Notes: generated by a model not told the origin, from the sequence alone. Positions 1 to 64,000 are shown, counted from the stretch's first letter. The stretch is 64,000 nucleotides of DNA from Salinivenus iranica (GCA_002894665.1 NCRB01000014.1:1-64000); one strand, 5' to 3'. Numbers and translations are program-made.

Positions 1-31
1 ACCCCCCACTCCCCCACCCCACACGCAGATC

Positions 32-757
32 ATGCGCGTCCTCTGGCTTTCCGCCGCGGTTGTTCTTCTTGATCAGGCCACGAAAGCGGCGGTGGTTCAG
101 CTCATGTACCGCCACCAGTCGATTCCCCTCCTGGGCGACTGGCTCCGGCTGACGTTCACCGAGAACCCGGGCATGGCGTTTGGCCTCACCATTGGGCCCA
201 CCGGCACGGTGACTGTGCTTTCGCTGGTGGCGACGGTGCTGGTGGCCCTGTACGTGTACCGCATCCGGCACGGGTACGCCCCGTACCGCTGGAGCCTCGG
301 CCTCATCCTGGGCGGCGCGCTGGGCAACATCATCGACCGCGTCTTTTACTCCGTACTGCTCGATTATGGGCCGCTCTTCACCGGTCGGGTGGTCGACTTC
401 ATCCACGTGAGCCTGTGGCGCGGATTCATTCCGAACCTCGTGCCCCTCCTCGGCGGCTCCTACCTCGAGCTGTTTCCGATCTGGAACGTCGCCGACATGG
501 CGATTGTGCTGGGGGTCGTGGGCGTCATGTTCTTCCACCGCCCCTTCCTCGAACGGCAGCAGGCGGCCCGGCAAGACGTCCGGGACACGGCGTCCGAAGA
601 GATGGACGGCGCCCATGCCGACGGACACGCATCCGAGGCCGGCCCGGAGGAGGCGCCATCCGGGGCCTCCACGACCCGTCCCGGCTCGGCCAGCGGCAAC
701 GGACGCCCTCGTCCGGCCTCGCTCTCTCTGCCGTCCCCGCCCCGCCGCAATCCGTAG
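32..757 (+). CDS. lspA: Lipoprotein signal peptidase (signal peptidase II)
   Basis: Inner-membrane aspartyl protease that removes the signal peptide of prolipoproteins after lipidation. Seen: four hydrophobic segments, the ENPGMAFG motif near residue 45, a GNIIDR motif around residue 100, and the two family aspartates in VVDF (D122) and NVAD (D155). The two aspartates are about 33 residues apart, against about 19 in the well-studied proteobacterial enzymes, because of an extra loop rich in Leu, Pro and Gly. At 241 residues it is longer than the usual 160-170; the last 70 or so residues form a hydrophilic Pro/Ser/Gly-rich tail of unknown role. The ATG is the first in frame. Many lipoproteins in this window would be its substrates. 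Confidence 0.95.
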   Translation: MRVLWLSAAVVLLDQATKAAVVQLMYRHQSIPLLGDWLRLTFTENPGMAFGLTIGPTGTVTVLSLVATVLVALYVYRIRHGYAPYRWSLGLILGGALGNIIDRVFYSVLLDYGPLFTGRVVDFIHVSLWRGFIPNLVPLLGGSYLELFPIWNVADMAIVLGVVGVMFFHRPFLERQQAARQDVRDTASEEMDGAHADGHASEAGPEEAPSGASTTRPGSASGNGRPRPASLSLPSPPRRNP

Positions 758-926
758 CCGCTGCGGACCGGAGCGGCCGCGTCGTGCAACGTGAGGCCCC
801 ATGGCCCGTTACACGGCGTTGTGATCGTGGACCTCATCCTCGCTGACCCGCGGGGGAGGCTCGCGGTTGTTCGGTCGGCCCTCCCCGACCCTTCGTTGGA
901 CGCACACTCGCAGGCCCGCCGCGCTC

Positions 927-2741
927 ATGCCTGATCTGTCGCGGATTCGCAATTTTTGCATCATCGCGCACATCGACCACGGGAAAAGCACCCTGGCCGA
1001 CCGCCTCCTGGAGCGCACCGGGACCATCACCGAGCGCGAAATGAAAGAGCAGACGCTCGACGACATGGACCTCGAGCGGGAGCGCGGCATCACCATCAAG
1101 AGCCACGCCGTGCGCATGCAGTACGCGGCGAGTGATGGGGGCGAGTACACGCTCAATCTCATCGATACGCCCGGCCACGTGGACTTTACCTACGAGGTGA
1201 GCCGGGCGCTCAAGGCGTGCGAGGGGGCCATCCTGCTGGTCGATGCCTCGCAGGGCATCGAGGCGCAGACGATCTCCAACCTGTGGCTGGCCCTGGAGCA
1301 AAATCTGGAAATCATCCCCGTCGTCAACAAAGTCGACCTCCCCGTGGCCCAGCCCGACGAGGTGGCGCAGGCGCTCGAGGACCTGATCGGCGAGCCGGCG
1401 GAGGACATCCCGCAGATCAGCGCCAAGACGGGCGAGGGCGTCGACGAGATGCTCGAGATGATCATCGACCGCATCCCCGCCCCCTCCGGCGCCCCCGACG
1501 CGCCCCTCCGCGCCCTGATTTTCGACTCCATCTACGACGCCTACCGTGGCTCCGTCGTCTACACCCGCCTGTTCGACGGCACCCTCGAGAAGGGGGACAC
1601 GATGGAGTTCATGGCGAACAAGAAGCAGTACGACGCCGAGGAACTGGGCATCCTGCGCATGGGGCGGCAGAAGGTCGACCGCCTCACGGCCGGGGACGTG
1701 GGCTACGTCATCGGCTCCGTCAAGGACATCCAGGACACCCGCGTCGGCGACACCATTACGCTGGCCGACAACCCCGCCGCCGAGCCGATTCCTGGCTTCG
1801 AGGAGGTGAAGCCGATGGTGTTCAGCGGCATCTACCCCACCGACACGGACGACTTCGAGGAGCTGCGCGGCGCCCTGGAAAAGCTCCAGCTCAACGACGC
1901 CTCGCTCACGTACGAGCCCGAGAGCTCCGCGGCCCTCGGCTTCGGCTTCCGGGTGGGCTTCCTGGGCCTGCTGCACATGGAAATCATCCAGGAGCGGCTG
2001 GAGCGCGAGTTCGACCTCGACCTCATCACCACGGTCCCGAATGTGGAGTACCACGTGGAGGTCGACGGCGCGGACGGCCCCGAAACGGTCACCGTCGACA
2101 AGCCCGAGGACATGCCGCACTACGGCGACATCCGGGCGGTCTCCGAGCCGTACGTGGAGGCCGACATCATCACGCCCAGCGATTACATCGGGAATGTCAT
2201 CCAGCTGTGCGAGGACCGGCGCGGGGTGTACGGCAGTCAGCGTTGGCTCGACAGCCAGACCGTGAAGCTGGAGTACGAGCTGCCCCTCGCCGACATCGTG
2301 TTCGACTTCTACGACAACCTCAAGAGCGTTAGCCGCGGCTACGCCTCCTTCGACTACGAATTCCTGGAGTACCGCGAGAGCGATCTCGTGAAGCTCACCA
2401 TCCTGATCAACGAGGAGCCGGCCGATCCCCTCTCCACCATCGTGCACCGCGATAAGGCCTACGAGGTGGGACGCAAGCTGTGCAAGAAGCTGAAGGACGT
2501 CATCCCGCGGCAGATGTTCGAGGTGCCCATTCAGGCCTCCATCGGGAGCCGCATCGTCGCGCGTGAGACGATTAAGGCCCAGCGCAAGGACGTGACGGCC
2601 AAGTGCTACGGCGGCGACGTGACCCGGAAGCGCAAGCTGCTGGAGGAGCAGAAGGAAGGCAAGAAACGCATGAAGCAGATGGGCGAAATCGACGTGCCGC
2701 AGGAGGCCTTCCTCGCGATCCTGTCAATGGACGACGAGTAG
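927..2741 (+). CDS. lepA: Elongation factor 4 (LepA), ribosomal back-translocase GTPase
   Basis: Translational GTPase that acts on ribosomes during stress and ionic imbalance. Seen: G1 motif [10 protein letters not shown]3 DTPGHVDF and G4 NKVD in the first 130 residues, followed by the EF-G-like domains and the LepA-specific C-terminus. The length from the chosen start is 604 residues, the family norm. I chose the ATG at 927 ([19 protein letters not shown]) because the upstream in-frame extension has no LepA-like sequence. lepA and lepB are neighbours in many bacteria; here a secreted unknown protein separates them. Confidence 0.97.
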
Positions 2742-2779
2742 CCCTGCGCCCGATTGTCGCACCCGATTTTTTCTGACGC

Positions 2780-3688
2780 GTGCTGGGGATGATGAACGTT
2801 TCGCTCGGACTCATGCGCTGGAGGGGAGCGCCGGCCCGCTGGGGGGGCGCGGCGATTGTCCTCCTGGGGCTCGTCCTGGGACTGGGGCGTCCCGGATCTG
2901 CCACGGGACAGACGCGCGCGGCCGACACGCTCAACCTCATCGATCGGTACCGCACGGCGCGGATCCAAGCCCTCGCCCGCCAGGCGCTGCGCCGCGGGTG
3001 GACGGCCCGCGCCCTCCCCCCGGACTCGGTGTCGGTGCGTCGCCCCGAGGTGCTCCAAGGACCGGAGGCAGAGGAGACTCGCGCGGACGACGACGCGTCT
3101 CCGCGCTTTCCGATCGACGATGTGCGCACGGTCCGTCGGCTGGAGCGCGGGTGGTTCGAGGAGGAGTACGGCGGCACCGACTGGTCCTTCCTGGGCGCAA
3201 GCACGCACCTCACGCTCTTCGACACGACCTACACTCGAGAGCTGCGCGCCCGCCTCCAGGCCCAGTTCGGCGACCCGACCCAGACGCTCGCCGACCGCCC
3301 CGACACCAGTCGGATCGGCGAGGCGCAGTTCGAGTACTGGTTTGTGGTCAACGACTCGATTCCGGTGCGCGTCACCGACGCCAACGGCCCGCGCGACCGC
3401 GGCCTCATCGTGGCGACGGAGAGCCGCCTCCGCGATCGACTCCCCGCCCTTCGGGCGGCCCTGCTGCGCCCGCTCCGGCAGCCCGAGCGGACGCCGTACG
3501 TCGACTACTACTACGACACAACCGACGACGGGACGCGGCGCTGGTACCGAGCCGGCTTTGATGGCCGGTCGTACTTTCTCGACCGCATCCCGCGCTCCGA
3601 CATCGTGATGGGCCGGCGCCCCTCCGTCGAACCAGCGGCCCCCACCGATTCGGCCTCGACCGAGTCCGGCCCGGCCCGCCCACAGTAA
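2780..3688 (+). CDS. Secreted protein of unknown function between lepA and lepB
   Basis: I do not recognise the family. The GTG at 2780 is followed by ATGs at 2789 and 2792; any of them gives the same protein with a hydrophobic signal peptide ending near an ATGQ-type site around residue 44 (counted from 2780). The mature part of about 260 residues is hydrophilic, with many Arg and Asp, and has a central segment rich in aromatic residues (EEEYGGTDWSFLG) and a second near YVDYYYDTTDDGTRRWYR. No membrane helix follows the signal peptide, so it is probably periplasmic or outer-membrane associated. It lies 38 bp after lepA and 30 bp before lepB, so co-transcription with both is likely. Confidence 0.75.
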   Translation: MLGMMNVSLGLMRWRGAPARWGGAAIVLLGLVLGLGRPGSATGQTRAADTLNLIDRYRTARIQALARQALRRGWTARALPPDSVSVRRPEVLQGPEAEETRADDDASPRFPIDDVRTVRRLERGWFEEEYGGTDWSFLGASTHLTLFDTTYTRELRARLQAQFGDPTQTLADRPDTSRIGEAQFEYWFVVNDSIPVRVTDANGPRDRGLIVATESRLRDRLPALRAALLRPLRQPERTPYVDYYYDTTDDGTRRWYRAGFDGRSYFLDRIPRSDIVMGRRPSVEPAAPTDSASTESGPARPQ

Positions 3689-3718
3689 CCGAACCTTCTC
3701 CGAACCCCTCCGCCCATC

Positions 3719-4978
3719 GTGGCTCGATCTTCCACCTCCCCCGACCGTCGCACGACCCGCACCTCGGACGACGCGTCCGATGCCACCAAGAGTGAGCTTC
3801 GACAGTGGGGCGAAGCCCTCGTCGTGGCCGTCGTGATCGTGGTGATCGTCCGCACCCTCTTCTTCGATCTCTTCCGCATCCCCACGCCGTCCATGGAGGA
3901 GAACCTGCTGGTGGGGGACTATCTGTTCGTGTCGAAGGTGCACTACGGCACGCGGATGCCCATGAGCCTCGGCGTGCCCTTCACGTCGATCCACGTGCCC
4001 GGCGTTTCCTTCCCGTACACCCGCATCGGCGGCTTTACAAACGTGCAGCGCGGCGACGCCATCGTGTTCAACTACCCGCCCGACGAGGGGCCGATCGACC
4101 GCAAGACGCACTACATCAAGCGGGTGATTGGAATGCCGGGCGACACCCTCGCGGTCCGCGACAAGATGGTGCACGTGAACGGACGCCCACTGCCCCTCGG
4201 CCGCGGGATGCAGCAGCACTGGCTCGTCCGAAAGACCGGCCCCCGCCACCAGATTCCCCGCGGTCGGATGGAAGAGATTGGCGTCAGCGAGGTGACGCCG
4301 ACGCAGAGCGCCACCGCGGTGCGCATCACCGCCACGCCCGAGGGCATTCGCCGGGTCAGCGAGTTTCCGTGGGTGGAGTCGGTGGAGCCGTACGTGCTCC
4401 CGGCCTCCGCCTTCACCGCCGAGCTCTATCCGCCGGGCCGCGGCTACACGCCCGACAACTACGGCCCCCTCCACGTCCCGGCCGAAGGCGAAACCGTGAC
4501 CCTCACGGCCGGCAACTGGGCCGCCTACCGGCCCATCATTACGCGGTACGAGGGCCACGATGCGCGTCAGATGACCGACTCCACGTTTGCGATCGACGGC
4601 GAGCGAACGACGACCTACACCTTTCAGCAGGACTACTTCTTTGCGATGGGGGACAACCGGGACAACTCTCAGGACAGCCGGTTCTGGGGCGTCGTGCCGA
4701 TGGACCATGTCGTCGGCAAGGCGATTCTCACCTACTTCTCCTGGGACCACGAGGCGTGGCTGCCCCGCGTGGGCCGCATCCTGAACCCGATCGAGGGCGA
4801 CGAGCTCTTCCGAGACACGCCCATGATGGAGCAGATTCCCGACTCCCTCACGGCCCGTCACCGGCCGCCGGCCCCCGAGGGCCGAGGCGCCGCAGTTGAG
4901 ATGGGCCCCGTCGCGGCCTCCCAGTCCCCGTCTTCCGCTACTCTCCCCACGTCTGCCCCGTCCCATGCCTCCGACTGA
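3719..4978 (+). CDS. lepB: Signal peptidase I
   Basis: Membrane-bound serine protease of the S26 family that releases exported proteins from the Sec and Tat pathways. Seen: one N-terminal membrane segment (about residues 35-50), the catalytic serine in PTPSMEENL (S58), the general-base lysine in YIKRVIGMPGD (K134) and the downstream box MGDNRDNSQDSRFWG. The protein has 419 residues, longer than E. coli LepB (324), with a large insertion between the lysine box and the MGDNR box and a Pro/Ser-rich tail; such insertions are common in Bacteroidota. The start is GTG at 3719, the first in frame after lepA's downstream neighbour. Its 3' end overlaps the ArsR gene by 14 bp. Confidence 0.95.
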   Translation: MARSSTSPDRRTTRTSDDASDATKSELRQWGEALVVAVVIVVIVRTLFFDLFRIPTPSMEENLLVGDYLFVSKVHYGTRMPMSLGVPFTSIHVPGVSFPYTRIGGFTNVQRGDAIVFNYPPDEGPIDRKTHYIKRVIGMPGDTLAVRDKMVHVNGRPLPLGRGMQQHWLVRKTGPRHQIPRGRMEEIGVSEVTPTQSATAVRITATPEGIRRVSEFPWVESVEPYVLPASAFTAELYPPGRGYTPDNYGPLHVPAEGETVTLTAGNWAAYRPIITRYEGHDARQMTDSTFAIDGERTTTYTFQQDYFFAMGDNRDNSQDSRFWGVVPMDHVVGKAILTYFSWDHEAWLPRVGRILNPIEGDELFRDTPMMEQIPDSLTARHRPPAPEGRGAAVEMGPVAASQSPSSATLPTSAPSHASD

Positions 4979-5306
4979 GACCGACTGCAACGGCGACCCC
5001 GTGCTGACGGACGACCTCCCCGAAGAGGCCGTCCTCACCCCCACGGTGCAGCTCCTGAAGGGCTTTGCCGACAGCACGCGCCTTCGCATCCTGTGCCTGT
5101 TGCGGGGACGGGAGGTGTGCGTGCACGAAATTGTGGACGCGCTGGAGGTCAGCCAGTCCGCCGTGAGCCACCAGCTGCGCGTGCTGCGCGACGCCCGCCT
5201 GGTGGCGCATCGCCGGGACGGACGCCACGTCTACTACCGCCTCGCCGACGACCACGTGCGCGAGATGCTCGAGAATGCGCTGTCGCACGGGGCGGAGGGG
5301 ATGTAG
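4965..5306 (+). CDS. ArsR/SmtB-family metal-responsive repressor
   Basis: Winged-helix dimeric repressor that leaves DNA when it binds metal. Seen: the FADSTRLRILCLL helix, the recognition helix SQSAVSHQLRVLRDA and the wing RRDGRHVYYRL. The last helix carries D95-x-H97-x10-H108-x2-E111, which has exactly the spacing of the alpha-5 zinc site of SmtB (D-x-H-x10-H-x2-E/H). A cysteine in EVCVHE sits at the alpha-3 position used by other sensors. I chose the ATG at 4965 because upstream in-frame sequence is only the shadow of lepB. The next gene is a P1B-4 metal-export ATPase, so this is most likely its Zn/Co-type regulator. The start lies inside the end of lepB, so it may also be transcribed from the lepB promoter. 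Confidence 0.9.
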   Translation: MPPTETDCNGDPVLTDDLPEEAVLTPTVQLLKGFADSTRLRILCLLRGREVCVHEIVDALEVSQSAVSHQLRVLRDARLVAHRRDGRHVYYRLADDHVREMLENALSHGAEGM

Positions 5307-5346
5307 CCCGCTTCGGGGGGCGAGACGGGAACCCGCCCCGCTCCGA

Positions 5347-5374
5347 TTCATCAAAATAAATGAACGTATGATCA
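5347..5374. promoter_or_regulatory. Operator-like inverted repeats upstream of the metal ATPase
   Basis: In an AT-rich island between the ArsR gene and the ATPase gene are two overlapping dyads. TTCAT (5347-5351) pairs with ATGAA (5360-5364), and TGAACG-TA-TGATCA (5361-5374) resembles the imperfect 6-2-6 dyad TGAACA-N2-TGTTCA bound by SmtB/CzrA-type repressors. It lies 62-89 bp before the ATPase start. Its role as the ArsR operator is inferred from sequence and position. Confidence 0.5.
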
Positions 5375-5435
5375 TAAATTAAATAGATGGTATCGGTGGA
5401 CGCGTCGGCTCCATCGACTGCCCGATTCGTTCCGT

Positions 5436-7892
5436 ATGTCTGATCGCGTCCAGCTGGACCTCCCCATTCTCCTGCCCGACGTGCCGGACGCGAAGGACGC
5501 GTGTGTGCACCGGCTGACGACAAGCTTGCAGGGGCGAGCAGGCATCGACCGGGCGCACGTAGCTCCCGCCGAAAATGGGACGCCGGATCGCCTCTGCGTG
5601 CACTACGATCCGGAGACGATCTCGCTCTCGCGCATCCGACAGGTGGCCAAAAGCCTTGGGTCGGAGATTACCGACCAGTACGGACACCTCGTCTGGGGCG
5701 TCGAGGGCATCTCGCACCCCCGCCGGGCGCGCACCATCGCCAGGCGGCTGCGTCGGGTGGAGGGTGTGGTGGAGGCGGAGGCGAGTGCCAGCGAGCGGAT
5801 CCGGGTGGAGTTCGACCGATCGAACACCAGTGAAACGCTCCTACGGGACGCGCTGCGGTCGATGGGCGTTCGAGTTCGAGGCGACGTGATCGACGCTCAC
5901 GAGGTGGAGCCGGAGGGAGAGGAGCATCTTCATGAGGCGGGTGACCATGATCACGATCATGACCACGGCGGGAGGTTCGGCGAGCAGACCGAGTTGATCT
6001 TTGCGATTCTGTCGGGCATCTGTGTCGTCGTCGGATTCGGACTCTCGTTCGTAGGAGCTGTGCCGGGATGGGTCCCTGTTTCAGTCTATGTGGCCGGGTA
6101 CGTCTTCGGCGGGTACTATACGGTTCGCGAGGCCGTCGATGCGCTGCGTGTGGGCGAGTTTGAAGTCGATTTTCTGATGCTGGTGGCGGCGGCGGGGGCG
6201 GCGGTGCTGGGCAAGTGGTTGGAGGGAGCGTTTCTCCTCTTTCTCTTCTCCCTCGGCCACGCGCTGGAGCACTACGCGATGGGGCGGGCCCGGCAGGCCA
6301 TCGAGCGCCTCGCCGAGCTGGCCCCCGACACAGCGCTCGTGCGGCGGAACGGCGACGAGGTGGAGGTGCCGGTTGAAGAGCTGGTGGTGGGAGACACTGT
6401 GCTCGTGAAGCCGGGGGCGCGCATTCCGGCGGACGGCATTGTGATGGAGGGAGAGAGTGCCGTCGATCAGTCGCCCGTGACGGGGGAGAGTGTGCCGGTC
6501 GACAAGGCGCCGGTCGACGATCTCGACGCGGCCCTGGCGGCGCCCGGCGACCTGGACGCCGCGCATCGGGTCTATGCCGGCACGATCAACGGCCGTGGGG
6601 CGCTCACGGTGCGGGGGACGGCCCGCGCCGACGAGTCCACGATCGCCCGCGTCGTGCAAATGGTAACGGAGGCGGAGGCCGAACCGTCCCCCACGGAGCG
6701 CTTCACTGACCGCTTCGAGCGCCTGTTTGTGCCCGCCGTGCTGGGCCTCGTCGTGCTGTTGCTCTTCGCCTGGGTGCCCCTCGACGAGACCTTCGCCGAC
6801 AGCTTCTACCGCGCAATGGCCGTGCTCGTGGCCGCGAGCCCGTGCGCCCTGGCCATTGCCACCCCGAGCGCCGTGCTGAGCGGCCTGGCGCGGGCCGGGC
6901 AGGGCGGCGTGCTCGTGAAGGGGGGCAGTCCGCTCGAACAGCTCGGGCGGCTCGGCGCCGTGGCGTTCGACAAGACCGGCACCCTTACCGAAGGGACGCC
7001 GCGTGTGACGGACGTGTGGGCGTCCGACGGCACGTCCGAAGCCGAGGTGCTCCGCACCGCCGTTGCCGTCGAGCGACTGAGCGACCACCCGTTGGCGGAG
7101 GCCGTCGTGCAGTATGGAAATGAGCACCTGGACGAAGGGGCCCCGCGGGCGTCCACTCTGGAGGGCGTGACGGGGCGCGGCGTCAAGGCGACCCTGGACG
7201 GCACGCCGATCTACGTGGGGACGGACGAGCTCGTGAGTGAGAACGGGACGTCTCTTCCCGGGGCCGTCCGCGAGCAGGTCGAATCGCTGGAGTCGGAGGG
7301 GCGAACGACGATGATCGTGCGGAAGGGGGAGCGCTTCCTCGGCGTGATTGGGCTGGCGGACGCGCCCCGCGACGAGGCGGCGGCGATGGTGAAGCGTCTC
7401 CGGGAGATCGGCATCCGGCGTATGATCATAATTTCGGGCGACAACCAGCGCGTGGTGGACGCCGTGGCGGCCCAGCTGGGCATCGACGAGGCCCGCGGCG
7501 ATCTGCTGCCCGACGACAAGGTGGAGGCGGTGCGGCAGTTGCGAGAAGAGGAAGACGTCGCGATGGTCGGAGACGGGGTCAACGACGCTCCGGCAATGGC
7601 GAATGCGTCCGTCGGCATTGCGATGGGGGCCGCCGGGGCGGACGTGGCGCTGGAGACGGCTGACATCGCGCTCATGGCCGATGAGTTGAGCCACTTGCCC
7701 TTTGCGGTGGGCCTCTCTCAGCAGGCGCGCCGCATCATCCGGCAGAACGTGTGGATCGCACTCGGCATGGTGGGGGTCCTGGTGCCGGCGACCCTTCTGG
7801 GACTGCAGATCGGGCCCGCCGTGGTATTGCACGAGGGCTCGACGCTCCTGGTGGTGGCGAACGCGCTTCGTCTGCTGCGCTACGGGTCCTGA
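5436..7892 (+). CDS. P1B-4 type heavy-metal exporting ATPase (Co/Zn/Fe type)
   Basis: P-type ATPase that pumps a divalent transition metal out of the cytoplasm. Seen: TGES actuator loop (349-352), S468-P-C470 metal motif in the sixth helix, DKTGTLT phosphorylation site (D512), SDHPLAEAV nucleotide-domain motif, GDGVNDAPAM hinge (D713) and an HEGST motif (799-803) in the last helix. SPC together with HEG-S/T is the signature of subclass P1B-4 (CoaT/CtpD-like), not of CPC-type ZntA or CopA. The 180-residue N-terminus looks like two ferredoxin-fold HMA-like units that lack CxxC, then a His/Asp-rich linker (HEAGDHDHDHDHGG) before the first membrane helix. It is probably controlled by the upstream ArsR protein. 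Confidence 0.93.
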   Translation: MSDRVQLDLPILLPDVPDAKDACVHRLTTSLQGRAGIDRAHVAPAENGTPDRLCVHYDPETISLSRIRQVAKSLGSEITDQYGHLVWGVEGISHPRRARTIARRLRRVEGVVEAEASASERIRVEFDRSNTSETLLRDALRSMGVRVRGDVIDAHEVEPEGEEHLHEAGDHDHDHDHGGRFGEQTELIFAILSGICVVVGFGLSFVGAVPGWVPVSVYVAGYVFGGYYTVREAVDALRVGEFEVDFLMLVAAAGAAVLGKWLEGAFLLFLFSLGHALEHYAMGRARQAIERLAELAPDTALVRRNGDEVEVPVEELVVGDTVLVKPGARIPADGIVMEGESAVDQSPVTGESVPVDKAPVDDLDAALAAPGDLDAAHRVYAGTINGRGALTVRGTARADESTIARVVQMVTEAEAEPSPTERFTDRFERLFVPAVLGLVVLLLFAWVPLDETFADSFYRAMAVLVAASPCALAIATPSAVLSGLARAGQGGVLVKGGSPLEQLGRLGAVAFDKTGTLTEGTPRVTDVWASDGTSEAEVLRTAVAVERLSDHPLAEAVVQYGNEHLDEGAPRASTLEGVTGRGVKATLDGTPIYVGTDELVSENGTSLPGAVREQVESLESEGRTTMIVRKGERFLGVIGLADAPRDEAAAMVKRLREIGIRRMIIISGDNQRVVDAVAAQLGIDEARGDLLPDDKVEAVRQLREEEDVAMVGDGVNDAPAMANASVGIAMGAAGADVALETADIALMADELSHLPFAVGLSQQARRIIRQNVWIALGMVGVLVPATLLGLQIGPAVVLHEGSTLLVVANALRLLRYGS

Positions 7893-7949
7893 CCGGGCGC
7901 CCGTCCATCGGGGGCAGGGCCGGAGGGGGCAGTCGAGGCCATCGGGCGC

Positions 7950-8918
7950 CTAGCGCTGTGCCCGGAGGCGGTCCCACATCTTCTGCTGGTTGGTGCCCGG
8001 GGGCACGGCGTACGGGTCGTTGGGGAGCTCGACGCGCTTGAGGACCGGGTAGCGCTTCTTGTAGGTGAACGGTTCCGGGTCGCCCTCCGGCTCCTCGCCC
8101 AGGACCAGCACCATCGTGCCCGGATCCAGAAGCTTCCCCTGCATGGAGGAGGGGCCCATGTGGCCTTGTGTTGTATTCCAGGGCTCGGCCCAGTCGTAAA
8201 TCCACTTCGCGTCGGAATCCACGAGGCGGACGCAGCCGTGGCTCGCGGGGCCGCCGGTGGGCATGGAGTACTGGTGGATGTGGATGCCGCGCGAGGCGAC
8301 AAAGTTGAAGACCCAGCGCATGCGCCACTCCTCGCCGGGGGGGCTGAGGGTGGAGACGCGCTCCTTCTCCTTCCAGTTAAAGTTGAAGCGCCCGTTCGGC
8401 GTGGCCGTCGAGTCTGGGTTGCCCGTGTTCACGATGCCCCAGCGCATGAGCTTGCCGTTTTCGTACGCGGCGAAGGCCTGCACGCGCTTGTGGATGATGA
8501 ACAGCTTATTGAGGGAGTGGGCCCCGGGATAGTAGCGGGGAAAGGGCGAATACGCCCGGAAGTCGAGGCCGTAGCGCGTGGGGGCCACGAGCGTGTCGCC
8601 GAGGGGCGTGTTCTCGACCGACTGCCGGTTCATCAGTTCGATGAGCTGGGACCGCTTGCGCCCGAGTTCCGTGTCGCCGTCGCCGATCTGCTGGTAGAGC
8701 CGGTTGCGGGCGATCACGTGGTTGTCGTACGCCTCGTCAAGCGTCACGTACTCGTAGTACACCTCCGGCAGGTCGTTCAGGTCCTCCGCCCGGGTGGACA
8801 GCAAGTCCTCGATGGCGTACTGGTCGAAGTAGCCCTGCGCGGCCGCCGGGGCCGCGGCGAGGGCCGCCAGCAGGAGAAGACCGGTGCCGAGGAGGAGGGA
8901 CCGGAGCGACACAGGCAT
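7950..8918 (-). CDS. L,D-transpeptidase (YkuD family), exported
   Basis: Periplasmic cysteine transpeptidase that makes 3-3 peptidoglycan cross-links or attaches proteins to peptidoglycan. Seen: signal peptide ending near AAAPAAAQG (about residue 28), and a C-terminal YkuD domain with the IHIHQY histidine motif and the catalytic box SHGCVRL (S226 to C229, catalytic C229). The start is the ATG at 8918 (MPVSLRSLLLG); upstream sequence in frame is not signal-peptide-like. The length is 322 residues. It is the last gene of a likely minus-strand operon that begins at 10625 and includes the potassium channel 95 bp upstream. Confidence 0.9.
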   Translation of the reverse strand: MPVSLRSLLLGTGLLLLAALAAAPAAAQGYFDQYAIEDLLSTRAEDLNDLPEVYYEYVTLDEAYDNHVIARNRLYQQIGDGDTELGRKRSQLIELMNRQSVENTPLGDTLVAPTRYGLDFRAYSPFPRYYPGAHSLNKLFIIHKRVQAFAAYENGKLMRWGIVNTGNPDSTATPNGRFNFNWKEKERVSTLSPPGEEWRMRWVFNFVASRGIHIHQYSMPTGGPASHGCVRLVDSDAKWIYDWAEPWNTTQGHMGPSSMQGKLLDPGTMVLVLGEEPEGDPEPFTYKKRYPVLKRVELPNDPYAVPPGTNQQKMWDRLRAQR

Positions 8919-9012
8919 GCAGGGAGACGACGTTTGGGACAAGAGAAAAAGGGAACACGTGTACCTTTGAGACCCCGGCTCAGTTTCCCGTCGGGCAGGG
9001 GCGTCGCCGTGT

Positions 9013-10101
9013 TTACGGCGTGCAGATCTTCTCCCGGAGGACCTCAATCGGGGCCGAGTCGCCGAGCACGATGAGGATGTCGCCCGCCTGAATTTGCTCG
9101 GAGGGCGACGGGTTGAACGTCATTGACCCCGTCTCGGCGTCGATGATGCCAATCACGATGGCCGCGAACTGCTGCCGAAAGTTGCTCTCGGCCAGGGTTT
9201 GGCCGGCCAGGGGGGCGCTCGGGTGGACCTTGACCTCATCGATCTGGAGGCTGAGGGCGCCGGTGTGAAGGACCTGCTCCATGAACTCATCTACGTTGGG
9301 GCGAAGGACGACCTGGGCCATGCGATCGGCGCCCACCTCGCTTGGGGCAATGACCTTGTCGGCCCCGGCGTTGAGGAGCTTGCTCCGGTTGTCGTGATCG
9401 ACGGTGCGGGCCAGAATGAAGAGGTCGGGGTTCAGTTCACGGGCCGTCAGGGCGACGAACACGTTGCTGCTGTCCTCGGGGAGGGCGAGGATGAGGCCAC
9501 GGGCCCGGTCGATGCCGGCTTTCAGGAGCGTCTCTTCGTTTTCGGCATCCCCTTGAACATGGAGGTACTGATCGTCTCGCAGTTCCTGGACCTCCTCGTC
9601 GGCAATGTCCACCACGACGAGTGGGCGTTTGGCCTGTTCGAGGTCTTCGGTGAGGCGCTGCCCGACGCGGCCGTAGCCGCAGATGACGTAGTGGTCGGAG
9701 AGCTCATCGATGCGTTTCATGATGCGGCGTTCGCGAAGGCGTTCGCTGGCGAGCAAAAGCTGGGCGCCCCGGGCCACGACGAAGGTGAGGAGGCCGATGC
9801 CGGTGATTCCGAGCCCCAGGGTGAAGAGACGTCCGGTGTCCGAGAGCGTCTGGACTTCCTGGAAGCCGATGGTCGACAGGGTGATGAACGTCATGTAGAG
9901 GCCGTCCATCCACGACCAGCCCTCCAGGTAGATGTAGCCGCCCGTGCCCACCGCAAAGAGGACGAGGAGTGTCAGGCTCGCCAGGAGAATCTCCCGACGC
10001 GACGGGTCCATCCGGGCCAGCCAGCCGATGAGGGCGTCCCATGGATTCGCCACGAGGGCTCTCAGGGATCGGTGAGACAGGACGGCAACGGCCCGGCGCA
10101 T
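9013..10101 (-). CDS. Potassium channel subunit with RCK (TrkA-N/TrkA-C) domains
   Basis: Two-helix ion channel fused to a cytoplasmic regulator, like MthK. Seen: first membrane helix around residues 40-58, pore helix and filter TLSTIGFQEV (T77 I78 G79 F80 Q81), second helix around residues 90-110, then a Rossmann RCK-N domain with CGYGRVGQRL and a TrkA-C domain at the end. The usual filter is T-V-G-Y-G; here Q replaces the last glycine and F the tyrosine, as in some divergent bacterial channels, so ion selectivity cannot be assumed. Downstream of a conserved protein by 11 bp and upstream of an L,D-transpeptidase, suggesting an osmotic or envelope-stress operon. Confidence 0.88.
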   Translation of the reverse strand: MRRAVAVLSHRSLRALVANPWDALIGWLARMDPSRREILLASLTLLVLFAVGTGGYIYLEGWSWMDGLYMTFITLSTIGFQEVQTLSDTGRLFTLGLGITGIGLLTFVVARGAQLLLASERLRERRIMKRIDELSDHYVICGYGRVGQRLTEDLEQAKRPLVVVDIADEEVQELRDDQYLHVQGDAENEETLLKAGIDRARGLILALPEDSSNVFVALTARELNPDLFILARTVDHDNRSKLLNAGADKVIAPSEVGADRMAQVVLRPNVDEFMEQVLHTGALSLQIDEVKVHPSAPLAGQTLAESNFRQQFAAIVIGIIDAETGSMTFNPSPSEQIQAGDILIVLGDSAPIEVLREKICTP

Positions 10102-10112
10102 CGGAGACGGCG

Positions 10113-10625
10113 CTAGGCGGGCTGGGGAAGGGAGAAGGCGCGGGCGTGCCAGGAGTGTCGGGCCGGCTGCTCAAAGGCCCCCCCGCGCAGATCCCCGAGG
10201 GAGGAGATGCTCGGATCAAAGACCGTCGTCTCCATCGTGACGGCCCCGGCATCGGCTTTTTCCTGGAAGGTTGAGCGCGGGACGGACGCGACGGTGCCGT
10301 CGGCCGTTCGGTACAGCACGTGGAGCGACGGGACCCACTGCACCTCCAGCTCGCGCGCCGTGGCCTCGATGGTGTGGGCGGCATCGTCAATGGCACAGCC
10401 GGAGGGCGCAGCGCCGTCGGCGCGGAGGCCGGCCAGCACCACGAACCGGTCGTACAGGACCGTGGCGTTGCCGCGGACCGCCTGTTCGTGCGAGGTCCAG
10501 GTGTCCACGAATGCCTGCAGCCGGTCGGCAAAGGCGGTCTGTACAGCCTCGGGGAGGGGGGCGTCGGCCGGGTGGATCCAGACCTGGGCCCCGTCGGGGA
10601 GCGAGGAAAACAGCGACGAAGACAT
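10113..10625 (-). CDS. Conserved Bacteroidota protein of unknown function
   Basis: A 170-residue soluble protein. The sequence resembles a family common in Bacteroidota that is often mislabelled as an ABC transporter ATPase: an N-terminal VWIHPADAPL strand, RLQAFVDTWTSHEQAVRGNATVLYDRFVVLAG, then GCAIDDAAHTIEATARELEVQW. There is no Walker A or ABC signature, so the transporter label would be wrong. I chose ATG at 10625 (MSSSLFSSLPDG) because upstream in-frame sequence is unlike the family. It is the first gene of the minus-strand set and ends 11 bp before the channel gene, so the two are probably co-translated. Confidence 0.8.
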   Translation of the reverse strand: MSSSLFSSLPDGAQVWIHPADAPLPEAVQTAFADRLQAFVDTWTSHEQAVRGNATVLYDRFVVLAGLRADGAAPSGCAIDDAAHTIEATARELEVQWVPSLHVLYRTADGTVASVPRSTFQEKADAGAVTMETTVFDPSISSLGDLRGGAFEQPARHSWHARAFSLPQPA

Positions 10626-10924
10626 GCTGTGCGGATAGGCTGAAGGAGAAGAGCAAGGCATCTGTTGTAAGAGGTGTGCGTACATTTGTTTTCGGGAGAC
10701 CCGGGGCCGCGCCCCGGAGCACGGGGCTGTAACGAGGGGCGCAGACCGCCGCACAAATCGATTGACGGGCTCCTTTCGGAACTGAGGATGAACAGGCGAA
10801 TTGTTGTCCACAGTGAGTTCACGACTCGTTCATGGCAACTCCATGATTCGTTTGGGAGACGGGGCCGCGTCGTTGCCCCCACGGAGGCCTTTCCGATACC
10901 GCCATTCAGAGCCGACCTCGTGCC
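10626..10924. other. Divergent intergenic region
   Basis: About 300 bp separate the minus-strand channel operon from the plus-strand DoxX gene. On the plus strand TACATTTG (10681-10688) matches the Bacteroidota -7 element TAnnTTTG. A TTG lies upstream at 10665-10667, but the spacing (13 bp) is shorter than the usual 17-20. I see no RNA gene or strong hairpin. Confidence 0.4.
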
Positions 10925-11734
10925 ATGTTCTCCTACCGGGACCTCGTCGATTGGATTGCCACTCACCGTGACATCGGCATCGACCTCGTGCGCATGTATC
11001 TGGGCGTGGGGCTGTTTGTGCGAGGGGTGTTGTTTATTGCGGAGTCGCAGGGGGTCGCAGCGCTCGTGGACCTGTCGTCGTTCTCGGTGACGTCGGCGGC
11101 CCTTGCGCACTACGTGTCGTTCTCGCACCTCCTCGGGGGGTTGCTTCTGGCGGCCGGTCTTCTCACTCGCCTAGCGGCGCTCGTGCAGATTCCGGTGCTG
11201 GTGGGGGCCGTGTTCTTTGTGCACCTGGACGAGGGGCTGCTCTCGGCAAACCAGTCGTTAGAATTCTCGGCGCTGGTGCTCTTTCTGTTGGTTGTGGTCT
11301 TCGTGTTTGGGCCCGGGGCGTGGTCGGCCGACAGCTACGTGTTCGGCCCGCAGGACGAGGAAGAGCCGGACCTGTGGTGGCGGGACGAGGCCTTCGACAC
11401 GCGCGAGGCCGTGCCGGCCGGTACGGCTGCGTCCGCCCCGAGCCGCCAGGAGGCGGTCGAACACGGGGGGACGACGACACTGTCCCCGAAGACGGCGACC
11501 AAGCAGGCCGTTGCCGAGCAGGCCGACATAGAACGCTGCTCCTGCGGACACGACCTTACCCACCCGCGGGTGACGGTGGAGCCGCACTACGGCTGGAGTG
11601 CAGGGTTCTTCTTCATGCTCGGCATTTCGGCTCCGGTGAAGGAGGTCGTGTTCTATTGTGAGAAGTGCGGGACCATCATGAAGCGGTCCCGGGATCCGCA
11701 GCTGCTTCGCCGATACCGCTGGCATACCTCATGA
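10925..11734 (+). CDS. DoxX-like membrane protein with C-terminal zinc-ribbon-like domain
   Basis: N-terminal half: four hydrophobic segments with the DoxX/SURF4-type pattern (RMYLGVGLFVRGVLF, then HLLGGLLLAAGLLTRLAAL). Then a charged, Ala/Glu-rich linker of about 60 residues and a C-terminal segment with CSCGHD and CEKCG, two Cys pairs about 45 residues apart that could form a zinc ribbon. DoxX proteins are small membrane proteins of quinone or redox-related function, mostly undefined. The fusion to a Cys-rich tail is unusual. It lies 64 bp before the patatin gene and may be co-transcribed with it. Confidence 0.75.
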   Translation: MFSYRDLVDWIATHRDIGIDLVRMYLGVGLFVRGVLFIAESQGVAALVDLSSFSVTSAALAHYVSFSHLLGGLLLAAGLLTRLAALVQIPVLVGAVFFVHLDEGLLSANQSLEFSALVLFLLVVVFVFGPGAWSADSYVFGPQDEEEPDLWWRDEAFDTREAVPAGTAASAPSRQEAVEHGGTTTLSPKTATKQAVAEQADIERCSCGHDLTHPRVTVEPHYGWSAGFFFMLGISAPVKEVVFYCEKCGTIMKRSRDPQLLRRYRWHTS

Positions 11735-11798
11735 CCCGCGGGCCGGGGCTTCTGGGTGGGGCCGTCGGTGTTTTTCTTCTTTGTCCCCTGCTTCCTCC

Positions 11799-12992
11799 AT
11801 GGGTTCGTCTACCGACTCTTCTCCGGCCTCCTCCTGCTCCACGGCCCTCATGCTTGGCGGCGGTGGGGCCCGGGCGGCGTACCAGACCGGGGTGCTCCGC
11901 TACGTGGGCGAGGCCTTCCCGGGGGCCGACGTGCCGATCATGACGGGCGTGTCGGCAGGATCGATCAACGCCGCGCACCTGGCGGCCGACCCCGGCCCGT
12001 GGAACGAGCGCACGGCGCGCCTCACCTCGTACTGGGAGAACCTGACCATGGAGGATGTCTTCCGTCCGCGCTCGCTCTGGACGCTGGGGAAATCGCTGGT
12101 GCAGGGCACTCCCTGCAAAGAGCAAACCTTCCTGGACACGGCGCCCCTCCGCGCCTACCTCGACGATCATCTGCCAACCGACCACAAGGGGCGCTTCACG
12201 GGGGTGGCCGAAAATGTGAAGGCGGGACGCCTGGAGGCCCTGGCCATCTCCACCTCCAACTACGCCACGCTGCAGACGGTGACCTGGGTGCAGGGCTGTT
12301 CGATTACAAACTGGGACCGGCCCAACCGGGTGGGCCGCCGCGCCGTGCTGAGCCTCGATCACGTGATGGCCTCCACGGCCCTGCCGATGGTCTTTCCGGC
12401 GGTCCGCCTCAACGGGGCCTGGTACGGCGATGGGGGCCTCCGCATGCTCGACCCCCTGGCGCCTGCCGTCCACCTGGGGGCGGACCGGCTGTTCGTAATC
12501 TCCACCCGCTACGAACGGTCCCAGGCCGAGGTGAACCACGCCGGCCGCACCGCGGCCTATCCTTCCCTCTTCCAGATGGCCGGCATCCTGGCCAACGTGC
12601 TCATGCTGGACGTTCTGGAGCACGACGCCGCGGTGCTGCGCCGCATCAACCGATTGGTGCGACAGCTACGCCCCGGGTCGCGCGGCCGGCTCCGGCCGAT
12701 TGACCTCCTGGTCCTTCGTCCGTCGGTCGACCTCGGCGCCCTGGCCGACGACTATGCGCTCGACATCGGTGGGGCGATGGGGCACCTCCTCTCCGCTGTG
12801 CAGTGGAAGGACGACCCGCAGCCCGACTGGTTGAGCATGCTCCTCTTCGAATCCGGCTACCTGCAGCGCCTCCTGGAAATTGGGTACAACGATGCCCGTC
12901 GCGAACACGACCGCATCGAGGCCTTCTTTGCCGAGGAGCCGCGCACAGAATCGCCGTCGGACTACGCCTCGTCGCCCTCCCCCCGCTCGTAG
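11799..12992 (+). CDS. Patatin-like phospholipase
   Basis: Predicted lipid acyl hydrolase with a Ser-Asp dyad. Seen: oxyanion motif GGGGAR beginning at G20, nucleophile elbow GVSAGS (S52), and the DGG aspartate (D211) in YGDGG. All three catalytic elements are intact. The length is 397 residues from the ATG at 11799; a TTG at 11781 is a possible earlier start. There is no signal peptide, so a cytoplasmic or membrane-surface role is likely. The last 31 bp overlap the 3' end of the convergent DHFR gene. Confidence 0.88.
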   Translation: MGSSTDSSPASSCSTALMLGGGGARAAYQTGVLRYVGEAFPGADVPIMTGVSAGSINAAHLAADPGPWNERTARLTSYWENLTMEDVFRPRSLWTLGKSLVQGTPCKEQTFLDTAPLRAYLDDHLPTDHKGRFTGVAENVKAGRLEALAISTSNYATLQTVTWVQGCSITNWDRPNRVGRRAVLSLDHVMASTALPMVFPAVRLNGAWYGDGGLRMLDPLAPAVHLGADRLFVISTRYERSQAEVNHAGRTAAYPSLFQMAGILANVLMLDVLEHDAAVLRRINRLVRQLRPGSRGRLRPIDLLVLRPSVDLGALADDYALDIGGAMGHLLSAVQWKDDPQPDWLSMLLFESGYLQRLLEIGYNDARREHDRIEAFFAEEPRTESPSDYASSPSPRS

Positions 12993-13471
12993 GTCACGAA
13001 CCGGAACCCGTCGTGGGCCTCCGTCGCGACCTCCTCAAACACGTCGCCGACGAGGTGCTCGAAGGGGGGAAAGTAGGTGTCGCCCTCGTAGTTACCCTCG
13101 ACGAGCGTGAGCTCCAGGCGGTCGGCGCGGGGCAGAAACTGCTCGTAGACGGATTCGCCCCCGCCGATGAAGACCGTGTCGGCGTCGGCGACAGCCTGCA
13201 TTGCGGCCTCGATCGAGGCGTACGTCTCGACCTCAGGGTACTCCTCGAACGGCCCCTGCGTGCTGAGTACGATCAGGCGGCGGTCGGGGAGCGGGCCGCC
13301 GAACTGGTGGACGATCGACTCGAACGTGCGTCGCCCCATCACCATCGGGTGTCCGGTGGTGAGCCGCTTAAATCGCTTCAGGTCTTCCGGAATGTGCCAG
13401 GGCAGGTCTTTGTCCTGACCAATGACGCGGTTCGATTCGGCGACCGCGGCGATGAGGACGAGTTCGGGCAC
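12962..13471 (-). CDS. folA: Dihydrofolate reductase
   Basis: NADPH-dependent reduction of dihydrofolate to tetrahydrofolate. Seen: ELVLIAAVAESNRVIGQDKDLPWHIPEDLKRFK at the N-terminus (here only named as the family's first strand, Met20 loop and the PWHIPEDL active-site motif), HPMVMGRRTFESI, and FIGGGESVYEQFLP. The length of 169 residues is typical. The thymidylate synthase gene is 3 kb away on the same strand, so the two folate-cycle enzymes are near but not adjacent. The 3' end overlaps the patatin gene. Confidence 0.96.
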   Translation of the reverse strand: MPELVLIAAVAESNRVIGQDKDLPWHIPEDLKRFKRLTTGHPMVMGRRTFESIVHQFGGPLPDRRLIVLSTQGPFEEYPEVETYASIEAAMQAVADADTVFIGGGESVYEQFLPRADRLELTLVEGNYEGDTYFPPFEHLVGDVFEEVATEAHDGFRFVTYERGEGDEA

Positions 13472-13640
13472 GAGCGAGCGGGTGGGTCCGAGAGACTAAG
13501 GTGAAGAAAGAGAAGCCGACGGTCTCCACGCCTGAGCCCACGGCCCGTTCCGATGCGCCCGAGGGCGGGGGCGCAGGGAACCTGAGCGCTGAGAGAGTCA
13601 GTCCCGGTGAATTTCCTTCGGGCATTGGATCCCGCGGGGG

Positions 13641-13666
13641 TAACAGTTTTGTAATGTCGGTTAAGA
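13641..13666 (+). promoter_or_regulatory. Phased TAA-containing repeats before the porin gene
   Basis: TAACAG (13641), GTAATG (13651) and TTAAGA (13661) recur at about 10 bp intervals, 45-70 bp before the porin ATG. Direct repeats at helical spacing are typical of OmpR/PhoB-family response regulator sites. The match is loose and the role is inference. Confidence 0.3.
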
Positions 13667-13710
13667 GTCCTTTTGCTCGCCAGCCGTGTCGTTGATCGCT
13701 TTGTCGCTAT

Positions 13711-14949
13711 ATGTTCGGATTTTGCCGATGGGGAGGCGTCCTTCTCATTCTGCTTGTCGGATTCGGAGGGGGCGGGAGCGCGCGTGCACAGTCCGGCGGC
13801 TCGGTTGAGGTGGGGGCGGACGGGATTCGCCTGCGGTCCGCCGACGGGGCGTTCGAGGTGCGGCTGCGCAGCGATCTCTACCTGGATGCGCGGGTGCTCT
13901 CCGGCGCTGAGGATGCGCCCGGGGGCGACCGCCTCTTTCTCCGCCGCGTCCGCCCGCGCCTCCAGGGGTACGTGTACGAGCGATTCGCCTTCAGCGTGCG
14001 CCCCGACTTTGGGGCGGGCGGGCCCGAGATTGACGACGCCTACGTGGAGGCCCGCTTTGCGCCGTCGCTGCGGCTGCGCATGGGGCGCTTCAAGGTGCCG
14101 GTGGGGCTCGAAAATCTGCAGTCGACGACGGGGCTCATGCACGTGGAGCGCGGCGTCCCGACGGGGCTGGTGCCGGGCCGCGACGTAGGGGTGATGGTGT
14201 CGGGAGACGGGGGGGCGGGGCGTGTGTCGTACGCCGCGGGCCTCTTCAATGGCACGCCGGGGGCGACGGAGCCGGGCGCGGAGGTGGACGATGCGAAGGA
14301 GGGGGCGGCGCGCCTGTTTGTGGAGCCGTTTGCGGGGCAGGCGACCGCGCTCTCGGAACTCGGGCTCGGGGTCGCGGGGACCTTCGGGCACGTCACGGGC
14401 ACCGACGAAACCCCGGCGCTCACGCGCCTGAGCACGACCGGTCGCCAGCCCTTTTTCACGTACCGCGAGGGAGCCCGGGCTGATGGGCGGCGGTGGCGCC
14501 TCGCCCCGCAGGCCCGCCTCTATGCCGGCCCGGTTGAACTGCTCGGGGAGTACACGATCCTCCAGGAAACGGTGCGGTTTGGCCGGGCGACGGAGACACT
14601 CGCGCATGCGGCCTGGCAGGCCAGTGCGTCGGTGGTGCTGACGGGAGAGGACGCGCGGGAGGGGATGGTGGGGCCGCAGGATCCGTTTGCCGCCGAGCCC
14701 GGGCCGGGCGCTTTCGAGTTCGGGGTGCGCGTCCACGGGGTCTCCCTCGATGACGCCACGTTCCCGACGTTCGCGTCGCCCACCACGGCGTCGCAGGCGC
14801 GCGCCTGGGGCGGCACGCTCAGCTGGTACCCGAACGCCATGGTGCGCTTCATGCTGGGGGTCGAGCGGACCACCTTCGACACGGACGGCATCGCCTCGGC
14901 CCCTGATGCCGAGACGCTGCTGCTGTTTCGAACCCAGCTGGCTTTTTAG
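13711..14949 (+). CDS. Outer-membrane porin, phosphate-selective O/P type
   Basis: Predicted 16-stranded outer-membrane beta-barrel. Seen: signal peptide ending near SARAQS (about residue 27), then alternating-residue strands; LFLRRVRPRLQGYVYERFAF and MGRFKVPVGLENLQS are typical of the OprO/OprP family, and the final residue is Phe (LLFRTQLAF), as in many barrel proteins. The length of 412 residues fits. Phosphate selectivity is not proven, since the family also carries other anions. The start is the ATG at 13711. It is followed 95 bp later by a haem/flavin reductase-like gene with similar phased sequences before it. Confidence 0.83.
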   Translation: MFGFCRWGGVLLILLVGFGGGGSARAQSGGSVEVGADGIRLRSADGAFEVRLRSDLYLDARVLSGAEDAPGGDRLFLRRVRPRLQGYVYERFAFSVRPDFGAGGPEIDDAYVEARFAPSLRLRMGRFKVPVGLENLQSTTGLMHVERGVPTGLVPGRDVGVMVSGDGGAGRVSYAAGLFNGTPGATEPGAEVDDAKEGAARLFVEPFAGQATALSELGLGVAGTFGHVTGTDETPALTRLSTTGRQPFFTYREGARADGRRWRLAPQARLYAGPVELLGEYTILQETVRFGRATETLAHAAWQASASVVLTGEDAREGMVGPQDPFAAEPGPGAFEFGVRVHGVSLDDATFPTFASPTTASQARAWGGTLSWYPNAMVRFMLGVERTTFDTDGIASAPDAETLLLFRTQLAF

Positions 14950-15014
14950 CGGACGCCGCGACGTAGCGGAATCCCGTGCCGCGAACTGCTCGGCCCCGCC
15001 TCGGGTACGGACGA

Positions 15015-15040
15015 TTTAACGGCGTTTAACAACGTTACAG
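15015..15040 (+). promoter_or_regulatory. Direct repeats TTTAAC at 10 bp spacing
   Basis: TTTAAC (15015-15020), TTTAAC (15025-15030) and GTTACAG (15034-15040) follow each other at 10 bp phase and end 4 bp before the ATG at 15045. The arrangement resembles the tandem half-sites of OmpR/PhoB-type regulators and recalls the phased TAA repeats before the neighbouring porin. Function is inference; the closeness to the start would favour repression or a start upstream of the ATG's RBS. Confidence 0.35.
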
Positions 15041-15044
15041 ACCC

Positions 15045-16370
15045 ATGGTCCCCAGGCGACGGATCGGTCCCGTGCTTGCGTGGGCCCTGGGGCTGGGGCC
15101 GCTCGTTTTTCTTCTCGGAAGCGGGGCGTCCCTGGCGCCCCTCCGGGGCGCCGTCCGGCCGGTGGATCGCGTGACGTCCCTCGTGGGGGCCGGCAGCGGA
15201 CTGGTCGGGATGGCGCTGCTCGCGGAGGCGTTCGTGCTCTCCTCACGCGTCCGATGGCTCGAAGGGGTCTTTGGCGGTCTCGATGGCATGTACCGGACCC
15301 ACCACCGGCTGGGCGTGGCGGCGTTTGGATTGCTGGTACTTCACCCTGTTGCCCTCGCGTTCCGGTTTGTGCCGGCGGAGTGGGGGCGGGCGGTGGCGTT
15401 TGTGTTGCCGGGGCACCCGCGGTGGGCGGTCGACTTCGGGGTCTATGCCGGGTGGGGACTGGGCCTCCTAATGGTCCTCACGCTCACGTCCTGGCTGTCG
15501 TACGACCGCTGGAAGCTCTCGCACAAGGCCCTGGGGCTCATTCTCGTGGCGGGGGCGGTGCACATGTGGGGCGTCGAGGACACCCGCGGGCGACGTGTGA
15601 TAATGGCCGCCCGGCCGGGCCTCTGGTGGTACATGACGGGACTGGTGGGGATGGGACTGGTGGGGGCCGTCTACAAAACCATCGTGCATCCGCTGTGGCC
15701 GAAGCCGCGCTACACCGTGTCGGCCGTCGAGCGGCGGACCGACGACGTGATCGAGGTGACCCTGGTGCCCCAGGGCGCGCCCATTGAGGGCGAGCCCGGG
15801 CAATTTGTCTTTGTCTCCGTCACCGGAGAAGGCCTCTCGCGCGAGGCCCACCCGTATACGCTGTGCGGGCCTCCGGATACAGACGCCGTCACCGTTATGG
15901 TTAAGGCGCTCGGGGACTACACGAGGCGCCTCTACGAGCGGCTGGAGCCGGGCATGGAGGCCACTCTCGACGGGCCGTACGGCCGGTTCGACTATCGGGA
16001 CGGGGGCGACCGGCAGATCTGGATTGCGGGTGGGGTGGGGGTGGCGCCGTTCCTTAGTTGGGCGCGCACCCTGGATCCCGACGACGCTGCGGCGCCCGAC
16101 GTGGAGTTCTACTACTGTGTCCACGACCGTAGCGATGCGGTGTACCGCGACGAATTCGAGGCGCTGGGCCACCTGTGGCCGTCGATGGACGTGGCGCTCG
16201 TGTGCTCGGCGGAGGAGGGACACCTCCATGCCCGCGACCTCGGCGACGTGACCGACGCCGACATCTTCATGTGCGGCCCCAACCGGCTCACACAGGATCT
16301 TCGTCGGCAACTGCGGGCCCGCGGCGTGCCCGACGCCCGGATTCACTTTGAGGACTTCGAGTTTCGGTAG
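15045..16370 (+). CDS. Ferric-reductase-like transmembrane protein with FAD/NAD(P) domain
   Basis: Membrane flavocytochrome-like oxidoreductase. Seen: an N-terminal six-helix part (about residues 5-210) with histidines in YRTHHRLG, LVLHPVAL, KLSHKALG and AVHMWG suited to binding two haems. Then comes a ferredoxin-NADP-reductase module: HPYTLCGP (flavin site), GPYGRFDY, WIAGGVGVAPFLSW (nucleotide loop) and FMCGPNRL, ending in the EDFEF C-terminal aromatic. The order is that of ferric reductase/NADPH oxidase relatives. The substrate is unknown. Its stop is 2 bp from the stop of the convergent thyA gene. Confidence 0.85.
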   Translation: MVPRRRIGPVLAWALGLGPLVFLLGSGASLAPLRGAVRPVDRVTSLVGAGSGLVGMALLAEAFVLSSRVRWLEGVFGGLDGMYRTHHRLGVAAFGLLVLHPVALAFRFVPAEWGRAVAFVLPGHPRWAVDFGVYAGWGLGLLMVLTLTSWLSYDRWKLSHKALGLILVAGAVHMWGVEDTRGRRVIMAARPGLWWYMTGLVGMGLVGAVYKTIVHPLWPKPRYTVSAVERRTDDVIEVTLVPQGAPIEGEPGQFVFVSVTGEGLSREAHPYTLCGPPDTDAVTVMVKALGDYTRRLYERLEPGMEATLDGPYGRFDYRDGGDRQIWIAGGVGVAPFLSWARTLDPDDAAAPDVEFYYCVHDRSDAVYRDEFEALGHLWPSMDVALVCSAEEGHLHARDLGDVTDADIFMCGPNRLTQDLRRQLRARGVPDARIHFEDFEFR

Positions 16371-16372
16371 GC

Positions 16373-17257
16373 CTACACGGCAATTGGGGCGGAGAGGGCG
16401 GGGTGGTGCTCGTAGTCTTCGATCTGTACGTCGTCGGTCGTGTAGTCGAAGATCGAGTCGCGCTCGCGGAGGTGGAGTGTGGGACGGGCGCGGGGCGTAC
16501 GGGACAGTTGCTCCTCCACCTGCTCGCGGTGGGTGAGGTAGATGTGGCAGTCGCCGCCGTGGAAGATGAGCTCGTGCGGCGTGAGGCCCGTCTGCTGGGC
16601 CAGCATGTGGGTGAGCAGGGCGTAGCTGGCAATGTTGAAGGGCAGGCCGAGGAAGCTGTCGACCGAGCGCTGCTGCCACATGAGCGAGAGGCGTCCGTCG
16701 CCCGGGACTCCCTCCACGAAGCACTGGAAGGCGTAGTGGCAGGGGGGCAGGGCCATCGTTGCCGTCTGGGCAGGGTGCCAGGCGCTCACGACGTGGCGAC
16801 GGGAGTGCGGCCGCTCGCGGAGATTGTCGACCAACTGGGCAATCTGGTCGACGGGGCCGTCCGGGCCTTCAAACGCACGCCACTGCTTGCCGTAGACCGG
16901 GCCGAGGTCGCCCCACCGTTCGGCGAAGGCGTCGTCCTCGGCGATGCGGTCCTCGAACGCCTCTTGGCTGATCTCTTCCCCGGTCTCCTCGCGGTAGCGC
17001 CGGAGGGGCCAGTCGGTCCAGATGGAGACGCCGGCCTGCACGAGCGACTGGATGTTGGTCTCGCCCCGCAGGAACCAGAGGAGTTCCTTCGTCACCCCCC
17101 GCATCCACACGCGCTTGGTGGTGAGGAGGGGAAAGCCCTCCGAGAGGTCGAACCGCAACTGGCGGCCAAACACGCGAAGCGTCCCCGTGCCGGTCCGGTC
17201 GTCGTGGCGGGTGCCGTGGTCGAGGACGTCCTGCAGGTAGTCGAGGTAGGGGCGCAT
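16373..17257 (-). CDS. thyA: Thymidylate synthase
   Basis: Converts dUMP to dTMP using methylene-tetrahydrofolate. Seen: RTGTGTLRVFGRQLRFDL (phosphate-binding loop), the catalytic cysteine in ALPPCHYAFQ (C173), the QRSVDSFLGLPFNIASYA block and HGGDCHIYLTH. The length from the ATG at 17257 (MRPYLDYLQDVL) is 294 residues; the extra length over E. coli ThyA (264) is an insertion around EETGEEISQEAFEDR. Upstream in-frame codons were rejected because the family begins at this methionine. Confidence 0.97.
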   Translation of the reverse strand: MRPYLDYLQDVLDHGTRHDDRTGTGTLRVFGRQLRFDLSEGFPLLTTKRVWMRGVTKELLWFLRGETNIQSLVQAGVSIWTDWPLRRYREETGEEISQEAFEDRIAEDDAFAERWGDLGPVYGKQWRAFEGPDGPVDQIAQLVDNLRERPHSRRHVVSAWHPAQTATMALPPCHYAFQCFVEGVPGDGRLSLMWQQRSVDSFLGLPFNIASYALLTHMLAQQTGLTPHELIFHGGDCHIYLTHREQVEEQLSRTPRARPTLHLRERDSIFDYTTDDVQIEDYEHHPALSAPIAV

Positions 17258-17402
17258 GGGGGGAGGGGCGTGAGGAGGGCGTCTGCTTCGTGGGCTCAAC
17301 GAGCGAACGGGAACGGAGTTGGGACGCCGGCGGCCGGAACGTGGCGGCGAATTCGGTCGTTGGGCGCACCCGCTTCGTGATCCACATCGACCCCCTGGCT
17401 CC

Positions 17403-17690
17403 ATGTCCGAGATTGATCCCGACATCCCCGAAAACAAGCACCTGAAACAGGCTGTCAACCACCTGAACCGCATTCTCGACTACGCGCCGATGGTGGCCGA
17501 CGGCCGTAACGCCACGGTGCACCTGACGCCGCAGGACTGGCAGGTGGTGGCCGATGCCCTGTTCAACATGCAAACCCCGGACAGTGCCCTGCCGGACGCC
17601 ATCCAGGACTACGGGCTTACCAACGAGAACGAAACGATCACGCTCACGACGGGCGACTACGACATCGAAGTCGAGGTCGTCGCGAGCTGA
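17403..17690 (+). CDS. Small acidic protein of unknown function
   Basis: A 95-residue soluble, acidic protein with no membrane segment or recognised motif. It contains NKHLKQAVNHLNRILDYAP, likely a helix, and ends in short strand-like segments (ETITLTTGDYDIEVEVV). The ATG at 17403 opens the frame. It is divergent from thyA and convergent with apaG. I do not know its function. Confidence 0.65.
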   Translation: MSEIDPDIPENKHLKQAVNHLNRILDYAPMVADGRNATVHLTPQDWQVVADALFNMQTPDSALPDAIQDYGLTNENETITLTTGDYDIEVEVVAS

Positions 17691-17834
17691 GTACTTCGTC
17701 AAGTTAATTCTTTGGGGGCCGAATCGAACTCAAAATCCCGAACATCCAGCACGTCATGTCGAGCACGGTCGAGACATCTTCCTGGGTACTGAGCCTCGTC
17801 CGTCCGAGGAGGACAGGGCGGACCGGTCCGGACG

Positions 17835-18218
17835 CTAATTCGCGGCGGCGTGCAGGTGAAACGAGGGAACCGACACGCGAAATTGCTCCCCGTCGACCCG
17901 CTGGACGAGGTAGTTGCCCTCCACCCGTCCGTTGAACGACGTGATCGTGCAGGAGCCATCGTGTACGTGCACGTCCCCCGCCGGCACCACCGGATGGCCG
18001 GGAAGGGTCGAGTCCCCCTCCAGGTCCTGTCGCCGGCCGTCGGCCTCCTCGATCACCCACCGACGCCGCAGGAGCTGCACGTCGCTCGGGCCCTCGTTTC
18101 GAATCGAAACGGCATAGCCAAACTTGAACGTGCGGTTTACCACGTCGGAGGGCTCATCGAGGTAGATAGGACGAACCGTGACGGTGATGTCGCGCGTCGT
18201 CGTCACGTAGCTAATCAT
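17835..18218 (-). CDS. apaG: ApaG-domain protein (Co2+/Mg2+ efflux-associated)
   Basis: Immunoglobulin-like fold protein of the ApaG family, first linked to cobalt resistance and also found in F-box proteins; its biochemical role is unsettled. Seen: TTRDITVTVRPIYLDEPS, YAVSIRNEGPSDVQLLRRRWVI, GEGNYL-type block in EGNYLVQRVDGEQFRVSVPSF. The length of 127 residues is typical. The start is ATG at 18218 (MISYVTTT); upstream in-frame residues are not family-like. Confidence 0.93.
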   Translation of the reverse strand: MISYVTTTRDITVTVRPIYLDEPSDVVNRTFKFGYAVSIRNEGPSDVQLLRRRWVIEEADGRRQDLEGDSTLPGHPVVPAGDVHVHDGSCTITSFNGRVEGNYLVQRVDGEQFRVSVPSFHLHAAAN

Positions 18219-18473
18219 AGGCGGAGGGGGGCACGTCGGAAAAAACGACAGCGTGTCGGCCGGCACTCGGTGGGTCCCGGGACACAACACGTGTTACTCG
18301 GCAGTTATGAATTGTTCAAACTGCGAGGAGAATTTCACGGAACCCCTTCCGCAGCGGAAAGCGACTTGACGCCGGTCGGCCCGTCCGGTTGATTGGTACC
18401 GGATGTCAGAAACAGTGCGGGTGCTCGCTCGTCGAGCCTCGTGGTCGCTGGTTGTGCATCGCCGCCGTTTTGC
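18219..18473. promoter_or_regulatory. Divergent apaG/cysH control region
   Basis: This 255 bp gap holds two short perfect palindromes, AACACGTGTT (18286-18295) and TTCCGC-A-GCGGAA (18347-18359), and an AT-richer stretch (18303-18335). They could be operators for either gene. No recognised riboswitch was seen. Confidence 0.3.
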
Positions 18474-19211
18474 ATGGCTCCCCATCCCGATACGCCGTCG
18501 TCCTCCGATTGGACGCGCACCCGTCTCTCGGCCCTCAACGCGCAGTTCGAACCTCAATCCCCGCAGGTTGTCCTGGATTGGGCGACGACCACCTTTGGCG
18601 AGCAGCTGGTCCAGGGAACCGGTTTCGGCCCGTCGGGCATCGTCATCATGCACATGCTCTCGGAGGTGTGTCCCGGGGCCACGGTGTTCTATCTCGACAC
18701 CGACCTGCTCTTCCCGGAAACCTACGAGCTCCGCGACGAGCTCGAGGAGACGATGGATGTGACCATCACCCGCGTCCACGGGGACCTGTCCCTGGATGCG
18801 CAGGCCGAGGCGGAGGGCCCCGCGCTCTGGAACCGCGACCCGGACCGTTGCTGTTTTCTCCGGAAGGTGCGGCCGCTCCAGAACTATCTCGACGATCGAC
18901 GCGCCTGGGTGACGGGCGTGCGTCGCGACCAGTCGCCCGCCCGGGCCGACGCCCCCATCCTGAAGTGGGAGTCGGCCTACCAGGTGTTGAAGGTGAACCC
19001 GCTGGCCACCTGGACCCGCAAGCAGGTCTGGCAGTATCTGTTCGATCACGACCTGCCCTACAACCCGAAGCACGATCAGGGGTACCCCAGCCTCGGCTGC
19101 GTGCCGTGCACGGCCCCCGTCGAAGACGCCGACGGGTACACGCGGGAGGGGCGTTGGGCCAATTCCGATAAAACGGAGTGTGGCCTGCACGCCACGACGG
19201 GGGAGGAGTAG
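18474..19211 (+). CDS. cysH: Adenylylsulfate (APS) reductase, assimilatory, iron-sulfur type
   Basis: Reduces activated sulfate to sulfite in sulfur assimilation. Seen: phosphate-binding TGFGPSG-type segment, YLDTDLLFPETY, RCC (C126 C127), GCVPC (C209, C212) and the C-terminal catalytic ECGLH (C236). The CC...CxxC set ligates a [4Fe-4S] cluster and marks APS rather than PAPS reductases. The length of 245 residues fits. The ATG at 18474 was chosen because the preceding in-frame residues are unlike the family. No other sulfate genes lie nearby, although a cysteine-synthase-family gene is at 26.3 kb. Confidence 0.92.
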   Translation: MAPHPDTPSSSDWTRTRLSALNAQFEPQSPQVVLDWATTTFGEQLVQGTGFGPSGIVIMHMLSEVCPGATVFYLDTDLLFPETYELRDELEETMDVTITRVHGDLSLDAQAEAEGPALWNRDPDRCCFLRKVRPLQNYLDDRRAWVTGVRRDQSPARADAPILKWESAYQVLKVNPLATWTRKQVWQYLFDHDLPYNPKHDQGYPSLGCVPCTAPVEDADGYTREGRWANSDKTECGLHATTGEE

Positions 19212-19332
19212 GGGCGCGTGCCTGGAGCCACCGAGCCCTCCGATGAAAAATGCCTCAGTGCGAAGCCGGGCCGTCCGCGCGCGACCGCGCTCGAACGATC
19301 CCGGCGCGCAGAACGTAGGAGTGAACGTCAAT

Positions 19333-19347
19333 TTAGAATCGATCTAA
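19333..19347. promoter_or_regulatory. Inverted repeat before korA
   Basis: TTAGA-ATCGA-TCTAA forms a 5-5-5 dyad ending 12 bp before the korA ATG. TAGAAT inside it also resembles a -10 box. It may be an operator; no regulator is known. Confidence 0.3.
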
Positions 19348-19359
19348 GCCCTTTCGAAC

Positions 19360-21255
19360 ATGAGTGCGCCCCCGTCCAAGACCGATGTCCAGGAAATTCC
19401 GGAGGCGACGGTGCTGTTTGCGGGCGACTCGGGGGACGGCATGCAGGTGACCGGGTCACAGTTCACGCTTGCCTCGGCCTACGCCCATAACGACCTGGCG
19501 ACGCTGCCCGACTATCCCGCCGAGATCCGCGCCCCGGCCGGCACCACCTTCGGCGTCAGCGCCTTTCAGCTCCACTTTGGCGCGCAGGAGGTGCGCACGC
19601 CGGGCGAGAAGGTGGACCTGCTGGTGGCCATGAATGCCGCGGCGCTCAAGGTGCACCTGCATCGCGTGCGGTCGGGCGGCACCATTATCGCCAACGTCAA
19701 CGCGTTCGAAGAGAAGGACCTGAAGAAAGCGAGCCTCGACGCCAACCCGTTGACTGACGGCACGCTCGACGACTATCAGGTGCTGGAGGTGCCGCTCACG
19801 ACGCTCACCCGTGAGGCCCTGGCCGACACCAACCTGTCGCGCCAGCAGGTCGATCGATCGAAAAATATGTTTGCGCTGGGGCTGGCGCTGTGGATGTACT
19901 CCCGCCCCATTGAGCCGGCGGAAGAGTGGATCCGAGAGAAGTTCGACGACCAGCCGGCCATCCGCGACGCCAACCTGCGCGTGCTCACCAAGGGACATCA
20001 CTACGGCGAGACCGTCGACGCCATCGCGGTGCGCTACGAGGTGAACGAGGCGGCGATGGCGCCGGGCACGTACCGGGCCGTGCAGGGGGCGGAGGCGCTG
20101 GCGCTGGGCCTCGTGGCCGCCGGCGTGAAAAGTGGGCGGCACGTTTTCTACGGATCGTACCCCATCACGCCGGCCTCCGACATCCTCCACGAGCTGAGCG
20201 AACACAAGAATTTTGGCGTCATCACCTTCCAGGCCGAGGATGAGATCGCGGCGGCGGGGTCGGCCCTCGGGGCCGGGTTCAGCGGACACATCGGCGTGTG
20301 CGCCACCTCCGGCCCCGGCGTCGCGCTCAAGACGGAGACGATCGGCCTCGGCGTGATGGCGGAACTGCCCCTCGTCGTGATCGACATGCAGCGCGGCGGG
20401 CCCTCCACGGGGCTGCCGACAAAGCCGGAGCAGGGCGACCTCCTGCAGGCCGTCTACGGCCGCAACGGCGAGGCGCCCCTCCCGGTGCTGGCCGCCACGT
20501 CGCCGGGCGACTGCTTCCACACCGCCTACGAGGCGTGCCGCATCGCCACCAAGTACCGCACGCCCGTGATCGTGCTGGCCGACGGCTACCTGGGCAACGG
20601 ATCGGAGGCCTGGCGCATTCCGGACACCGACGCGCTTCCGCCGTTTGAGCTCAACATGGAGACCGAGCAGACGGATCAGACAATCCACAAGGACGCCGAC
20701 GGCAACGACCAGTTCCTGCCCTACGTCCGCGACCCGGAGACGCTGGCCCGCGCCTGGGCCACGCCGGGTACGCCGGACCTGGAGCACCGTATTGGGGGGC
20801 TGGAGAAGGAGCACCGCACTGGCGACGTGTCCTACGACGCGGCCAACCACCAGAAGATGACGGAGCTTCGGGCGCAGAAGGTGCAGAACGTGGCCGACGA
20901 GTACGCGCCCCTTCAGGTGCACGGGGCCGACCGCGGCGACCTGCTCATTCTGGGATGGGGCTCCACGAAAGGGGCCATCGTGGAGGCCACCGAACGCGCT
21001 CGGGACGAGGGCCTGCGCGTAGGAAGCGTGGCCCTGCGCCACGTGTGGCCGCTTCCCAACGACCTCGGGGCGATCCTGGAGCACTTCGACCGGGTGCTGG
21101 TGCCCGAACTCAACAACGGACAACTGATTCGCGTGCTACGCGACCAGTACCGCCGCGAGTTTACGGCGCTCAACAAGATTCAGGGCCGGCCCTTCCGGGC
21201 CGAAGAGATCGTCGAGAAGGTTGGCTCTCTTCTTGGGAGACCGGCCCCTGCATGA
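19360..21255 (+). CDS. korA: 2-oxoacid:ferredoxin oxidoreductase, fused gamma-alpha subunit (KorA)
   Basis: Oxidatively decarboxylates a 2-oxoacid, most likely 2-oxoglutarate, with CoA and ferredoxin. Seen: gamma domain first (LFAGDSGDGMQVTGSQFT, about residues 18-190), then the alpha pyrimidine-binding domain with GSYPITPASDILHELSEH, FQAEDEIAA, TSGPGVALKTE and IDMQRGGPSTGLPTKPEQGD (quoted as the successive family blocks), and a C-terminal transketolase-like domain. The 631-residue gamma-alpha fusion is typical of two-subunit KorAB enzymes. The partner gene begins 152 bp downstream. Confidence 0.93.
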   Translation: MSAPPSKTDVQEIPEATVLFAGDSGDGMQVTGSQFTLASAYAHNDLATLPDYPAEIRAPAGTTFGVSAFQLHFGAQEVRTPGEKVDLLVAMNAAALKVHLHRVRSGGTIIANVNAFEEKDLKKASLDANPLTDGTLDDYQVLEVPLTTLTREALADTNLSRQQVDRSKNMFALGLALWMYSRPIEPAEEWIREKFDDQPAIRDANLRVLTKGHHYGETVDAIAVRYEVNEAAMAPGTYRAVQGAEALALGLVAAGVKSGRHVFYGSYPITPASDILHELSEHKNFGVITFQAEDEIAAAGSALGAGFSGHIGVCATSGPGVALKTETIGLGVMAELPLVVIDMQRGGPSTGLPTKPEQGDLLQAVYGRNGEAPLPVLAATSPGDCFHTAYEACRIATKYRTPVIVLADGYLGNGSEAWRIPDTDALPPFELNMETEQTDQTIHKDADGNDQFLPYVRDPETLARAWATPGTPDLEHRIGGLEKEHRTGDVSYDAANHQKMTELRAQKVQNVADEYAPLQVHGADRGDLLILGWGSTKGAIVEATERARDEGLRVGSVALRHVWPLPNDLGAILEHFDRVLVPELNNGQLIRVLRDQYRREFTALNKIQGRPFRAEEIVEKVGSLLGRPAPA

Positions 21256-21296
21256 CGGTCTGCCAGACTGAGATTCGTTTGCCCTCTTCCTTTCGC

Positions 21297-21363
21297 CGTA
21301 TTGCGTGTTTCGTATTGCGTATCGGTCCGAGGCGACGATACGAAATACGCGATACGAAATACG
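21297..21363. repeat. Large imperfect palindrome with tandem 14-mers, korA-korB gap
   Basis: The right arm is two exact copies of CGATACGAAATACG (21336-21349, 21350-21363). The left arm (21297-21324) is their reverse complement with about 5 mismatches in 28; an 11 bp spacer lies between. In RNA it would make a long stem-loop in the leader of korB. It may be an intergenic repeat element or an mRNA processing/stability structure. Confidence 0.8.
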
Positions 21364-21406
21364 TCGCTCCAGGAAAGCATCCCCCTGACGGACCCGACAC
21401 GAACCG

Positions 21407-22807
21407 ATGAGCAACGACACCCCCGATCCAAGCCAAAACGGACAGACGCCCGACGGCACCAAAAAGCCGGACCTTCCCCCCGGCCTCGCCGAGGAGGACA
21501 ACACTGCCGCGGAGCAGGGCGCGTCCGACGATGCGTCGCCCGGCACGAAAAAACCGGATCTGCCGCCCAGCCTCGCCTCCGATGAAGACGACGAGGCGGC
21601 GCCCAGCGACGAGCCGACGGAGGGCACCAAGAAGCCAGATCTGCCGCCGGGCCTCTCCGGCGGGGACGCGGACGAGAACGGCACCAAAACACCCGCGGGG
21701 CCGCCGTCTTCCGGCAACGATGATGGGGACGACGGCCCCACGCTCCCGCCCGGCTACAGCGGCGACGGCGGCGGGGGGCTGTCCCGCGAGGACTTCCAGT
21801 CCGACCAGGAGGTGCGCTGGTGCCCCGGCTGCGGCGACTACGCCATCCTGTCGACGGTGCAGCGCCTCCTGCCGGAGCTGGACGTGAAGAAAGAGAATCA
21901 GGTGTTTGTGAGCGGCATCGGGTGCGCGGGGCGCTTCCCGTACTACATGGACACCTACGGCATCCACTCCATCCACGGTCGCGCCCCCACCATCGCAACG
22001 GGCATCAAGACCTGCAACCCGGAGCTGGACGTGTGGATCGTGACGGGCGACGGCGATGCGCTGTCGATTGGGGGGAACCACCTGATGCACGTGCTGCGCC
22101 GCAACCTCGACACGCAGATCCTCCTCTTCAACAACGAGATCTACGGCCTCACGAAGGGCCAGTACAGCCCGACCTCCGACAAGGGCACGGTCTCCAAAAG
22201 CACGCCGCACGGGTCGGTGGACCGCCCCTTCAATCCGGTCTCCGTTGCCCTGGGGGCCGATGCTACCTTTGTCGCCCGCACCATGGACCGCGACCCGCAG
22301 CACATGAAGAAGATGATGCGCGCGGCCCACGAGCACGACGGGACCGCCTTCCTGGAGATCTACCAGAACTGCAACATCTTCAACGACGGCGCCTTCTTCG
22401 AATTCACCGATCGGGAGACGAAGGCCGACCGCGCCCTCTTCCTGGAGCACGGCGAGCCGATGACGTTTGCTGAGGGCACAAAGGGCATCCGCCTGGACGG
22501 CCTCACGCCCGAGGTGATCGACCTGGACTCGGGGCGATGGTCCATTGAGGACTGCCTGGTGCACGACGAGACCTCGCCGGAGCTGGCCACCCTCATCGGG
22601 CGCATGTCGTGGGAGGAGGCCGGCGACGACATTCCGCGGCTGGACGAGGACCCGCCGATGCCCCGCCCGTTCGGCGTGCTGCACCGCACGGAGCGCCCCA
22701 CCTACGAGGCGCTCGTGCACAACCAGCTCCGCACGGTGACCGAAGAGCGGGGGGAAGGGGACCTCGACGCGCTCTTGCACGACGGCGACACCTGGACGAT
22801 CGAGTAG
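21407..22807 (+). CDS. korB: 2-oxoacid:ferredoxin oxidoreductase beta subunit (KorB) with repeat-containing N-terminal extension
   Basis: Thiamine-diphosphate subunit of the KorAB enzyme. Seen: WCPGCGDYAI and GIGCAGRFPYY (cluster and cofactor cysteines), the ThDP motif GDGDALSIGGNHLMHVLRRN, and NNEIYGLTKGQ, all in residues about 135-350. Residues 1-130 are a disordered acidic extension absent from usual KorB proteins. It contains GTKKPDLPP three times (from residues 17, 46 and 73), then GTKTPAGPP (92) and GPTLPPG (110). The family core alone is about 330 residues; this protein has 466. The extension may tether a partner or keep the complex soluble at high salt. Confidence 0.92.
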   Translation: MSNDTPDPSQNGQTPDGTKKPDLPPGLAEEDNTAAEQGASDDASPGTKKPDLPPSLASDEDDEAAPSDEPTEGTKKPDLPPGLSGGDADENGTKTPAGPPSSGNDDGDDGPTLPPGYSGDGGGGLSREDFQSDQEVRWCPGCGDYAILSTVQRLLPELDVKKENQVFVSGIGCAGRFPYYMDTYGIHSIHGRAPTIATGIKTCNPELDVWIVTGDGDALSIGGNHLMHVLRRNLDTQILLFNNEIYGLTKGQYSPTSDKGTVSKSTPHGSVDRPFNPVSVALGADATFVARTMDRDPQHMKKMMRAAHEHDGTAFLEIYQNCNIFNDGAFFEFTDRETKADRALFLEHGEPMTFAEGTKGIRLDGLTPEVIDLDSGRWSIEDCLVHDETSPELATLIGRMSWEEAGDDIPRLDEDPPMPRPFGVLHRTERPTYEALVHNQLRTVTEERGEGDLDALLHDGDTWTIE

Positions 22808-22911
22808 GGGACAATACGGGCGGTTGCCCTCTCGATTCGACAGGCCGGTGGTCGTTCCCTATACTGAGCGTCGATCCGCGACAACATTCTTCCCCAATCG
22901 ATTCTCAGTCA

Positions 22912-23322
22912 ATGATCTGGACACACCTTGACAAGTACCGCGACGCCGGCCTTCTGCTTCTTCGGCTCATCTTTGGGGCCTACCTGGCGTTCGGGCACGG
23001 CCTTGGCAAGATCACCGGAGGGGCGGAGCAGTGGGCCCAGCTCGGCGGTGTGATGGATGGGCTCTTCGGAATTGGGGTTTTGCCGACGTTCTGGGGGTTC
23101 ATGGCCGCGGTCGCGGAGTTCGTGGGCGCCCTGCTGGTGGCCGTGGGCCTCGCCACGCGTCCCGCCGCCATCCTCGTCGTCATCAACATGCTCGTGGCGG
23201 CCACCGCCCACATGACCGGGGCGATTGATGGCAGTCCGGAATTGGCCCTGCTCTACGCCGCGCTGTTCTTCAGCCTCATTTTTACGGGGCCCGGCAAGTA
23301 CAGCTTTGACGAGAATCTGTAG
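22912..23322 (+). CDS. DoxX family membrane protein
   Basis: A 136-residue protein with four hydrophobic helices. Seen: LLLLRLIFGAYLAFGHGLGKI, PTFWGFMAAVAEFVGALLV, LATRPAAILVVINMLVAA and the terminal TGPGKYSFDE motif of the DoxX/YphA type. Function of the family is not settled; some members are tied to quinone or sulfur redox. The start is ATG at 22912. The next gene, 33 bp on, is a paralogue. Confidence 0.85.
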   Translation: MIWTHLDKYRDAGLLLLRLIFGAYLAFGHGLGKITGGAEQWAQLGGVMDGLFGIGVLPTFWGFMAAVAEFVGALLVAVGLATRPAAILVVINMLVAATAHMTGAIDGSPELALLYAALFFSLIFTGPGKYSFDENL

Positions 23323-23355
23323 CCTCCGCCCTCTTTCGTCCTCCATCCGTCCGGT

Positions 23356-23769
23356 ATGACCACCACTCGCTGGAGCTCCGTCGACCTCGCCCTCCTGGTG
23401 CTGCGGGTAGGCATCGGCATCTCGTTCGTGTATGTCTACGGCTGGGCCAAAATCTCCGGCGGCCCGGGGCAGTGGGCCGACCTGGGGCAGAACATGGCCC
23501 TTTTTGGCATCACGTTCTGGCCCACGTTCTGGGGTTTTATGGCGGCGGCCACGGAGTTTGTGGGCGGCCTCTGTCTTATGCTCGGCCTGCTCTTCCGGCC
23601 CGTGCTGGGGCTCCTGCTCGTGGTGATGGCCGTTGCGTTTGCGAGCCACATCGCGGCGGGCGAGGGGCCGTGGCACGCGACGGAGATGGCGACGGTGTTC
23701 GTGGCGCTTCTGCTGACGGGGCCGGGCCGGTACAGCCTTGACGCGCTGATCTTTTCATCGGACGAATGA
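23356..23769 (+). CDS. DoxX family membrane protein, paralogue of the preceding gene
   Basis: A 137-residue protein with the same four-helix plan: LLVLRVGIGISFVYVYGWAKI, PTFWGFMAAATEFVGGLCL, GLLFRPVLGLLLVVMAVAF and the end TGPGRYSLDALI. The shared PTFWGFMAA-TEFVG core shows tandem duplication. It is 9 bp before the flavin oxidase gene, so translation is probably coupled and the two DoxX proteins may form a membrane partner for that enzyme (inference). Confidence 0.85.
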   Translation: MTTTRWSSVDLALLVLRVGIGISFVYVYGWAKISGGPGQWADLGQNMALFGITFWPTFWGFMAAATEFVGGLCLMLGLLFRPVLGLLLVVMAVAFASHIAAGEGPWHATEMATVFVALLLTGPGRYSLDALIFSSDE

Positions 23770-23778
23770 CCGGTTCGC

Positions 23779-24876
23779 ATGCCTGATGCATCTGTGCCCC
23801 CCGTTCTCGTCGTAGGGGCGGGGCTGTCCGGCCTCGTCGCAGCCACTCGTCTCCAGGCGGCGGGGCGGGCCGTTGCGGTGTGGGAGGCGCGCGATCGCGT
23901 CGGCGGCCGGTGCTGGAGCGTGCCGGTCGGGCCGGAGGACCATCGGGTGGACCTGGGGGCGGCCTGGCACTGGGCCCAGCACGAGCGGGTGCGGGCGCTG
24001 GCCGACCGCCTCGAAGTGGACCGGGTGCGGCAGCACGAGCCCGGGGTGGCCCTCCACGAACCCACCGCCGACGATCCGGTCGAGCGGTTTGAGTGGCCCA
24101 ACACGCCGCCGCCCTCGTGGCGACTGGTCGGGGGCACCCAGGCGCTCTCCGATCGCCTCCGGGCGAGGCTGGAGACGGGCACGGTGCGGCTGAACCACCG
24201 GCTCGTCGCCCTGCGGCACACGGAGGCGGGCGTGGAGGCGCGGGCCCAGACCCCCGCAGGAACCCGGACCGTGCGGCCCGAGGCGGTGGTGCTCGCGGTG
24301 CCCCCCCGCCTCGCGGGCGAGACCGTTGCGTTCCGGCCGGCGCCCAATGCCCTCCTGCGGGCAATGCGGGACACGACGACCTGGATGGGCACCTCCGCCA
24401 AAGCAGCCGTCACCTACGAGCGCCCGTTCTGGCGCGAACAGGGCATTGATGGGCGGGTGGTGAGCCGGGCCGGGCCCGTGCACGACTGGCACGACGCCGT
24501 GTCGCCCACCGGGGCCGCCGCCCTGGCGGGGTTCATGCACCCGCCGGGCTCCAGGTCGCCCACCCCGTCCGCCCCGGCGGACCAGAAAGAGGCCATCGTC
24601 CGCCAGCTCGTCCACTGCTTCGGGGAGGCCGCGGCCCATCCGACCGGCGTGGCCACCTGCGATTGGAGCCGCGACGCCGCCACCACGCCGCCCGATGAGT
24701 CCCCGTCCGGGTCGCAGACTCCCCCCGACCCCGCGCCCGTCCTCCGAGAGGCGCACTGGAACGGGCGCCTTGTCCTCGCCGCGGCCGAGACCGCCGCCGA
24801 CCACCCCGGCTACCTTGACGGCGCCATCCAGGCCGGTCGCCGGGCCGCCGCGGCCCTCGCGGACGTCGAGGGATGA
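23779..24876 (+). CDS. Flavin-dependent amine oxidase family protein
   Basis: FAD-binding oxidoreductase of the monoamine oxidase/phytoene desaturase superfamily. Seen: VLVVGAGLSGLVAATRLQAAG (dinucleotide fold, here the GxGxxG), the second half ARDRVGGR, an AWH substrate-side segment, and a C-terminal FAD motif around LVLAAAETAADHPGYLDGAI. At 365 residues it is shorter than the common 430-480, mainly in the substrate domain. The substrate is unknown. It lies directly after two DoxX genes. Confidence 0.82.
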   Translation: MPDASVPPVLVVGAGLSGLVAATRLQAAGRAVAVWEARDRVGGRCWSVPVGPEDHRVDLGAAWHWAQHERVRALADRLEVDRVRQHEPGVALHEPTADDPVERFEWPNTPPPSWRLVGGTQALSDRLRARLETGTVRLNHRLVALRHTEAGVEARAQTPAGTRTVRPEAVVLAVPPRLAGETVAFRPAPNALLRAMRDTTTWMGTSAKAAVTYERPFWREQGIDGRVVSRAGPVHDWHDAVSPTGAAALAGFMHPPGSRSPTPSAPADQKEAIVRQLVHCFGEAAAHPTGVATCDWSRDAATTPPDESPSGSQTPPDPAPVLREAHWNGRLVLAAAETAADHPGYLDGAIQAGRRAAAALADVEG

Positions 24877-25002
24877 GGTCCGGAATGGGGATTGGAGAGC
24901 CCCAGATCGAGCAGAATCACGTCGCCCGCACCGGGACCTTTTTCAGGCCGTTGGCATGCAATTTTCGTCCACAACGCTCTCACACAACCTCCCAACTCCG
25001 CC

Positions 25003-25599
25003 ATGGCCAAACGCATCCTCATGATTGTCGGCGACTACGCCGAAGACTACGAAACGATGGTTCCCTTCCAGGCCCTGCAGGCCGTCGGACACGAGGTCCA
25101 CGCCGTCTGCCCCGACAAGGCGAGTGGCGACACGATTCCCACCGCGATCCACGACTTTGAGGGCGACCAGACCTACTCGGAGAAGCCGGGCCACAACTTT
25201 ACCCTGAACGCGACCTTCGACGAGGTGGACGAAACGGAGTACGACGCGCTGTGCCTGCCCGGCGGACGGGCGCCGGAGTATACGCGTCTCAACGATCGGG
25301 TGCTTGAGATGGTGCGCCATTTCTTTGAGGCAGGCAAGCCGGTGGCGGCCGTGTGCCACGCCGCCCAGACCCTCGCCGCGGCCGACGTCCTGGAGGGCCG
25401 GCGGTGCTCGGCCTACCCGGCCTGCGCGCCCGAAGTGGAGGCGGCGGGCGGCACCTACGCCGACATTGGCATGGACGAGGCGGTGACCGACGGCAATCTG
25501 GTGACCGCCCCGGCCTGGTCGGCCCACGTGGCCTGGATCTCCCAGTTCCTCGACGTGCTTGGAACCCGCATCGAGCACCGCGAGGCCGTGCCCGCGTAA
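25003..25599 (+). CDS. DJ-1/PfpI family protein
   Basis: Member of the class I glutamine-amidotransferase-like family that includes deglycases, chaperones and proteases. Seen: [14 protein letters not shown], where the glutamate/aspartate cluster is the family acidic site, [11 protein letters not shown], and the nucleophile elbow [13 protein letters not shown] with Cys-His. The length is 198 residues. The start is the ATG at 25003. A strong terminator follows 29 bp after the stop. The exact substrate cannot be told. Confidence 0.9.
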
Positions 25600-25627
25600 A
25601 AAGACACCGATCGATGAGGGGACTATG

Positions 25628-25662
25628 CGCCGGACTGCCATTGTGCAGTCCGGCGTTTTTTG
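25628..25662 (+). terminator. Rho-independent terminator after the DJ-1 gene
   Basis: Perfect 11 bp stem CGCCGGACTGC/GCAGTCCGGCG with a 6 nt loop, followed by a run of T (25656-25661). Confidence 0.92.
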
Positions 25663-25720
25663 GTTGTATTCACCACGTCTCCGCGTGCGGTTTTCGTTTC
25701 TCCCATTCCTCTCCCCCGAA

Positions 25721-25888
25721 ATGACCAGCAAAGGATGGGTCTTTATCGCCGGTGTCCTCGCGCTCGCATTGTCCATTTACCTGTGGTTCAGCGGCAATCC
25801 CCAGGCGGCCATTTTTGTGGGCCTGTGGGTGCCCTCGCTCTGGATTCTGACTGACCTCGTCGGAAAGATGGAGGCCACTGCTCCATGA
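25721..25888 (+). CDS. Small two-helix membrane protein
   Basis: A 55-residue protein with two hydrophobic helices (about 5-23 and 29-45), beginning MTSKGWVFIAGVLALALSIY. No function is known. Its stop overlaps the start of the next gene (ATGA), implying translational coupling. It follows a terminator, so it begins a new transcript. Confidence 0.7.
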   Translation: MTSKGWVFIAGVLALALSIYLWFSGNPQAAIFVGLWVPSLWILTDLVGKMEATAP

Positions 25889-26103
25889 AACTCCTTCTTG
25901 AGTACTTCGGCCTCTTCGTGTTTGTCTTCGTCCTTCTGGTCGGCGGGCTCATCCTGGGGCCTCGGGTCACGTTTATGCCCGTGTCCTCGCCCGGCGAACT
26001 GGTCGGGCTCGGGCTGGCAGGAGCCGTAATCGTGGGCGGATTTTTGTGGTACTACCTGGCGTCGACCCATCAGGGCCGACCCACCAGCTCGCCGGTTCGG
26101 TAG
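25885..26103 (+). CDS. Small membrane protein, coupled to the preceding gene
   Basis: A 72-residue protein with two hydrophobic segments (about residues 7-27 and 40-60): EYFGLFVFVFVLLVGGLIL and GLGLAGAVIVGGFLWYYL. It overlaps the upstream reading frame by 4 bp, which suggests the two small proteins are made in fixed ratio and may associate. Function unknown. Confidence 0.65.
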   Translation: MKLLLEYFGLFVFVFVLLVGGLILGPRVTFMPVSSPGELVGLGLAGAVIVGGFLWYYLASTHQGRPTSSPVR

Positions 26104-26330
26104 CGGCAGAGGCGGGGCCGTGCCGGCACGGGCGGCCCGGAGCCGTACGGGGAGGCGTTTAGAAATCGTGAAAACGAGGGTGGGCGGGCGAAAAAACGGC
26201 CGAGGACGGGGCCACGGCCCGGTTGTGTGCGGGGGCGGAGGAACGGGGACGGAGCGGCAGCGAACACATTCGTAGGGACACCGGTCCCATTATCGGAAAA
26301 TTGCTGCTCGTTCATCAATCCCGCCTGCTC

Positions 26331-27311
26331 ATGTCGACCGACGCCGCGCCCCGCACAAATTCGGCCCCGGCCTCTCCCTTTCCCACCGACGACCCCGTGC
26401 TGCGCCTGATTGGCGACACGCCGCTCGTCTCGTACCCGGGCACCGACCGGGGGCGCGTCCTCTGTAAGCTGGAGACGGAAAACCCGACCCGGTCGATGAA
26501 GGACCGCATCGCGATGGGCATCCTGTCGGAGGCCCTGGCGGAGGGGGAGTACGACACGGTGGTGGAGGCCAGCTCGGGCAATACGGCCGGCGCGGTGGCT
26601 TTCGTGGCCAACCGGCTGGGCGCCGACTGTAAGCTGGCGTGTCCCGACTCCACCAGCCGACAGAAGATCGGCTACATGAAGGCGTTTGGGGCGGAGGTGC
26701 ACGAGTGCCCCTCGGATGTGGAGAGCGGCCACCCCGACCACTACCGCTCGGTGGCGCAGCGCCTTGCGGACGAGGACGACGGGGCGTTTCTGGTGGATCA
26801 GTACCACAACCAGTCGAACCCGGGCGTGCACTACCAGTGGACGGGCCCGGAAATTTGGGGACAGGCCGGCGACCGCATGACGCACCTCGTGGGGGCGATG
26901 GGCACCGGGGGCATCCTGAGCGGCAGCGCACGGTACGTACAGGAACAGGCCGCCGCGGCCGGGCGCGACGTGACGGTCATTGGGGTCGACGCCAAGCAGT
27001 CCAACATTTCTACGGCTTTCTACGGAAAGGAGCCGGTGCCCTACGACACAGAGGTCGAGGGGCTCGGCAAGGGCGGCGATCTACCCACGATGTGGTTCGA
27101 CTACATCGACGAGATGCGCGACGTGGCGGACGAGCGCGCATTCACACAGGCGCGCACCTCGGCGCAGGAGCACGGCCTGCTGATTGGGCCCAGTGCGGGC
27201 GCGGCCCTCTCCGTTGCACTCGACATCAGCGAGGAGCAGCCGGATGCCACGGTCGTCACCATCATCTGCGACGGCGGCGAGCAGTACTTCGACACGCTCT
27301 TCGACGTGTAG
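26331..27311 (+). CDS. PLP-dependent cysteine synthase family protein
   Basis: Beta-replacing PLP enzyme (cysteine synthase or cystathionine beta-synthase-like). Seen: lysine in TRSMKDRIA (K57, Schiff base), SSGNTAG substrate loop, and the phosphate-binding GTGGILSG. The sequence ends SAGAALSVALDI and the terminal catalytic block. The length is 326 residues, close to the O-acetylserine sulfhydrylase norm. The ATG at 26331 is preferred to earlier in-frame codons with no family match. With cysH it could serve sulfur assimilation, but it may use another amino acid donor. Confidence 0.88.
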   Translation: MSTDAAPRTNSAPASPFPTDDPVLRLIGDTPLVSYPGTDRGRVLCKLETENPTRSMKDRIAMGILSEALAEGEYDTVVEASSGNTAGAVAFVANRLGADCKLACPDSTSRQKIGYMKAFGAEVHECPSDVESGHPDHYRSVAQRLADEDDGAFLVDQYHNQSNPGVHYQWTGPEIWGQAGDRMTHLVGAMGTGGILSGSARYVQEQAAAAGRDVTVIGVDAKQSNISTAFYGKEPVPYDTEVEGLGKGGDLPTMWFDYIDEMRDVADERAFTQARTSAQEHGLLIGPSAGAALSVALDISEEQPDATVVTIICDGGEQYFDTLFDV

Positions 27312-27318
27312 TGCGTTG

Positions 27319-27360
27319 TACGTTGAACGTTAGGACGTTGAACGTTAGGACGTTGAACGT
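27319..27360. repeat. Tandem 15 bp repeats at the UbiB-gene 3' end
   Basis: TAGGACGTTGAACGT occurs exactly twice (27331-27345, 27346-27360), preceded by a shortened copy (TACGTTGAACGT, 27319-27330). The TAA stop of the minus-strand UbiB gene lies at 27347-27345, inside the array, so the repeats supply its last codons and stop. Confidence 0.88.
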
Positions 27361-28709
27361 GGGGAGACGGGGCGCCCGTCGATGTCCTCCAGGGCAGTGT
27401 TGAGGCGCTCGATGCTGTCGGTGGTGTCGATCCGCGGCCTGAGTTGAACCAGCAGGTTAAGCAGGCCCACCAGCGCCTTGTTCAGGAAGATGAAGTGGGG
27501 CGAGCCGGCCGCCTGGCGCAGGGTGGAGGCCTCTTTGAAGGATTCCTGCAGCCGGTCGCGGAAGTCCGGGTCGCCGAAATCGAACGACGACTGGCGGTAG
27601 GGCTCCACGATGAGGGAGCCGTAGCGGTCGAAAAAGTCGCGGACCTCGGCCTGGGTCGTCTCCGGCATATCCTCTTGGAGGATGTCGAGGCGGCGGAGCA
27701 GGCGGTCGATCTCGTCCTTGTCGTCCTCCATGCGGGCGCGGAAGAGGCGCAGCATGTCGTCGCGGAAGGCCTGGGGGAGCGTTTTCACGCAGCCAAAGTC
27801 GATGATGCCGAGGCGCCCGTCCTCGCGGAAGAGGAAGTTGCCGGGGTGGGTATCGGCGTGGAGCGTGCGGTGGTTGTGGGCGACCTGCCGGTGCAGGAAG
27901 TCCCAGAGAAGCTGCCCGAAGTGGTCGCGGGCGGCCTGATCGGGGTCGGTATCCAGGAACGCGTCGAGGTGCTGCCCCTCCACGAACGTCATGGTGAGCA
28001 CCGTCTCGGCGGTCTGCTCGCGCACGGGCTCCGGGGTCACCAGGTCGCCGCCCCCGTACTGGTCGGCGAAGTAGGCAATGTTGTCGGCCTCGTTCAGGTA
28101 GTCCGTCTCCTCGCGGAGGCGGGCGCGCACCTCCTCAAAGTAGTCGTCGATCGGCCCGCCCTTTACGATGCGGCGGAAGAGGGTGCGGGCCAGCGACAGG
28201 TCGGACTCGATGGTGTCGCGGACGTTGGGGTACTGCACCTTCACGGCGACGGGGCGGCCGTCCTCGAGGCGGGCACGGTGGACCTGCCCGATGGAGGCCG
28301 CGGCCATGGCCTCGCCCTCGAACTCGTCGAAGAGCAGCTCCGGGAAGCGCCCCAGAGCGTCGCGGATCTGTTTTCGGACCAGGGCCCGGTTCATCGGCGG
28401 CACGCGGTATTGCGCCTCCGCCATCACCTCCATGAACTCGTCCGGCAGCATGCCGGTGTCGAGGCTCATGGACTGGGCCAGCTTGAGGGCCGTGCCGCGC
28501 AGCCGGGCGAACTCCTTGAAAAGGTCCTTCGCGTTCTGCGTGTTCAGGTTGCGCTTGCGTTCCTCCCCGCCCTTCCCGCGCACCCGATCGGCGAGGTACT
28601 GCGCGTAGTTCTTGCCCACCTGCAGGCCCGTCTTGGCAAAGATGCGCCCGCGCTCCAGCTTGGTGGCGGGAAAGTCTTCATTCGATGAGTCGGGGTCGCG
28701 CTCGCTCAT
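27345..28709 (-). CDS. UbiB/ABC1 (AarF/ADCK) kinase-like protein
   Basis: Atypical kinase-fold protein of the family needed for quinone synthesis or lipid handling. Seen: KLAQ at residues 76-79 where KxGQ is usual (glycine replaced by alanine), AAASIGQVHRA, VAVKVQYP (Lys of the nucleotide site), HADTHPGNFLF catalytic loop and IDFGCVK. The 454-residue length fits. The start is ATG at 28709. It lies 32 bp after the TetR-like gene on the same strand. Its C-terminal residues RSTS come from a tandem repeat. Confidence 0.88.
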   Translation of the reverse strand: MSERDPDSSNEDFPATKLERGRIFAKTGLQVGKNYAQYLADRVRGKGGEERKRNLNTQNAKDLFKEFARLRGTALKLAQSMSLDTGMLPDEFMEVMAEAQYRVPPMNRALVRKQIRDALGRFPELLFDEFEGEAMAAASIGQVHRARLEDGRPVAVKVQYPNVRDTIESDLSLARTLFRRIVKGGPIDDYFEEVRARLREETDYLNEADNIAYFADQYGGGDLVTPEPVREQTAETVLTMTFVEGQHLDAFLDTDPDQAARDHFGQLLWDFLHRQVAHNHRTLHADTHPGNFLFREDGRLGIIDFGCVKTLPQAFRDDMLRLFRARMEDDKDEIDRLLRRLDILQEDMPETTQAEVRDFFDRYGSLIVEPYRQSSFDFGDPDFRDRLQESFKEASTLRQAAGSPHFIFLNKALVGLLNLLVQLRPRIDTTDSIERLNTALEDIDGRPVSPRSTS

Positions 28710-28741
28710 TGCGAGATCCTGTCAGGGGAGGCGTGCGGAAG

Positions 28742-29323
28742 TTAGCGACGTCCGAGCCAGCGCCCAACGATTGGCAGCCGGCCCAGGCCCAGCGCGTCGT
28801 GCTGCACGATGTGCCAGGCCAGGTCGAGCCCCGAAGATACGCCACCAAAGGTGACCAGTTCGGCCACAAACGAAACGAGTTTGTCGACGAGTGCCGTGGT
28901 GGCGGCCTGACCGTCCGACTCGTCTCCGATCCAGTGGCGGACGACGGCCATCGTGACGATGGTGAGCACTTCGTGCACCGGCCACAGGCCCGTGACAAGC
29001 TGGTTGGCGTTTGGCACCACGTCGTCGTCCGTAAGGAGGGCGCGGAGTTCGGCCCGCACCTCCGCCCGGAAGGCAGACCGCCGGCGCACCCAGGTGTCGA
29101 AGGTGTTCTGTACGAACGGCCGCTGCTCGTCCAGCGCGTCGAGCAGAATATAGAAGAAGGAGGCCAGCCGCTCCTCAAACGAGAAGGACTCGTAGTCGGT
29201 CGTGGCGTCGGCGAGCAGGCGGTACTGGTCGACGGCGAGGTCGTAGTAGGCGGGGAGGAGGGCGTCTGCGTCGTCGACGTAGGCGTCGAGGACCGCCCGG
29301 TCCACGCCGGCCCGGCGGCGCAC
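28742..29323 (-). CDS. TetR-like regulator; DNA-binding part continues upstream without a usual start codon
   Basis: C-terminal part is an all-helical ligand domain of TetR type (EERLASFFYILLDALDEQRP, HEVLTIVTMAVVRHWIGDE). The GTG at 29323 lies in the middle of the helix-turn-helix region. Read in the same frame, codons back to about 29419 encode RKQLIEAAIALYQDD and APTV just before RRRAGVDRAVLDAYV, which together look like a TetR N-terminus (IxxAAxxLF...AGVxxxxLYxYF). That stretch has no ATG, GTG or TTG start: an ATC pair at 29419-29414 is the only candidate. Either a rare start is used, a frameshift is present, or this is a decaying gene. It may regulate the UbiB gene 32 bp downstream. Confidence 0.6.
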   Translation of the reverse strand: MRRRAGVDRAVLDAYVDDADALLPAYYDLAVDQYRLLADATTDYESFSFEERLASFFYILLDALDEQRPFVQNTFDTWVRRRSAFRAEVRAELRALLTDDDVVPNANQLVTGLWPVHEVLTIVTMAVVRHWIGDESDGQAATTALVDKLVSFVAELVTFGGVSSGLDLAWHIVQHDALGLGRLPIVGRWLGRR

Positions 29324-29837
29324 GGTGGGGGCGGTGAGGACGGCCGCGTCGTCCTGGTAGAGGGCGATGGCCGCCTCGATGAGCTGCTTTCGGTCGGCGA
29401 ACGCGTCGGGGTCGATGATGGCACCGGTGGACGTTGGGAGGGAAGGGACGGGCCGGTTTGTTCGCGTGCGCCCCCAGGTGTGGTTCCGGGAGAGCGAAAA
29501 TGAGTCGCGATTTCGACGCTGGGGAGTGAGGGGGAGAAACGCGGTCGGAGAAAACAGTAGCGGCCACGCCGAAGGGGGAATGACCCGGGCGAGATTATCA
29601 AACCATAACCGGCATTACCGGACTATTATCTCAGGGTTGAAAGTAATAGAAGCCAGTTCACCAAGGTGGAAAAAGATCCCCCGATCCACTACTGTGCTGA
29701 GTGCAGAGTCGCAAGACCCTCCCACCCTTCGGTCTTTGTCACACGGGGGCAAGGGGCACGCTGAAAGAGCGAGCGTTGTCCTGCGAGGGGATGCGTCTGC
29801 TACGTTCACCACTCGTCCCATAAAATCCACCATCGCT
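29324..29837. other. Intergenic region, TetR gene to first TonB receptor
   Basis: Positions 29324-29419 hold the apparent missing N-terminal codons of the TetR gene. From about 29590 to 29660 base composition becomes AT-rich, with a dyad GAGATTAT (29591-29598)/ATTATCTC (29625-29632) around CCGG-CATTA-CCGG. The receptor gene's leader has TACGTTCA (29801-29808), a 6/8 match to TAnnTTTG. No gene of good quality was seen in the rest. Confidence 0.45.
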
Positions 29838-32800
29838 ATGAAGCGTTGGGCTTCGATACCAATTTTACTGCTTGCAGTCCTGGTGCTCTGTCCCAGTTTG
29901 GCTCACGGGCAGGGCGTCACCTCGGCCACCATCCGCGGCACGGTGGTCGATGAAAACGACGAACCCCTTCCGGGCGTGAATGTCCTGGCGGTCCACGAGC
30001 CGAGCGGGTCTCGCTACGGCGCGTCTACCAGCCAGCGAGGGCAATTCACCCTGGCCAACGTGCGGGTCGGCGGCCCCTACACGATCACCGTCTCGTTCGT
30101 CGGCTACCAGTCGCAGCGCGAGACGAACGTCGAGCTCGACCTTGGCGAGACTCGCACCTTCGAGTTTCAGCTCCAGCCTCAGACCCAGGAGCTTGATGAG
30201 GTTGAGGTGGTTGCTGAAGGACAGGGCGCGGTCTTCAGCAGTCAGCGCCGAGGCATCTCCACGAACATCTCGGAGGAGGACATCCAGAACGCGCCGACCA
30301 TCGACCGGTCCATTGCGGACTTCGCGCGGTTCACGCCGCAGGCCATCGTCGGAAACGACGACGACGACGGCTCCTCCATCTCGATCGCCGGGCAGAACAA
30401 CCGGTACAACTCCGTTTTCATCGACGGGGCGGTGAGCAACGACGTGTTTGGCCTGTCGGCGCAGGGCACCGACGGCGGACAGACCGGTGCCACGCCGATT
30501 AGCACCGATGCCATCCAGAGTTTCAACATCGAGATCTCACCGTACGACGTAACGCAGAGCTACTTCGGCGGCGGGGCGATCAACGCTGTGACGCGGAGCG
30601 GCTCGAACCAGTTCGAGGGGTCGCTTGCCTTTGAGTACCGCGACCAGAGCTTCGCGGAGGACCTGCCGAATGCCCCGTTCCCGGACTTCACGAATGAGCG
30701 CTACGTGGGACGCCTCGGCGGTCCCATTATCGAGGATGAGCTCTTCTTCTTCGTCAACTTCGACATCAACCGGGAGACCTCGCCCCAGCCGTTTGAGGGC
30801 GGATTCGATGAGTTCGAAGGGCAGGCCATCCAGTCCGAGTCGGACTTGAACGACCTCCTGAGCTTTGTCGAAAGCACGGTGGGGGATCGGTACGACCCCG
30901 GGAGTTTTCAGGGCAATGCCACCTCGTTGGATAGCGACAAGTTCTTGGGCAAGCTCGACTGGAATATCAGCCAGAATCACCGGGCGAGCCTTCGGTACAG
31001 CTACTCCGAGTCGGTCAACGTCGACGCGTTTGGCGGAAATCCGCAGGAGATCTCGTTCTCCAGCCGAAACGAGGTGTTTCCGAATACCACTCAGATCGGT
31101 GCGTTTGAGCTGAATAGCTCGTTCGGCAACAACTTTGCCAACAAGCTGATTCTCAGCTACAAAAACGTGGAGGACGACCGGGACACGAACCTCGACCAGC
31201 CGTTCCCGACCGTCGACATTAACGACGGAGCCGCCAGCATCGGCCTCGGGGGCGAGCCGTTCTCGACGGTGAACTTCCTCAAGCAGGAGGTCTTCACCCT
31301 CACGAACGACTTTGATATGTTCTTTGGGGACCACACCGTCACGGTCGGGACGCACAACGAGCTCTACGATCTCGCAAACAAGTTCGTCCCGTTCAACTAC
31401 GGATGGTACATTTTCGTGGACAACGACGGCAACGGGACGGCCGTCGACGAATTCCGCGAGACCGTATGCGCGTCGATCGACAACCCCGGCAGCGCCTGTC
31501 AGGGGGTTGATTCGGGGATTGCCAACTCGGTCTTCGCCCGCGGCTTTTCGCTCGTAGACGACGATCCGAGTACGCCGAATACGTTTGAGGAGAAAATCGG
31601 CGATGCGACGAACGCACAGGGCGCGTTCCGTGCGCTCAACACCAGCCTCTACATTCAGGACGAGTGGACGGTAAGCGACCGTCTGACGCTGACGGGAGGC
31701 GTTCGAGTCGACGTGCCGGTATACCTCGACGATCCGGCGTTTGCGAACCCGGACAACGAGCTGGTGCCGAACGATCCGGAGCTCGATCCCCGGGACACTA
31801 CAATCCCGGCCATCCGGAACTTTTACTCGATGAACGGGGCACGGCCCGGCGAAACGCCGGACCCGAACCTGCACTGGGCGCCCCGCTTTGGCTTTAACTG
31901 GGACGCCTTCGGCGACGAGACCACACAGGTGCGCGGAGGCACCGGCATCTTTACGAGCCGGCAGCCCTTCGTGTGGCCCGGTGGAATGTACCTCAACAAC
32001 GGGACGAACACCGGGACGGTCGACTTTACATTCGGCCAGGCCGAGTTCCGTCCGAACCCGCAGAACGGCCTGACGGTGGCCGACTTCCAGGACCGCGATC
32101 CGTCGGACCTAATTCCGAGCGGTCGCCTCGAGATGTTCGAGAAGGACTACTACAATCCGCGGTTCTGGCGCTCCTCTCTGGGTATCGATCAGGAGCTTCC
32201 GGGCGGTGTGATTGGCACAATCGAGGCTCAGTACTCGAACACGCTGAAGAACGTGCTGGTCACGAACGTCAACCTGCGCCCGGCGAACGAGACGCTGGAC
32301 GGCCCGGACAATCGGCCCATCTGGGTGCCCTCGGAGTTCGACGATGGGGCGAGTCCCTACGCCGAATCCGGGGATCAGCGGATTGATGCTCGCTACGCGA
32401 ACATCCACCGTGTGGGCAATACCGATCGCGGCTACTCCTACAACCTCACGACCCGCCTCCGGAAGACGTTCGAGGGCATCGTGACGGAAAACAGTGGCCT
32501 CCGCGCCGATGTGTCCTACACGTACGGCGATTCCTACTCGGTGAACGACGGGCTCTCGTCGCAGGTCAACTCGCTCTGGGACGGCGTCGAGCACGTCAAC
32601 GGCGCGAACAACATCGGGCTGGCCCGCTCGGACTTCTCGACGGGGCACCGCGTGCTTGGTCGGTTCTCCTACCGCCAGCAGCTCGGCGACCGGTTCGCCC
32701 TCACGACGACATTGATCTACGATGGGCAGTCCGGTCGGCCGTTCTCCTACGTCATCGACAACAGCGAGAATATGGTTCGGGAGCGAGGGGAAGCAAACTC

Positions 32801-33365
32801 GCTGCTCTACGTTCCGGGACAGACCCAGAATCTGACCTTTGGGGAAATTGACCCGGACGACGGACCGACGATTACTCCTGAGCTGCAGGCGCAAGCCCTG
32901 GATCAGTTCATCCGCGGCAACGACTACCTGAGCGATCGCCGCGGACAGTACGCGGAGCGCAACGGCGACCGGACGCCCTGGGAGAGCGTCTTCGACCTCA
33001 ACCTCCGCCTGGAGGTTTTCCAGAACCTCCTCGGGCGGCAGCAGAGCCTGGAGCTGACGGCGAACGTGTTCAACTTCTCCAGCCTCCTGGGCGACGTGTT
33101 CGGGACGGACTGGGGCGAGCGGTACGCCGGAGCTGGGCAGGTTGACCTCACCTCCTTCCGCGAGTTCGAGGATCCGGACAACGGAAACTACACGCCGGTG
33201 TACACGGCCCAGGAGGTCATTCGCTCGGTTGAAGACACCAACGGCGATGGGGTCGCCGACGAAGTAGAGACGATCGATCAGGAGGACATCTTCAATGAGA
33301 TCCGAACCGGGTCCTCCTACAGTTCCCAGTGGCAGATGAAGTTTGGCGTCCGCCTCAACTTCTAA
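29838..33365 (+). CDS. Oar-like TonB-dependent outer-membrane receptor 1
   Basis: Large outer-membrane barrel, 1175 residues. Seen: signal peptide to about residue 25 (LAHGQG); a carboxypeptidase-regulatory-like beta-sandwich (TIRGTVVDENDEPLPGVNV to about residue 110); a TonB plug with RYNSVFIDGAV; the Oar-type block VTRSGSNQFEGSLAFEYR; then a long beta-barrel of Asp/Asn-rich strands ending in SQWQMKFGVRLNF with a terminal Phe. The ATG at 29838 opens the signal peptide. Oar-like receptors import unknown substrates or assist surface protein export. It is followed by a terminator at 33397 and by a second receptor 0.8 kb on. Confidence 0.9.
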   Translation: MKRWASIPILLLAVLVLCPSLAHGQGVTSATIRGTVVDENDEPLPGVNVLAVHEPSGSRYGASTSQRGQFTLANVRVGGPYTITVSFVGYQSQRETNVELDLGETRTFEFQLQPQTQELDEVEVVAEGQGAVFSSQRRGISTNISEEDIQNAPTIDRSIADFARFTPQAIVGNDDDDGSSISIAGQNNRYNSVFIDGAVSNDVFGLSAQGTDGGQTGATPISTDAIQSFNIEISPYDVTQSYFGGGAINAVTRSGSNQFEGSLAFEYRDQSFAEDLPNAPFPDFTNERYVGRLGGPIIEDELFFFVNFDINRETSPQPFEGGFDEFEGQAIQSESDLNDLLSFVESTVGDRYDPGSFQGNATSLDSDKFLGKLDWNISQNHRASLRYSYSESVNVDAFGGNPQEISFSSRNEVFPNTTQIGAFELNSSFGNNFANKLILSYKNVEDDRDTNLDQPFPTVDINDGAASIGLGGEPFSTVNFLKQEVFTLTNDFDMFFGDHTVTVGTHNELYDLANKFVPFNYGWYIFVDNDGNGTAVDEFRETVCASIDNPGSACQGVDSGIANSVFARGFSLVDDDPSTPNTFEEKIGDATNAQGAFRALNTSLYIQDEWTVSDRLTLTGGVRVDVPVYLDDPAFANPDNELVPNDPELDPRDTTIPAIRNFYSMNGARPGETPDPNLHWAPRFGFNWDAFGDETTQVRGGTGIFTSRQPFVWPGGMYLNNGTNTGTVDFTFGQAEFRPNPQNGLTVADFQDRDPSDLIPSGRLEMFEKDYYNPRFWRSSLGIDQELPGGVIGTIEAQYSNTLKNVLVTNVNLRPANETLDGPDNRPIWVPSEFDDGASPYAESGDQRIDARYANIHRVGNTDRGYSYNLTTRLRKTFEGIVTENSGLRADVSYTYGDSYSVNDGLSSQVNSLWDGVEHVNGANNIGLARSDFSTGHRVLGRFSYRQQLGDRFALTTTLIYDGQSGRPFSYVIDNSENMVRERGEANSLLYVPGQTQNLTFGEIDPDDGPTITPELQAQALDQFIRGNDYLSDRRGQYAERNGDRTPWESVFDLNLRLEVFQNLLGRQQSLELTANVFNFSSLLGDVFGTDWGERYAGAGQVDLTSFREFEDPDNGNYTPVYTAQEVIRSVEDTNGDGVADEVETIDQEDIFNEIRTGSSYSSQWQMKFGVRLNF

Positions 33366-33396
33366 CGGTTCGGCCGAAGGGACCCATCACTGCGAG

Positions 33397-33427
33397 CGGG
33401 CGGTCGTCGACGGACGGCCGCCCGTTT
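33397..33427 (+). terminator. Terminator after receptor 1
   Basis: Stem CGGGCGGTCGTC paired with GACGGCCGCCCG (one G-T pair), tight loop, followed by TTTCG. It should end the receptor 1 transcript. Confidence 0.7.
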
Positions 33428-33599
33428 CGTATTTGTGCTACCGTTCCGTATCTCTTTTCCTTCTGGGGTTTTAGTACGAATGGCATCGAGTGCGATAGCC
33501 TCGTTCTCTCGGTTTTGTCCTTGTGTTCTTTCTCTTTGCCGCGGGAAGCCTCCCCGGGCACGCCCGGCCCGTCGATAGCGCCCGTTTTGTGCACGTCGG

Positions 33600-33877
33600 A
33601 ACGGTCCCGCCCCCCCGATCGACAAGGTGAGCGGGATCGGAAAAAGCCCGCAGCTCGGCAACGCCGCTGCAGCGCTGGGGGCGGCCATGGTTTGCACGAC
33701 GGGCGTCGGGGGCTGTCCCCGGTCGGAGAAGGGCGACGGGTGGCGCTTGACGGAGCCCCGGGCCATCAAACGGCCAGAGTTGCGCCCCAAGCAGCCGGGG
33801 CGGTGACTTGGGACGACCCGCAGACGCACCGCATTATAAACGAGAACCGCAACGTATTTCTGTTAGAAAACATTCGC
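33600..33877 (+). pseudogene. Internally deleted relic of the propeller-like secreted protein gene
   Basis: Two stretches match the intact gene at 44632-45612. Positions 33612-33662 match 44762-44812 (GATCGACNAAxTGAGCGGGATC and AAAAGCCCGCAG blocks), and positions 33688-33877 match about 45400-45575 (TGCACGAC, CGGAGAAGGGCGAC, GGAGCCCCGGGCCATC, GGGACGA-CC-CAGACGC). The about 590 bp between these in the intact gene is missing, and the reading frame is broken. It is the remains of a duplicated or displaced copy. Confidence 0.82.
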
Positions 33878-33889
33878 GGACAGCGGTAG

Positions 33890-34128
33890 TCGGTGAGAGA
33901 TTCAGGGAGACGGTCGTTATCACAGTGTTATGGTTGCTGGAGAAGGGATAGCAAATCGGTTCTTCATTGATGATAAGGACTCTCACTTGTACTCTATGTA
34001 TCGGCCTACGCTTGTTGCCGTACGCCCACGGCCTCTCCGACTACTTTACCGGGCGCAGGTGCGGGTAGGATCTGCGCCACCGGCCGCTCCTCTCACGTTA
34101 ACCGATCCAATCGACCATGGACACCGCT
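33890..34128. other. AT-rich control region of receptor 2
   Basis: Between the relic and the second receptor gene lies a 240 bp stretch, AT-richer than its surroundings from 33905 to 34005, with GTTATGGTT and TTGTACTCTATGTAT as possible promoter parts. The exact promoter cannot be fixed by eye. No gene is seen. Confidence 0.35.
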
Positions 34129-37100
34129 ATGTCACGCTGGTCACTTTTCCTCCTCGCCGCGACTGTCCTGTTGGGGGTGCCCCTGGGGACGGTGCAGGCC
34201 CAGGGGACCACGGCCTCCATCACCGGCACCGTCATCGATGCGGAGAATGAAGAACCGCTGCCGGGGGTGAACGTCGTGGCGGTCCACGAACCGACCGGTA
34301 CGGAGTACGGCACCGCGACCAATCCACGGGGCCGGTTCACCATCCGCGGGATGCGGGTCGGCGGACCGTACACGATCACGGCCTCGTTCGTGGGGTACCA
34401 GACCACCCGGCGCGAGGGCATTCAATTGCAGCTTGACGAGACCCGCGAGATCGAATTTACGCTCCAGCAGCAGACGGCTGAGATGGAGGAGGTCGAAGTC
34501 ATTGGGCAGCGGTCCGGCGCTGTCATTGACAAGGACCGGACGGGGGCTGCAACCAACGTGTCGTCGCAGGAAATCGACGAACTCCCGACGATTGGGCGGA
34601 GCCTGACCGACTTCACGCGCCTCGTCCCGCAGGCACAGGGCGATGGGAGCCTGGGAGGGGCGAATAGTCGGTACAACAGCATTCAGATTGACGGGGCGAC
34701 GCTCGACGATGTATTTGGCCTCGGGGATGCGGTGCCGGGCAGCCAGGCCGGGGCCGAGCCCATTAGTTTGGACGCCATCCAGGAGTTCAACATCAACATT
34801 TCGCCCTACGACGTGACGTCGAGCGGCTTCACCGGGGGGCAGGTCAACGCGATCACAAAAAGCGGAAGCAACGAGTTCGAGGGGACGCTCCGGTTTAAGG
34901 GAGGGACGGAAGACTTTACCGGGGACCTCGACGGAGTAGGCACGGGGGAGTTCAATCAGGCCTTCTACACCGGAACGCTGGGCGGGCCCATCATTCAGGA
35001 TGAGCTGTTCTTCTTCGTCTCCGCCGAGCTGAAGCGAGAGAGCTCTCCGCTCGATACGCGGGTGGGAGCAGACCTGGACGGGACCAACATTTTCCGAGAG
35101 CCGGTCTCGACCGTCGAAGAAGTCCAGAACATCTTCCGAGACGAGAATGGCCTGTACAACTATGACCCGGGCGGCTTCTCGCCGCTCACCCAGCGGGAGG
35201 ACAACGAGAAGCTGCTGGTGAAGCTTGACTGGAATATCAACGATAGTCACCGGCTGACGGTCCGCAACAATTACGTAAACGCAGGCGACGACGCGGGCAT
35301 CACGCGCGATCCCGACGATTATAGCTTTGCCAATCGGCAGTACGTCTTCGAGAGCCTTCAGAACTCGGCGACGGCGACGCTGAACAGCACGATCGGCGAC
35401 AACATGTTCAACGAGGCCCGCTTCGTGTACACCCGGATTCGGGATGAGCGAAACGTGCAGGATGCGGCCTTCCCGGAGATGGAGGTCACGCTGGGCGGCG
35501 GCCGGGCGCTCTTCGCCGGGATCGGGCGGTTCAACCAGGCCAACCAGTTGAACCAGGACCTCTACGAGTTCACCGACAACTTCACGTATGAGCTCGGCGA
35601 CCACTCGCTGACCGTGGGGACGAGCAACAAGCTTTACGAGTTCTCCAACCTGTTCATTCAGGACTTCTTCGGCTCGTACACGTTCAACTCGTTCGAAACC
35701 CCGGCGGGCGACGAGGTGTCGGTCCAGCAGGCCCTTCAGAATGGGCAGCCGACCCAGTATCTGTACAGCTATCCCACGGCCGCCGCTGGCACGGACGCCC
35801 CGAGGGCAGAATTTTCGGCCTTCCAGTTCGGCGGGTACGTCCAAGACGAGTGGCAGGCCCTCCCGTCGCTGAAGTTGACCCTCGGCCTGCGCGTAGACGT
35901 GCCCGTTCTGCCCGACGAGCCTACCTTCAACCCGACGGCCTTTGAGGCCTACGGGAAGAGCACCCGCGACGTGGCAAGCGGAAACCCCCTCTGGTCGCCC
36001 CGTCTCGGGTTCAACTACGACCAGGACCTGCTCGCCGACGGGCTGTCCACACAGATTCGCGGCGGCATCGGCGTTTTCAGCGGCGATCCGCCGTACGTCT
36101 GGGTCTCCAACCAGTACAGCAACACGGGGGCCGACCTGAACCGCCTCGCCGCCGGGTTTAGCGGCATTGACTACACGCAGAACCCCGAGGCGTGCCGCAA
36201 TTCCGATGACCCGGCCAACGACCCCGCCTGCGAGTACGACCCCGGCCAGAACTTCATTCCGGACCGCGAGGGCGGCATCTCGCAGGACCCGCAGGAGCAG
36301 CCGCTTCCAGCGAACGCCGCGTTCTGTCAGGAAAATCCGGGAAGCCAGCGCTGCAGCGATCTTCTGGAGCCGGAGCAGACGACGGAGGTCAACCTGATTG
36401 AGGACGACTTCAAGTACCCGCAAACCTTTCGGACCAACATCGCCATCGACCAGGAGATGCCGCTTGGGTTCGTGGCGACGCTGGAGGGCATTTACTCGAA
36501 CTCGCTCAACGATGTGACCTTCCGGGACCTCAACCTGGAGCAGGTCGGCGAGTCGAAGTACGGACGGCCCCTGTACGACGGCCCTGTGTCCGATCGGTTT
36601 ACCAACGCGATCCAGCTCGAGAATACGAACGAGGGCTACCAGTACAGCCTCACCGGGCAGTTGCAGCGCAACGTCGGAGAAGGAATCGGCGGGTCGCTTT
36701 CCTACACCTACAACCGCGCCACCAACGTAAACAACGGCTCCTCGAGCCGGGCCATCTCTAACTGGACGTATAACGAGAACAAGGATGTGAACAATGCCGG
36801 GGTCGGAACGGCCGACTATGAGATCCGCCACCGCATCCTCGGCACACTGAACTACACGCTCAATTACGGCGAGCGTTACGCGACGACCATTGGGATCGTC
36901 TACGAGGGCCGGTCGGGCGAACCGTTCAGTTGGATCTACGACGGCAACGCCAACGGCGACACCGGCGACGGCGCCGCCGAAAACGACCTGGTGTACGTGC
37001 CGGAGAACCGTTCGGACATCTTCCTGGAGAGTGAAAACTGGGATCTGATGAATGCCTTCATTGAGGGGAACGACGCCCTCGACGACGCCCGCGGGTCGGT

Positions 37101-37482
37101 GATTGACCGAAATACCGCCCGGGCCCCCTGGCAAAACATTCTGGACCTTCACCTGGCCCAGTCCTTCCGCACCTTTGAGGGCCAACAGCTTCGCCTGACG
37201 CTCGATGTGGTGAACGTCCTCAATCTCCTTGACGACAGTTGGGGCCGCATCCAAAACACGAGCTTCAACAACATCCAGGCCTGGAGCTTTGAAGGGTACG
37301 TGTCGGAGGAGGACGTAGGGACCGAGGTGAACGGCCGCATCGTCAGCCAGGACGACGTTGGCAAGCCGCGTGTGAGCTTCGACGAGGAAACGGTGCGGGA
37401 TCGTCTGAACGGAGAGCAGTTCTTCGTGCAGGACATTCCCTCCCGTTGGCGCCTGCGCCTGGGCGTAAAGTACACCTTTTAA
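34129..37482 (+). CDS. Oar-like TonB-dependent outer-membrane receptor 2
   Basis: A paralogue of receptor 1, 1117 residues. Seen: signal peptide to about residue 25 (TVQAQG); carboxypeptidase-regulatory domain (SITGTVIDAENEEPLPGVNV, residues about 28-105); plug with RYNSIQIDGATLDDVFGLGD; ITKSGSNEFEGTLRFKG; long barrel; final SRWRLRLGVKYTF with terminal Phe. ATG at 34129 matches the start of receptor 1 by alignment; ATG at 34117 is 4 codons earlier. The shared N-terminal blocks show that the two arose by duplication, but the barrels have diverged, so their ligands may differ. Confidence 0.9.
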   Translation: MSRWSLFLLAATVLLGVPLGTVQAQGTTASITGTVIDAENEEPLPGVNVVAVHEPTGTEYGTATNPRGRFTIRGMRVGGPYTITASFVGYQTTRREGIQLQLDETREIEFTLQQQTAEMEEVEVIGQRSGAVIDKDRTGAATNVSSQEIDELPTIGRSLTDFTRLVPQAQGDGSLGGANSRYNSIQIDGATLDDVFGLGDAVPGSQAGAEPISLDAIQEFNINISPYDVTSSGFTGGQVNAITKSGSNEFEGTLRFKGGTEDFTGDLDGVGTGEFNQAFYTGTLGGPIIQDELFFFVSAELKRESSPLDTRVGADLDGTNIFREPVSTVEEVQNIFRDENGLYNYDPGGFSPLTQREDNEKLLVKLDWNINDSHRLTVRNNYVNAGDDAGITRDPDDYSFANRQYVFESLQNSATATLNSTIGDNMFNEARFVYTRIRDERNVQDAAFPEMEVTLGGGRALFAGIGRFNQANQLNQDLYEFTDNFTYELGDHSLTVGTSNKLYEFSNLFIQDFFGSYTFNSFETPAGDEVSVQQALQNGQPTQYLYSYPTAAAGTDAPRAEFSAFQFGGYVQDEWQALPSLKLTLGLRVDVPVLPDEPTFNPTAFEAYGKSTRDVASGNPLWSPRLGFNYDQDLLADGLSTQIRGGIGVFSGDPPYVWVSNQYSNTGADLNRLAAGFSGIDYTQNPEACRNSDDPANDPACEYDPGQNFIPDREGGISQDPQEQPLPANAAFCQENPGSQRCSDLLEPEQTTEVNLIEDDFKYPQTFRTNIAIDQEMPLGFVATLEGIYSNSLNDVTFRDLNLEQVGESKYGRPLYDGPVSDRFTNAIQLENTNEGYQYSLTGQLQRNVGEGIGGSLSYTYNRATNVNNGSSSRAISNWTYNENKDVNNAGVGTADYEIRHRILGTLNYTLNYGERYATTIGIVYEGRSGEPFSWIYDGNANGDTGDGAAENDLVYVPENRSDIFLESENWDLMNAFIEGNDALDDARGSVIDRNTARAPWQNILDLHLAQSFRTFEGQQLRLTLDVVNVLNLLDDSWGRIQNTSFNNIQAWSFEGYVSEEDVGTEVNGRIVSQDDVGKPRVSFDEETVRDRLNGEQFFVQDIPSRWRLRLGVKYTF

Positions 37483-37508
37483 CCTGCACCCGTCCCGCGA
37501 AAGGGCAT

Positions 37509-37526
37509 CCGGCCCCTCGGGGCCGG
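37509..37526 (+). terminator. GC-rich hairpin after receptor 2
   Basis: CCGGCCCC-TC-GGGGCCGG is a perfect short hairpin (7 usable pairs with a 4 nt loop), with only a weak TT tail. It may slow transcription before the lipoprotein gene. Confidence 0.45.
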
Positions 37527-37584
37527 TTCGCTGAACGCTGTGTCTGTCCGTTACTTTTCTTCGATAGCTGAGATTGATCGTCCC

Positions 37585-38586
37585 ATGCGTTTTTCCTCCC
37601 CGCTTCGCTACGTAGCGCTGCTGTTCGCTGCCCCCCTCCTCCTCGTCGGCTGCGACGGCTTTGATAGTGGCACGCCGCCCAACGCACCGGGGGACACGGA
37701 GGCGACCGTGTCGTTCGCGACGGAGAACATCTCGATCACCGAGAGTCAGAGTCCCGTGGAGCTGGGCGTGACGCTCAACGGCGCGATTGGGCGCGAGGTG
37801 TCCGCCGAGGTGCTCTACGCCGACGGCGCCAGCAGCACCGATCCGTCGGACTTCAATCTGCAGGACAGCACGGCGGTGGGCAGCGGCGTCGTGGCCGGGC
37901 GGGTCGTGTTTCCGGATACGGCCACCGACGGCAATACGCAGACCCTCTCGCTCGACATCCAGGACGAGGAGGAGAATGAGCCGCAGGAAAATGGGCTCTT
38001 TGTGCTCCAGAACGTGCAGGGGGCGTCGATAGGGGAGGCCAACCAGCTCACAGTGTCGATTGGAGCCGTCGAGATCTTTGCGAAGGACTTTTCGGACGAG
38101 GAGGTGGCCCCGATGACGGTGGCAAACGTCACGAACGGAAACGGCTGGGGGATCGGCAGTGCGTCGGGGGTTCCAAACGCTCCCTTTGCCGCTGCGAATG
38201 CCTTCGGGGGGCCGGAAGCCTCGAACAGTTGGCTCATTTCGCCGGCGCTCAACTTCAACGACTTTGAGGGCGAAACGCTCTCCTTCATCAACGCGAAGAA
38301 CTTCGACGACGGCGGGCTCGACCAGCCGCTCCAGGTGAAGGTGTCCACCGACTACGACGGGTCCGGCAATCCGGAAGACTTCACGTGGACGGACGTGACC
38401 GATCGCGTCGAAAACCTCTCACAGGGAGGCTTCGATTTCGTCTCGTCGGGGGACATCGACCTCTCGGACAGCCAGTTCCAGGCCGATGAGGTATACGTCG
38501 CGTTCCAGTATCGATCGAGCGGAACGGGCGGTGGCTCCTCGGAGGCCCAGCAGGTCGACAACATTCGAGTTGTGGGACGCCCGTAA
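37585..38586 (+). CDS. Surface lipoprotein with Calx-beta-like and choice-of-anchor-J-like domains
   Basis: A 333-residue lipoprotein: lipobox LLVGC with C23. Then a beta-sandwich with the Calx-beta look (ATVSFATENISITESQSPVELGVTL), about residues 35-150, and a C-terminal jelly-roll-like domain with WLISPALNFNDFEGETLSFINAKNF and VAFQYRSSGT, the pattern of cleaved-adhesin/choice-of-anchor-J domains. The C-terminal half is nearly repeated in the next gene. It probably sits on the outer membrane and binds a polymer for the adjoining receptors. Confidence 0.82.
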   Translation: MRFSSPLRYVALLFAAPLLLVGCDGFDSGTPPNAPGDTEATVSFATENISITESQSPVELGVTLNGAIGREVSAEVLYADGASSTDPSDFNLQDSTAVGSGVVAGRVVFPDTATDGNTQTLSLDIQDEEENEPQENGLFVLQNVQGASIGEANQLTVSIGAVEIFAKDFSDEEVAPMTVANVTNGNGWGIGSASGVPNAPFAAANAFGGPEASNSWLISPALNFNDFEGETLSFINAKNFDDGGLDQPLQVKVSTDYDGSGNPEDFTWTDVTDRVENLSQGGFDFVSSGDIDLSDSQFQADEVYVAFQYRSSGTGGGSSEAQQVDNIRVVGRP

Positions 38587-38592
38587 GCAATC

Positions 38593-38624
38593 GGGGCAGC
38601 CGCGGGGGCTCCCCCGCTCGCCCC
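38593..38624 (+). terminator. Hairpin after lipoprotein 1
   Basis: Nested stem GGGGC...GCGGGGG-CT-CCCCCGC...GCCCC. No T-run follows, so it may be a weak terminator or stability element. Confidence 0.45.
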
Positions 38625-38674
38625 AAGATCGCCCATCACATTGCCCCGTTCTCACTGATTAGGCACAACGATTT

Positions 38675-40249
38675 ATGCGACGCTTCCTGAATGCGCTCCT
38701 TCCTGTTCTCGTGATCGGTCTCGTCCTCGCCGGGTGTGATAGTGGAGGTGGCACCCCAGACAATCTTGGCGAAAATACGACGGTGGAGCTGGAGACGACG
38801 AGCGATGTCGTGAGCGAGACGGACGGGAGCTACACCGTCAACCTCGTCGCTATGGATCCCGGGTTTAAGGAGTTCAGTCTCGACGTATCGGTCGATGCGT
38901 CCCAGAGCACGGCTGTGGCGGACGAGGACTTCGTGGGCCTGCCGACGGATACGACGATCACGTTCCCGGAGTCGACCACGAATGAGGGGCGCCAACTGCT
39001 CTCGTTCGACATCGTGGACGAGCCCATCGACAGCACGGGATTTCTGGAAGAGGAGGAGACGCTGGTGCTCACCCTGACAGCCGCCGACACGTCGGACGTG
39101 TCCGTGGGTGAGAACGACACCTTCACCCTTACGGTGGAGGAGGATGATGAGCCGCTCACGACCCAGGAAGCGCGCGACCGGCCGACCGGAGGCCGAGCCG
39201 TGGTGGACGGCACTGTGACCCGAGTCGACGGGGATGGGGCGTACGTGCAGGATAGTGAGGGAGCCCTCTATGTCTTCGACGGGGACTTTTCTGGGCAGGT
39301 CGGCGACGAGGTGCGCGTCGACGGCTCCACGGGCTTCTTCAGTGGGCTCTTTCAGCTGCAGGACGTGACCGAAGGGCCTCTCACGGAAGTGTTCTCGTCG
39401 GGCAACGAGCTTCCGTCCCCGCCGGTCGTGTCCCTCGCCGAGGTCACCGACAACGGCGAGGAGTACGAGAGCGAGCTCATTCGCGTCGAAAACTTTGCGA
39501 TCGACGACGGCGGCGACCAGCAGTTCCAGGCCGGCACGAACTACACGATCAGCAACACCTCCGGCGAGTCGACCCTCCGCATCCCGGGCGGATCCGAACT
39601 CGTGGGCGAAGACATCCCGGAGGGGGCGAACTTCCAGGGGGTGCTCGGGCAGTTTAACAACTTTGGCGACCCGGACGAAAACACGGGATACCAGCTGTTG
39701 GGACTGGAAACGGGAGATCTCGAGCCTGTCGCGACCCTCGCGTCGGTTGACTTCTCGGACGACCAGCTGGCGCCGATGACGTCCGTCAGCGTGGCGAGCG
39801 ACGAGGACTGGGGAACGAGCAGCGAGGGCGATCCCCCCAACGCTCCCTACGCGGTCATGAGCGGGTTCGGGGCCAATGAGCCGTCGAACGATTGGCTCAT
39901 TTCGCCGGCCCTCGACTTCACGACGGTCGAAAATGAGACGCTCCGCTTCATCAACGCGAAAGGGTTCGACGACACTGGGCGCCGCGGCCTCCAGGTAAAG
40001 GTCTCGACCGACTACGACGGGTCCGGCAATCCGGAGAACTTCACGTGGACCGATGTGTCGGACCAGGTGAACTTCTCCGAGGGAGACTTCAATTTCGTCG
40101 ACTCGGGCAAGGTCAACCTGTCCGGCTCTGAGTTCCAGGACACGGAGGTGTACGTCGCCTTCCAGTACCGCTCCAGCGGGACATCGGGGGGACAGGCGGC
40201 AGACTGGCAGGTCGACAACATTGTCGTGAGCGGCCAGCCCGCAAACTGA
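38675..40249 (+). CDS. Surface lipoprotein with Calx-beta-like, OB-fold-like and anchor-J-like domains
   Basis: A 524-residue lipoprotein: lipobox LAGC with C21. Domains in order: Calx-beta-like (about 30-165; YTVNLVAMDP, DTFTLTVEEDDE); an OB-fold-like nucleic-acid-type module (about 170-360; VVDGTVTRVDGDGAYVQD, NFQGVLGQFNNFGD); and a choice-of-anchor-J-like domain (about 365-524) very close to that of the preceding gene. The OB-like module also occurs twice in the next gene, a secreted nuclease. It is a good candidate for the surface partner of the nuclease and receptors. Confidence 0.82.
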   Translation: MRRFLNALLPVLVIGLVLAGCDSGGGTPDNLGENTTVELETTSDVVSETDGSYTVNLVAMDPGFKEFSLDVSVDASQSTAVADEDFVGLPTDTTITFPESTTNEGRQLLSFDIVDEPIDSTGFLEEEETLVLTLTAADTSDVSVGENDTFTLTVEEDDEPLTTQEARDRPTGGRAVVDGTVTRVDGDGAYVQDSEGALYVFDGDFSGQVGDEVRVDGSTGFFSGLFQLQDVTEGPLTEVFSSGNELPSPPVVSLAEVTDNGEEYESELIRVENFAIDDGGDQQFQAGTNYTISNTSGESTLRIPGGSELVGEDIPEGANFQGVLGQFNNFGDPDENTGYQLLGLETGDLEPVATLASVDFSDDQLAPMTSVSVASDEDWGTSSEGDPPNAPYAVMSGFGANEPSNDWLISPALDFTTVENETLRFINAKGFDDTGRRGLQVKVSTDYDGSGNPENFTWTDVSDQVNFSEGDFNFVDSGKVNLSGSEFQDTEVYVAFQYRSSGTSGGQAADWQVDNIVVSGQPAN

Positions 40250-40277
40250 CCGGCTGAGGAAACCCTGAAGAGAGAAT

Positions 40278-40305
40278 GGGGGCGGTCGGTAGGACCGTCC
40301 CCTTT
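40278..40305 (+). terminator. Terminator after lipoprotein 2
   Basis: Ten-pair stem GGGG-G-CGGTC with GACCG-T-CCCC, 5 nt loop, then TTTCTCT. It precedes the nuclease gene, which would need its own promoter or read-through. Confidence 0.7.
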
Positions 40306-40395
40306 CTCTATCTCTCGCTGGAGTGGGGAGAAAGGGGGGAGACGTCCGGCGGCGTTGTCCACACACGCGCATCTTTCATATCGCACAGCTCCGTG

Positions 40396-43300
40396 ATGAT
40401 GCACTCGTTACGTTGGCGGCTCGTCGGTCTCGTGGTGTTGGTCGTGGCCATTGCGGCCACCCCCGCGCAGGCGCAACAGGACATCAGCGCGGCGCGCGAC
40501 GAACCGCTCGGGACGGAGGTCACGGTGGAGGGCACGGTGACGCGTGCGTATGGGGCCTACGCCCGCATCCAGGACGAAAGCGGGCCCACCGGCGCCAGTG
40601 CACTTGTTATTCGGCAAACCGATGGGGCGAACAGCACAGCCTTTCAGGACGCGATTGAGGCGGGCGAGATCCAGCCCGGCACGACCCTGGAGGTGACAGG
40701 ATCGACCTCGGCCTTCAACGGCCTCATACAGATCAACAATGACGATCTCACCGACTTCACGGTGCAAGAGCAGGGCGAACCGCCGAGCCCGCAGTCGGTG
40801 ACCCTTACGGAGCTAGCGCAGAATGGGGAAGACTACGAGAGCGAGCTTTTGCGGGTGGAAGGACTCCGATTCCTGAGTGCATCGGGCACCTTTGAGAACG
40901 GGACGACCTACACGGTCGAAGACGGCGACGGGCAGACGGGGGAGTTTCGGGTGCAGAACACTGATGAAACGGCCATCGGGGGGGCGTCCATTCCCGGGAG
41001 CGTGTTTGCCTTCGAAGGGGTGCTGGGCCAGTTCAACGGAGCGGGGCCGGGAGGCGATGAGCCCGACGACGGATATCAGTTGATACCCGTCCGCGAGAGC
41101 GATCTGCAGTCGTCTCTCTCGTTCTCGTTCAATCGTACGTTTGCGCAGGTGGAGGAAGGCGACCCGGCTGTGTCGGTGCAGGTGCGGGTTTTCAACAAGG
41201 AGACAGACGGAGAGGTCTCGGTGATGGCGGCGGTGGGGGCGGAAAGTACCGCCGAGAATGGCGTCGACGTTTCTGGATTTCAGAGTCCGAAGACGCTCAC
41301 GTTCTCCGGCACCGATCCGGCACCGCAGACGCTAACCCTGGAGCCGGTGGATGATAGCGAGCAGGAGGGGGTCGAACGGCTGGAGGTGGTGCTCTCCTCG
41401 GACGACGGGCCCATCTCCTCGCCCAACCGCTTCACACTCTGGATTGCCGACAGTCCGGCGGCGCAGGCCCCGATCCTGGCGGGTGACAGCAGCGAGGTCC
41501 TCCTCGATTCGCTCCGGCAGCGGTACGGAAATCCGCCGACGCTCGGGTACGACACGGCCCGCGATTCGCTCTATCAGAGCATCCTCAACGACCAGGGGAC
41601 GGTCGAGACGATCTACGGCGGATTTCAGGCCAGTGCCGATCCGGACGGGGACGCGACGGCCCAGCTGCTCGATCAGGACGTGAACACCGAGCATCTGTGG
41701 CCCCGCAGCAAGGGAGCGGAGCAGGAGCCGGCCCTCAGCAACATGTACATCCTTGCGCCGACGTGGTCGGACGCCAACAGCTACCGGTGCAACTATCCGT
41801 TCGCCGAGATTGACGACCCCGACGCCGAGCGCTGGATTCGGGAGAAAACAGTGCAGTCGGAGGAGCCCACGACAGAGAAAGAGACGTACACCGAATCGGT
41901 GGGCAATGCGTGCGGCAGCCCGAGCGACAATGGGGAATTCGAGCCGCGCCACAGCAAGAAGGGGGACGTGGCCCGGGCGGCGTTTTACTTTGCCATGGCG
42001 TATCCGAACCGGGCGGATCTGTCCTTTCTGGAGGCTCAGCGCGAGACGCTCCTCGAGTGGCATCGAGAGGACCCGGTCGATGCGACCGAGCTGCGGCGCA
42101 GCCTCGTCAAGGCCACCTACCAGGGCAATCGGGTAAATCCCTTTATCCTCGACTCCACGCTTGCGAAGCGGGCCTATGGGGCAGGCGTGCCGGGGCCCGG
42201 CGTGGTGGCCATCCAGGAGGCGCGTGAACAAGGCGCCGGTCAGACGGTGACTGTGGAGGGAGTGGTGACCCGCGTGGGGCCGGAAGGGCCGTATCTGCAG
42301 GACGACACCGGCGCACTGTACGTATTCGAGACCAGCGGGTCGTTTGGGCAGAACCTTGGGGGCGTCATCCGAAAGGGCACGCGACTGCAGGTCACCGGGT
42401 CGCTTGAGTATTACAATGGCCTCCTGGAATTGACGAATGTCCCGGAGGACGGGTATGAGGTGCTGTCGCAGGACAATGCACTTCCTGCGAGGGCTACGCT
42501 TACGCTCGAAGACATTGCCCAGTCGGGGGAGACATACGAGTCGCAGCTTGTGGAGGTCGAGGACTTCGCGATTGAGGCGGATGGGGACGAGACCTTTCAG
42601 GCGGGCGGCAGCGCCGGAAATTACACCATTGAGGACGGAACGGGCAGCCTCACCCTTCGCATTCCCACCGACTCCGAACTCGAAGGCGAGCCCATTCCGG
42701 ACCGGGCCACCTTTCGAGGCGTGCTTGGCCAGTTCAACAATGCGGGGGCGGGGGCGGACGAGCCGGATGAAGGGTACCAGCTTCTTGGATTGGACACCGG
42801 CGACCTGGAGGCGGAGCTGCCGGGAGAGACGACCGTCGACGTCACCCGCTCCTTTGGCGACCCGAGCACGGGGGACAGCTACCGGCTCGTGGCCCTGCCC
42901 GGCCAGGTCGATCGGGCCCTCGCCTCGACCCTCTCTGAGGAGGCGGGCGTTGGGTGGCAGGCGTACTGGGACGACGGGAGCGAGCAGGACTTCCTGGTCA
43001 AGTTCGACGGAAGCGACCAGTTCAACTTCCGGCCGGGCCGCGGCTTTTGGCTTCTGAACACGGGCGACTGGTCCGTGAGCGACACGTTCAGCACGGTGGA
43101 GGTAGCGGACGGGGAAACGACGATTCCGCTCCACGACGGGTGGAATATTGTCTCCAACCCGCTCCCGGTCGACGTACCCTGGGCGGACGTGGAGGCGGCG
43201 AATGGGGGCTCCCTGCAGGCGCTGTGGGCCTGGGGCGCCGGCGGGTTTGAGACGGCGTCCACGTTTGCCACGGCCGCCAGCGGCGAGGCGTTCTATTTCC

Positions 43301-44115
43301 TGAACGACCAGGGCCTGGAGCAACTTACGATCCCCGTTCCCGCCCAGACCTCGGAGAACACGCGCACGTCGACGGCGGCGCCTGCGTCCCGTGCGGTCAC
43401 GCTCCGGGCGTCCCGGGGCGAGGCCGCGGCCACGGTTCGCGTAGAGGAGCGCCCGGACGCCCAGGCGGAGCGTGATCGCTACGACTGGGTGGCCCCGCCG
43501 ACCCGGTTCTCGTCCCTGTCGCTGCACAGTCGCCCCGCCTCCGCCGACGATCAGCCGGGGCGCCAGCAGGCGCTCGCCCGCGACGTGCGGGCCGGCGGCG
43601 CGGACGGACACACCTACCCCCTCACCCTCCGCTCGGACACGGCGGGGGCCGTCACGCTTCGGGCCGACGACCTGCCGCGCACGGGAGAGGTGGTTCTCCT
43701 TGACAGTGCCGGCACGCGCTACGACCTTCGACAGCAGCAGGCCGTGTCCGTCTCGGCGGGCCCCCACCCGACCCACTTCCGGCTGTTGGTCGGTGAGTCG
43801 TCGTATGTCGAGTCCGAGGTGGCCGAGCAACTGCCCGATCAGCTCTCGGTGGAGCCCCCGCAGCCGAACCCGTTCCGCGAGCGTGTGACGCTCCAGTACA
43901 CGCTTCCCTCCACGCAGGAGGTGCGGGTGTCGGTGTACGACGTGCTGGGCCGCCAGGTACAGACGCTCGTCGATGCCCGGCAGGAGGCGGGGCCGCACCG
44001 CACGACATGGGACGGGGTGGACCAGAGCGGCGGCACGCTTGCCAGTGGGGTCTACTTCGTCCGGTGGACCACCGGAGGGACCCAGCACACCGAGAGGGTG
44101 CTGCTCGTTCGGTGA
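40396..44115 (+). CDS. Secreted multidomain endonuclease I with OB-fold modules and type IX sorting domain
   Basis: A 1239-residue exported nuclease. Order: signal peptide (to ATPAQAQ, about 27); OB-fold-like module 1 (28-235); beta-sandwich with Calx-beta look (236-355); endonuclease I/NucM-like domain (about 363-595) with the His-Me-finger block NTEHLWPRSKG (E432, H433), FEPRHSKKGDVARAAFYF (H519) and NRVNPFILDSTLAKRAY; OB-fold-like module 2 (about 605-810); unknown beta-rich part; and a C-terminal sorting domain from residue 1156 (QPNPFRERVTLQYTLP, VRVSVYDVLGRQVQTL, SGVYFVRWT). Start: ATG 40396 in GTG-ATG-ATG. Such sorting domains send proteins out by the T9SS. It should cut extracellular DNA or RNA. 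Confidence 0.88.
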   Translation: MMHSLRWRLVGLVVLVVAIAATPAQAQQDISAARDEPLGTEVTVEGTVTRAYGAYARIQDESGPTGASALVIRQTDGANSTAFQDAIEAGEIQPGTTLEVTGSTSAFNGLIQINNDDLTDFTVQEQGEPPSPQSVTLTELAQNGEDYESELLRVEGLRFLSASGTFENGTTYTVEDGDGQTGEFRVQNTDETAIGGASIPGSVFAFEGVLGQFNGAGPGGDEPDDGYQLIPVRESDLQSSLSFSFNRTFAQVEEGDPAVSVQVRVFNKETDGEVSVMAAVGAESTAENGVDVSGFQSPKTLTFSGTDPAPQTLTLEPVDDSEQEGVERLEVVLSSDDGPISSPNRFTLWIADSPAAQAPILAGDSSEVLLDSLRQRYGNPPTLGYDTARDSLYQSILNDQGTVETIYGGFQASADPDGDATAQLLDQDVNTEHLWPRSKGAEQEPALSNMYILAPTWSDANSYRCNYPFAEIDDPDAERWIREKTVQSEEPTTEKETYTESVGNACGSPSDNGEFEPRHSKKGDVARAAFYFAMAYPNRADLSFLEAQRETLLEWHREDPVDATELRRSLVKATYQGNRVNPFILDSTLAKRAYGAGVPGPGVVAIQEAREQGAGQTVTVEGVVTRVGPEGPYLQDDTGALYVFETSGSFGQNLGGVIRKGTRLQVTGSLEYYNGLLELTNVPEDGYEVLSQDNALPARATLTLEDIAQSGETYESQLVEVEDFAIEADGDETFQAGGSAGNYTIEDGTGSLTLRIPTDSELEGEPIPDRATFRGVLGQFNNAGAGADEPDEGYQLLGLDTGDLEAELPGETTVDVTRSFGDPSTGDSYRLVALPGQVDRALASTLSEEAGVGWQAYWDDGSEQDFLVKFDGSDQFNFRPGRGFWLLNTGDWSVSDTFSTVEVADGETTIPLHDGWNIVSNPLPVDVPWADVEAANGGSLQALWAWGAGGFETASTFATAASGEAFYFLNDQGLEQLTIPVPAQTSENTRTSTAAPASRAVTLRASRGEAAATVRVEERPDAQAERDRYDWVAPPTRFSSLSLHSRPASADDQPGRQQALARDVRAGGADGHTYPLTLRSDTAGAVTLRADDLPRTGEVVLLDSAGTRYDLRQQQAVSVSAGPHPTHFRLLVGESSYVESEVAEQLPDQLSVEPPQPNPFRERVTLQYTLPSTQEVRVSVYDVLGRQVQTLVDARQEAGPHRTTWDGVDQSGGTLASGVYFVRWTTGGTQHTERVLLVR

Positions 44116-44157
44116 CAAGATCCTGTTCGTTGTCTCGTTGCACGTGATCGCATTGCC

Positions 44158-44562
44158 ATGCCGTTCTCCGGGTTCACCCGCTGGGTTCGCGGACTGCTTC
44201 TACTTGGGATTGCCCTCCCGCTCGTTGGGTGTAGCGGGGGCGGCGGAGGAAATACGGCGCCCCCGTCGCCCCCCACCAACGTGGAGGCCACGTCGCAGGA
44301 CGGGGCGGTTGCGCTATCGTGGAGCGGCTCCTCGGCGGCCAACGAGTATCGGGTGTACCGGAGCACCCGCTCGACGTCGGGCGTGAGCGGGTCGCCCGTA
44401 AGTGAGGCCCCGCTCACCGAAGCCGCCTTCACCGATGCATCGGTTGAGAATGGAACGCAGTACTACTATCGTGTGACGGCTGTTGGGGAGGGAGGAGAGA
44501 GCGACCCCTCATCGGAAGTTACTGTTCGTCCCTTCCCGACCCCGCCCGAGGAGCGTCCCTAG
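44158..44562 (+). CDS. Lipoprotein with one fibronectin type III domain
   Basis: A 134-residue lipoprotein: lipobox LVGC with C25, a Gly-rich spacer (SGGGGGN), then one FN3 domain (PPTNVEATSQDGAVALSWSG, EYRVYRS, YYYRVTAVGEGGES). It lies 43 bp after the nuclease gene and may be co-transcribed with it. FN3 domains serve as adhesion or spacer units; a surface role is inferred. Confidence 0.8.
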   Translation: MPFSGFTRWVRGLLLLGIALPLVGCSGGGGGNTAPPSPPTNVEATSQDGAVALSWSGSSAANEYRVYRSTRSTSGVSGSPVSEAPLTEAAFTDASVENGTQYYYRVTAVGEGGESDPSSEVTVRPFPTPPEERP

Positions 44563-44631
44563 CCCCCACACTGGGCGACATTGGTCGTTCCTCCGTGGGC
44601 ATCCGTCTCAGTCGATGGTGGTCTGTGTCTC

Positions 44632-45612
44632 ATGATTTCGTTTCGGGTCCTCCGAGTCCTTGTCGCTGGACTGGCTGTGCTGCTGGCCGCGGGGGCATCC
44701 TCTCCCGCCTGGGGCCAGCCCGCCGACCCGCGTCTGCAAAAGGACGGGGAGGCCACTCATCCCCCGATCGACGAAATGAGCGGGATCGTGAAAAGCCCGC
44801 AGTTCGACAACGTCTGGTGGGTGCACAACGACAGCGGCGATTCGCCCCGCCTGTTTGCCATCGACAGCACCGGGGCGGCCCACCTGGCGCCGTGGCGGCG
44901 GGGCACCTACGCGGTCGGCGCGGCACTCGACACGACCGACCGCCCCGCCTGGCCCGGGCTGCACCTTGGGGCCGCCGCCCACATCGACTACGAAGACATG
45001 GCCACTGAGGATAGCACCCTCTACGTCGGCGACATCGGAAACAACGGAAACGCGCGCCGTGACCTTGGCATCTACGTGATTCCGGAGCCCTACTACTACG
45101 CCCGGCGCACCCGGCCGATGATGCACCTCCAGATTCGGTACCCGGACCAGAAGACCTACCCGGCGGAGAAGTGGGACTACGACGCCGAGAGCCTTTTTGT
45201 GGACGACGGCACCCTCTACGTGCTCACCAAGCGGCGAAAGGGCCAGAAAATTAACCAGCTGGACTCGGGGACGACCCTCTACCGGCTGGATACCGAACGC
45301 CTGCACCGCGTCAACACGCTCACGCTCGTGGACCGTCACCCCTCGATCGCTCCGCCTACGGGAGCGGCGCTCAGCCCGAGTGGCGACCGGCTGGCCGTGG
45401 TCTGCACGACCGGGGTCTGGATCTTTTCCCGGCCGGAGAAGGGCGACCAGTGGCTCTCGACGGAGCCCCGGGCCATCGAACTGCCAGAGTCGCGCCTCAA
45501 GCAGGCCGAGGCCGTGAGCTGGGACGATCCCCAGACGCTGCGGATCGTCAACGAAAACCGGGACGTGTTTACGCTTTCGCTCGGCGGGGATCGCGCACCG
45601 GACGCCGAGTGA
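44632..45612 (+). CDS. Secreted protein with predicted beta-propeller-like fold, function unknown
   Basis: A 326-residue protein with a signal peptide ending near SSPAWGQP (about residue 28). The mature part has repeated strands such as NVWWVHNDSGDSPRLFAID, LYVGDIGNNGNARRDLGIYVI, SLFVDDGTLYVLTKRRKG and SWDDPQTLRIVNENRDVF, consistent with a beta-propeller of 6 or so blades. I see no catalytic motif. The start is ATG at 44632. A deleted relic of the same gene lies 11 kb upstream between the two Oar-like receptors. Confidence 0.72.
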   Translation: MISFRVLRVLVAGLAVLLAAGASSPAWGQPADPRLQKDGEATHPPIDEMSGIVKSPQFDNVWWVHNDSGDSPRLFAIDSTGAAHLAPWRRGTYAVGAALDTTDRPAWPGLHLGAAAHIDYEDMATEDSTLYVGDIGNNGNARRDLGIYVIPEPYYYARRTRPMMHLQIRYPDQKTYPAEKWDYDAESLFVDDGTLYVLTKRRKGQKINQLDSGTTLYRLDTERLHRVNTLTLVDRHPSIAPPTGAALSPSGDRLAVVCTTGVWIFSRPEKGDQWLSTEPRAIELPESRLKQAEAVSWDDPQTLRIVNENRDVFTLSLGGDRAPDAE

Positions 45613-45651
45613 GGCGGGCCGTCTCCCCGCCCCCTGCAGCGTTCGACGGGT

Positions 45652-48069
45652 CTACTGGGCGTCCGAGCGCTCCGGGCCCACGCTCGACTGAATGAGGTCC
45701 AGAATGCGGCGGTACTCGTCGGTCCAGCTGGCGGGCTCCTCAAAGCCGTGCCCCTCCACCGGGTAGAGCGCCAGTTCCCAGTCCTCCTTGCCCAGCTCGA
45801 TGAGGCGCTGCGTGAGGCGGAAGATGTCCTGCGCCTGCACGTTCGTGTCCACCAGGCCGTGGGGCATGAGCAGCGGGTCCTCCAGGCCCTCCGCGTGGTA
45901 GATGGGCGAGGAGCGGGCGTAGGCGAGGGAGTCGGTCTGCGGGGTGTTCAGGATGTTGGAGGTGTACACGTCGTTGTAGTGGGCCCAGTCGGTCACCGAG
46001 CGCAGGGCTGCGCCGCCGCCGAAGTGCTCCGGCGCGGTGAAGAGGGCCATCAGCGTCATAAAGCCGCCGTAGGAGCCCCCGTAGATGAACTGTCGCTCGG
46101 GCCGGATGTCGTACGTGTCCGCGACCCACTCGGAGGCGTCGACGTAGTCCTGCAGGTCGCGCCCGCCCATGTGGCGATACACGGCCGTGCGCCAGTCGCG
46201 CCCATAGCCCGCCGAGCCGCGGTAGTCCACGTTGATCACCGTGTAGCCGAGGTCCGTGAGCAGGTTGTGGAACATATACTCCCGGAAATAGGGCGTAAAG
46301 GCGTCGTTCACGTTTTGGAGGTAGCCGGCGCCGTGGACAAAGAGGACGGCGGCGCCGTTCGGATCCTCGGGCCGAAAGACGTGGGCGGGCACCTCGACGC
46401 CGTCCGACGCCTCGAAGCGGAGGGTTCCAGGGTCGCGCCAGTCGTATGCGCTCCAGTCCTCGGTAGGGGACTCCGTGACGCGGGTGCGCGATGCCTCGGC
46501 GGTGGCGTCCCGGAGGTAGAGATCGGCCGGCTGGGTAGAGGTGGTGTAGAGGGTCGCGAGGCGGTTGCCGTCCGGGCTCAGGGCGCTCGTGTGCGTGCCG
46601 GGGGCCTGCGTGAGGCGCGTCATCGAGCCGCCCTCGGCCGGCATGCGGTAGAGGTGCCGCTCATGCGGCGAATGGCGGGTGCTCGTGAAGAACCAGGTGC
46701 TCCCGTCCCGCGAAAGCTGCGGATCGTGAATCTCGAAGTCCCCGCTCGTGAGTTGCGTCGTCGCGCCGCTCTCCACGTCGACCGTGTAGAGGTGGCTGTA
46801 GCCGGTCGCCTCGCTCTGAAAGTAGAAGCGCTCGCCGTCGGGCATCCAGCCGACGGTGCCGGGTCCGCCGTACGCGCTGATGCCGGGGCCACCGATCCAG
46901 GCCGCGTCGTGCTGACGGTCGAGCACCGTGAGGTCGCCGGTCGTGGGATCGAGGCGGGCAATCCATCGGTCCTTATTGTCGTCGGCCCGCACCACCAGGA
47001 CGGCGTGGTCTCCGTCGGGGCTCCAGTAGGGGCCGTAGCTGTAGAGGGCGCGCTTGGCCGCACCGGAGTCGAGGTCCACGCCCTGCTCCTGGCGGTACTC
47101 GGGAACGTCGTAGGCCCCGGGGAGCTGGTGAAGGTTGACCTCGAGGGTGGTGTCGCGCGCCAGGTCCTGTACGTGGAGCGCGAAGGCGTCGGGCGGAATG
47201 CCCACCTTGGGGCGCGCCTGCAGCACGTCGGCGTGGCCCGAGCGCGTGACGTAATCGATCACCTCGGTTGGGTCCGCAGCGTCGGGCTGTGACTGCAGGG
47301 CCACGGTGACGAACCGCTCGGTGGGATCGAGCCGAAGGTCGGTCACCTGGGCGTCGCCGGTGTAGAACGTCGGCGGCGGGTCGGCGGCCTGGCGGTCGTG
47401 CTCCTGCAGTGTGTCGGCGCGCTCGTCTTCGGCCTTCTCCTCGCGGAAGGTTTCAAAAAGCTCCAGCTGCTGGGCCTGCAGAAACTCCTCGCGGGGCGTG
47501 GGAGACTCGTCCTGCGGCTCGGGGCCGGAGCGGATGTCGGTGCGCTGCCGGAGGCGGCCCGTGGTGAGGTCGAGTGAAAACAGGTTGTCGTCCCGTTGGA
47601 AGAGGATGCGCGAGCCGTCGGGGCTGAAGCGCGGGTCCGAGACCTGGGCCCGCGTGTCGGTGAGGCGGGTTTGCTCGTCGGCCGCCCGGTCGTAGAGGTA
47701 CAGGTCGCCGTCTGCCGTGTACACTTTGCGTTCGGCGCCGTCGGTGTAGACGTGTTCGCCGTGGTGCCAGCCGTCGAAGGTGGGCGGATGCGAGCGGCGT
47801 TCGGCGGGGGGCACCTTTACGGGCTCGCCGCCGGCCCGGGCGACCTTGTAGAGCGAGTCGCTTTCGAAACGCCCATCGGGGTTCCAGTCAAAGTACAGGG
47901 TGTCGCCGCTCTCGTGCCACCGCGGATCGTCGGGCCAGTCGCCGACCCACGGTTCGGGCTCCTGCATGATTTGCTGAACGGAGAGCGGCGAGGTGCGCTC
48001 GGCCGGTTGGGCGTGGGCCACCAGGGGGAGAAGGAGGGCGAAAAGAACGAGACGGCGGACGCGAACCAT
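45652..48069 (-). CDS. Exported S9 family serine peptidase (prolyl oligopeptidase/DPP4-like)
   Basis: Periplasmic or surface dipeptidyl-/acylaminoacyl-peptidase. Seen: signal peptide to about VAHAQP (residue 22); an N-terminal beta-propeller with repeated DPRFSPDGSRILF and YWSPDGDHAVLVV blades; an alpha/beta-hydrolase domain from about residue 575 with nucleophile elbow GGSYGG (S666), D741 (GLVDTN) and H774 (EGHGF). All three residues are present. The length is 805 residues. The ATG at 48069 (MVRVRRLVLFALL) is preferred to upstream in-frame codons lacking a signal peptide. It may clean up peptides released outside the cell. Confidence 0.92.
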   Translation of the reverse strand: MVRVRRLVLFALLLPLVAHAQPAERTSPLSVQQIMQEPEPWVGDWPDDPRWHESGDTLYFDWNPDGRFESDSLYKVARAGGEPVKVPPAERRSHPPTFDGWHHGEHVYTDGAERKVYTADGDLYLYDRAADEQTRLTDTRAQVSDPRFSPDGSRILFQRDDNLFSLDLTTGRLRQRTDIRSGPEPQDESPTPREEFLQAQQLELFETFREEKAEDERADTLQEHDRQAADPPPTFYTGDAQVTDLRLDPTERFVTVALQSQPDAADPTEVIDYVTRSGHADVLQARPKVGIPPDAFALHVQDLARDTTLEVNLHQLPGAYDVPEYRQEQGVDLDSGAAKRALYSYGPYWSPDGDHAVLVVRADDNKDRWIARLDPTTGDLTVLDRQHDAAWIGGPGISAYGGPGTVGWMPDGERFYFQSEATGYSHLYTVDVESGATTQLTSGDFEIHDPQLSRDGSTWFFTSTRHSPHERHLYRMPAEGGSMTRLTQAPGTHTSALSPDGNRLATLYTTSTQPADLYLRDATAEASRTRVTESPTEDWSAYDWRDPGTLRFEASDGVEVPAHVFRPEDPNGAAVLFVHGAGYLQNVNDAFTPYFREYMFHNLLTDLGYTVINVDYRGSAGYGRDWRTAVYRHMGGRDLQDYVDASEWVADTYDIRPERQFIYGGSYGGFMTLMALFTAPEHFGGGAALRSVTDWAHYNDVYTSNILNTPQTDSLAYARSSPIYHAEGLEDPLLMPHGLVDTNVQAQDIFRLTQRLIELGKEDWELALYPVEGHGFEEPASWTDEYRRILDLIQSSVGPERSDAQ

Positions 48070-48220
48070 GTTCTGGAAGCGGGTGCTGGGGAGAGCGACG
48101 CACTCGTGTAACATAGGGGCGCGCCGATCCAATTTCGATACGTCGCCGGAAGGGAGACGGAACGCGCGGTAACAGTCGGCGAGGGGGGCACGTACAGGAA
48201 ATGCATTGTCCTTTTCGTTC

Positions 48221-48586
48221 ATGCGTCGCATTCCCATGGCCCACGCACGGGGGGGCTCATTCCTTCGGCGAGTGCCGGTCGAAGCCGTGTTCTGGATTGC
48301 CGCCCTCGTCGGCGTGGCGAGCCTCGATCCGCAGGCCGAGGGGATCACCCTGTGTCTGCTGGAGCATCTGGGCCTGCCGTGTCCGGGGGAGGGGCTGGGG
48401 CGCGCCATTGCGCTGCTCGCCCGCGGGCAGTTTGCGGCGTCGTGGGCCATGCACCCGCTCGCCGGCCCGGCCGTGGGGATGATTGGGGCCCACGTGATTC
48501 GGCTCTGTCGCCGATCCGCGGCCGCCGCCCCCTCGGGCGATCAATCGTCGCACGCTTCCTTCCCAACTGCCGCCTCCCATGTCTAA
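48221..48586 (+). CDS. DUF2752 membrane protein
   Basis: A 121-residue membrane protein. Seen: the DUF2752 block LCLLEHLGLPCPGEGLGRAI and QFAASWAMHPLAGPAVGMI. The usual family has CPGCG; here CPGEG, so the second cysteine is lost. The ATG at 48221 is chosen over a TTG at 48206. It overlaps the TM2 gene by 8 bp, a pairing common in Bacteroidota. Function is unknown. Confidence 0.8.
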   Translation: MRRIPMAHARGGSFLRRVPVEAVFWIAALVGVASLDPQAEGITLCLLEHLGLPCPGEGLGRAIALLARGQFAASWAMHPLAGPAVGMIGAHVIRLCRRSAAAAPSGDQSSHASFPTAASHV

Positions 48587-48938
48587 GGTTCTTCAGCATC
48601 TCCCCGAACTCGACGGCGATGAGCAGGTCGAAGTGGCTCGTCTTCTCAACAAGATGAGCGATGCGCAGGCCGAACAGTTCGCGCGCATCTACCGGACCCG
48701 TCGCCGCGAGCCGACCCACATTCTCATTCTCGCCGCGGTGGGGCTGCTGGGCGCGGCGGGGCTGCAGCGCTTCTACGTCGAGGAGTTTGGGATGGGGGTG
48801 CTGTACCTGCTGACCGGGGGCCTCTGCGTGATCGGGACGATCTACGACATGATCAACTATCAGAACATCGCGCTCCGCTACAACCGCCAGGAGGCGATGG
48901 AGGTGGCCGAGACGGTGCGGAACGTGTACGACGAGTGA
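48579..48938 (+). CDS. TM2 domain protein
   Basis: A 119-residue protein with a soluble helical N-terminus (KVLQHLPELDGDEQVEVARLL) and a two-helix TM2 module: LAAVGLLGAAGLQRFYVEEFGMG and LYLLTGGLCVIGTIYDMI, with the polar linker and acidic residue typical of TM2 proteins. The first ATG overlaps the end of the DUF2752 gene. Role unknown; TM2 proteins are often linked to membrane stress or signalling. Confidence 0.85.
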   Translation: MSKVLQHLPELDGDEQVEVARLLNKMSDAQAEQFARIYRTRRREPTHILILAAVGLLGAAGLQRFYVEEFGMGVLYLLTGGLCVIGTIYDMINYQNIALRYNRQEAMEVAETVRNVYDE

Positions 48939-48985
48939 GCAGAGGGGCGTCGTGCGGAGCGGGGGGCTCTCCCCTACCCGTCCGG

Positions 48986-50767
48986 CTATTCGCTGATCTG
49001 GAGGCGCTGCCCCGGATAGATGCGGCTGCCGTTGAGGTCGTTCCAGGCCCGGAGCTGTTGCACGCTCACGCCGAAGCGCTGCGCGATGCCGCCGAGCGTG
49101 TCGCCCTGCTGGACCTCGTAGGTGGACGCGACGGATTCGCTCCCGCTTCCCGAGTCGGTGCTGGCGAGGGAGGGCGAGGAGGCGCCGTCCGCGTCTGTGG
49201 AGTCGGAGGGGGCCGAGCGGTCGGTCACCTCAATCCGATCGAGGGGCTGGACGGGCGCGTTCATGCCGTACTGCACCCGAATCGGCTGCTGGGGGGAGGA
49301 CCCCGTATCGGCGAGGGCGTGGTCGTACTCGCGGACGGGCACCACGAGGGTGTCGCCGGCCCGAATGAGGGTGTCGTCCATGTCGTTCAAGCGGCGCAGC
49401 ACGTCGCTGGTGGTGCCGAAGCGGACGGCAATTTCGGAGAGGGTGTCGCCGGACCGCACCGTGTAGGTGGTGGCCGGTTGCTTCTGTCGGTCCGGCAGGT
49501 CGGCGTAGTTCCAGGCGAACCGGGGGTAGCTGCCGAGCGGGATGCGGAGGTGGTAGCGATCCTTGGACGGCGGGACGCGGCCCCGTCGGAGTTCCGGGTT
49601 GAGGGACTGAATGGTGCTGCGATCCGCGCCGGCGAGCTCGGCCACGGTGCGAAGGGACAGCATGCTGCCGTGCACCGGCACGTAATCGTAGGCGAAGGCG
49701 GGCGTGGCGGGCGCCGCCCCCACGTCATAGGCGTCCGGGTTGCTCATAATGCGGGTGGCGGCAATGAACATGGGCACGTAGCCCTGTGTCTCCTGCGGGA
49801 GGTAGTCGTAGGCGTCCCAGTACGTCGGGTCGTCGGCGTCGGTGCGGCGGAGGGCCCGTCGGACGCAGCCCGCTCCGCAGTTGTAGGCCGCCATGGCCAG
49901 GTGCCAGTCGCCGAACTCCTCGTGCAAGTCGCTGAGGTGGCGGGCGGCGGCACGGGTGGCTTTTTCGGGGTCGCGCCGCTCATCGACCCATGCGTTCACG
50001 CGAAGGCCGTAGCGTCGTCCCGTGCCCGCCATAAATTGCCACATGCCCACGGCGCCGGCCCAGCTGCGCGCCTCGGGGTTCAGGCCGCTTTCGACCATGG
50101 CGAGGTACTTCAGCTCCGGAGGCACGCCTTCGTCGGCCAGGATGTGGTCGATCATCGGGCCGTAGACCTGCGCACGCTGGAGCCACTGATCCACGTGCCG
50201 GCCGGTCTCCTTCTGCAGGTATTCGATGCTCTCGTTGACGAGGCGGTTGGAGGTGAGGGACACGGACATACCCTCGACCTCGGTGGGCCCGGCGGGCGGT
50301 TCGGCTTCCAGGAACGGGTTTTCCACGTCGTCCAGGGAGTCAAAGAGGCGGGCCCGCACCGAGAAAATCCGGCCGCGGGCCATGGTGAGGGAGTCCGGGT
50401 CGGCGCCGTAGCCGTGGAAGCGGCGGTACTCGGCGGTGAGGCCGCCGTAAAGCTCGCGGACGGCGTCCGCCTCCAGGGCCTGCGGGGTCTCGCGGAGGAG
50501 CGAGGCGAGGTCTGTCATCGCCCGGTTCAGGAGGCGGGCCGTGTGGGTGCTGTCCGTCGTGGTCAGCAGTTCGGTCTCCAGGGCGTAGAGGCGGGCCACC
50601 TCGGGGCGCAGCTCGGTGCTGTCGCTCGCCATCACGAGCAGGGTGTCCTTGGGCACCATCTTCGTCTCGGTGGGGAGCATGGAGGTGACGGTTCCGCACC
50701 CGGCACTCCCAATCCCCAGGAGCACGATGCAGAGGCCAACGAGAAGCGACCGAGCAGCGGCGGGCAT
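48986..50767 (-). CDS. Lytic murein transglycosylase with LysM repeats (MltD-like)
   Basis: Outer-membrane lipoprotein that cleaves peptidoglycan. Seen: lipobox SAGC with C24; helical N-terminal region; SLT domain with catalytic E226 in MVESGLNPEARSWAGAVGMW, AAYNCGAGCVRRAL and GYVPMFIAATRI; two LysM repeats near the end (YTVRSGDTLSEIAVRFG, about 430, and YEVQQGDTLGGIAQRFGV, about 545). The length is 593 residues. The ATG at 50767 starts the signal peptide; upstream in-frame codons were rejected. Confidence 0.92.
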   Translation of the reverse strand: MPAAARSLLVGLCIVLLGIGSAGCGTVTSMLPTETKMVPKDTLLVMASDSTELRPEVARLYALETELLTTTDSTHTARLLNRAMTDLASLLRETPQALEADAVRELYGGLTAEYRRFHGYGADPDSLTMARGRIFSVRARLFDSLDDVENPFLEAEPPAGPTEVEGMSVSLTSNRLVNESIEYLQKETGRHVDQWLQRAQVYGPMIDHILADEGVPPELKYLAMVESGLNPEARSWAGAVGMWQFMAGTGRRYGLRVNAWVDERRDPEKATRAAARHLSDLHEEFGDWHLAMAAYNCGAGCVRRALRRTDADDPTYWDAYDYLPQETQGYVPMFIAATRIMSNPDAYDVGAAPATPAFAYDYVPVHGSMLSLRTVAELAGADRSTIQSLNPELRRGRVPPSKDRYHLRIPLGSYPRFAWNYADLPDRQKQPATTYTVRSGDTLSEIAVRFGTTSDVLRRLNDMDDTLIRAGDTLVVPVREYDHALADTGSSPQQPIRVQYGMNAPVQPLDRIEVTDRSAPSDSTDADGASSPSLASTDSGSGSESVASTYEVQQGDTLGGIAQRFGVSVQQLRAWNDLNGSRIYPGQRLQISE

Positions 50768-50977
50768 GACGGAGACGGACGAGGTGGGGAAAACGACCGG
50801 ACGACTACTCAAGATGAATACCCACTGTGGGGGGCATCGTCAACAGTTCCGGGAGCGACCGATGAAATATTCGTGGGAGGCACGCTTCCGGATCTGCTTC
50901 GAGGTCCCGGGGCGACACGGGGATGGAGGGAGGGGCTCGTTCCGGCTCCGTAGTGTAACGATTCCCCGTCGTCTCCC

Positions 50978-51628
50978 TCAGTCCGACTCGAACCCCACGT
51001 CGGCGTGGGTTCCGTCGCAGAACGGCTTGCTTTCCGAGGCCCCACAGCGACAGAGCGCGCCCCGGTGGCCCGAGATCGTATCCTCGTCGTCGGCCGTGAT
51101 CGTCACCGGCCCCTCGATGACGAACGGGCCGTCCTCGGTGGCTCGGATGCGGAGCGGGCCGTTTGCCTCGGGATTGTCGGGGGACGACAGGTGATCGACG
51201 GCGATCTGGCCGGGGTCGTCGAAGCCTTCCTCGTGGCTTCCGTCGCAGAGCGGCTTGTTGGCGGACCGGCCGCAGCGGCAGAGCGCCATGCGCGTATCCG
51301 ACAGGAGCGTCTTGCCGTCGCTGTCGATCAGTTCGGCGTCGGCGTGGACGTAGAGGGGACCGTTCGGGGCAATCGAGAGGCGATTGGTCTCGGGGGGCGG
51401 CTCGGGATCGTTGCCGTTGCGGGTGAGGTGGAGCGCGCCGGTGGGGCACTGTGGCACCACGGCCTCCACGGCGTCGGCCTCGGCCTGGCCGGGGGCAATC
51501 CAGGGCCGGCGCTCTGGGTCGAAGACGTTTGGGAGGCCGTCCACGCAGGCCTGGGCGTGGATGCAGCGCTCGCGGTCCCACGTGACGGTGACGTCGTCGC
51601 CCTCATAGGTGTAGACGGTGGTATCCAT
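50978..51628 (-). CDS. Ferredoxin-like/double CDGSH iron-sulfur protein
   Basis: A 216-residue predicted iron-sulfur protein. N-terminal Fer4-like domain (about 15-70): RCIHAQACVDGLPNVF and QCPTGALHL. Two CDGSH zinc-finger-type domains follow: CRCGRSANKPLCDGSH (about residue 117) and CRCGASESKPFCDGTH (about residue 192). Each has the three Cys and one His that bind a 2Fe-2S cluster. The protein is soluble and acidic. Family members are thought to act in redox or cluster transfer. The ATG at 51628 starts MDTTVYTYEGDD. Confidence 0.88.
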   Translation of the reverse strand: MDTTVYTYEGDDVTVTWDRERCIHAQACVDGLPNVFDPERRPWIAPGQAEADAVEAVVPQCPTGALHLTRNGNDPEPPPETNRLSIAPNGPLYVHADAELIDSDGKTLLSDTRMALCRCGRSANKPLCDGSHEEGFDDPGQIAVDHLSSPDNPEANGPLRIRATEDGPFVIEGPVTITADDEDTISGHRGALCRCGASESKPFCDGTHADVGFESD

Positions 51629-51818
51629 GGGAGAAGAGGAAAACGATGGGGCGTAGTGTCTTCGGGGTACGGGGAGGGGGCGCGGGCGTTCGAATGCGTA
51701 ATTTGCGGGGACTCTGTCCGGGGCGGCGATCTTGTGGGTGTCCGTTCGGTATGGAAGATGTACGCAGCCGGAAAGGCACTCCGGGCCCGACGTCGTTCGT
51801 ACTTGAGAGCAGATCCCG

Positions 51819-53642
51819 ATGACCGTCACCGACGCTGATCCCACGCACGTTCTCCAGTCCGTTTTCGGCTACGAGGCGTTCCGCCCGCACCAGGAGCGCA
51901 TCATCGACCGGGTCATCGGCGGCGGCGACGCCATGGTGGTGATGCCCACGGGCGGGGGCAAGTCGCTCTGCTACCAGATTCCCGCGATGGTGCGGCGGGG
52001 GACCGGCATCGTCGTCTCGCCCCTCATCTCGCTCATGCAGGACCAGGTCGACGCCCTCCAGCAGCGGGGCGTGCGGGCCGCCGTGCTCAATTCCAGCCTG
52101 AGCCGCGACGATCGCCGGGCCGTGGAGGAGCAGTTGACGCACGACCAGCTCGATCTCTGCTACGTGGCCCCGGAGCGGGCCACGCGGTCCCGCTTCAAGA
52201 ATCTCCTCGCCCAGGCCAATCCCGCACTCCTTGCGATCGACGAGGCCCACTGCATCTCGCAGTGGGGGCACGACTTTCGGCCCGAGTACCTGGAGCTGGC
52301 CAAGCTCCGGGACGACTTTCCCCAGGTGCCCTGCATTGCCGTCACCGCCACGGCGGACCCGCCCACGCAGCAGGTCATCCTCGACCGGCTGGAGATGGGC
52401 GCACCGGATCGGTTCGTGACCGGCTTCGACCGTCCCAACATCCGCTATGTGGTGGAGCCCAAAGGCAGCGATCCCCTCCGGCAGCTCGACGACTTCATTG
52501 GGCGGGCACACCCGGGCGAGAACGGCATCGTGTACCGCCTCACGCGGGACAGCGTGGAGCAGACGGCCGACTGGCTCAACGAGCAGGGCCACACTGCCGT
52601 CCCGTACCACGCAGGCCTGTCGGGGGCCCAGCGCGAAGCGCATCAGGATCGCTTTCTGCGCGAGGACGGGCTCATCGTCGTCGCCACGGTGGCGTTCGGC
52701 ATGGGGATCGACAAGCCCGACGTGCGCTTCGTGGCCCACCTCGACGTGCCGAAGACCCTGGAGGCCTACCACCAGGAGACCGGCCGCGCCGGGCGCGACG
52801 GCCGCCCCGCCACCGCCTGGATGACGTACCGGCGGGGCGACGTGGTGCGCCTGCGCCAGCTCATCGATCGGGGCACCGAGCACGACGAGCACCGCTGGGC
52901 GCAGCGGCACAAGCTGAACGCCCTGCTCGGCTATTGTGAGACGGCCGACTGCCGCCGCAAGGTGCTCCTGGGCTACTTTGGGGAAGAAATGGAGGGCGAG
53001 CGGTGTGGCAACTGCGACAACTGCCTCGACCCGCCCACCACCCACGACGCCACGACGGCGGCCCAGAAGGTGCTTTCCTGCATCGCCCGGACCGGGCAGC
53101 GCTTCGGCAGCGGGCACGTGACCGACGTGCTCCTGGGGAAGGACACCGACAAGGTGCGTCGCCACAACCACGACGACGTGTCGACCTACGGCATCGGGGC
53201 GGATCGGTCGAAGGGCGAGTGGCGGGCCGTCATTCGGCAGCTGGTGGCGAAGGGCATGGTGGAGGTGGACGTGGCCGGCTACGGCGCGCTGACGCTCACA
53301 GAGGACTGTCGGCCGGTGCTCCGCGGCAACGAAACGGTGGCCCTGCAGGAGGGAACGACCGCCTCGTCGTCCGTCTCCAGCACCACCAAGACGGCCCCTG
53401 ACGATCCGCTGCCCGACCAGGGGCCGGAACGCGAGCTGTTCGAGGCCCTGCGGGAGACGCGCACCCAACTGGCGGAGGAGCAGGAGGTGCCCCCGTACGT
53501 CATCTTCAACGACAAGACGCTCCGCGCCATGGTGGAGCACCGGCCCGAGACGCCCGAGGCGTTCCGGGACCTGCACGGGGTGGGGGACGTGAAGCTCGAC
53601 CGGTACGGGGAGACGTTTCTGGACGTCATTCGTACGTTTTGA
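51819..53642 (+). CDS. recQ: ATP-dependent DNA helicase RecQ
   Basis: 3'-5' helicase of recombination and replication restart. Seen: [14 protein letters not shown]-motif, Walker [17 protein letters not shown] box [25 protein letters not shown] (motif VI), the RQC zinc site with CETADCRR and CGNCDNC, and a C-terminal HRDC-like domain ([31 protein letters not shown]). The length is 607 residues. The ATG at 51819 opens the frame. Confidence 0.96.
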
Positions 53643-53752
53643 GGGACGGCGCGTGAAGGGATCTCACGCCTCTTGGTCGTCGTCGCACTGTAACTATTTG
53701 CCGAGAAGATGCGGCTTACAAATGGACTCCGCATAGATTCGACCCGCCGCAC

Positions 53753-55153
53753 ATGTCTCGTCTTATCGTCGCCACTGGCGTTTTCCTCCTTCTGAGTATG
53801 GGGAGTGTTCAGGCTCAGGACCGCGCATCTAGGCGGGCCGCGTCGGCTCGTGGGACGGTGTCGCTGGTCGACTGGCCCGAGTCGCTGCCGCAGCTGTTGG
53901 ACGAAATGGGCGCGCAGGCCCCTTACCTCCTCCCGGACATCGACTCGCTCGGCCTCGACTACCGGTACGCCGCCACCGACTCCACCTCGCGCTGGTCGTT
54001 CGTGCTCGGGTGGCGGCCGGGGGCGCGCGTCTTGTACGAAGGGGCGATCCAACCGCGCCGGGAGGGGCCCCAGGGACTTCGGATGGTGAACGTGGAGCTG
54101 CGGGCCGAGGTGGTGGCGGGGGGAGAACCGATCGGCAACATGATTGTCGCCGTCGATAGCATGGCGCTGCGCCCGCTGCCCAGCGTCTACTCCTTCGAGG
54201 TGGCCGTGGGGCACGACCGGGTCTTCCTGGACGTGCCCGCGGAGGAGGCCCGCCGGGCGCTACGGCGCGGGGTGCGGCTGCGCAATCTCGTGGTCGAGCG
54301 GATGGGCTTTTCGGCACCGGAGGCGTCGCAGACCTCCCGCCGATCGGACCGCGACCCGGAGGCGCGCCGGCAGGAGCCCGTCCCTCGCCGCCCCCCGAGC
54401 GTCTACACCCCGCGCACGAGCATTCTCGTCGGGTGGCGCATCGGCCCCCACCCCTACTACGTCGACAGTCGAGGGGACGACGGGCGGACGGTGCGGCCCC
54501 GCGGCGAAACGACGGGCCAGGCCACGGGGCGCGAAGAGGACGACGCGGCCGGGGGCCGTGCCGGGGCGGGGCGGGAGCAAGAGGCGGGCGGGCGCACCGG
54601 GCGAGACGGGGGCGAGGCGACCGACGCGACGGACGGAGAGCAGACGAGTGATTCTGGGGACGGCGCCCGGTCGAAGGGAGACAAAAGCGAGGACGACGAC
54701 GAGGATGATGTCCCCGATCTCCGCGGGCCCGCCCTCGTGGCGGCCGGGGCGGTGGCGCTTACCGCCGTGATTGGCGGGACCGTTGGGGTGTACGGCACGG
54801 GCAACACCCCGATCGGGCTCGCGGCCGGGTACACGCACCCGAAGGGCGGGGTGCACCTCCAGGCGGCCGTGAACGCCGCGGTGCTCGAGAATGACTCGGA
54901 TCAACGCCTGACGGCCAAGGCCCTCGGGTTCTACGACGTGTTTGGCGCCCCCGTCCAGCCGGCGGTGGGGGTGGGCGTGCAGGTCGATGCCCAGCGTGAT
55001 CCCGAAGTGCGTCCCGCCGCGTCGGTCGGCTTGGTGGGCAACCTGGGCCGGTGGGTGCTCTACGGAGGCGTCGATGTCGTACAGCAGACTCCGGAGGTGG
55101 GGCTGACGTACAATTTTCGGTTTGGAGGCACCGACAGCGAAGGCGGCGACTGA
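53753..55153 (+). CDS. Secreted protein of unknown function with disordered linker
   Basis: A 466-residue protein. Seen: signal peptide to GSVQAQD (about residue 23); an N-terminal domain of about 170 residues (SLVDWPESLPQLLDEMGAQA, YSFEVAVGHDRVFLDV); a long Arg-, Gly- and Asp-rich linker (about 190-330); and a C-terminal segment with LVAAGAVALTAVIGGTVGVY and strand-like ends (VGLTYNFRF), possibly a small beta-barrel. No motif tells its function. A terminator hairpin follows at 55178. Confidence 0.7.
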   Translation: MSRLIVATGVFLLLSMGSVQAQDRASRRAASARGTVSLVDWPESLPQLLDEMGAQAPYLLPDIDSLGLDYRYAATDSTSRWSFVLGWRPGARVLYEGAIQPRREGPQGLRMVNVELRAEVVAGGEPIGNMIVAVDSMALRPLPSVYSFEVAVGHDRVFLDVPAEEARRALRRGVRLRNLVVERMGFSAPEASQTSRRSDRDPEARRQEPVPRRPPSVYTPRTSILVGWRIGPHPYYVDSRGDDGRTVRPRGETTGQATGREEDDAAGGRAGAGREQEAGGRTGRDGGEATDATDGEQTSDSGDGARSKGDKSEDDDEDDVPDLRGPALVAAGAVALTAVIGGTVGVYGTGNTPIGLAAGYTHPKGGVHLQAAVNAAVLENDSDQRLTAKALGFYDVFGAPVQPAVGVGVQVDAQRDPEVRPAASVGLVGNLGRWVLYGGVDVVQQTPEVGLTYNFRFGGTDSEGGD

Positions 55154-55177
55154 CTCCCGGTCCGGCCCCCCACAGAA

Positions 55178-55209
55178 AAGGGGCTGAACCCGGTCGGATT
55201 CAGCCCCTT
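55178..55209. terminator. Bidirectional hairpin between convergent genes
   Basis: AAGGGGCTGAA paired with TTCAGCCCCTT, 11 perfect pairs, 10 nt loop. On the minus strand it is followed by a T run (TTTTC), so it best ends the minus-strand gene at 55243; it also sits just after the plus-strand gene. Confidence 0.85.
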
Positions 55210-55242
55210 GTGATTCGTCCCCGACGTGTATGACGACGGCCC

Positions 55243-55527
55243 TTACGGTTTCTCCGTCGCCACGAAGTCCGCTCGCTCGCCCGAGGGCGTGCTAATCACG
55301 TCGGTGATTTCCACCGAAAAGCTCTTCTCGCGCTCGCGACTGCGGTCGTACAGGATGCCCTCAAAGGTTGGCTCCTCCTCGTCGTCGACGATCTTCTCAA
55401 TCTCGTCCTCGTCTTCTCCGAAGAATACGCCTTTGTACTCCTTTCCGTAGACGGTTTTCTCGGAGTAGGCGAACCCCTCGCCCTCCATTTCATTCAGCTT
55501 CGCGTTATGTAGATCGTACAGACTCAT
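55243..55527 (-). CDS. Small acidic protein of unknown function
   Basis: A 94-residue, strongly acidic protein (stretch GEDEDEIEKIVDDEEEPT near residue 37) with no membrane segment. The start is ATG at 55527 (MSLYDLHNAKLNEMEGEG). I do not recognise its family. It lies alone between the secreted unknown and the ECF sigma gene. It could be a cytoplasmic regulator or an ion-binding protein. Confidence 0.65.
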   Translation of the reverse strand: MSLYDLHNAKLNEMEGEGFAYSEKTVYGKEYKGVFFGEDEDEIEKIVDDEEEPTFEGILYDRSREREKSFSVEITDVISTPSGERADFVATEKP

Positions 55528-55776
55528 GGTCGTGAGGATTGCGTGGACAAATCGTGTGCGTGCGGAGCGCCGGAGGCTGCGGGCCACGTGCATTCCCTCG
55601 CGGTCCAGGCGGCAGGGCAATCCGGGCCGTCTCCCCCTCTACGGCCCCCGAAAGGAGGCCTGAGCAACCTATTCACTCCGACACTTGTACGGTGGGACGG
55701 GCAGTCAGTTCTCTTCCGGGCAAAGGGGGCTGTCCATCGTTCGTTCGTGCTCGTCCGTTCTGTTTCCGCGTCACCC

Positions 55777-56331
55777 ATGGCCACCCCCGAATTCGATCCG
55801 GCCCACGTCCGTCGGGCCCAGGAGGGCGATGCCGATGCCCGAAACGACCTCCTGAGCCGTCTGGAGCCCATTCTGCGAGGCTACTTTATCAAGCGGATTG
55901 GGAAAGAAGCCGACGTCGACGATCTGGTGCAGAACACCCTGATGCGGGTGCACGAGGGGCTCGAGGCGCTTGAAAAACCGGGCAGTCTCAAGTCGTTTGC
56001 GATGAAGGCCGCGCTGTTCGAACTGCAGGACTACTACCGCGGGCGATACGACATGAAGGAGCGCCTCTACGACCCGGAGCTGCCCCCGCAGCGCACCACC
56101 GCCCCGGATGACCGCAGCGCGGAGGTGGACGTGGAGAAGGCCCTTGACGTGCTGACGCCCAAGGCGCGCCGCATCATGGAGCTCCGCGAGTACGGATACA
56201 TCTACCGCGAGATTGCGCAGATGCTCGATACAACGGAGGCGGCGGTGAAGATGCAGGTGAAACGCGCCTTCGAAAAGATGCGCGACGCCCTCGGGGTGGT
56301 TCTGGCGCTCCTCTGGGTCGGCGGGCTCTGA
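55777..56331 (+). CDS. ECF sigma factor (FecI-like)
   Basis: A 184-residue extracytoplasmic-function sigma factor. Seen: region 2 (RNDLLSRLEPILRGYFIKRI, ADVDDLVQNTLMRVHEGL) and region 4 (LTPKARRIMELREYGYIYREIAQML, TTEAAVKMQVKRAFEKMR). The ATG at 55777 fits the sigma-family N-terminus; earlier in-frame residues do not. An anti-sigma gene follows 161 bp downstream, then a TonB receptor with an STN domain, the FecI-FecR-FecA order. It should recruit polymerase to the receptor genes when a substrate binds. Confidence 0.92.
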   Translation: MATPEFDPAHVRRAQEGDADARNDLLSRLEPILRGYFIKRIGKEADVDDLVQNTLMRVHEGLEALEKPGSLKSFAMKAALFELQDYYRGRYDMKERLYDPELPPQRTTAPDDRSAEVDVEKALDVLTPKARRIMELREYGYIYREIAQMLDTTEAAVKMQVKRAFEKMRDALGVVLALLWVGGL

Positions 56332-56492
56332 TCGCGCGCCGAAACAGGTGTGTTACCTTTCGTGAGCACTCCGCGGCTTACCCGACAGACACCGCGCACA
56401 GGAGCTGAATTGACATTCGATCACCGCGGCGCGGCCCCCTATTTATCATAGTGGCGGGAGCGCGGGGTTATGGATGCAACAACCGCAGCCTC

Positions 56493-57692
56493 ATGGAGGA
56501 CATCTACGATACCTTACTGTTTGACGACACGCCCACGGAACAGCCGTCGGTGCGGCGCACACTGGACGAAGACCCCGAACTCGCGCGGGCCTGGGCCCAC
56601 TGGTGCGCCGTGCGGGCCCGCATCCGCGATCGCCTGAACGACCAGGTCCCGGAGTGCCGCCTCCTTGTGCTTTACGCGTTGGAGACGGCGGGTCGCGACT
56701 CGGCCCTGAGCGAGGCCGAGCAAGAGGCCCTCGCGGCGTCGCGGGACGAGATCGAGCGGGCCCTCGAGGCCGTGCCGGCCCTGGCGCAGGTCGTGGAGTC
56801 CATTCAGGATGATCAGGAGGCGTTCGACGCGGCGTGGGCGACGCAGATGGACGGCGCGGGAGCGGCGCACCGCGGCCCGGAGACGACGTCCCGTTCCGCC
56901 GAACGCACGGAGCGCGCCCCGCGTCCGTCGGGTCGCCGCTCCCGAAGCGACCTGTACCAGTGGACGCGCCGAGCGGCCGTGGCGGCTCTGCTCATCGGCG
57001 TCGCCGTGCTGGCCACGATGTACTGGCCGCAGGACGAGGCGTTGACCACGGTCACGGTCGACGAGGGCGAGAGGCGCGTGGTAGACCTCGCGGACGGCAC
57101 GACGGTGCGGCTCGCCGGCGGGGCCACGCTGTCGTACCCCTCCAACCTGTCCGACGCGGAGGCCCGCCGCGTGACCTTGCGGGAGGGACGGGCGTTCTTC
57201 GACGTGCAGCGCCGGGCCGAGGGACGCTCCTTTGCCGTCGAGACGCCGACCGCCACCGCGACCGTGCTCGGCACGCAGTTCGGCGTCCTCACGGGAGCGG
57301 ACACCACGGCGGTCGTGCTTGCGGAGGGGCAGGTTGAAGTGGGAGCGCGAGACGAGCCCTCGGCGTCCGTGACGCTGGAGCCGGGACAGCGCAGTCGGGT
57401 GCAGCGCGGCCAAGTGCCGGCGTCCCCCACCTCGGTGAACCTCACAACCACGCTGGACTGGACGGGCCTGTTGGTCTTTCGCTCCACGCCGATGGGAACC
57501 CTGGCCGAGCAGTTGCAGCGGCACTACGACGGCACCATTTCGGTGGCGTCGGTCCTCCAGGACGAACCGGTATCGGGCACCTTTGAACAGGAGCAGTCGC
57601 TCGAAGAGGTCCTTGGCACGCTGGCCAAGACCCTTAACGCGGAGGTGCAGTCGACCGCAGAGGGGCAGTATCAACTCGTTCCGAAACGGTAG
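56493..57692 (+). CDS. FecR-like anti-sigma factor
   Basis: A 399-residue membrane regulator. Seen: cytoplasmic N-terminal domain of about 165 residues, a single membrane helix (RAAVAALLIGVAVLATMYW, about residues 160-180), a periplasmic FecR domain (VDLADGTTVRLAGGATLSYP, REGRAFFDVQR) and a C-terminal block resembling DUF4974 (GTLAEQLQRHYDGTISVASV). It should hold the ECF sigma factor until the receptor signals. The ATG at 56493 (MEDIYDTLL) is preferred to an upstream frame start. Confidence 0.9.
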   Translation: MEDIYDTLLFDDTPTEQPSVRRTLDEDPELARAWAHWCAVRARIRDRLNDQVPECRLLVLYALETAGRDSALSEAEQEALAASRDEIERALEAVPALAQVVESIQDDQEAFDAAWATQMDGAGAAHRGPETTSRSAERTERAPRPSGRRSRSDLYQWTRRAAVAALLIGVAVLATMYWPQDEALTTVTVDEGERRVVDLADGTTVRLAGGATLSYPSNLSDAEARRVTLREGRAFFDVQRRAEGRSFAVETPTATATVLGTQFGVLTGADTTAVVLAEGQVEVGARDEPSASVTLEPGQRSRVQRGQVPASPTSVNLTTTLDWTGLLVFRSTPMGTLAEQLQRHYDGTISVASVLQDEPVSGTFEQEQSLEEVLGTLAKTLNAEVQSTAEGQYQLVPKR

Positions 57693-57756
57693 GGCTGGCG
57701 GAGGCGGCTCGTCTCTGCCTTCGCGGCCCTCATCGAACAGAGTCCCCGGCTGCGTG

Positions 57757-57771
57757 TAGGACGTTGACCGT
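57757..57771. repeat. Single copy of the 15 bp repeat unit
   Basis: TAGGACGTTGACCGT matches 14 of 15 bases of the unit tandemly repeated at 27331-27360. It ends on the first base of the receptor start codon. Confidence 0.6.
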
Positions 57772-60455
57772 TGTCCTGTCGTTGGTTGAGGTCCGCCTGT
57801 TTCGTGCCTGCACGCCTGGTTGTACTGCTCATCCTGGGGGGAGCGCTGTGGGGGATGGGAGGCCCCGCGGGGCAGGCACAGGACGTCCCGATCCGGGTGG
57901 CCGCTGCGGACGACTCCTTGCGTGCGGTGCTCGATCGGCTCCGGGGGCGCGGGGGAATTGATCTGGTCTACGCGGATCGGCTCGTGCGGGGACGCACGGT
58001 CACCTGCTCCTACGAGGGACAAGACCCCGAGGCCGCCCTTCGATGCGTACTGGCGGGCACCGACCTGCGGGCCGAGCGCGTGCGGCGTCGCCAGTATGTT
58101 CTCGTGCGGGCGTCGGGGAGTGCCGACGCGGCCCCGGCCCGCCGGGTCTCGATCCGGGGGCGCGTAGCGGATGCCGCGACGGGCGAGCGCCTGCCGGGGG
58201 CGCACGTCTACCTGACGGAGCTGAAAGCAGGGACCGCAACCAACGCGGACGGACAGTTTGTCTTCTCCTCTCTGCCCCCTGGGCCGTATGAGGCGCGGAT
58301 TTCCTACCTCGGCTACCGCGCCGTCGATACGACGCTCGTGGCGGGGCAAGACGCGGGCACGATTGCCCTTCCCCCGGCCCCGATCCAGTCCGAGGGGGTC
58401 GTCGTCTCGGCGGGATCGACGCGGGTGGGGGAGGGCGCGAGCCGGCCCGGCATGCTGTCGGTGCCGCTCGGGCAGCTGGAGCGACTGCCCTCCTTCAGCG
58501 AGCCCGATCTGTTTCGGGCCCTTCAGTGGACCCCCGGCATTCGGAAGGCGGGGGTGTTTCGCGGCGGGCTGAGCGTGCGGGGCGCCGATCCCGATCAGAA
58601 TCTCTACCTGCTCGACGGCGCGCCGGTGTATCATCCCTGGCACGCCTTCAACCTGATCTCCACCTTCCAGACGGGCACCCTCAAGTCAACAAACCTGTAC
58701 CGGGGGAGCTTTCCGGTGCAGCACGGCGGGCGACTGTCGGCGGTCCTCGACGCGCAGATGAAGGACGGCAGTCGCGACCACCCGACGGCCGAGGCCGCCT
58801 TTGGGGCGCTCAGCGGCCGCTTTCGCATTGAGGCGCCGGTGACGCCGCGCACGTCGTTCATGTTCTCGGGGCGTCGGTCCTACATCGACAAGCTGGTCGG
58901 GCGCACCCATCCGGTCTCCGACGCCAGTGGCCGCCGCGACACCCTGCGGACCGGCTATTTCTTCTACGACACGAGCGCGAAAATTGCCCACCGCGCCAAC
59001 GACACGCACCGATTTACACTGAGCTACTACTTCGGACGCGACAATTTGGACCTCCGCCTCCCGTTCAACTTGTCGCTCGACTTTGATTCCTGGCTCCGCC
59101 CGGCGGATCTCTTTTTCGAGGTGGATCAGAACTGGGAAAACCGGGTCGTGAGCGCGCAGCATCAGTACCTGCCCACCGACAACGTGTTTGTGACCACCAC
59201 GGCCTACTACTCGGGGTATCGGGCCGAGGAGGGCTCCTTCGTGCAGCCGACGACGACCTCGTCGCTCACGTCCGATTACCAGGTGCGCCTGCACAACATT
59301 GGGGGGACGGTCGACGCGACGTACCACCACTCCGTGGCGCACGAGGTGTCCGCGGGGCTTGAGGTGTCCACGCTGCAGTTTGAGAGCGAAATCGACAGTC
59401 GCCTGCAGCGGTCCGTTGGCGTCGCGCAGCAGCGGGATCAGAACAGCACCCTCGGGGCGGTGAAGGTGGCCGGGTATCTCCAAGACAAGTGGACCCCGAC
59501 GCCGCGGTGGACGGTGGAGCCGGGCGTGCGGGCGAGCTTCTTCAGCAACGGGGAGTACCTGCGCGCGGCGCCCCGGCTGGGCATGCGGTACGTTGTTCAC
59601 CCGCAGCGGCTGGTGCTGAACGCGAGCGCGGGGGTTCACGTGCAGTACCTGCATCGCCTGCGCGATCGCTACTCACTGGCGTACGATCTGGTCTCGAGCC
59701 GGTGGGTGCCGTCGAGCCCGCAGGTGCGGCCGGCGATGGGAGGCCAAGTGGGGCTGGGGGCGCAGAGCCAGCTGGGGGGCGGCGTCACGCTGGACCTGAG
59801 TACGTACCTGCAGGGCGCGCGGCGCGTTCTCGTGCCGGCGGATGTGTTTCAGGAAAAGGATGGCATCGAAGGACCGGGGATTGAGGTGGGGGCGCTCGTG
59901 GGGCAGTACACCGTGGGGGAAAAGCGCTCACTGGGCGTAGAGCTGAGTGCCGTGTATGATGAGGGCCCGTGGAACGCCCGGCTGGGGCTCAGCAGCGGGC
60001 GCACGTTTCTCCGGGCCCCGGGACAGGTGCAGACCGGAAACCGCTGGCGACCGGCCGACCTCGATGTGCCCTACACGGCCCGCGGGGCGGTCAGCTGGGA
60101 CAACGGCCAATGGAGCGCCACGGTGGCCTCCGAATGGCGCAGCGGCTACCCGATTACCACCCCTGTGGCCCGCTATCGCGTGGGCGATCCACTCGAGGGC
60201 GGGACCCAGTCGTACCTCTATCGCCCCGAGGTGAACAACGACCGGTTGTCGCCCCACTTCCGGGTCGACGTGATTCTCGGCTACGCCTTTCAGTTTCTGT
60301 CGGCAAACTGGACGGCACAGATTAACCTGTACAATGTACTCAACCGGGCCAATGAGGTCGACCGGACCTACCGGCCCACGCCGACTGGCGTGGAGGTGGA
60401 GTCGCAGCGGGGCCTGCCCATTTTGCCCCTCGTGGAGATCGAAATGAGCCTCTAA
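57771..60455 (+). CDS. TonB-dependent receptor with STN signalling domain (FecA-like)
   Basis: An 894-residue outer-membrane receptor. Seen: hydrophobic signal region to GPAGQAQD; an STN domain (about 40-115; VPIRVAAADDSLRAVLDRLR); a carboxypeptidase-regulatory domain (SIRGRVADAATGERLPGAHV, to about 200); a plug with NLYLLDGAPVYHPWHAFN; then a barrel ending in PLVEIEMSL. The start is uncertain: TTG at 57771 with AGGA 9 bp before it, or GTG at 57804. The STN domain contacts the FecR protein in the periplasm, making this the sensor of the module. Its ligand is unknown; FecA-like receptors often take iron chelates. Confidence 0.88.
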   Translation: MSCRWLRSACFVPARLVVLLILGGALWGMGGPAGQAQDVPIRVAAADDSLRAVLDRLRGRGGIDLVYADRLVRGRTVTCSYEGQDPEAALRCVLAGTDLRAERVRRRQYVLVRASGSADAAPARRVSIRGRVADAATGERLPGAHVYLTELKAGTATNADGQFVFSSLPPGPYEARISYLGYRAVDTTLVAGQDAGTIALPPAPIQSEGVVVSAGSTRVGEGASRPGMLSVPLGQLERLPSFSEPDLFRALQWTPGIRKAGVFRGGLSVRGADPDQNLYLLDGAPVYHPWHAFNLISTFQTGTLKSTNLYRGSFPVQHGGRLSAVLDAQMKDGSRDHPTAEAAFGALSGRFRIEAPVTPRTSFMFSGRRSYIDKLVGRTHPVSDASGRRDTLRTGYFFYDTSAKIAHRANDTHRFTLSYYFGRDNLDLRLPFNLSLDFDSWLRPADLFFEVDQNWENRVVSAQHQYLPTDNVFVTTTAYYSGYRAEEGSFVQPTTTSSLTSDYQVRLHNIGGTVDATYHHSVAHEVSAGLEVSTLQFESEIDSRLQRSVGVAQQRDQNSTLGAVKVAGYLQDKWTPTPRWTVEPGVRASFFSNGEYLRAAPRLGMRYVVHPQRLVLNASAGVHVQYLHRLRDRYSLAYDLVSSRWVPSSPQVRPAMGGQVGLGAQSQLGGGVTLDLSTYLQGARRVLVPADVFQEKDGIEGPGIEVGALVGQYTVGEKRSLGVELSAVYDEGPWNARLGLSSGRTFLRAPGQVQTGNRWRPADLDVPYTARGAVSWDNGQWSATVASEWRSGYPITTPVARYRVGDPLEGGTQSYLYRPEVNNDRLSPHFRVDVILGYAFQFLSANWTAQINLYNVLNRANEVDRTYRPTPTGVEVESQRGLPILPLVEIEMSL

Positions 60456-60492
60456 GGGCCCGGGCGCCTCTTCTCACAGCAGGGACATCGAT

Positions 60493-61482
60493 ATGCGGCG
60501 GTTCCTTCTTCTTTTGGCTCGTGGTGTGGTGGCGCTCGGGCTGTGTGTGGGGCTCGTACGGTGCGACTGGGGGCCGGAGCCGGCCGATCGTCAGTCGCTC
60601 GTCGTAGAGGCGTTTGTGGAGACAGGGCGTCCGGCCCCGGCGCTTCTGTTGCGGCAGACCCGTCCGCTGGGCGCGGCGGAGGCGGGCGACGCGGCGACCG
60701 GGGCGCAGGTGATGCTCACGGTCGACGGGGAGTCGGTGCCGTACGACGAGGATCCCCAGCAGCCGGGGCGGTATACGCCCACTGCCACCGACACGCGCGT
60801 GCCGGGCCGCGTGTCCTGGGCGCTGGAGGTGCAGTGGAACGGGGAGCGGGGCCGGGCGCGCGGCGTCACGCCCCCATCGATCCGGGCCGCGGAGGTGTGC
60901 GTGGCCGTGCCGGACGAGCCGGTTCGGGCCGTCCGCGTCGACTCCCTTCGCCGCGACTCGCTCGACATTCCCGCCGAGCGCGGCTACATCTACCTCATCG
61001 ACGTGACGGCGCGGTGGATGTCCGCCGAGACCGGCCCGGGGGGACGTCCCGACACCACGCAGTGGGTCCGGGCCCAGTTGCGGCCGGACACCTCTCAGTT
61101 CTCGTCCCGCCTCGTCGATCGTTTCCTGCAACCCGCGGAGGTCCGGCGCGAGGACCGCTACCGGGACGTTGGGGGCACCCGGCAGTGGACCGGGGTGTAC
61201 GCGGTGCCCGTGGACAGCAGCACGGCGCCGCTGCCCCGGCACCGCCTCACGACAGCTGTGGTGCGCGGGGACTCGGCGTTCGGGGACTTTGCCCGGAGCC
61301 GGACGGATCCGGACCTGCGAGAGCCCATCTCGAACGTCGAGGGCGCGTTGGGGATTGCGACGGCTGTGGCGGTCGATTCGCTCGTCCGGGTCGTGACGCC
61401 CGGCACGGAGGGGTGTCAGGCGCAGGACTCGACCCGCACGCGGAGAATCCAGTCGGCGGCGCGGCCGTACAACCGACCATAA
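60493..61482 (+). CDS. DUF4249-like exported protein, receptor partner
   Basis: A 329-residue protein with signal sequence MRRFLLLLARGVVALG and a lipobox-like LVRC (C24), where Arg instead of Gly/Ala at -1 is unusual. The body (SLVVEAFVETGRPAPALLLR, RYTPTATD, YLIDVTARWM) fits the DUF4249 pattern that follows STN/TonB receptors in Bacteroidota. It lies 37 bp after the receptor gene and should belong to the same operon. It may bind the receptor's substrate. Confidence 0.75.
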   Translation: MRRFLLLLARGVVALGLCVGLVRCDWGPEPADRQSLVVEAFVETGRPAPALLLRQTRPLGAAEAGDAATGAQVMLTVDGESVPYDEDPQQPGRYTPTATDTRVPGRVSWALEVQWNGERGRARGVTPPSIRAAEVCVAVPDEPVRAVRVDSLRRDSLDIPAERGYIYLIDVTARWMSAETGPGGRPDTTQWVRAQLRPDTSQFSSRLVDRFLQPAEVRREDRYRDVGGTRQWTGVYAVPVDSSTAPLPRHRLTTAVVRGDSAFGDFARSRTDPDLREPISNVEGALGIATAVAVDSLVRVVTPGTEGCQAQDSTRTRRIQSAARPYNRP

Positions 61483-61507
61483 CTGCTCACGAACCGCCCC
61501 ATCTGGC

Positions 61508-62170
61508 ATGTCCGAGACGTCTTCGTCGGCGACGATCACGCGCCTTGAGGCGCAGACGCACAACGACGACCGCGTATCCGTTTTTCTCGACGGCGAGTTC
61601 GCGTTTGGGGTGCACGAGGACGTGGCCGCCAAGCACGGCCTACGGGAGGGGCGCACCCTCTCGCCCGACGAGCAGCGCCGGGTGGAGCAGGATGAGGCCT
61701 ACGTCGAGGCCAAGCACCGCGCCCTCGAGTACCTGGCGCACAAGCCGCGGACGGAAGAGGAGGTGCGCCGCAAGCTGCGCCGGCAGGAGGTCGGGCGGGC
61801 CCTCATCGACGACGTGGTGGCGCGGCTCTACGAGCTCGATTACCTGGACGATGAGGCCTACGCCCGCGACTACGTGCGCAACCGGTTTGCCAGTAAGCAA
61901 TACGGGCCGGTTCGTCTCCGGCGAGAGCTGGTAGAGCGGGGCGTCGACCGTTCGCTTGCGGATCGGGCCGTCGACGACTTCTTTGCCGACGAGGACCCGG
62001 TGGCCGCCGCCCGCGAGCACGCCGAGAAGCGCTGGCCGCGCCTGGCCGACGAGGAGGACCCCCGCCGCCGAAAGCAAAAACTGTATCGGTATCTCCGGCG
62101 TCGCGGGTTCACGTCCGATACCATCTATCCCATTCTCGACGAACTGGAACGCCGCGGGGTCTCGCAGTAG
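61508..62170 (+). CDS. recX: Regulatory protein RecX
   Basis: Modulator of RecA filaments. Seen: the tandem three-helix repeats of RecX (EYLAHKPRTEEEVRRKLRR, DYLDDEAYARDYVRNRFA, YGPVRLRRELVERGVD, RRKQKLYRYLRRRGFT). At 220 residues the length is normal, with a typical N-terminal extension (RVSVFLDGEFAFGV). The start is ATG at 61508. The next gene begins 38 bp later. Confidence 0.93.
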   Translation: MSETSSSATITRLEAQTHNDDRVSVFLDGEFAFGVHEDVAAKHGLREGRTLSPDEQRRVEQDEAYVEAKHRALEYLAHKPRTEEEVRRKLRRQEVGRALIDDVVARLYELDYLDDEAYARDYVRNRFASKQYGPVRLRRELVERGVDRSLADRAVDDFFADEDPVAAAREHAEKRWPRLADEEDPRRRKQKLYRYLRRRGFTSDTIYPILDELERRGVSQ

Positions 62171-62207
62171 TGCGAACGCCGACGGTGCCCCGCACGCCTC
62201 GCTTGTC

Positions 62208-63443
62208 ATGGCCGACTCCGACGCCTCGTCTTCCGCCGCTTCCTCCTCGGGCCCTCCCGAGGCCCCGCGTCCCGCCCAGACGGACGAAGTCGACCGGGCC
62301 GCGCGCTCCGGCTCGTCTCCCGGGTCCCTTCGACGTCCGGTGCATACGCGGCACGCCTCGGAGGAGCGCAGCCCCATCACGCTGGACCGGGTGGTGCGCT
62401 TCCTGTTTGGGGCGGCCGTGGTGGGGGCCGTCGGATGGGGGGTGTGGTACTTTGCCGGGCTCGTCCTGTACCTGGTGATGGGCGGCATTCTGGCGTACCT
62501 GCTGCGGCCGGTGGTCGACCACCTGCAGGGATGGGGGCTCGCCCGGGTCCCCGCGATTCTGCTGACTTTTGTCGCCGTGGCGGGCGGCATAAGCGTGGCC
62601 GTGACGTCAGTCGTGCCATTTTTAGGCCAGCAAGTCCAGGAGCTCTCGCAGCTGGTGAGCATCGAGGCCGCGCGCGACGTGGCCGGCTATCTCGAGCGCC
62701 AACTGCAGCGCGTGGCCCCGCTTGAGGACGGAATGCTCGTGCGCAATGCGGAGCAAATGGCGACGGCCCTTATGCAGGGGGATCTGGTGCAGGGCGACCG
62801 GGTGGCGCAAACCGTGTCCTCGGTCGTGGCCGTCTTTACGAACATCGTCTACGCCGTCATCATCATTCCCTTCGTCACGTTCTTCCTGCTCAAGGACGGC
62901 GTACAGATCCGAAAGGGCCTGCTCGGGTTCGTGCCGAACCGCTACTTCGAGGTCACGCTCGCGATCCTTGACAAGGTGGAGGCCAACATCGGCCGGTACT
63001 TCCGGGCCCTTCTGATTCAGTGTACGTCGATTGCCATTATCGCCTCCTTCCTGCTGTGGCTGGTAGGACTGCAGAGCGCCATTGCGATTGGCATTTTTAC
63101 CGGCCTGGCGAACACGATTCCCTACTTTGGGCCCTTCCTCGGCTTCGTCTGTGGCACGCTCGTCGGCATCGCGCAGACGGGCAACATGGCGCTGGTGCCG
63201 GGGGTCGCCCTGGCCATGGCCCTCACCCAGCTGGCCGACAACGTGCTGCTGCAGCCGATCATCTTCTCGAAGGCGGCGAAGACCCACCCGCTCGTGATCC
63301 TGTTTGTGGTGCTCGTGGGAGCCCAGCTGGGCGGCATCGTCGGCATGCTCATCGCCATTCCCCTGACGACGACGCTCCGCGTGGTGGCTGAACAGCTGCT
63401 CTGGAGCCTTCGCAATTACCGCATCCTGCGTGCGCCCTCCTAA
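62208..63443 (+). CDS. AI-2E family transporter
   Basis: A 411-residue polytopic membrane protein. Seen: an N-terminal disordered Ser/Pro/Ala tail (about 1-60), helices around AAVVGAVGWGVWYFAGLVLYL, GILAYLLRP, a long soluble helical segment, TNIVYAVIIIPFVTFFLLKDG, and the family block LAMALTQLADNVLLQP with PLVILFVVLVGAQLGG and the C-terminal helices. The start is the ATG at 62208. Family members export autoinducer-2 or carry sodium/proton exchange; the substrate here is unknown. Confidence 0.9.
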   Translation: MADSDASSSAASSSGPPEAPRPAQTDEVDRAARSGSSPGSLRRPVHTRHASEERSPITLDRVVRFLFGAAVVGAVGWGVWYFAGLVLYLVMGGILAYLLRPVVDHLQGWGLARVPAILLTFVAVAGGISVAVTSVVPFLGQQVQELSQLVSIEAARDVAGYLERQLQRVAPLEDGMLVRNAEQMATALMQGDLVQGDRVAQTVSSVVAVFTNIVYAVIIIPFVTFFLLKDGVQIRKGLLGFVPNRYFEVTLAILDKVEANIGRYFRALLIQCTSIAIIASFLLWLVGLQSAIAIGIFTGLANTIPYFGPFLGFVCGTLVGIAQTGNMALVPGVALAMALTQLADNVLLQPIIFSKAAKTHPLVILFVVLVGAQLGGIVGMLIAIPLTTTLRVVAEQLLWSLRNYRILRAPS

Positions 63444-63519
63444 CGGGTTGGCATCTGCCCCCGGCATCGGCTATCCTATACCGCTCGTCCTCGCTTTCCT
63501 CGCATTCGACGCGTGTCCA

Positions 63520-64000
63520 ATGTTCGTTCGGTCCGACCCGACTGCCCGCGACGCTGCCCTCACGCCCGCCATCGACACGGTTCGCGAGCATACGTCGCTC
63601 GAGCCCCAGATTGCACTCATTCTGGGGTCCGGCCTCGGGGCCCTCGCCGACGCCGCGACCGATACGACGGTCGTGGACGGCCCGGAGATTCCCGGCTATC
63701 CGGCCTCCACGGTCAGCGGGCACCACGGGCGTCTCGTATTCGGCCGGCTGGAGGACACCCCGGTGGTCTTCGTGCAGGGGCGTGTGCACCTGTACGAGGG
63801 GTACCCCGTGCAGACGCTGACGATGCCGGTGCGCCTCGTCCATGCCCTGGGGGCCGAGCGCATGGTGGTCACCAACTCCGCGGGCGGCATCAACCGCACC
63901 TTCCATCCCGGCACGCTCATGTTCATCACCGGGCATCTCAACATGGCATTCGCCGCGCCGGGCGTGGGGAGCGACCGGACCCCGCGCCCAACGGGGGGCG
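63520..64000 (+). CDS. Purine nucleoside phosphorylase, 5' part (cut by window end)
   Basis: The first 160 codons are present. Seen: PQIALILGSGLGALAD (phosphate loop), IPGYPASTVSGHHGRLVFG, VVFVQGRVHLYEGY and VTNSAGGINRTFHPGTLM, the ordered blocks of type I (trimeric) purine nucleoside phosphorylase. It cleaves inosine or guanosine with phosphate in purine salvage. The ATG at 63520 is the first in frame after the AI-2E gene. The rest lies beyond the window. Confidence 0.92.
   Translation, partial: MFVRSDPTARDAALTPAIDTVREHTSLEPQIALILGSGLGALADAATDTTVVDGPEIPGYPASTVSGHHGRLVFGRLEDTPVVFVQGRVHLYEGYPVQTLTMPVRLVHALGAERMVVTNSAGGINRTFHPGTLMFITGHLNMAFAAPGVGSDRTPRPTGG

Follow-up and report, generated by a model that had tools for sequence, protein, structure and literature searches.

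The cluster at 29838-45612 raises the question of whether TonB-dependent receptors, surface lipoproteins and a secreted nuclease encoded side by side form one system, and what such a system would take up. The initial annotation of the window (the whole stretch of DNA analysed, 64 kb) proposed that the nuclease makes nucleic-acid fragments, that the lipoproteins capture them and that one or both receptors import them. What that annotation had observed is confirmed: all seven genes are present on the + strand of a 3.4-Mb genome of the genus Salinibacter, in a run of about 16 kb and with the architecture described, lipoprotein 1 excepted. Its interpretation is partly supported; it now appears stronger on genomic grounds and is narrowed to receptor 2 and its partners. 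On balance, the cluster is probably an accessory surface scavenging system for TonB-dependent capture and import of nucleic-acid fragments, used for phosphate or nucleosides.

Gene content and protein architecture

The features of the cluster, including two lying between the receptor genes, are as follows.

29838..33365, + strand: receptor 1, Oar-type TonB-dependent receptor (Pfam CarboxypepD_reg, plug and OMP_b-brl_4, E 3e-46)
33394..33427, + strand: terminator-like hairpin of 15 pairs with a T-rich tail, directly 3' of receptor 1 (pattern scan)
33612..33865, + strand: decayed propeller-like gene remnant between the receptors (blastn to the gene at 44581-45612)
34117..37482, + strand: receptor 2, Oar-type TonB-dependent receptor (Pfam CarboxypepD_reg and OMP_b-brl_4, E 9e-52)
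37540..38586, + strand: lipoprotein 1, with lipobox LLVGC, Calx-beta (below the Pfam cut-off) and choice-of-anchor J/DUF5017 (Pfam, NCBIfam)
38675..40249, + strand: lipoprotein 2, with lipobox LVLAGC, Calx-beta, OB/DUF5689-like module and choice-of-anchor J/DUF5017
40393..44115, + strand: secreted nuclease, with signal peptide, OB, Calx-beta, Endonuclease_1, OB/DUF5689 and a C-terminal T9SS type A sorting domain
44158..44562, + strand: FN3 lipoprotein, with lipobox LPLVGC and Pfam fn3 (E 3e-7)
44581..45612, + strand: secreted propeller-like protein, intact copy, with propeller matches of a low-confidence model

Both receptors matched CarboxypepD_reg and OMP_b-brl_4 (PF25183), a barrel family that we take to be of Oar type, in agreement with the two large Oar-like receptors described earlier. 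They fall in separate clades of the receptor tree, and profile searches found some 20 or more TonB receptors in the genome. The gap between the two receptor genes is 751 bp, and the genes from receptor 2 up to the last one are spaced 18-143 bp apart. The hairpin at 33394-33427 suggests that receptor 1 is transcribed separately, at a frequency of hairpin sites in the region that is near chance (15 found vs 11.4 expected); a second terminator-like hairpin from the same scan, with the same near-chance frequency, lies at 40278-40302, 5' of the nuclease. The receptor 2 profile gave no match to solved structures. A SusCD classification was considered and rejected: receptor 1 scored 68.9 bits with TIGR04056 against a cut-off of 368, receptor 2 gave no match, and no SusD match was found in the cluster.

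OB-like and anchor-J domains had been assigned to both lipoproteins, which holds for lipoprotein 2, whereas lipoprotein 1 lacks the OB module and has anchor J together with Calx-beta. The predicted structure of lipoprotein 2 has an N-terminal Calx-beta domain (Z ~14) and a MAM/jelly-roll anchor-J domain (Z 17), and the structure search returned Calx-beta and MAM/anchor-J matches throughout. Assignment of its further module to the OB fold is a prediction from sequence comparison. The module is 49% identical to the second OB of the nuclease and 37% to the first; among 17 copies of the module, 13 matched DUF5689, seven the nucleic-acid-binding OB family PF01336 and two the BOF OB family, and a module profile against the PDB gave only sub-threshold matches (an Exo/endo/phosphatase protein and RPA2). 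A module common to lipoprotein 2 and the nuclease would point to nucleic acid. Three OB modules are present in the lipoprotein 2 of relative G003. Two further orthologs of lipoprotein 2 (L034:7707-10136 and L035:9011-11341) have extra OB modules and no anchor-J match, indicating that module number shifts fast between species.

The nuclease was described earlier as a secreted endonuclease I with two OB-like modules and a T9SS domain, all of which were recovered by Pfam and NCBIfam. Its Endonuclease_1 domain (PF04231) matched at E 1e-19, with 71.5 bits against a curated cut-off of 25, and the C-terminal OB/DUF5689 module at E 1e-10; it is the sole PF04231 gene of the genome. The sorting domain (TIGR04183) scored 36.2 bits against a cut-off of 23 and the T9SS marker SprA is present in the genome, so that the protein is a predicted type A cargo of this system. 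An NTEHxxPxS ... N ... RxNY motif, which we take to be the known Glu-His-Asn site of endonuclease I, is invariant in the alignment of nine orthologs. Their profile matched the solved endonuclease I structures 1oup, 2pu3 and 2g7e, in best alignments that span the motif region incompletely; phmmer with the endonuclease domain alone gave no match to solved structures. Cutting of DNA and RNA is the activity of the endonuclease I family. The OB-like module also gave a weak partial match to the ExeM/NucH model.

Pfam fn3 and the lipobox agree with the FN3 lipoprotein of the initial annotation. The last gene gave no Pfam match, and its all-beta model (pLDDT 54) has propeller matches too weak to name a family, a distant one being the siderophore-binding lipoprotein XusB. 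The remnant between the receptors matches this gene at 80% over 178 bp and 87% over 52 bp by blastn. The same remnant is found in G001 and an intact propeller gene occupies that place in G003 and G006; thus, receptor 1, propeller and receptor 2 probably stood in this order in the ancestor.

Elsewhere in the window, a Porin_O_P outer-membrane protein (phosphate-selective porin family) is encoded at 13711-14949, followed by a ferric-reductase-like protein at 15045-16370. An ECF sigma factor, a FecR anti-sigma protein, a CarboxypepD_reg TonB receptor and a DUF4249 protein stand consecutively at 55543-61482, which we read as a sigma/anti-sigma-controlled uptake locus. At the window end, the purine nucleoside phosphorylase noticed earlier is confirmed (PF01048, E 2e-17, from 63430 to the end) and, as stated then, unlinked to the cluster. 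Only the start of this gene is contained in 63430-64000, being cut by the window end; its product could use imported nucleosides.

Conserved order and the receptor 2 clade

Conservation of order in relatives had been named as a check on the earlier proposal. The order receptor 2, lipoprotein 1, lipoprotein 2, nuclease, FN3 is kept in G001, G003, G006 and G015; G016 and G018 have it too, an OB lipoprotein replacing lipoprotein 1, which makes six relatives; in G005 it is kept over the part of the cluster that its contig holds. The FN3 gene lies directly 3' of the nuclease in all seven of these genomes. The nuclease of G001 is 97% identical, and the order exceeds chance, since it is kept in relatives whose receptor 2 and nuclease have 43-75% protein identity. 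A receptor 1-type gene stands upstream of receptor 2 in G001, G003, G006, G012 and G016, and 3' of the FN3 gene in G018.

Among genomes of the genus, G004, G007, G010 and G011 lack the endonuclease. The last three are near-complete Salinibacter genomes without a receptor 2 ortholog (best match ~500 bits vs ~2180), and searches of them gave no strong lipoprotein match and no nuclease. Receptor 2, the lipoproteins, the nuclease and FN3 therefore form an accessory unit, whose order persists in six relatives and which several Salinibacter species have lost as a whole. The cluster is present in about half of the near-complete Salinibacter genomes.

A phylum search found receptor 2 orthologs (~1300 bits) in Rhodothermus-like and Balneolaceae-like genomes, labels that we assigned from kinship labels and genome traits, and relatives with lower scores in further classes. 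The Balneolaceae-like genomes encode a nucleotide pyrophosphatase/phosphodiesterase (PF01663, E 1e-94 to 1e-99) 3' of the receptor, and a Cys in a lipobox-like place gives these linked enzymes the look of lipoproteins. This enzyme family has other phosphodiesters among its substrates as well. Members of other classes encode a T9SS protein that combines DUF5689 with Exo_endo_phos (PF03372), directly 3' of the receptor or, in one family, 2-4 kb upstream.

A census looked for a same-strand EEP nuclease or nucleotide pyrophosphatase no more than ~4 kb away and found one at 24/34 receptor 2-like loci vs 4/27 lower-scoring Oar loci (Fisher p ~1e-5, shared ancestry ignored), where receptor 2-like means at least 730 bits, a threshold picked after the scores were seen, and where the enzyme profiles were built from sequences found in this analysis, so that distant enzymes may be missed in both groups. 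In a tree of 80 receptors, receptor 2 falls in a clade of 47 with support 100. Linkage to one of three unrelated phosphodiester-cleaving enzyme families was found for 34 of the 47 rows of this clade and for two of 22 outside it, the latter count excluding receptor 1-type rows as well as second receptors from the same loci. The three families are endonuclease I, as here, T9SS nucleases with DUF5689/OB and Exo_endo_phos, and nucleotide pyrophosphatase lipoproteins. Such an enzyme was missing from the census neighbourhood of three receptor 2 orthologs of Rhodothermus type and of several further members of the clade. Receptor 2 is thus placed by sequence within a clade recurrently tied to phosphodiester-cleaving enzymes, and has a predicted nuclease of its own in the same gene run.

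Proposed nucleic-acid import and its alternatives

The earlier chain of nuclease, lipoproteins and receptor stands in two respects. A nucleic-acid or nucleotide substrate, and a unit made of receptor 2, the lipoproteins and the nuclease, are supported by synteny, joint presence and absence, clade linkage and Riemerella-type homology. It does not extend in the same way to receptor 1, which belongs to a different clade. In the proposed mechanism, the T9SS would put the OB-armed endonuclease I at or near the cell surface, as its sorting domain predicts, where it would cut DNA or RNA according to its family. The two lipoproteins, one with the nuclease-type OB module, may then retain the polynucleotide, or fragments of it, at receptor 2, and this TonB-powered receptor would move oligonucleotides or nucleotides into the periplasm, as its family and neighbours suggest. 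The imported material could serve as a phosphate, nitrogen or nucleoside source. A second receptor set, made up of receptor 1 and the propeller protein and more loosely linked, may handle a related ligand. To our knowledge, no TonB receptor for polynucleotides has been established. In Vibrio cholerae, the endonuclease I-family enzyme Dns is needed, together with Xds, if DNA is to serve as phosphate source (PMC3212620), and saltern communities including Salinibacter grow on DNA as phosphorus source, a result for the community and not for Salinibacter alone (PMC8443641).

The lipoproteins bring in a different possibility by way of Riemerella. A transposon screen of the duck pathogen R. anatipestifer found RA0C_RS04920 and RA0C_RS04915 to be essential for natural transformation (PMC8459023). 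The former is a DUF5689 + DUF5017 protein with choice-of-anchor J and the latter a CarboxypepD_reg outer-membrane protein; the two form a predicted operon and are reported to have no homology to known uptake machinery. Their homologs adjoin each other in the majority of Flavobacteriaceae, and in F. columnare a DUF5017 gene separates them (PMC8459023). Our phylum search with lipoprotein 2 yielded 17 loci (L088-L104) with a DUF5689/DUF5017-type lipoprotein. Most belong to one family, presumably Flavobacteriaceae, and a receptor of one family adjoins the lipoprotein in 17/17. A divergent Exo_endo_phos_3 nuclease stands beside the pair in 10/17, a neighbour unmentioned in the accessible part of PMC8459023. 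A profile of the flavobacterial lipoproteins matched only lipoproteins 1 and 2 in this genome (E ~1e-30); among five genomes searched, it hit the same cluster in G003 and G015 and gave no match in G011 and G028, both without the cluster. Lipoproteins 1 and 2 are homologous to this family, with an hhalign match of 99.8% that lies chiefly in the anchor-J domain and the latter half of the OB module. For the receptors, the corresponding profile, built from the flavobacterial homologs and not from the RA0C sequence, did not have receptors 1 and 2 among the matches listed and matched other TonB receptors here at the N-terminus only. Direct orthology of receptor 2 to the flavobacterial receptor was set aside on this result, indicating that the flavobacterial and local receptors are different subfamilies. 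A literature search, covering few subscription papers, found no description of the cluster, and no paper other than PMC8459023 that names DUF5689.

The main rival reading, which we regard as unlikely, is that the cluster is the outer-membrane part of natural transformation, the lipoproteins binding DNA, receptor 2 passing it, ComEC importing one strand, and the nuclease trimming DNA or removing the excess. The Riemerella genes and the similar gene order in F. columnare speak for it, as do the exclusive match of the lipoprotein profile, the lower transformation of two of three tonB-type Riemerella mutants (PMC8383284) and the presence of ComEC in this genome. Yet ComEC is found in all near-complete Salinibacter genomes and the cluster in about half of them, receptor 2 is no particularly close relative of the flavobacterial receptor family, and a secreted non-specific nuclease would destroy transforming DNA; nutrition also fits better with relatives of receptor 2 that are tied to nucleotide pyrophosphatases. 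Control by phosphate starvation in analogy to Riemerella was considered and dropped, as removing phosphate lowers transformation there (PMC8383284).

Somewhat less probable still is a stand-alone secreted DNase, acting on biofilm or brine eDNA, in competition or on viscosity, next to receptors and lipoproteins that import an iron or cobalamin complex, a peptide or a glycan. With so many TonB receptors in the genome neighbours can be accidental, and anchor J/MAM folds and propellers are generic binding folds, XusB being among the distant propeller matches. Against such an accident stand the conserved order, the joint loss, the common OB module and the recurrent linkage of the receptor 2 clade to nucleases and phosphodiesterases. 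Export by receptor 2 (or 1) in the manner of Myxococcus Oar, helping to place the nuclease on the surface, seems very improbable: Oar is required for PopC protease secretion (PMC6434023) and the receptors here have the OMP_b-brl_4 barrel that we link to the Oar type, but the nuclease has its own T9SS sorting domain in a genome with SprA, and the pyrophosphatases beside receptor 2 elsewhere look like lipoproteins, for which an exporter is unneeded.

Uptake of nucleic-acid pieces as nutrients thus remains the preferred reading. A wider idea is put forward tentatively, as possible rather than probable: an Oar-type receptor clade in several classes of the phylum may carry poly- or oligonucleotides over the outer membrane with no need of a pilus, its DNA-holding partners being DUF5689/anchor-J lipoproteins. 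Related surface parts would then serve for scavenging here and for transformation in Riemerella. DNA uptake and feeding in Bacteroidota are poorly known, and the Riemerella-type lipoprotein family is now tied to nucleases and to a distinct receptor clade. The operon named here is testable, in a genus that has cultured isolates and lives in brines in which DNA has been documented as a source of phosphorus. If the reading is true, a receptor for pieces of nucleic acid would become known, and genomes could be used to predict which bacteria feed on DNA.

Comparison with known systems

Vibrio Dns/Xds and the ExeM/NucH nucleases resemble the cluster in the endonuclease I catalytic domain, and the OB-like module is weakly ExeM/NucH-like. 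The cluster nuclease differs from them in being T9SS-sorted and in having two OB modules and a Calx-beta domain, and no linked TonB receptor with lipoproteins was found described in the accessible parts of the sources on those systems. The SusCD PULs of Bacteroidota likewise combine a TonB receptor, surface lipoproteins and a secreted depolymerase per locus, whereas the lipoproteins here are anchor-J/OB proteins and SusD is unmatched. Myxococcus xanthus Oar is comparable as an Oar-type TonB receptor, assigned here from the barrel family, and differs in having been shown in protein secretion (PMC6434023). With the Riemerella pair the cluster has in common a DUF5689 + DUF5017/anchor J surface protein adjoining a CarboxypepD_reg outer-membrane receptor, and the F. 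columnare order with its extra DUF5017 gene corresponds to receptor, lipoprotein 1, lipoprotein 2 here. Unlike that pair, the cluster has a receptor with the Oar-type barrel (PF25183) and a same-direction T9SS endonuclease I; the function shown for the pair is transformation.
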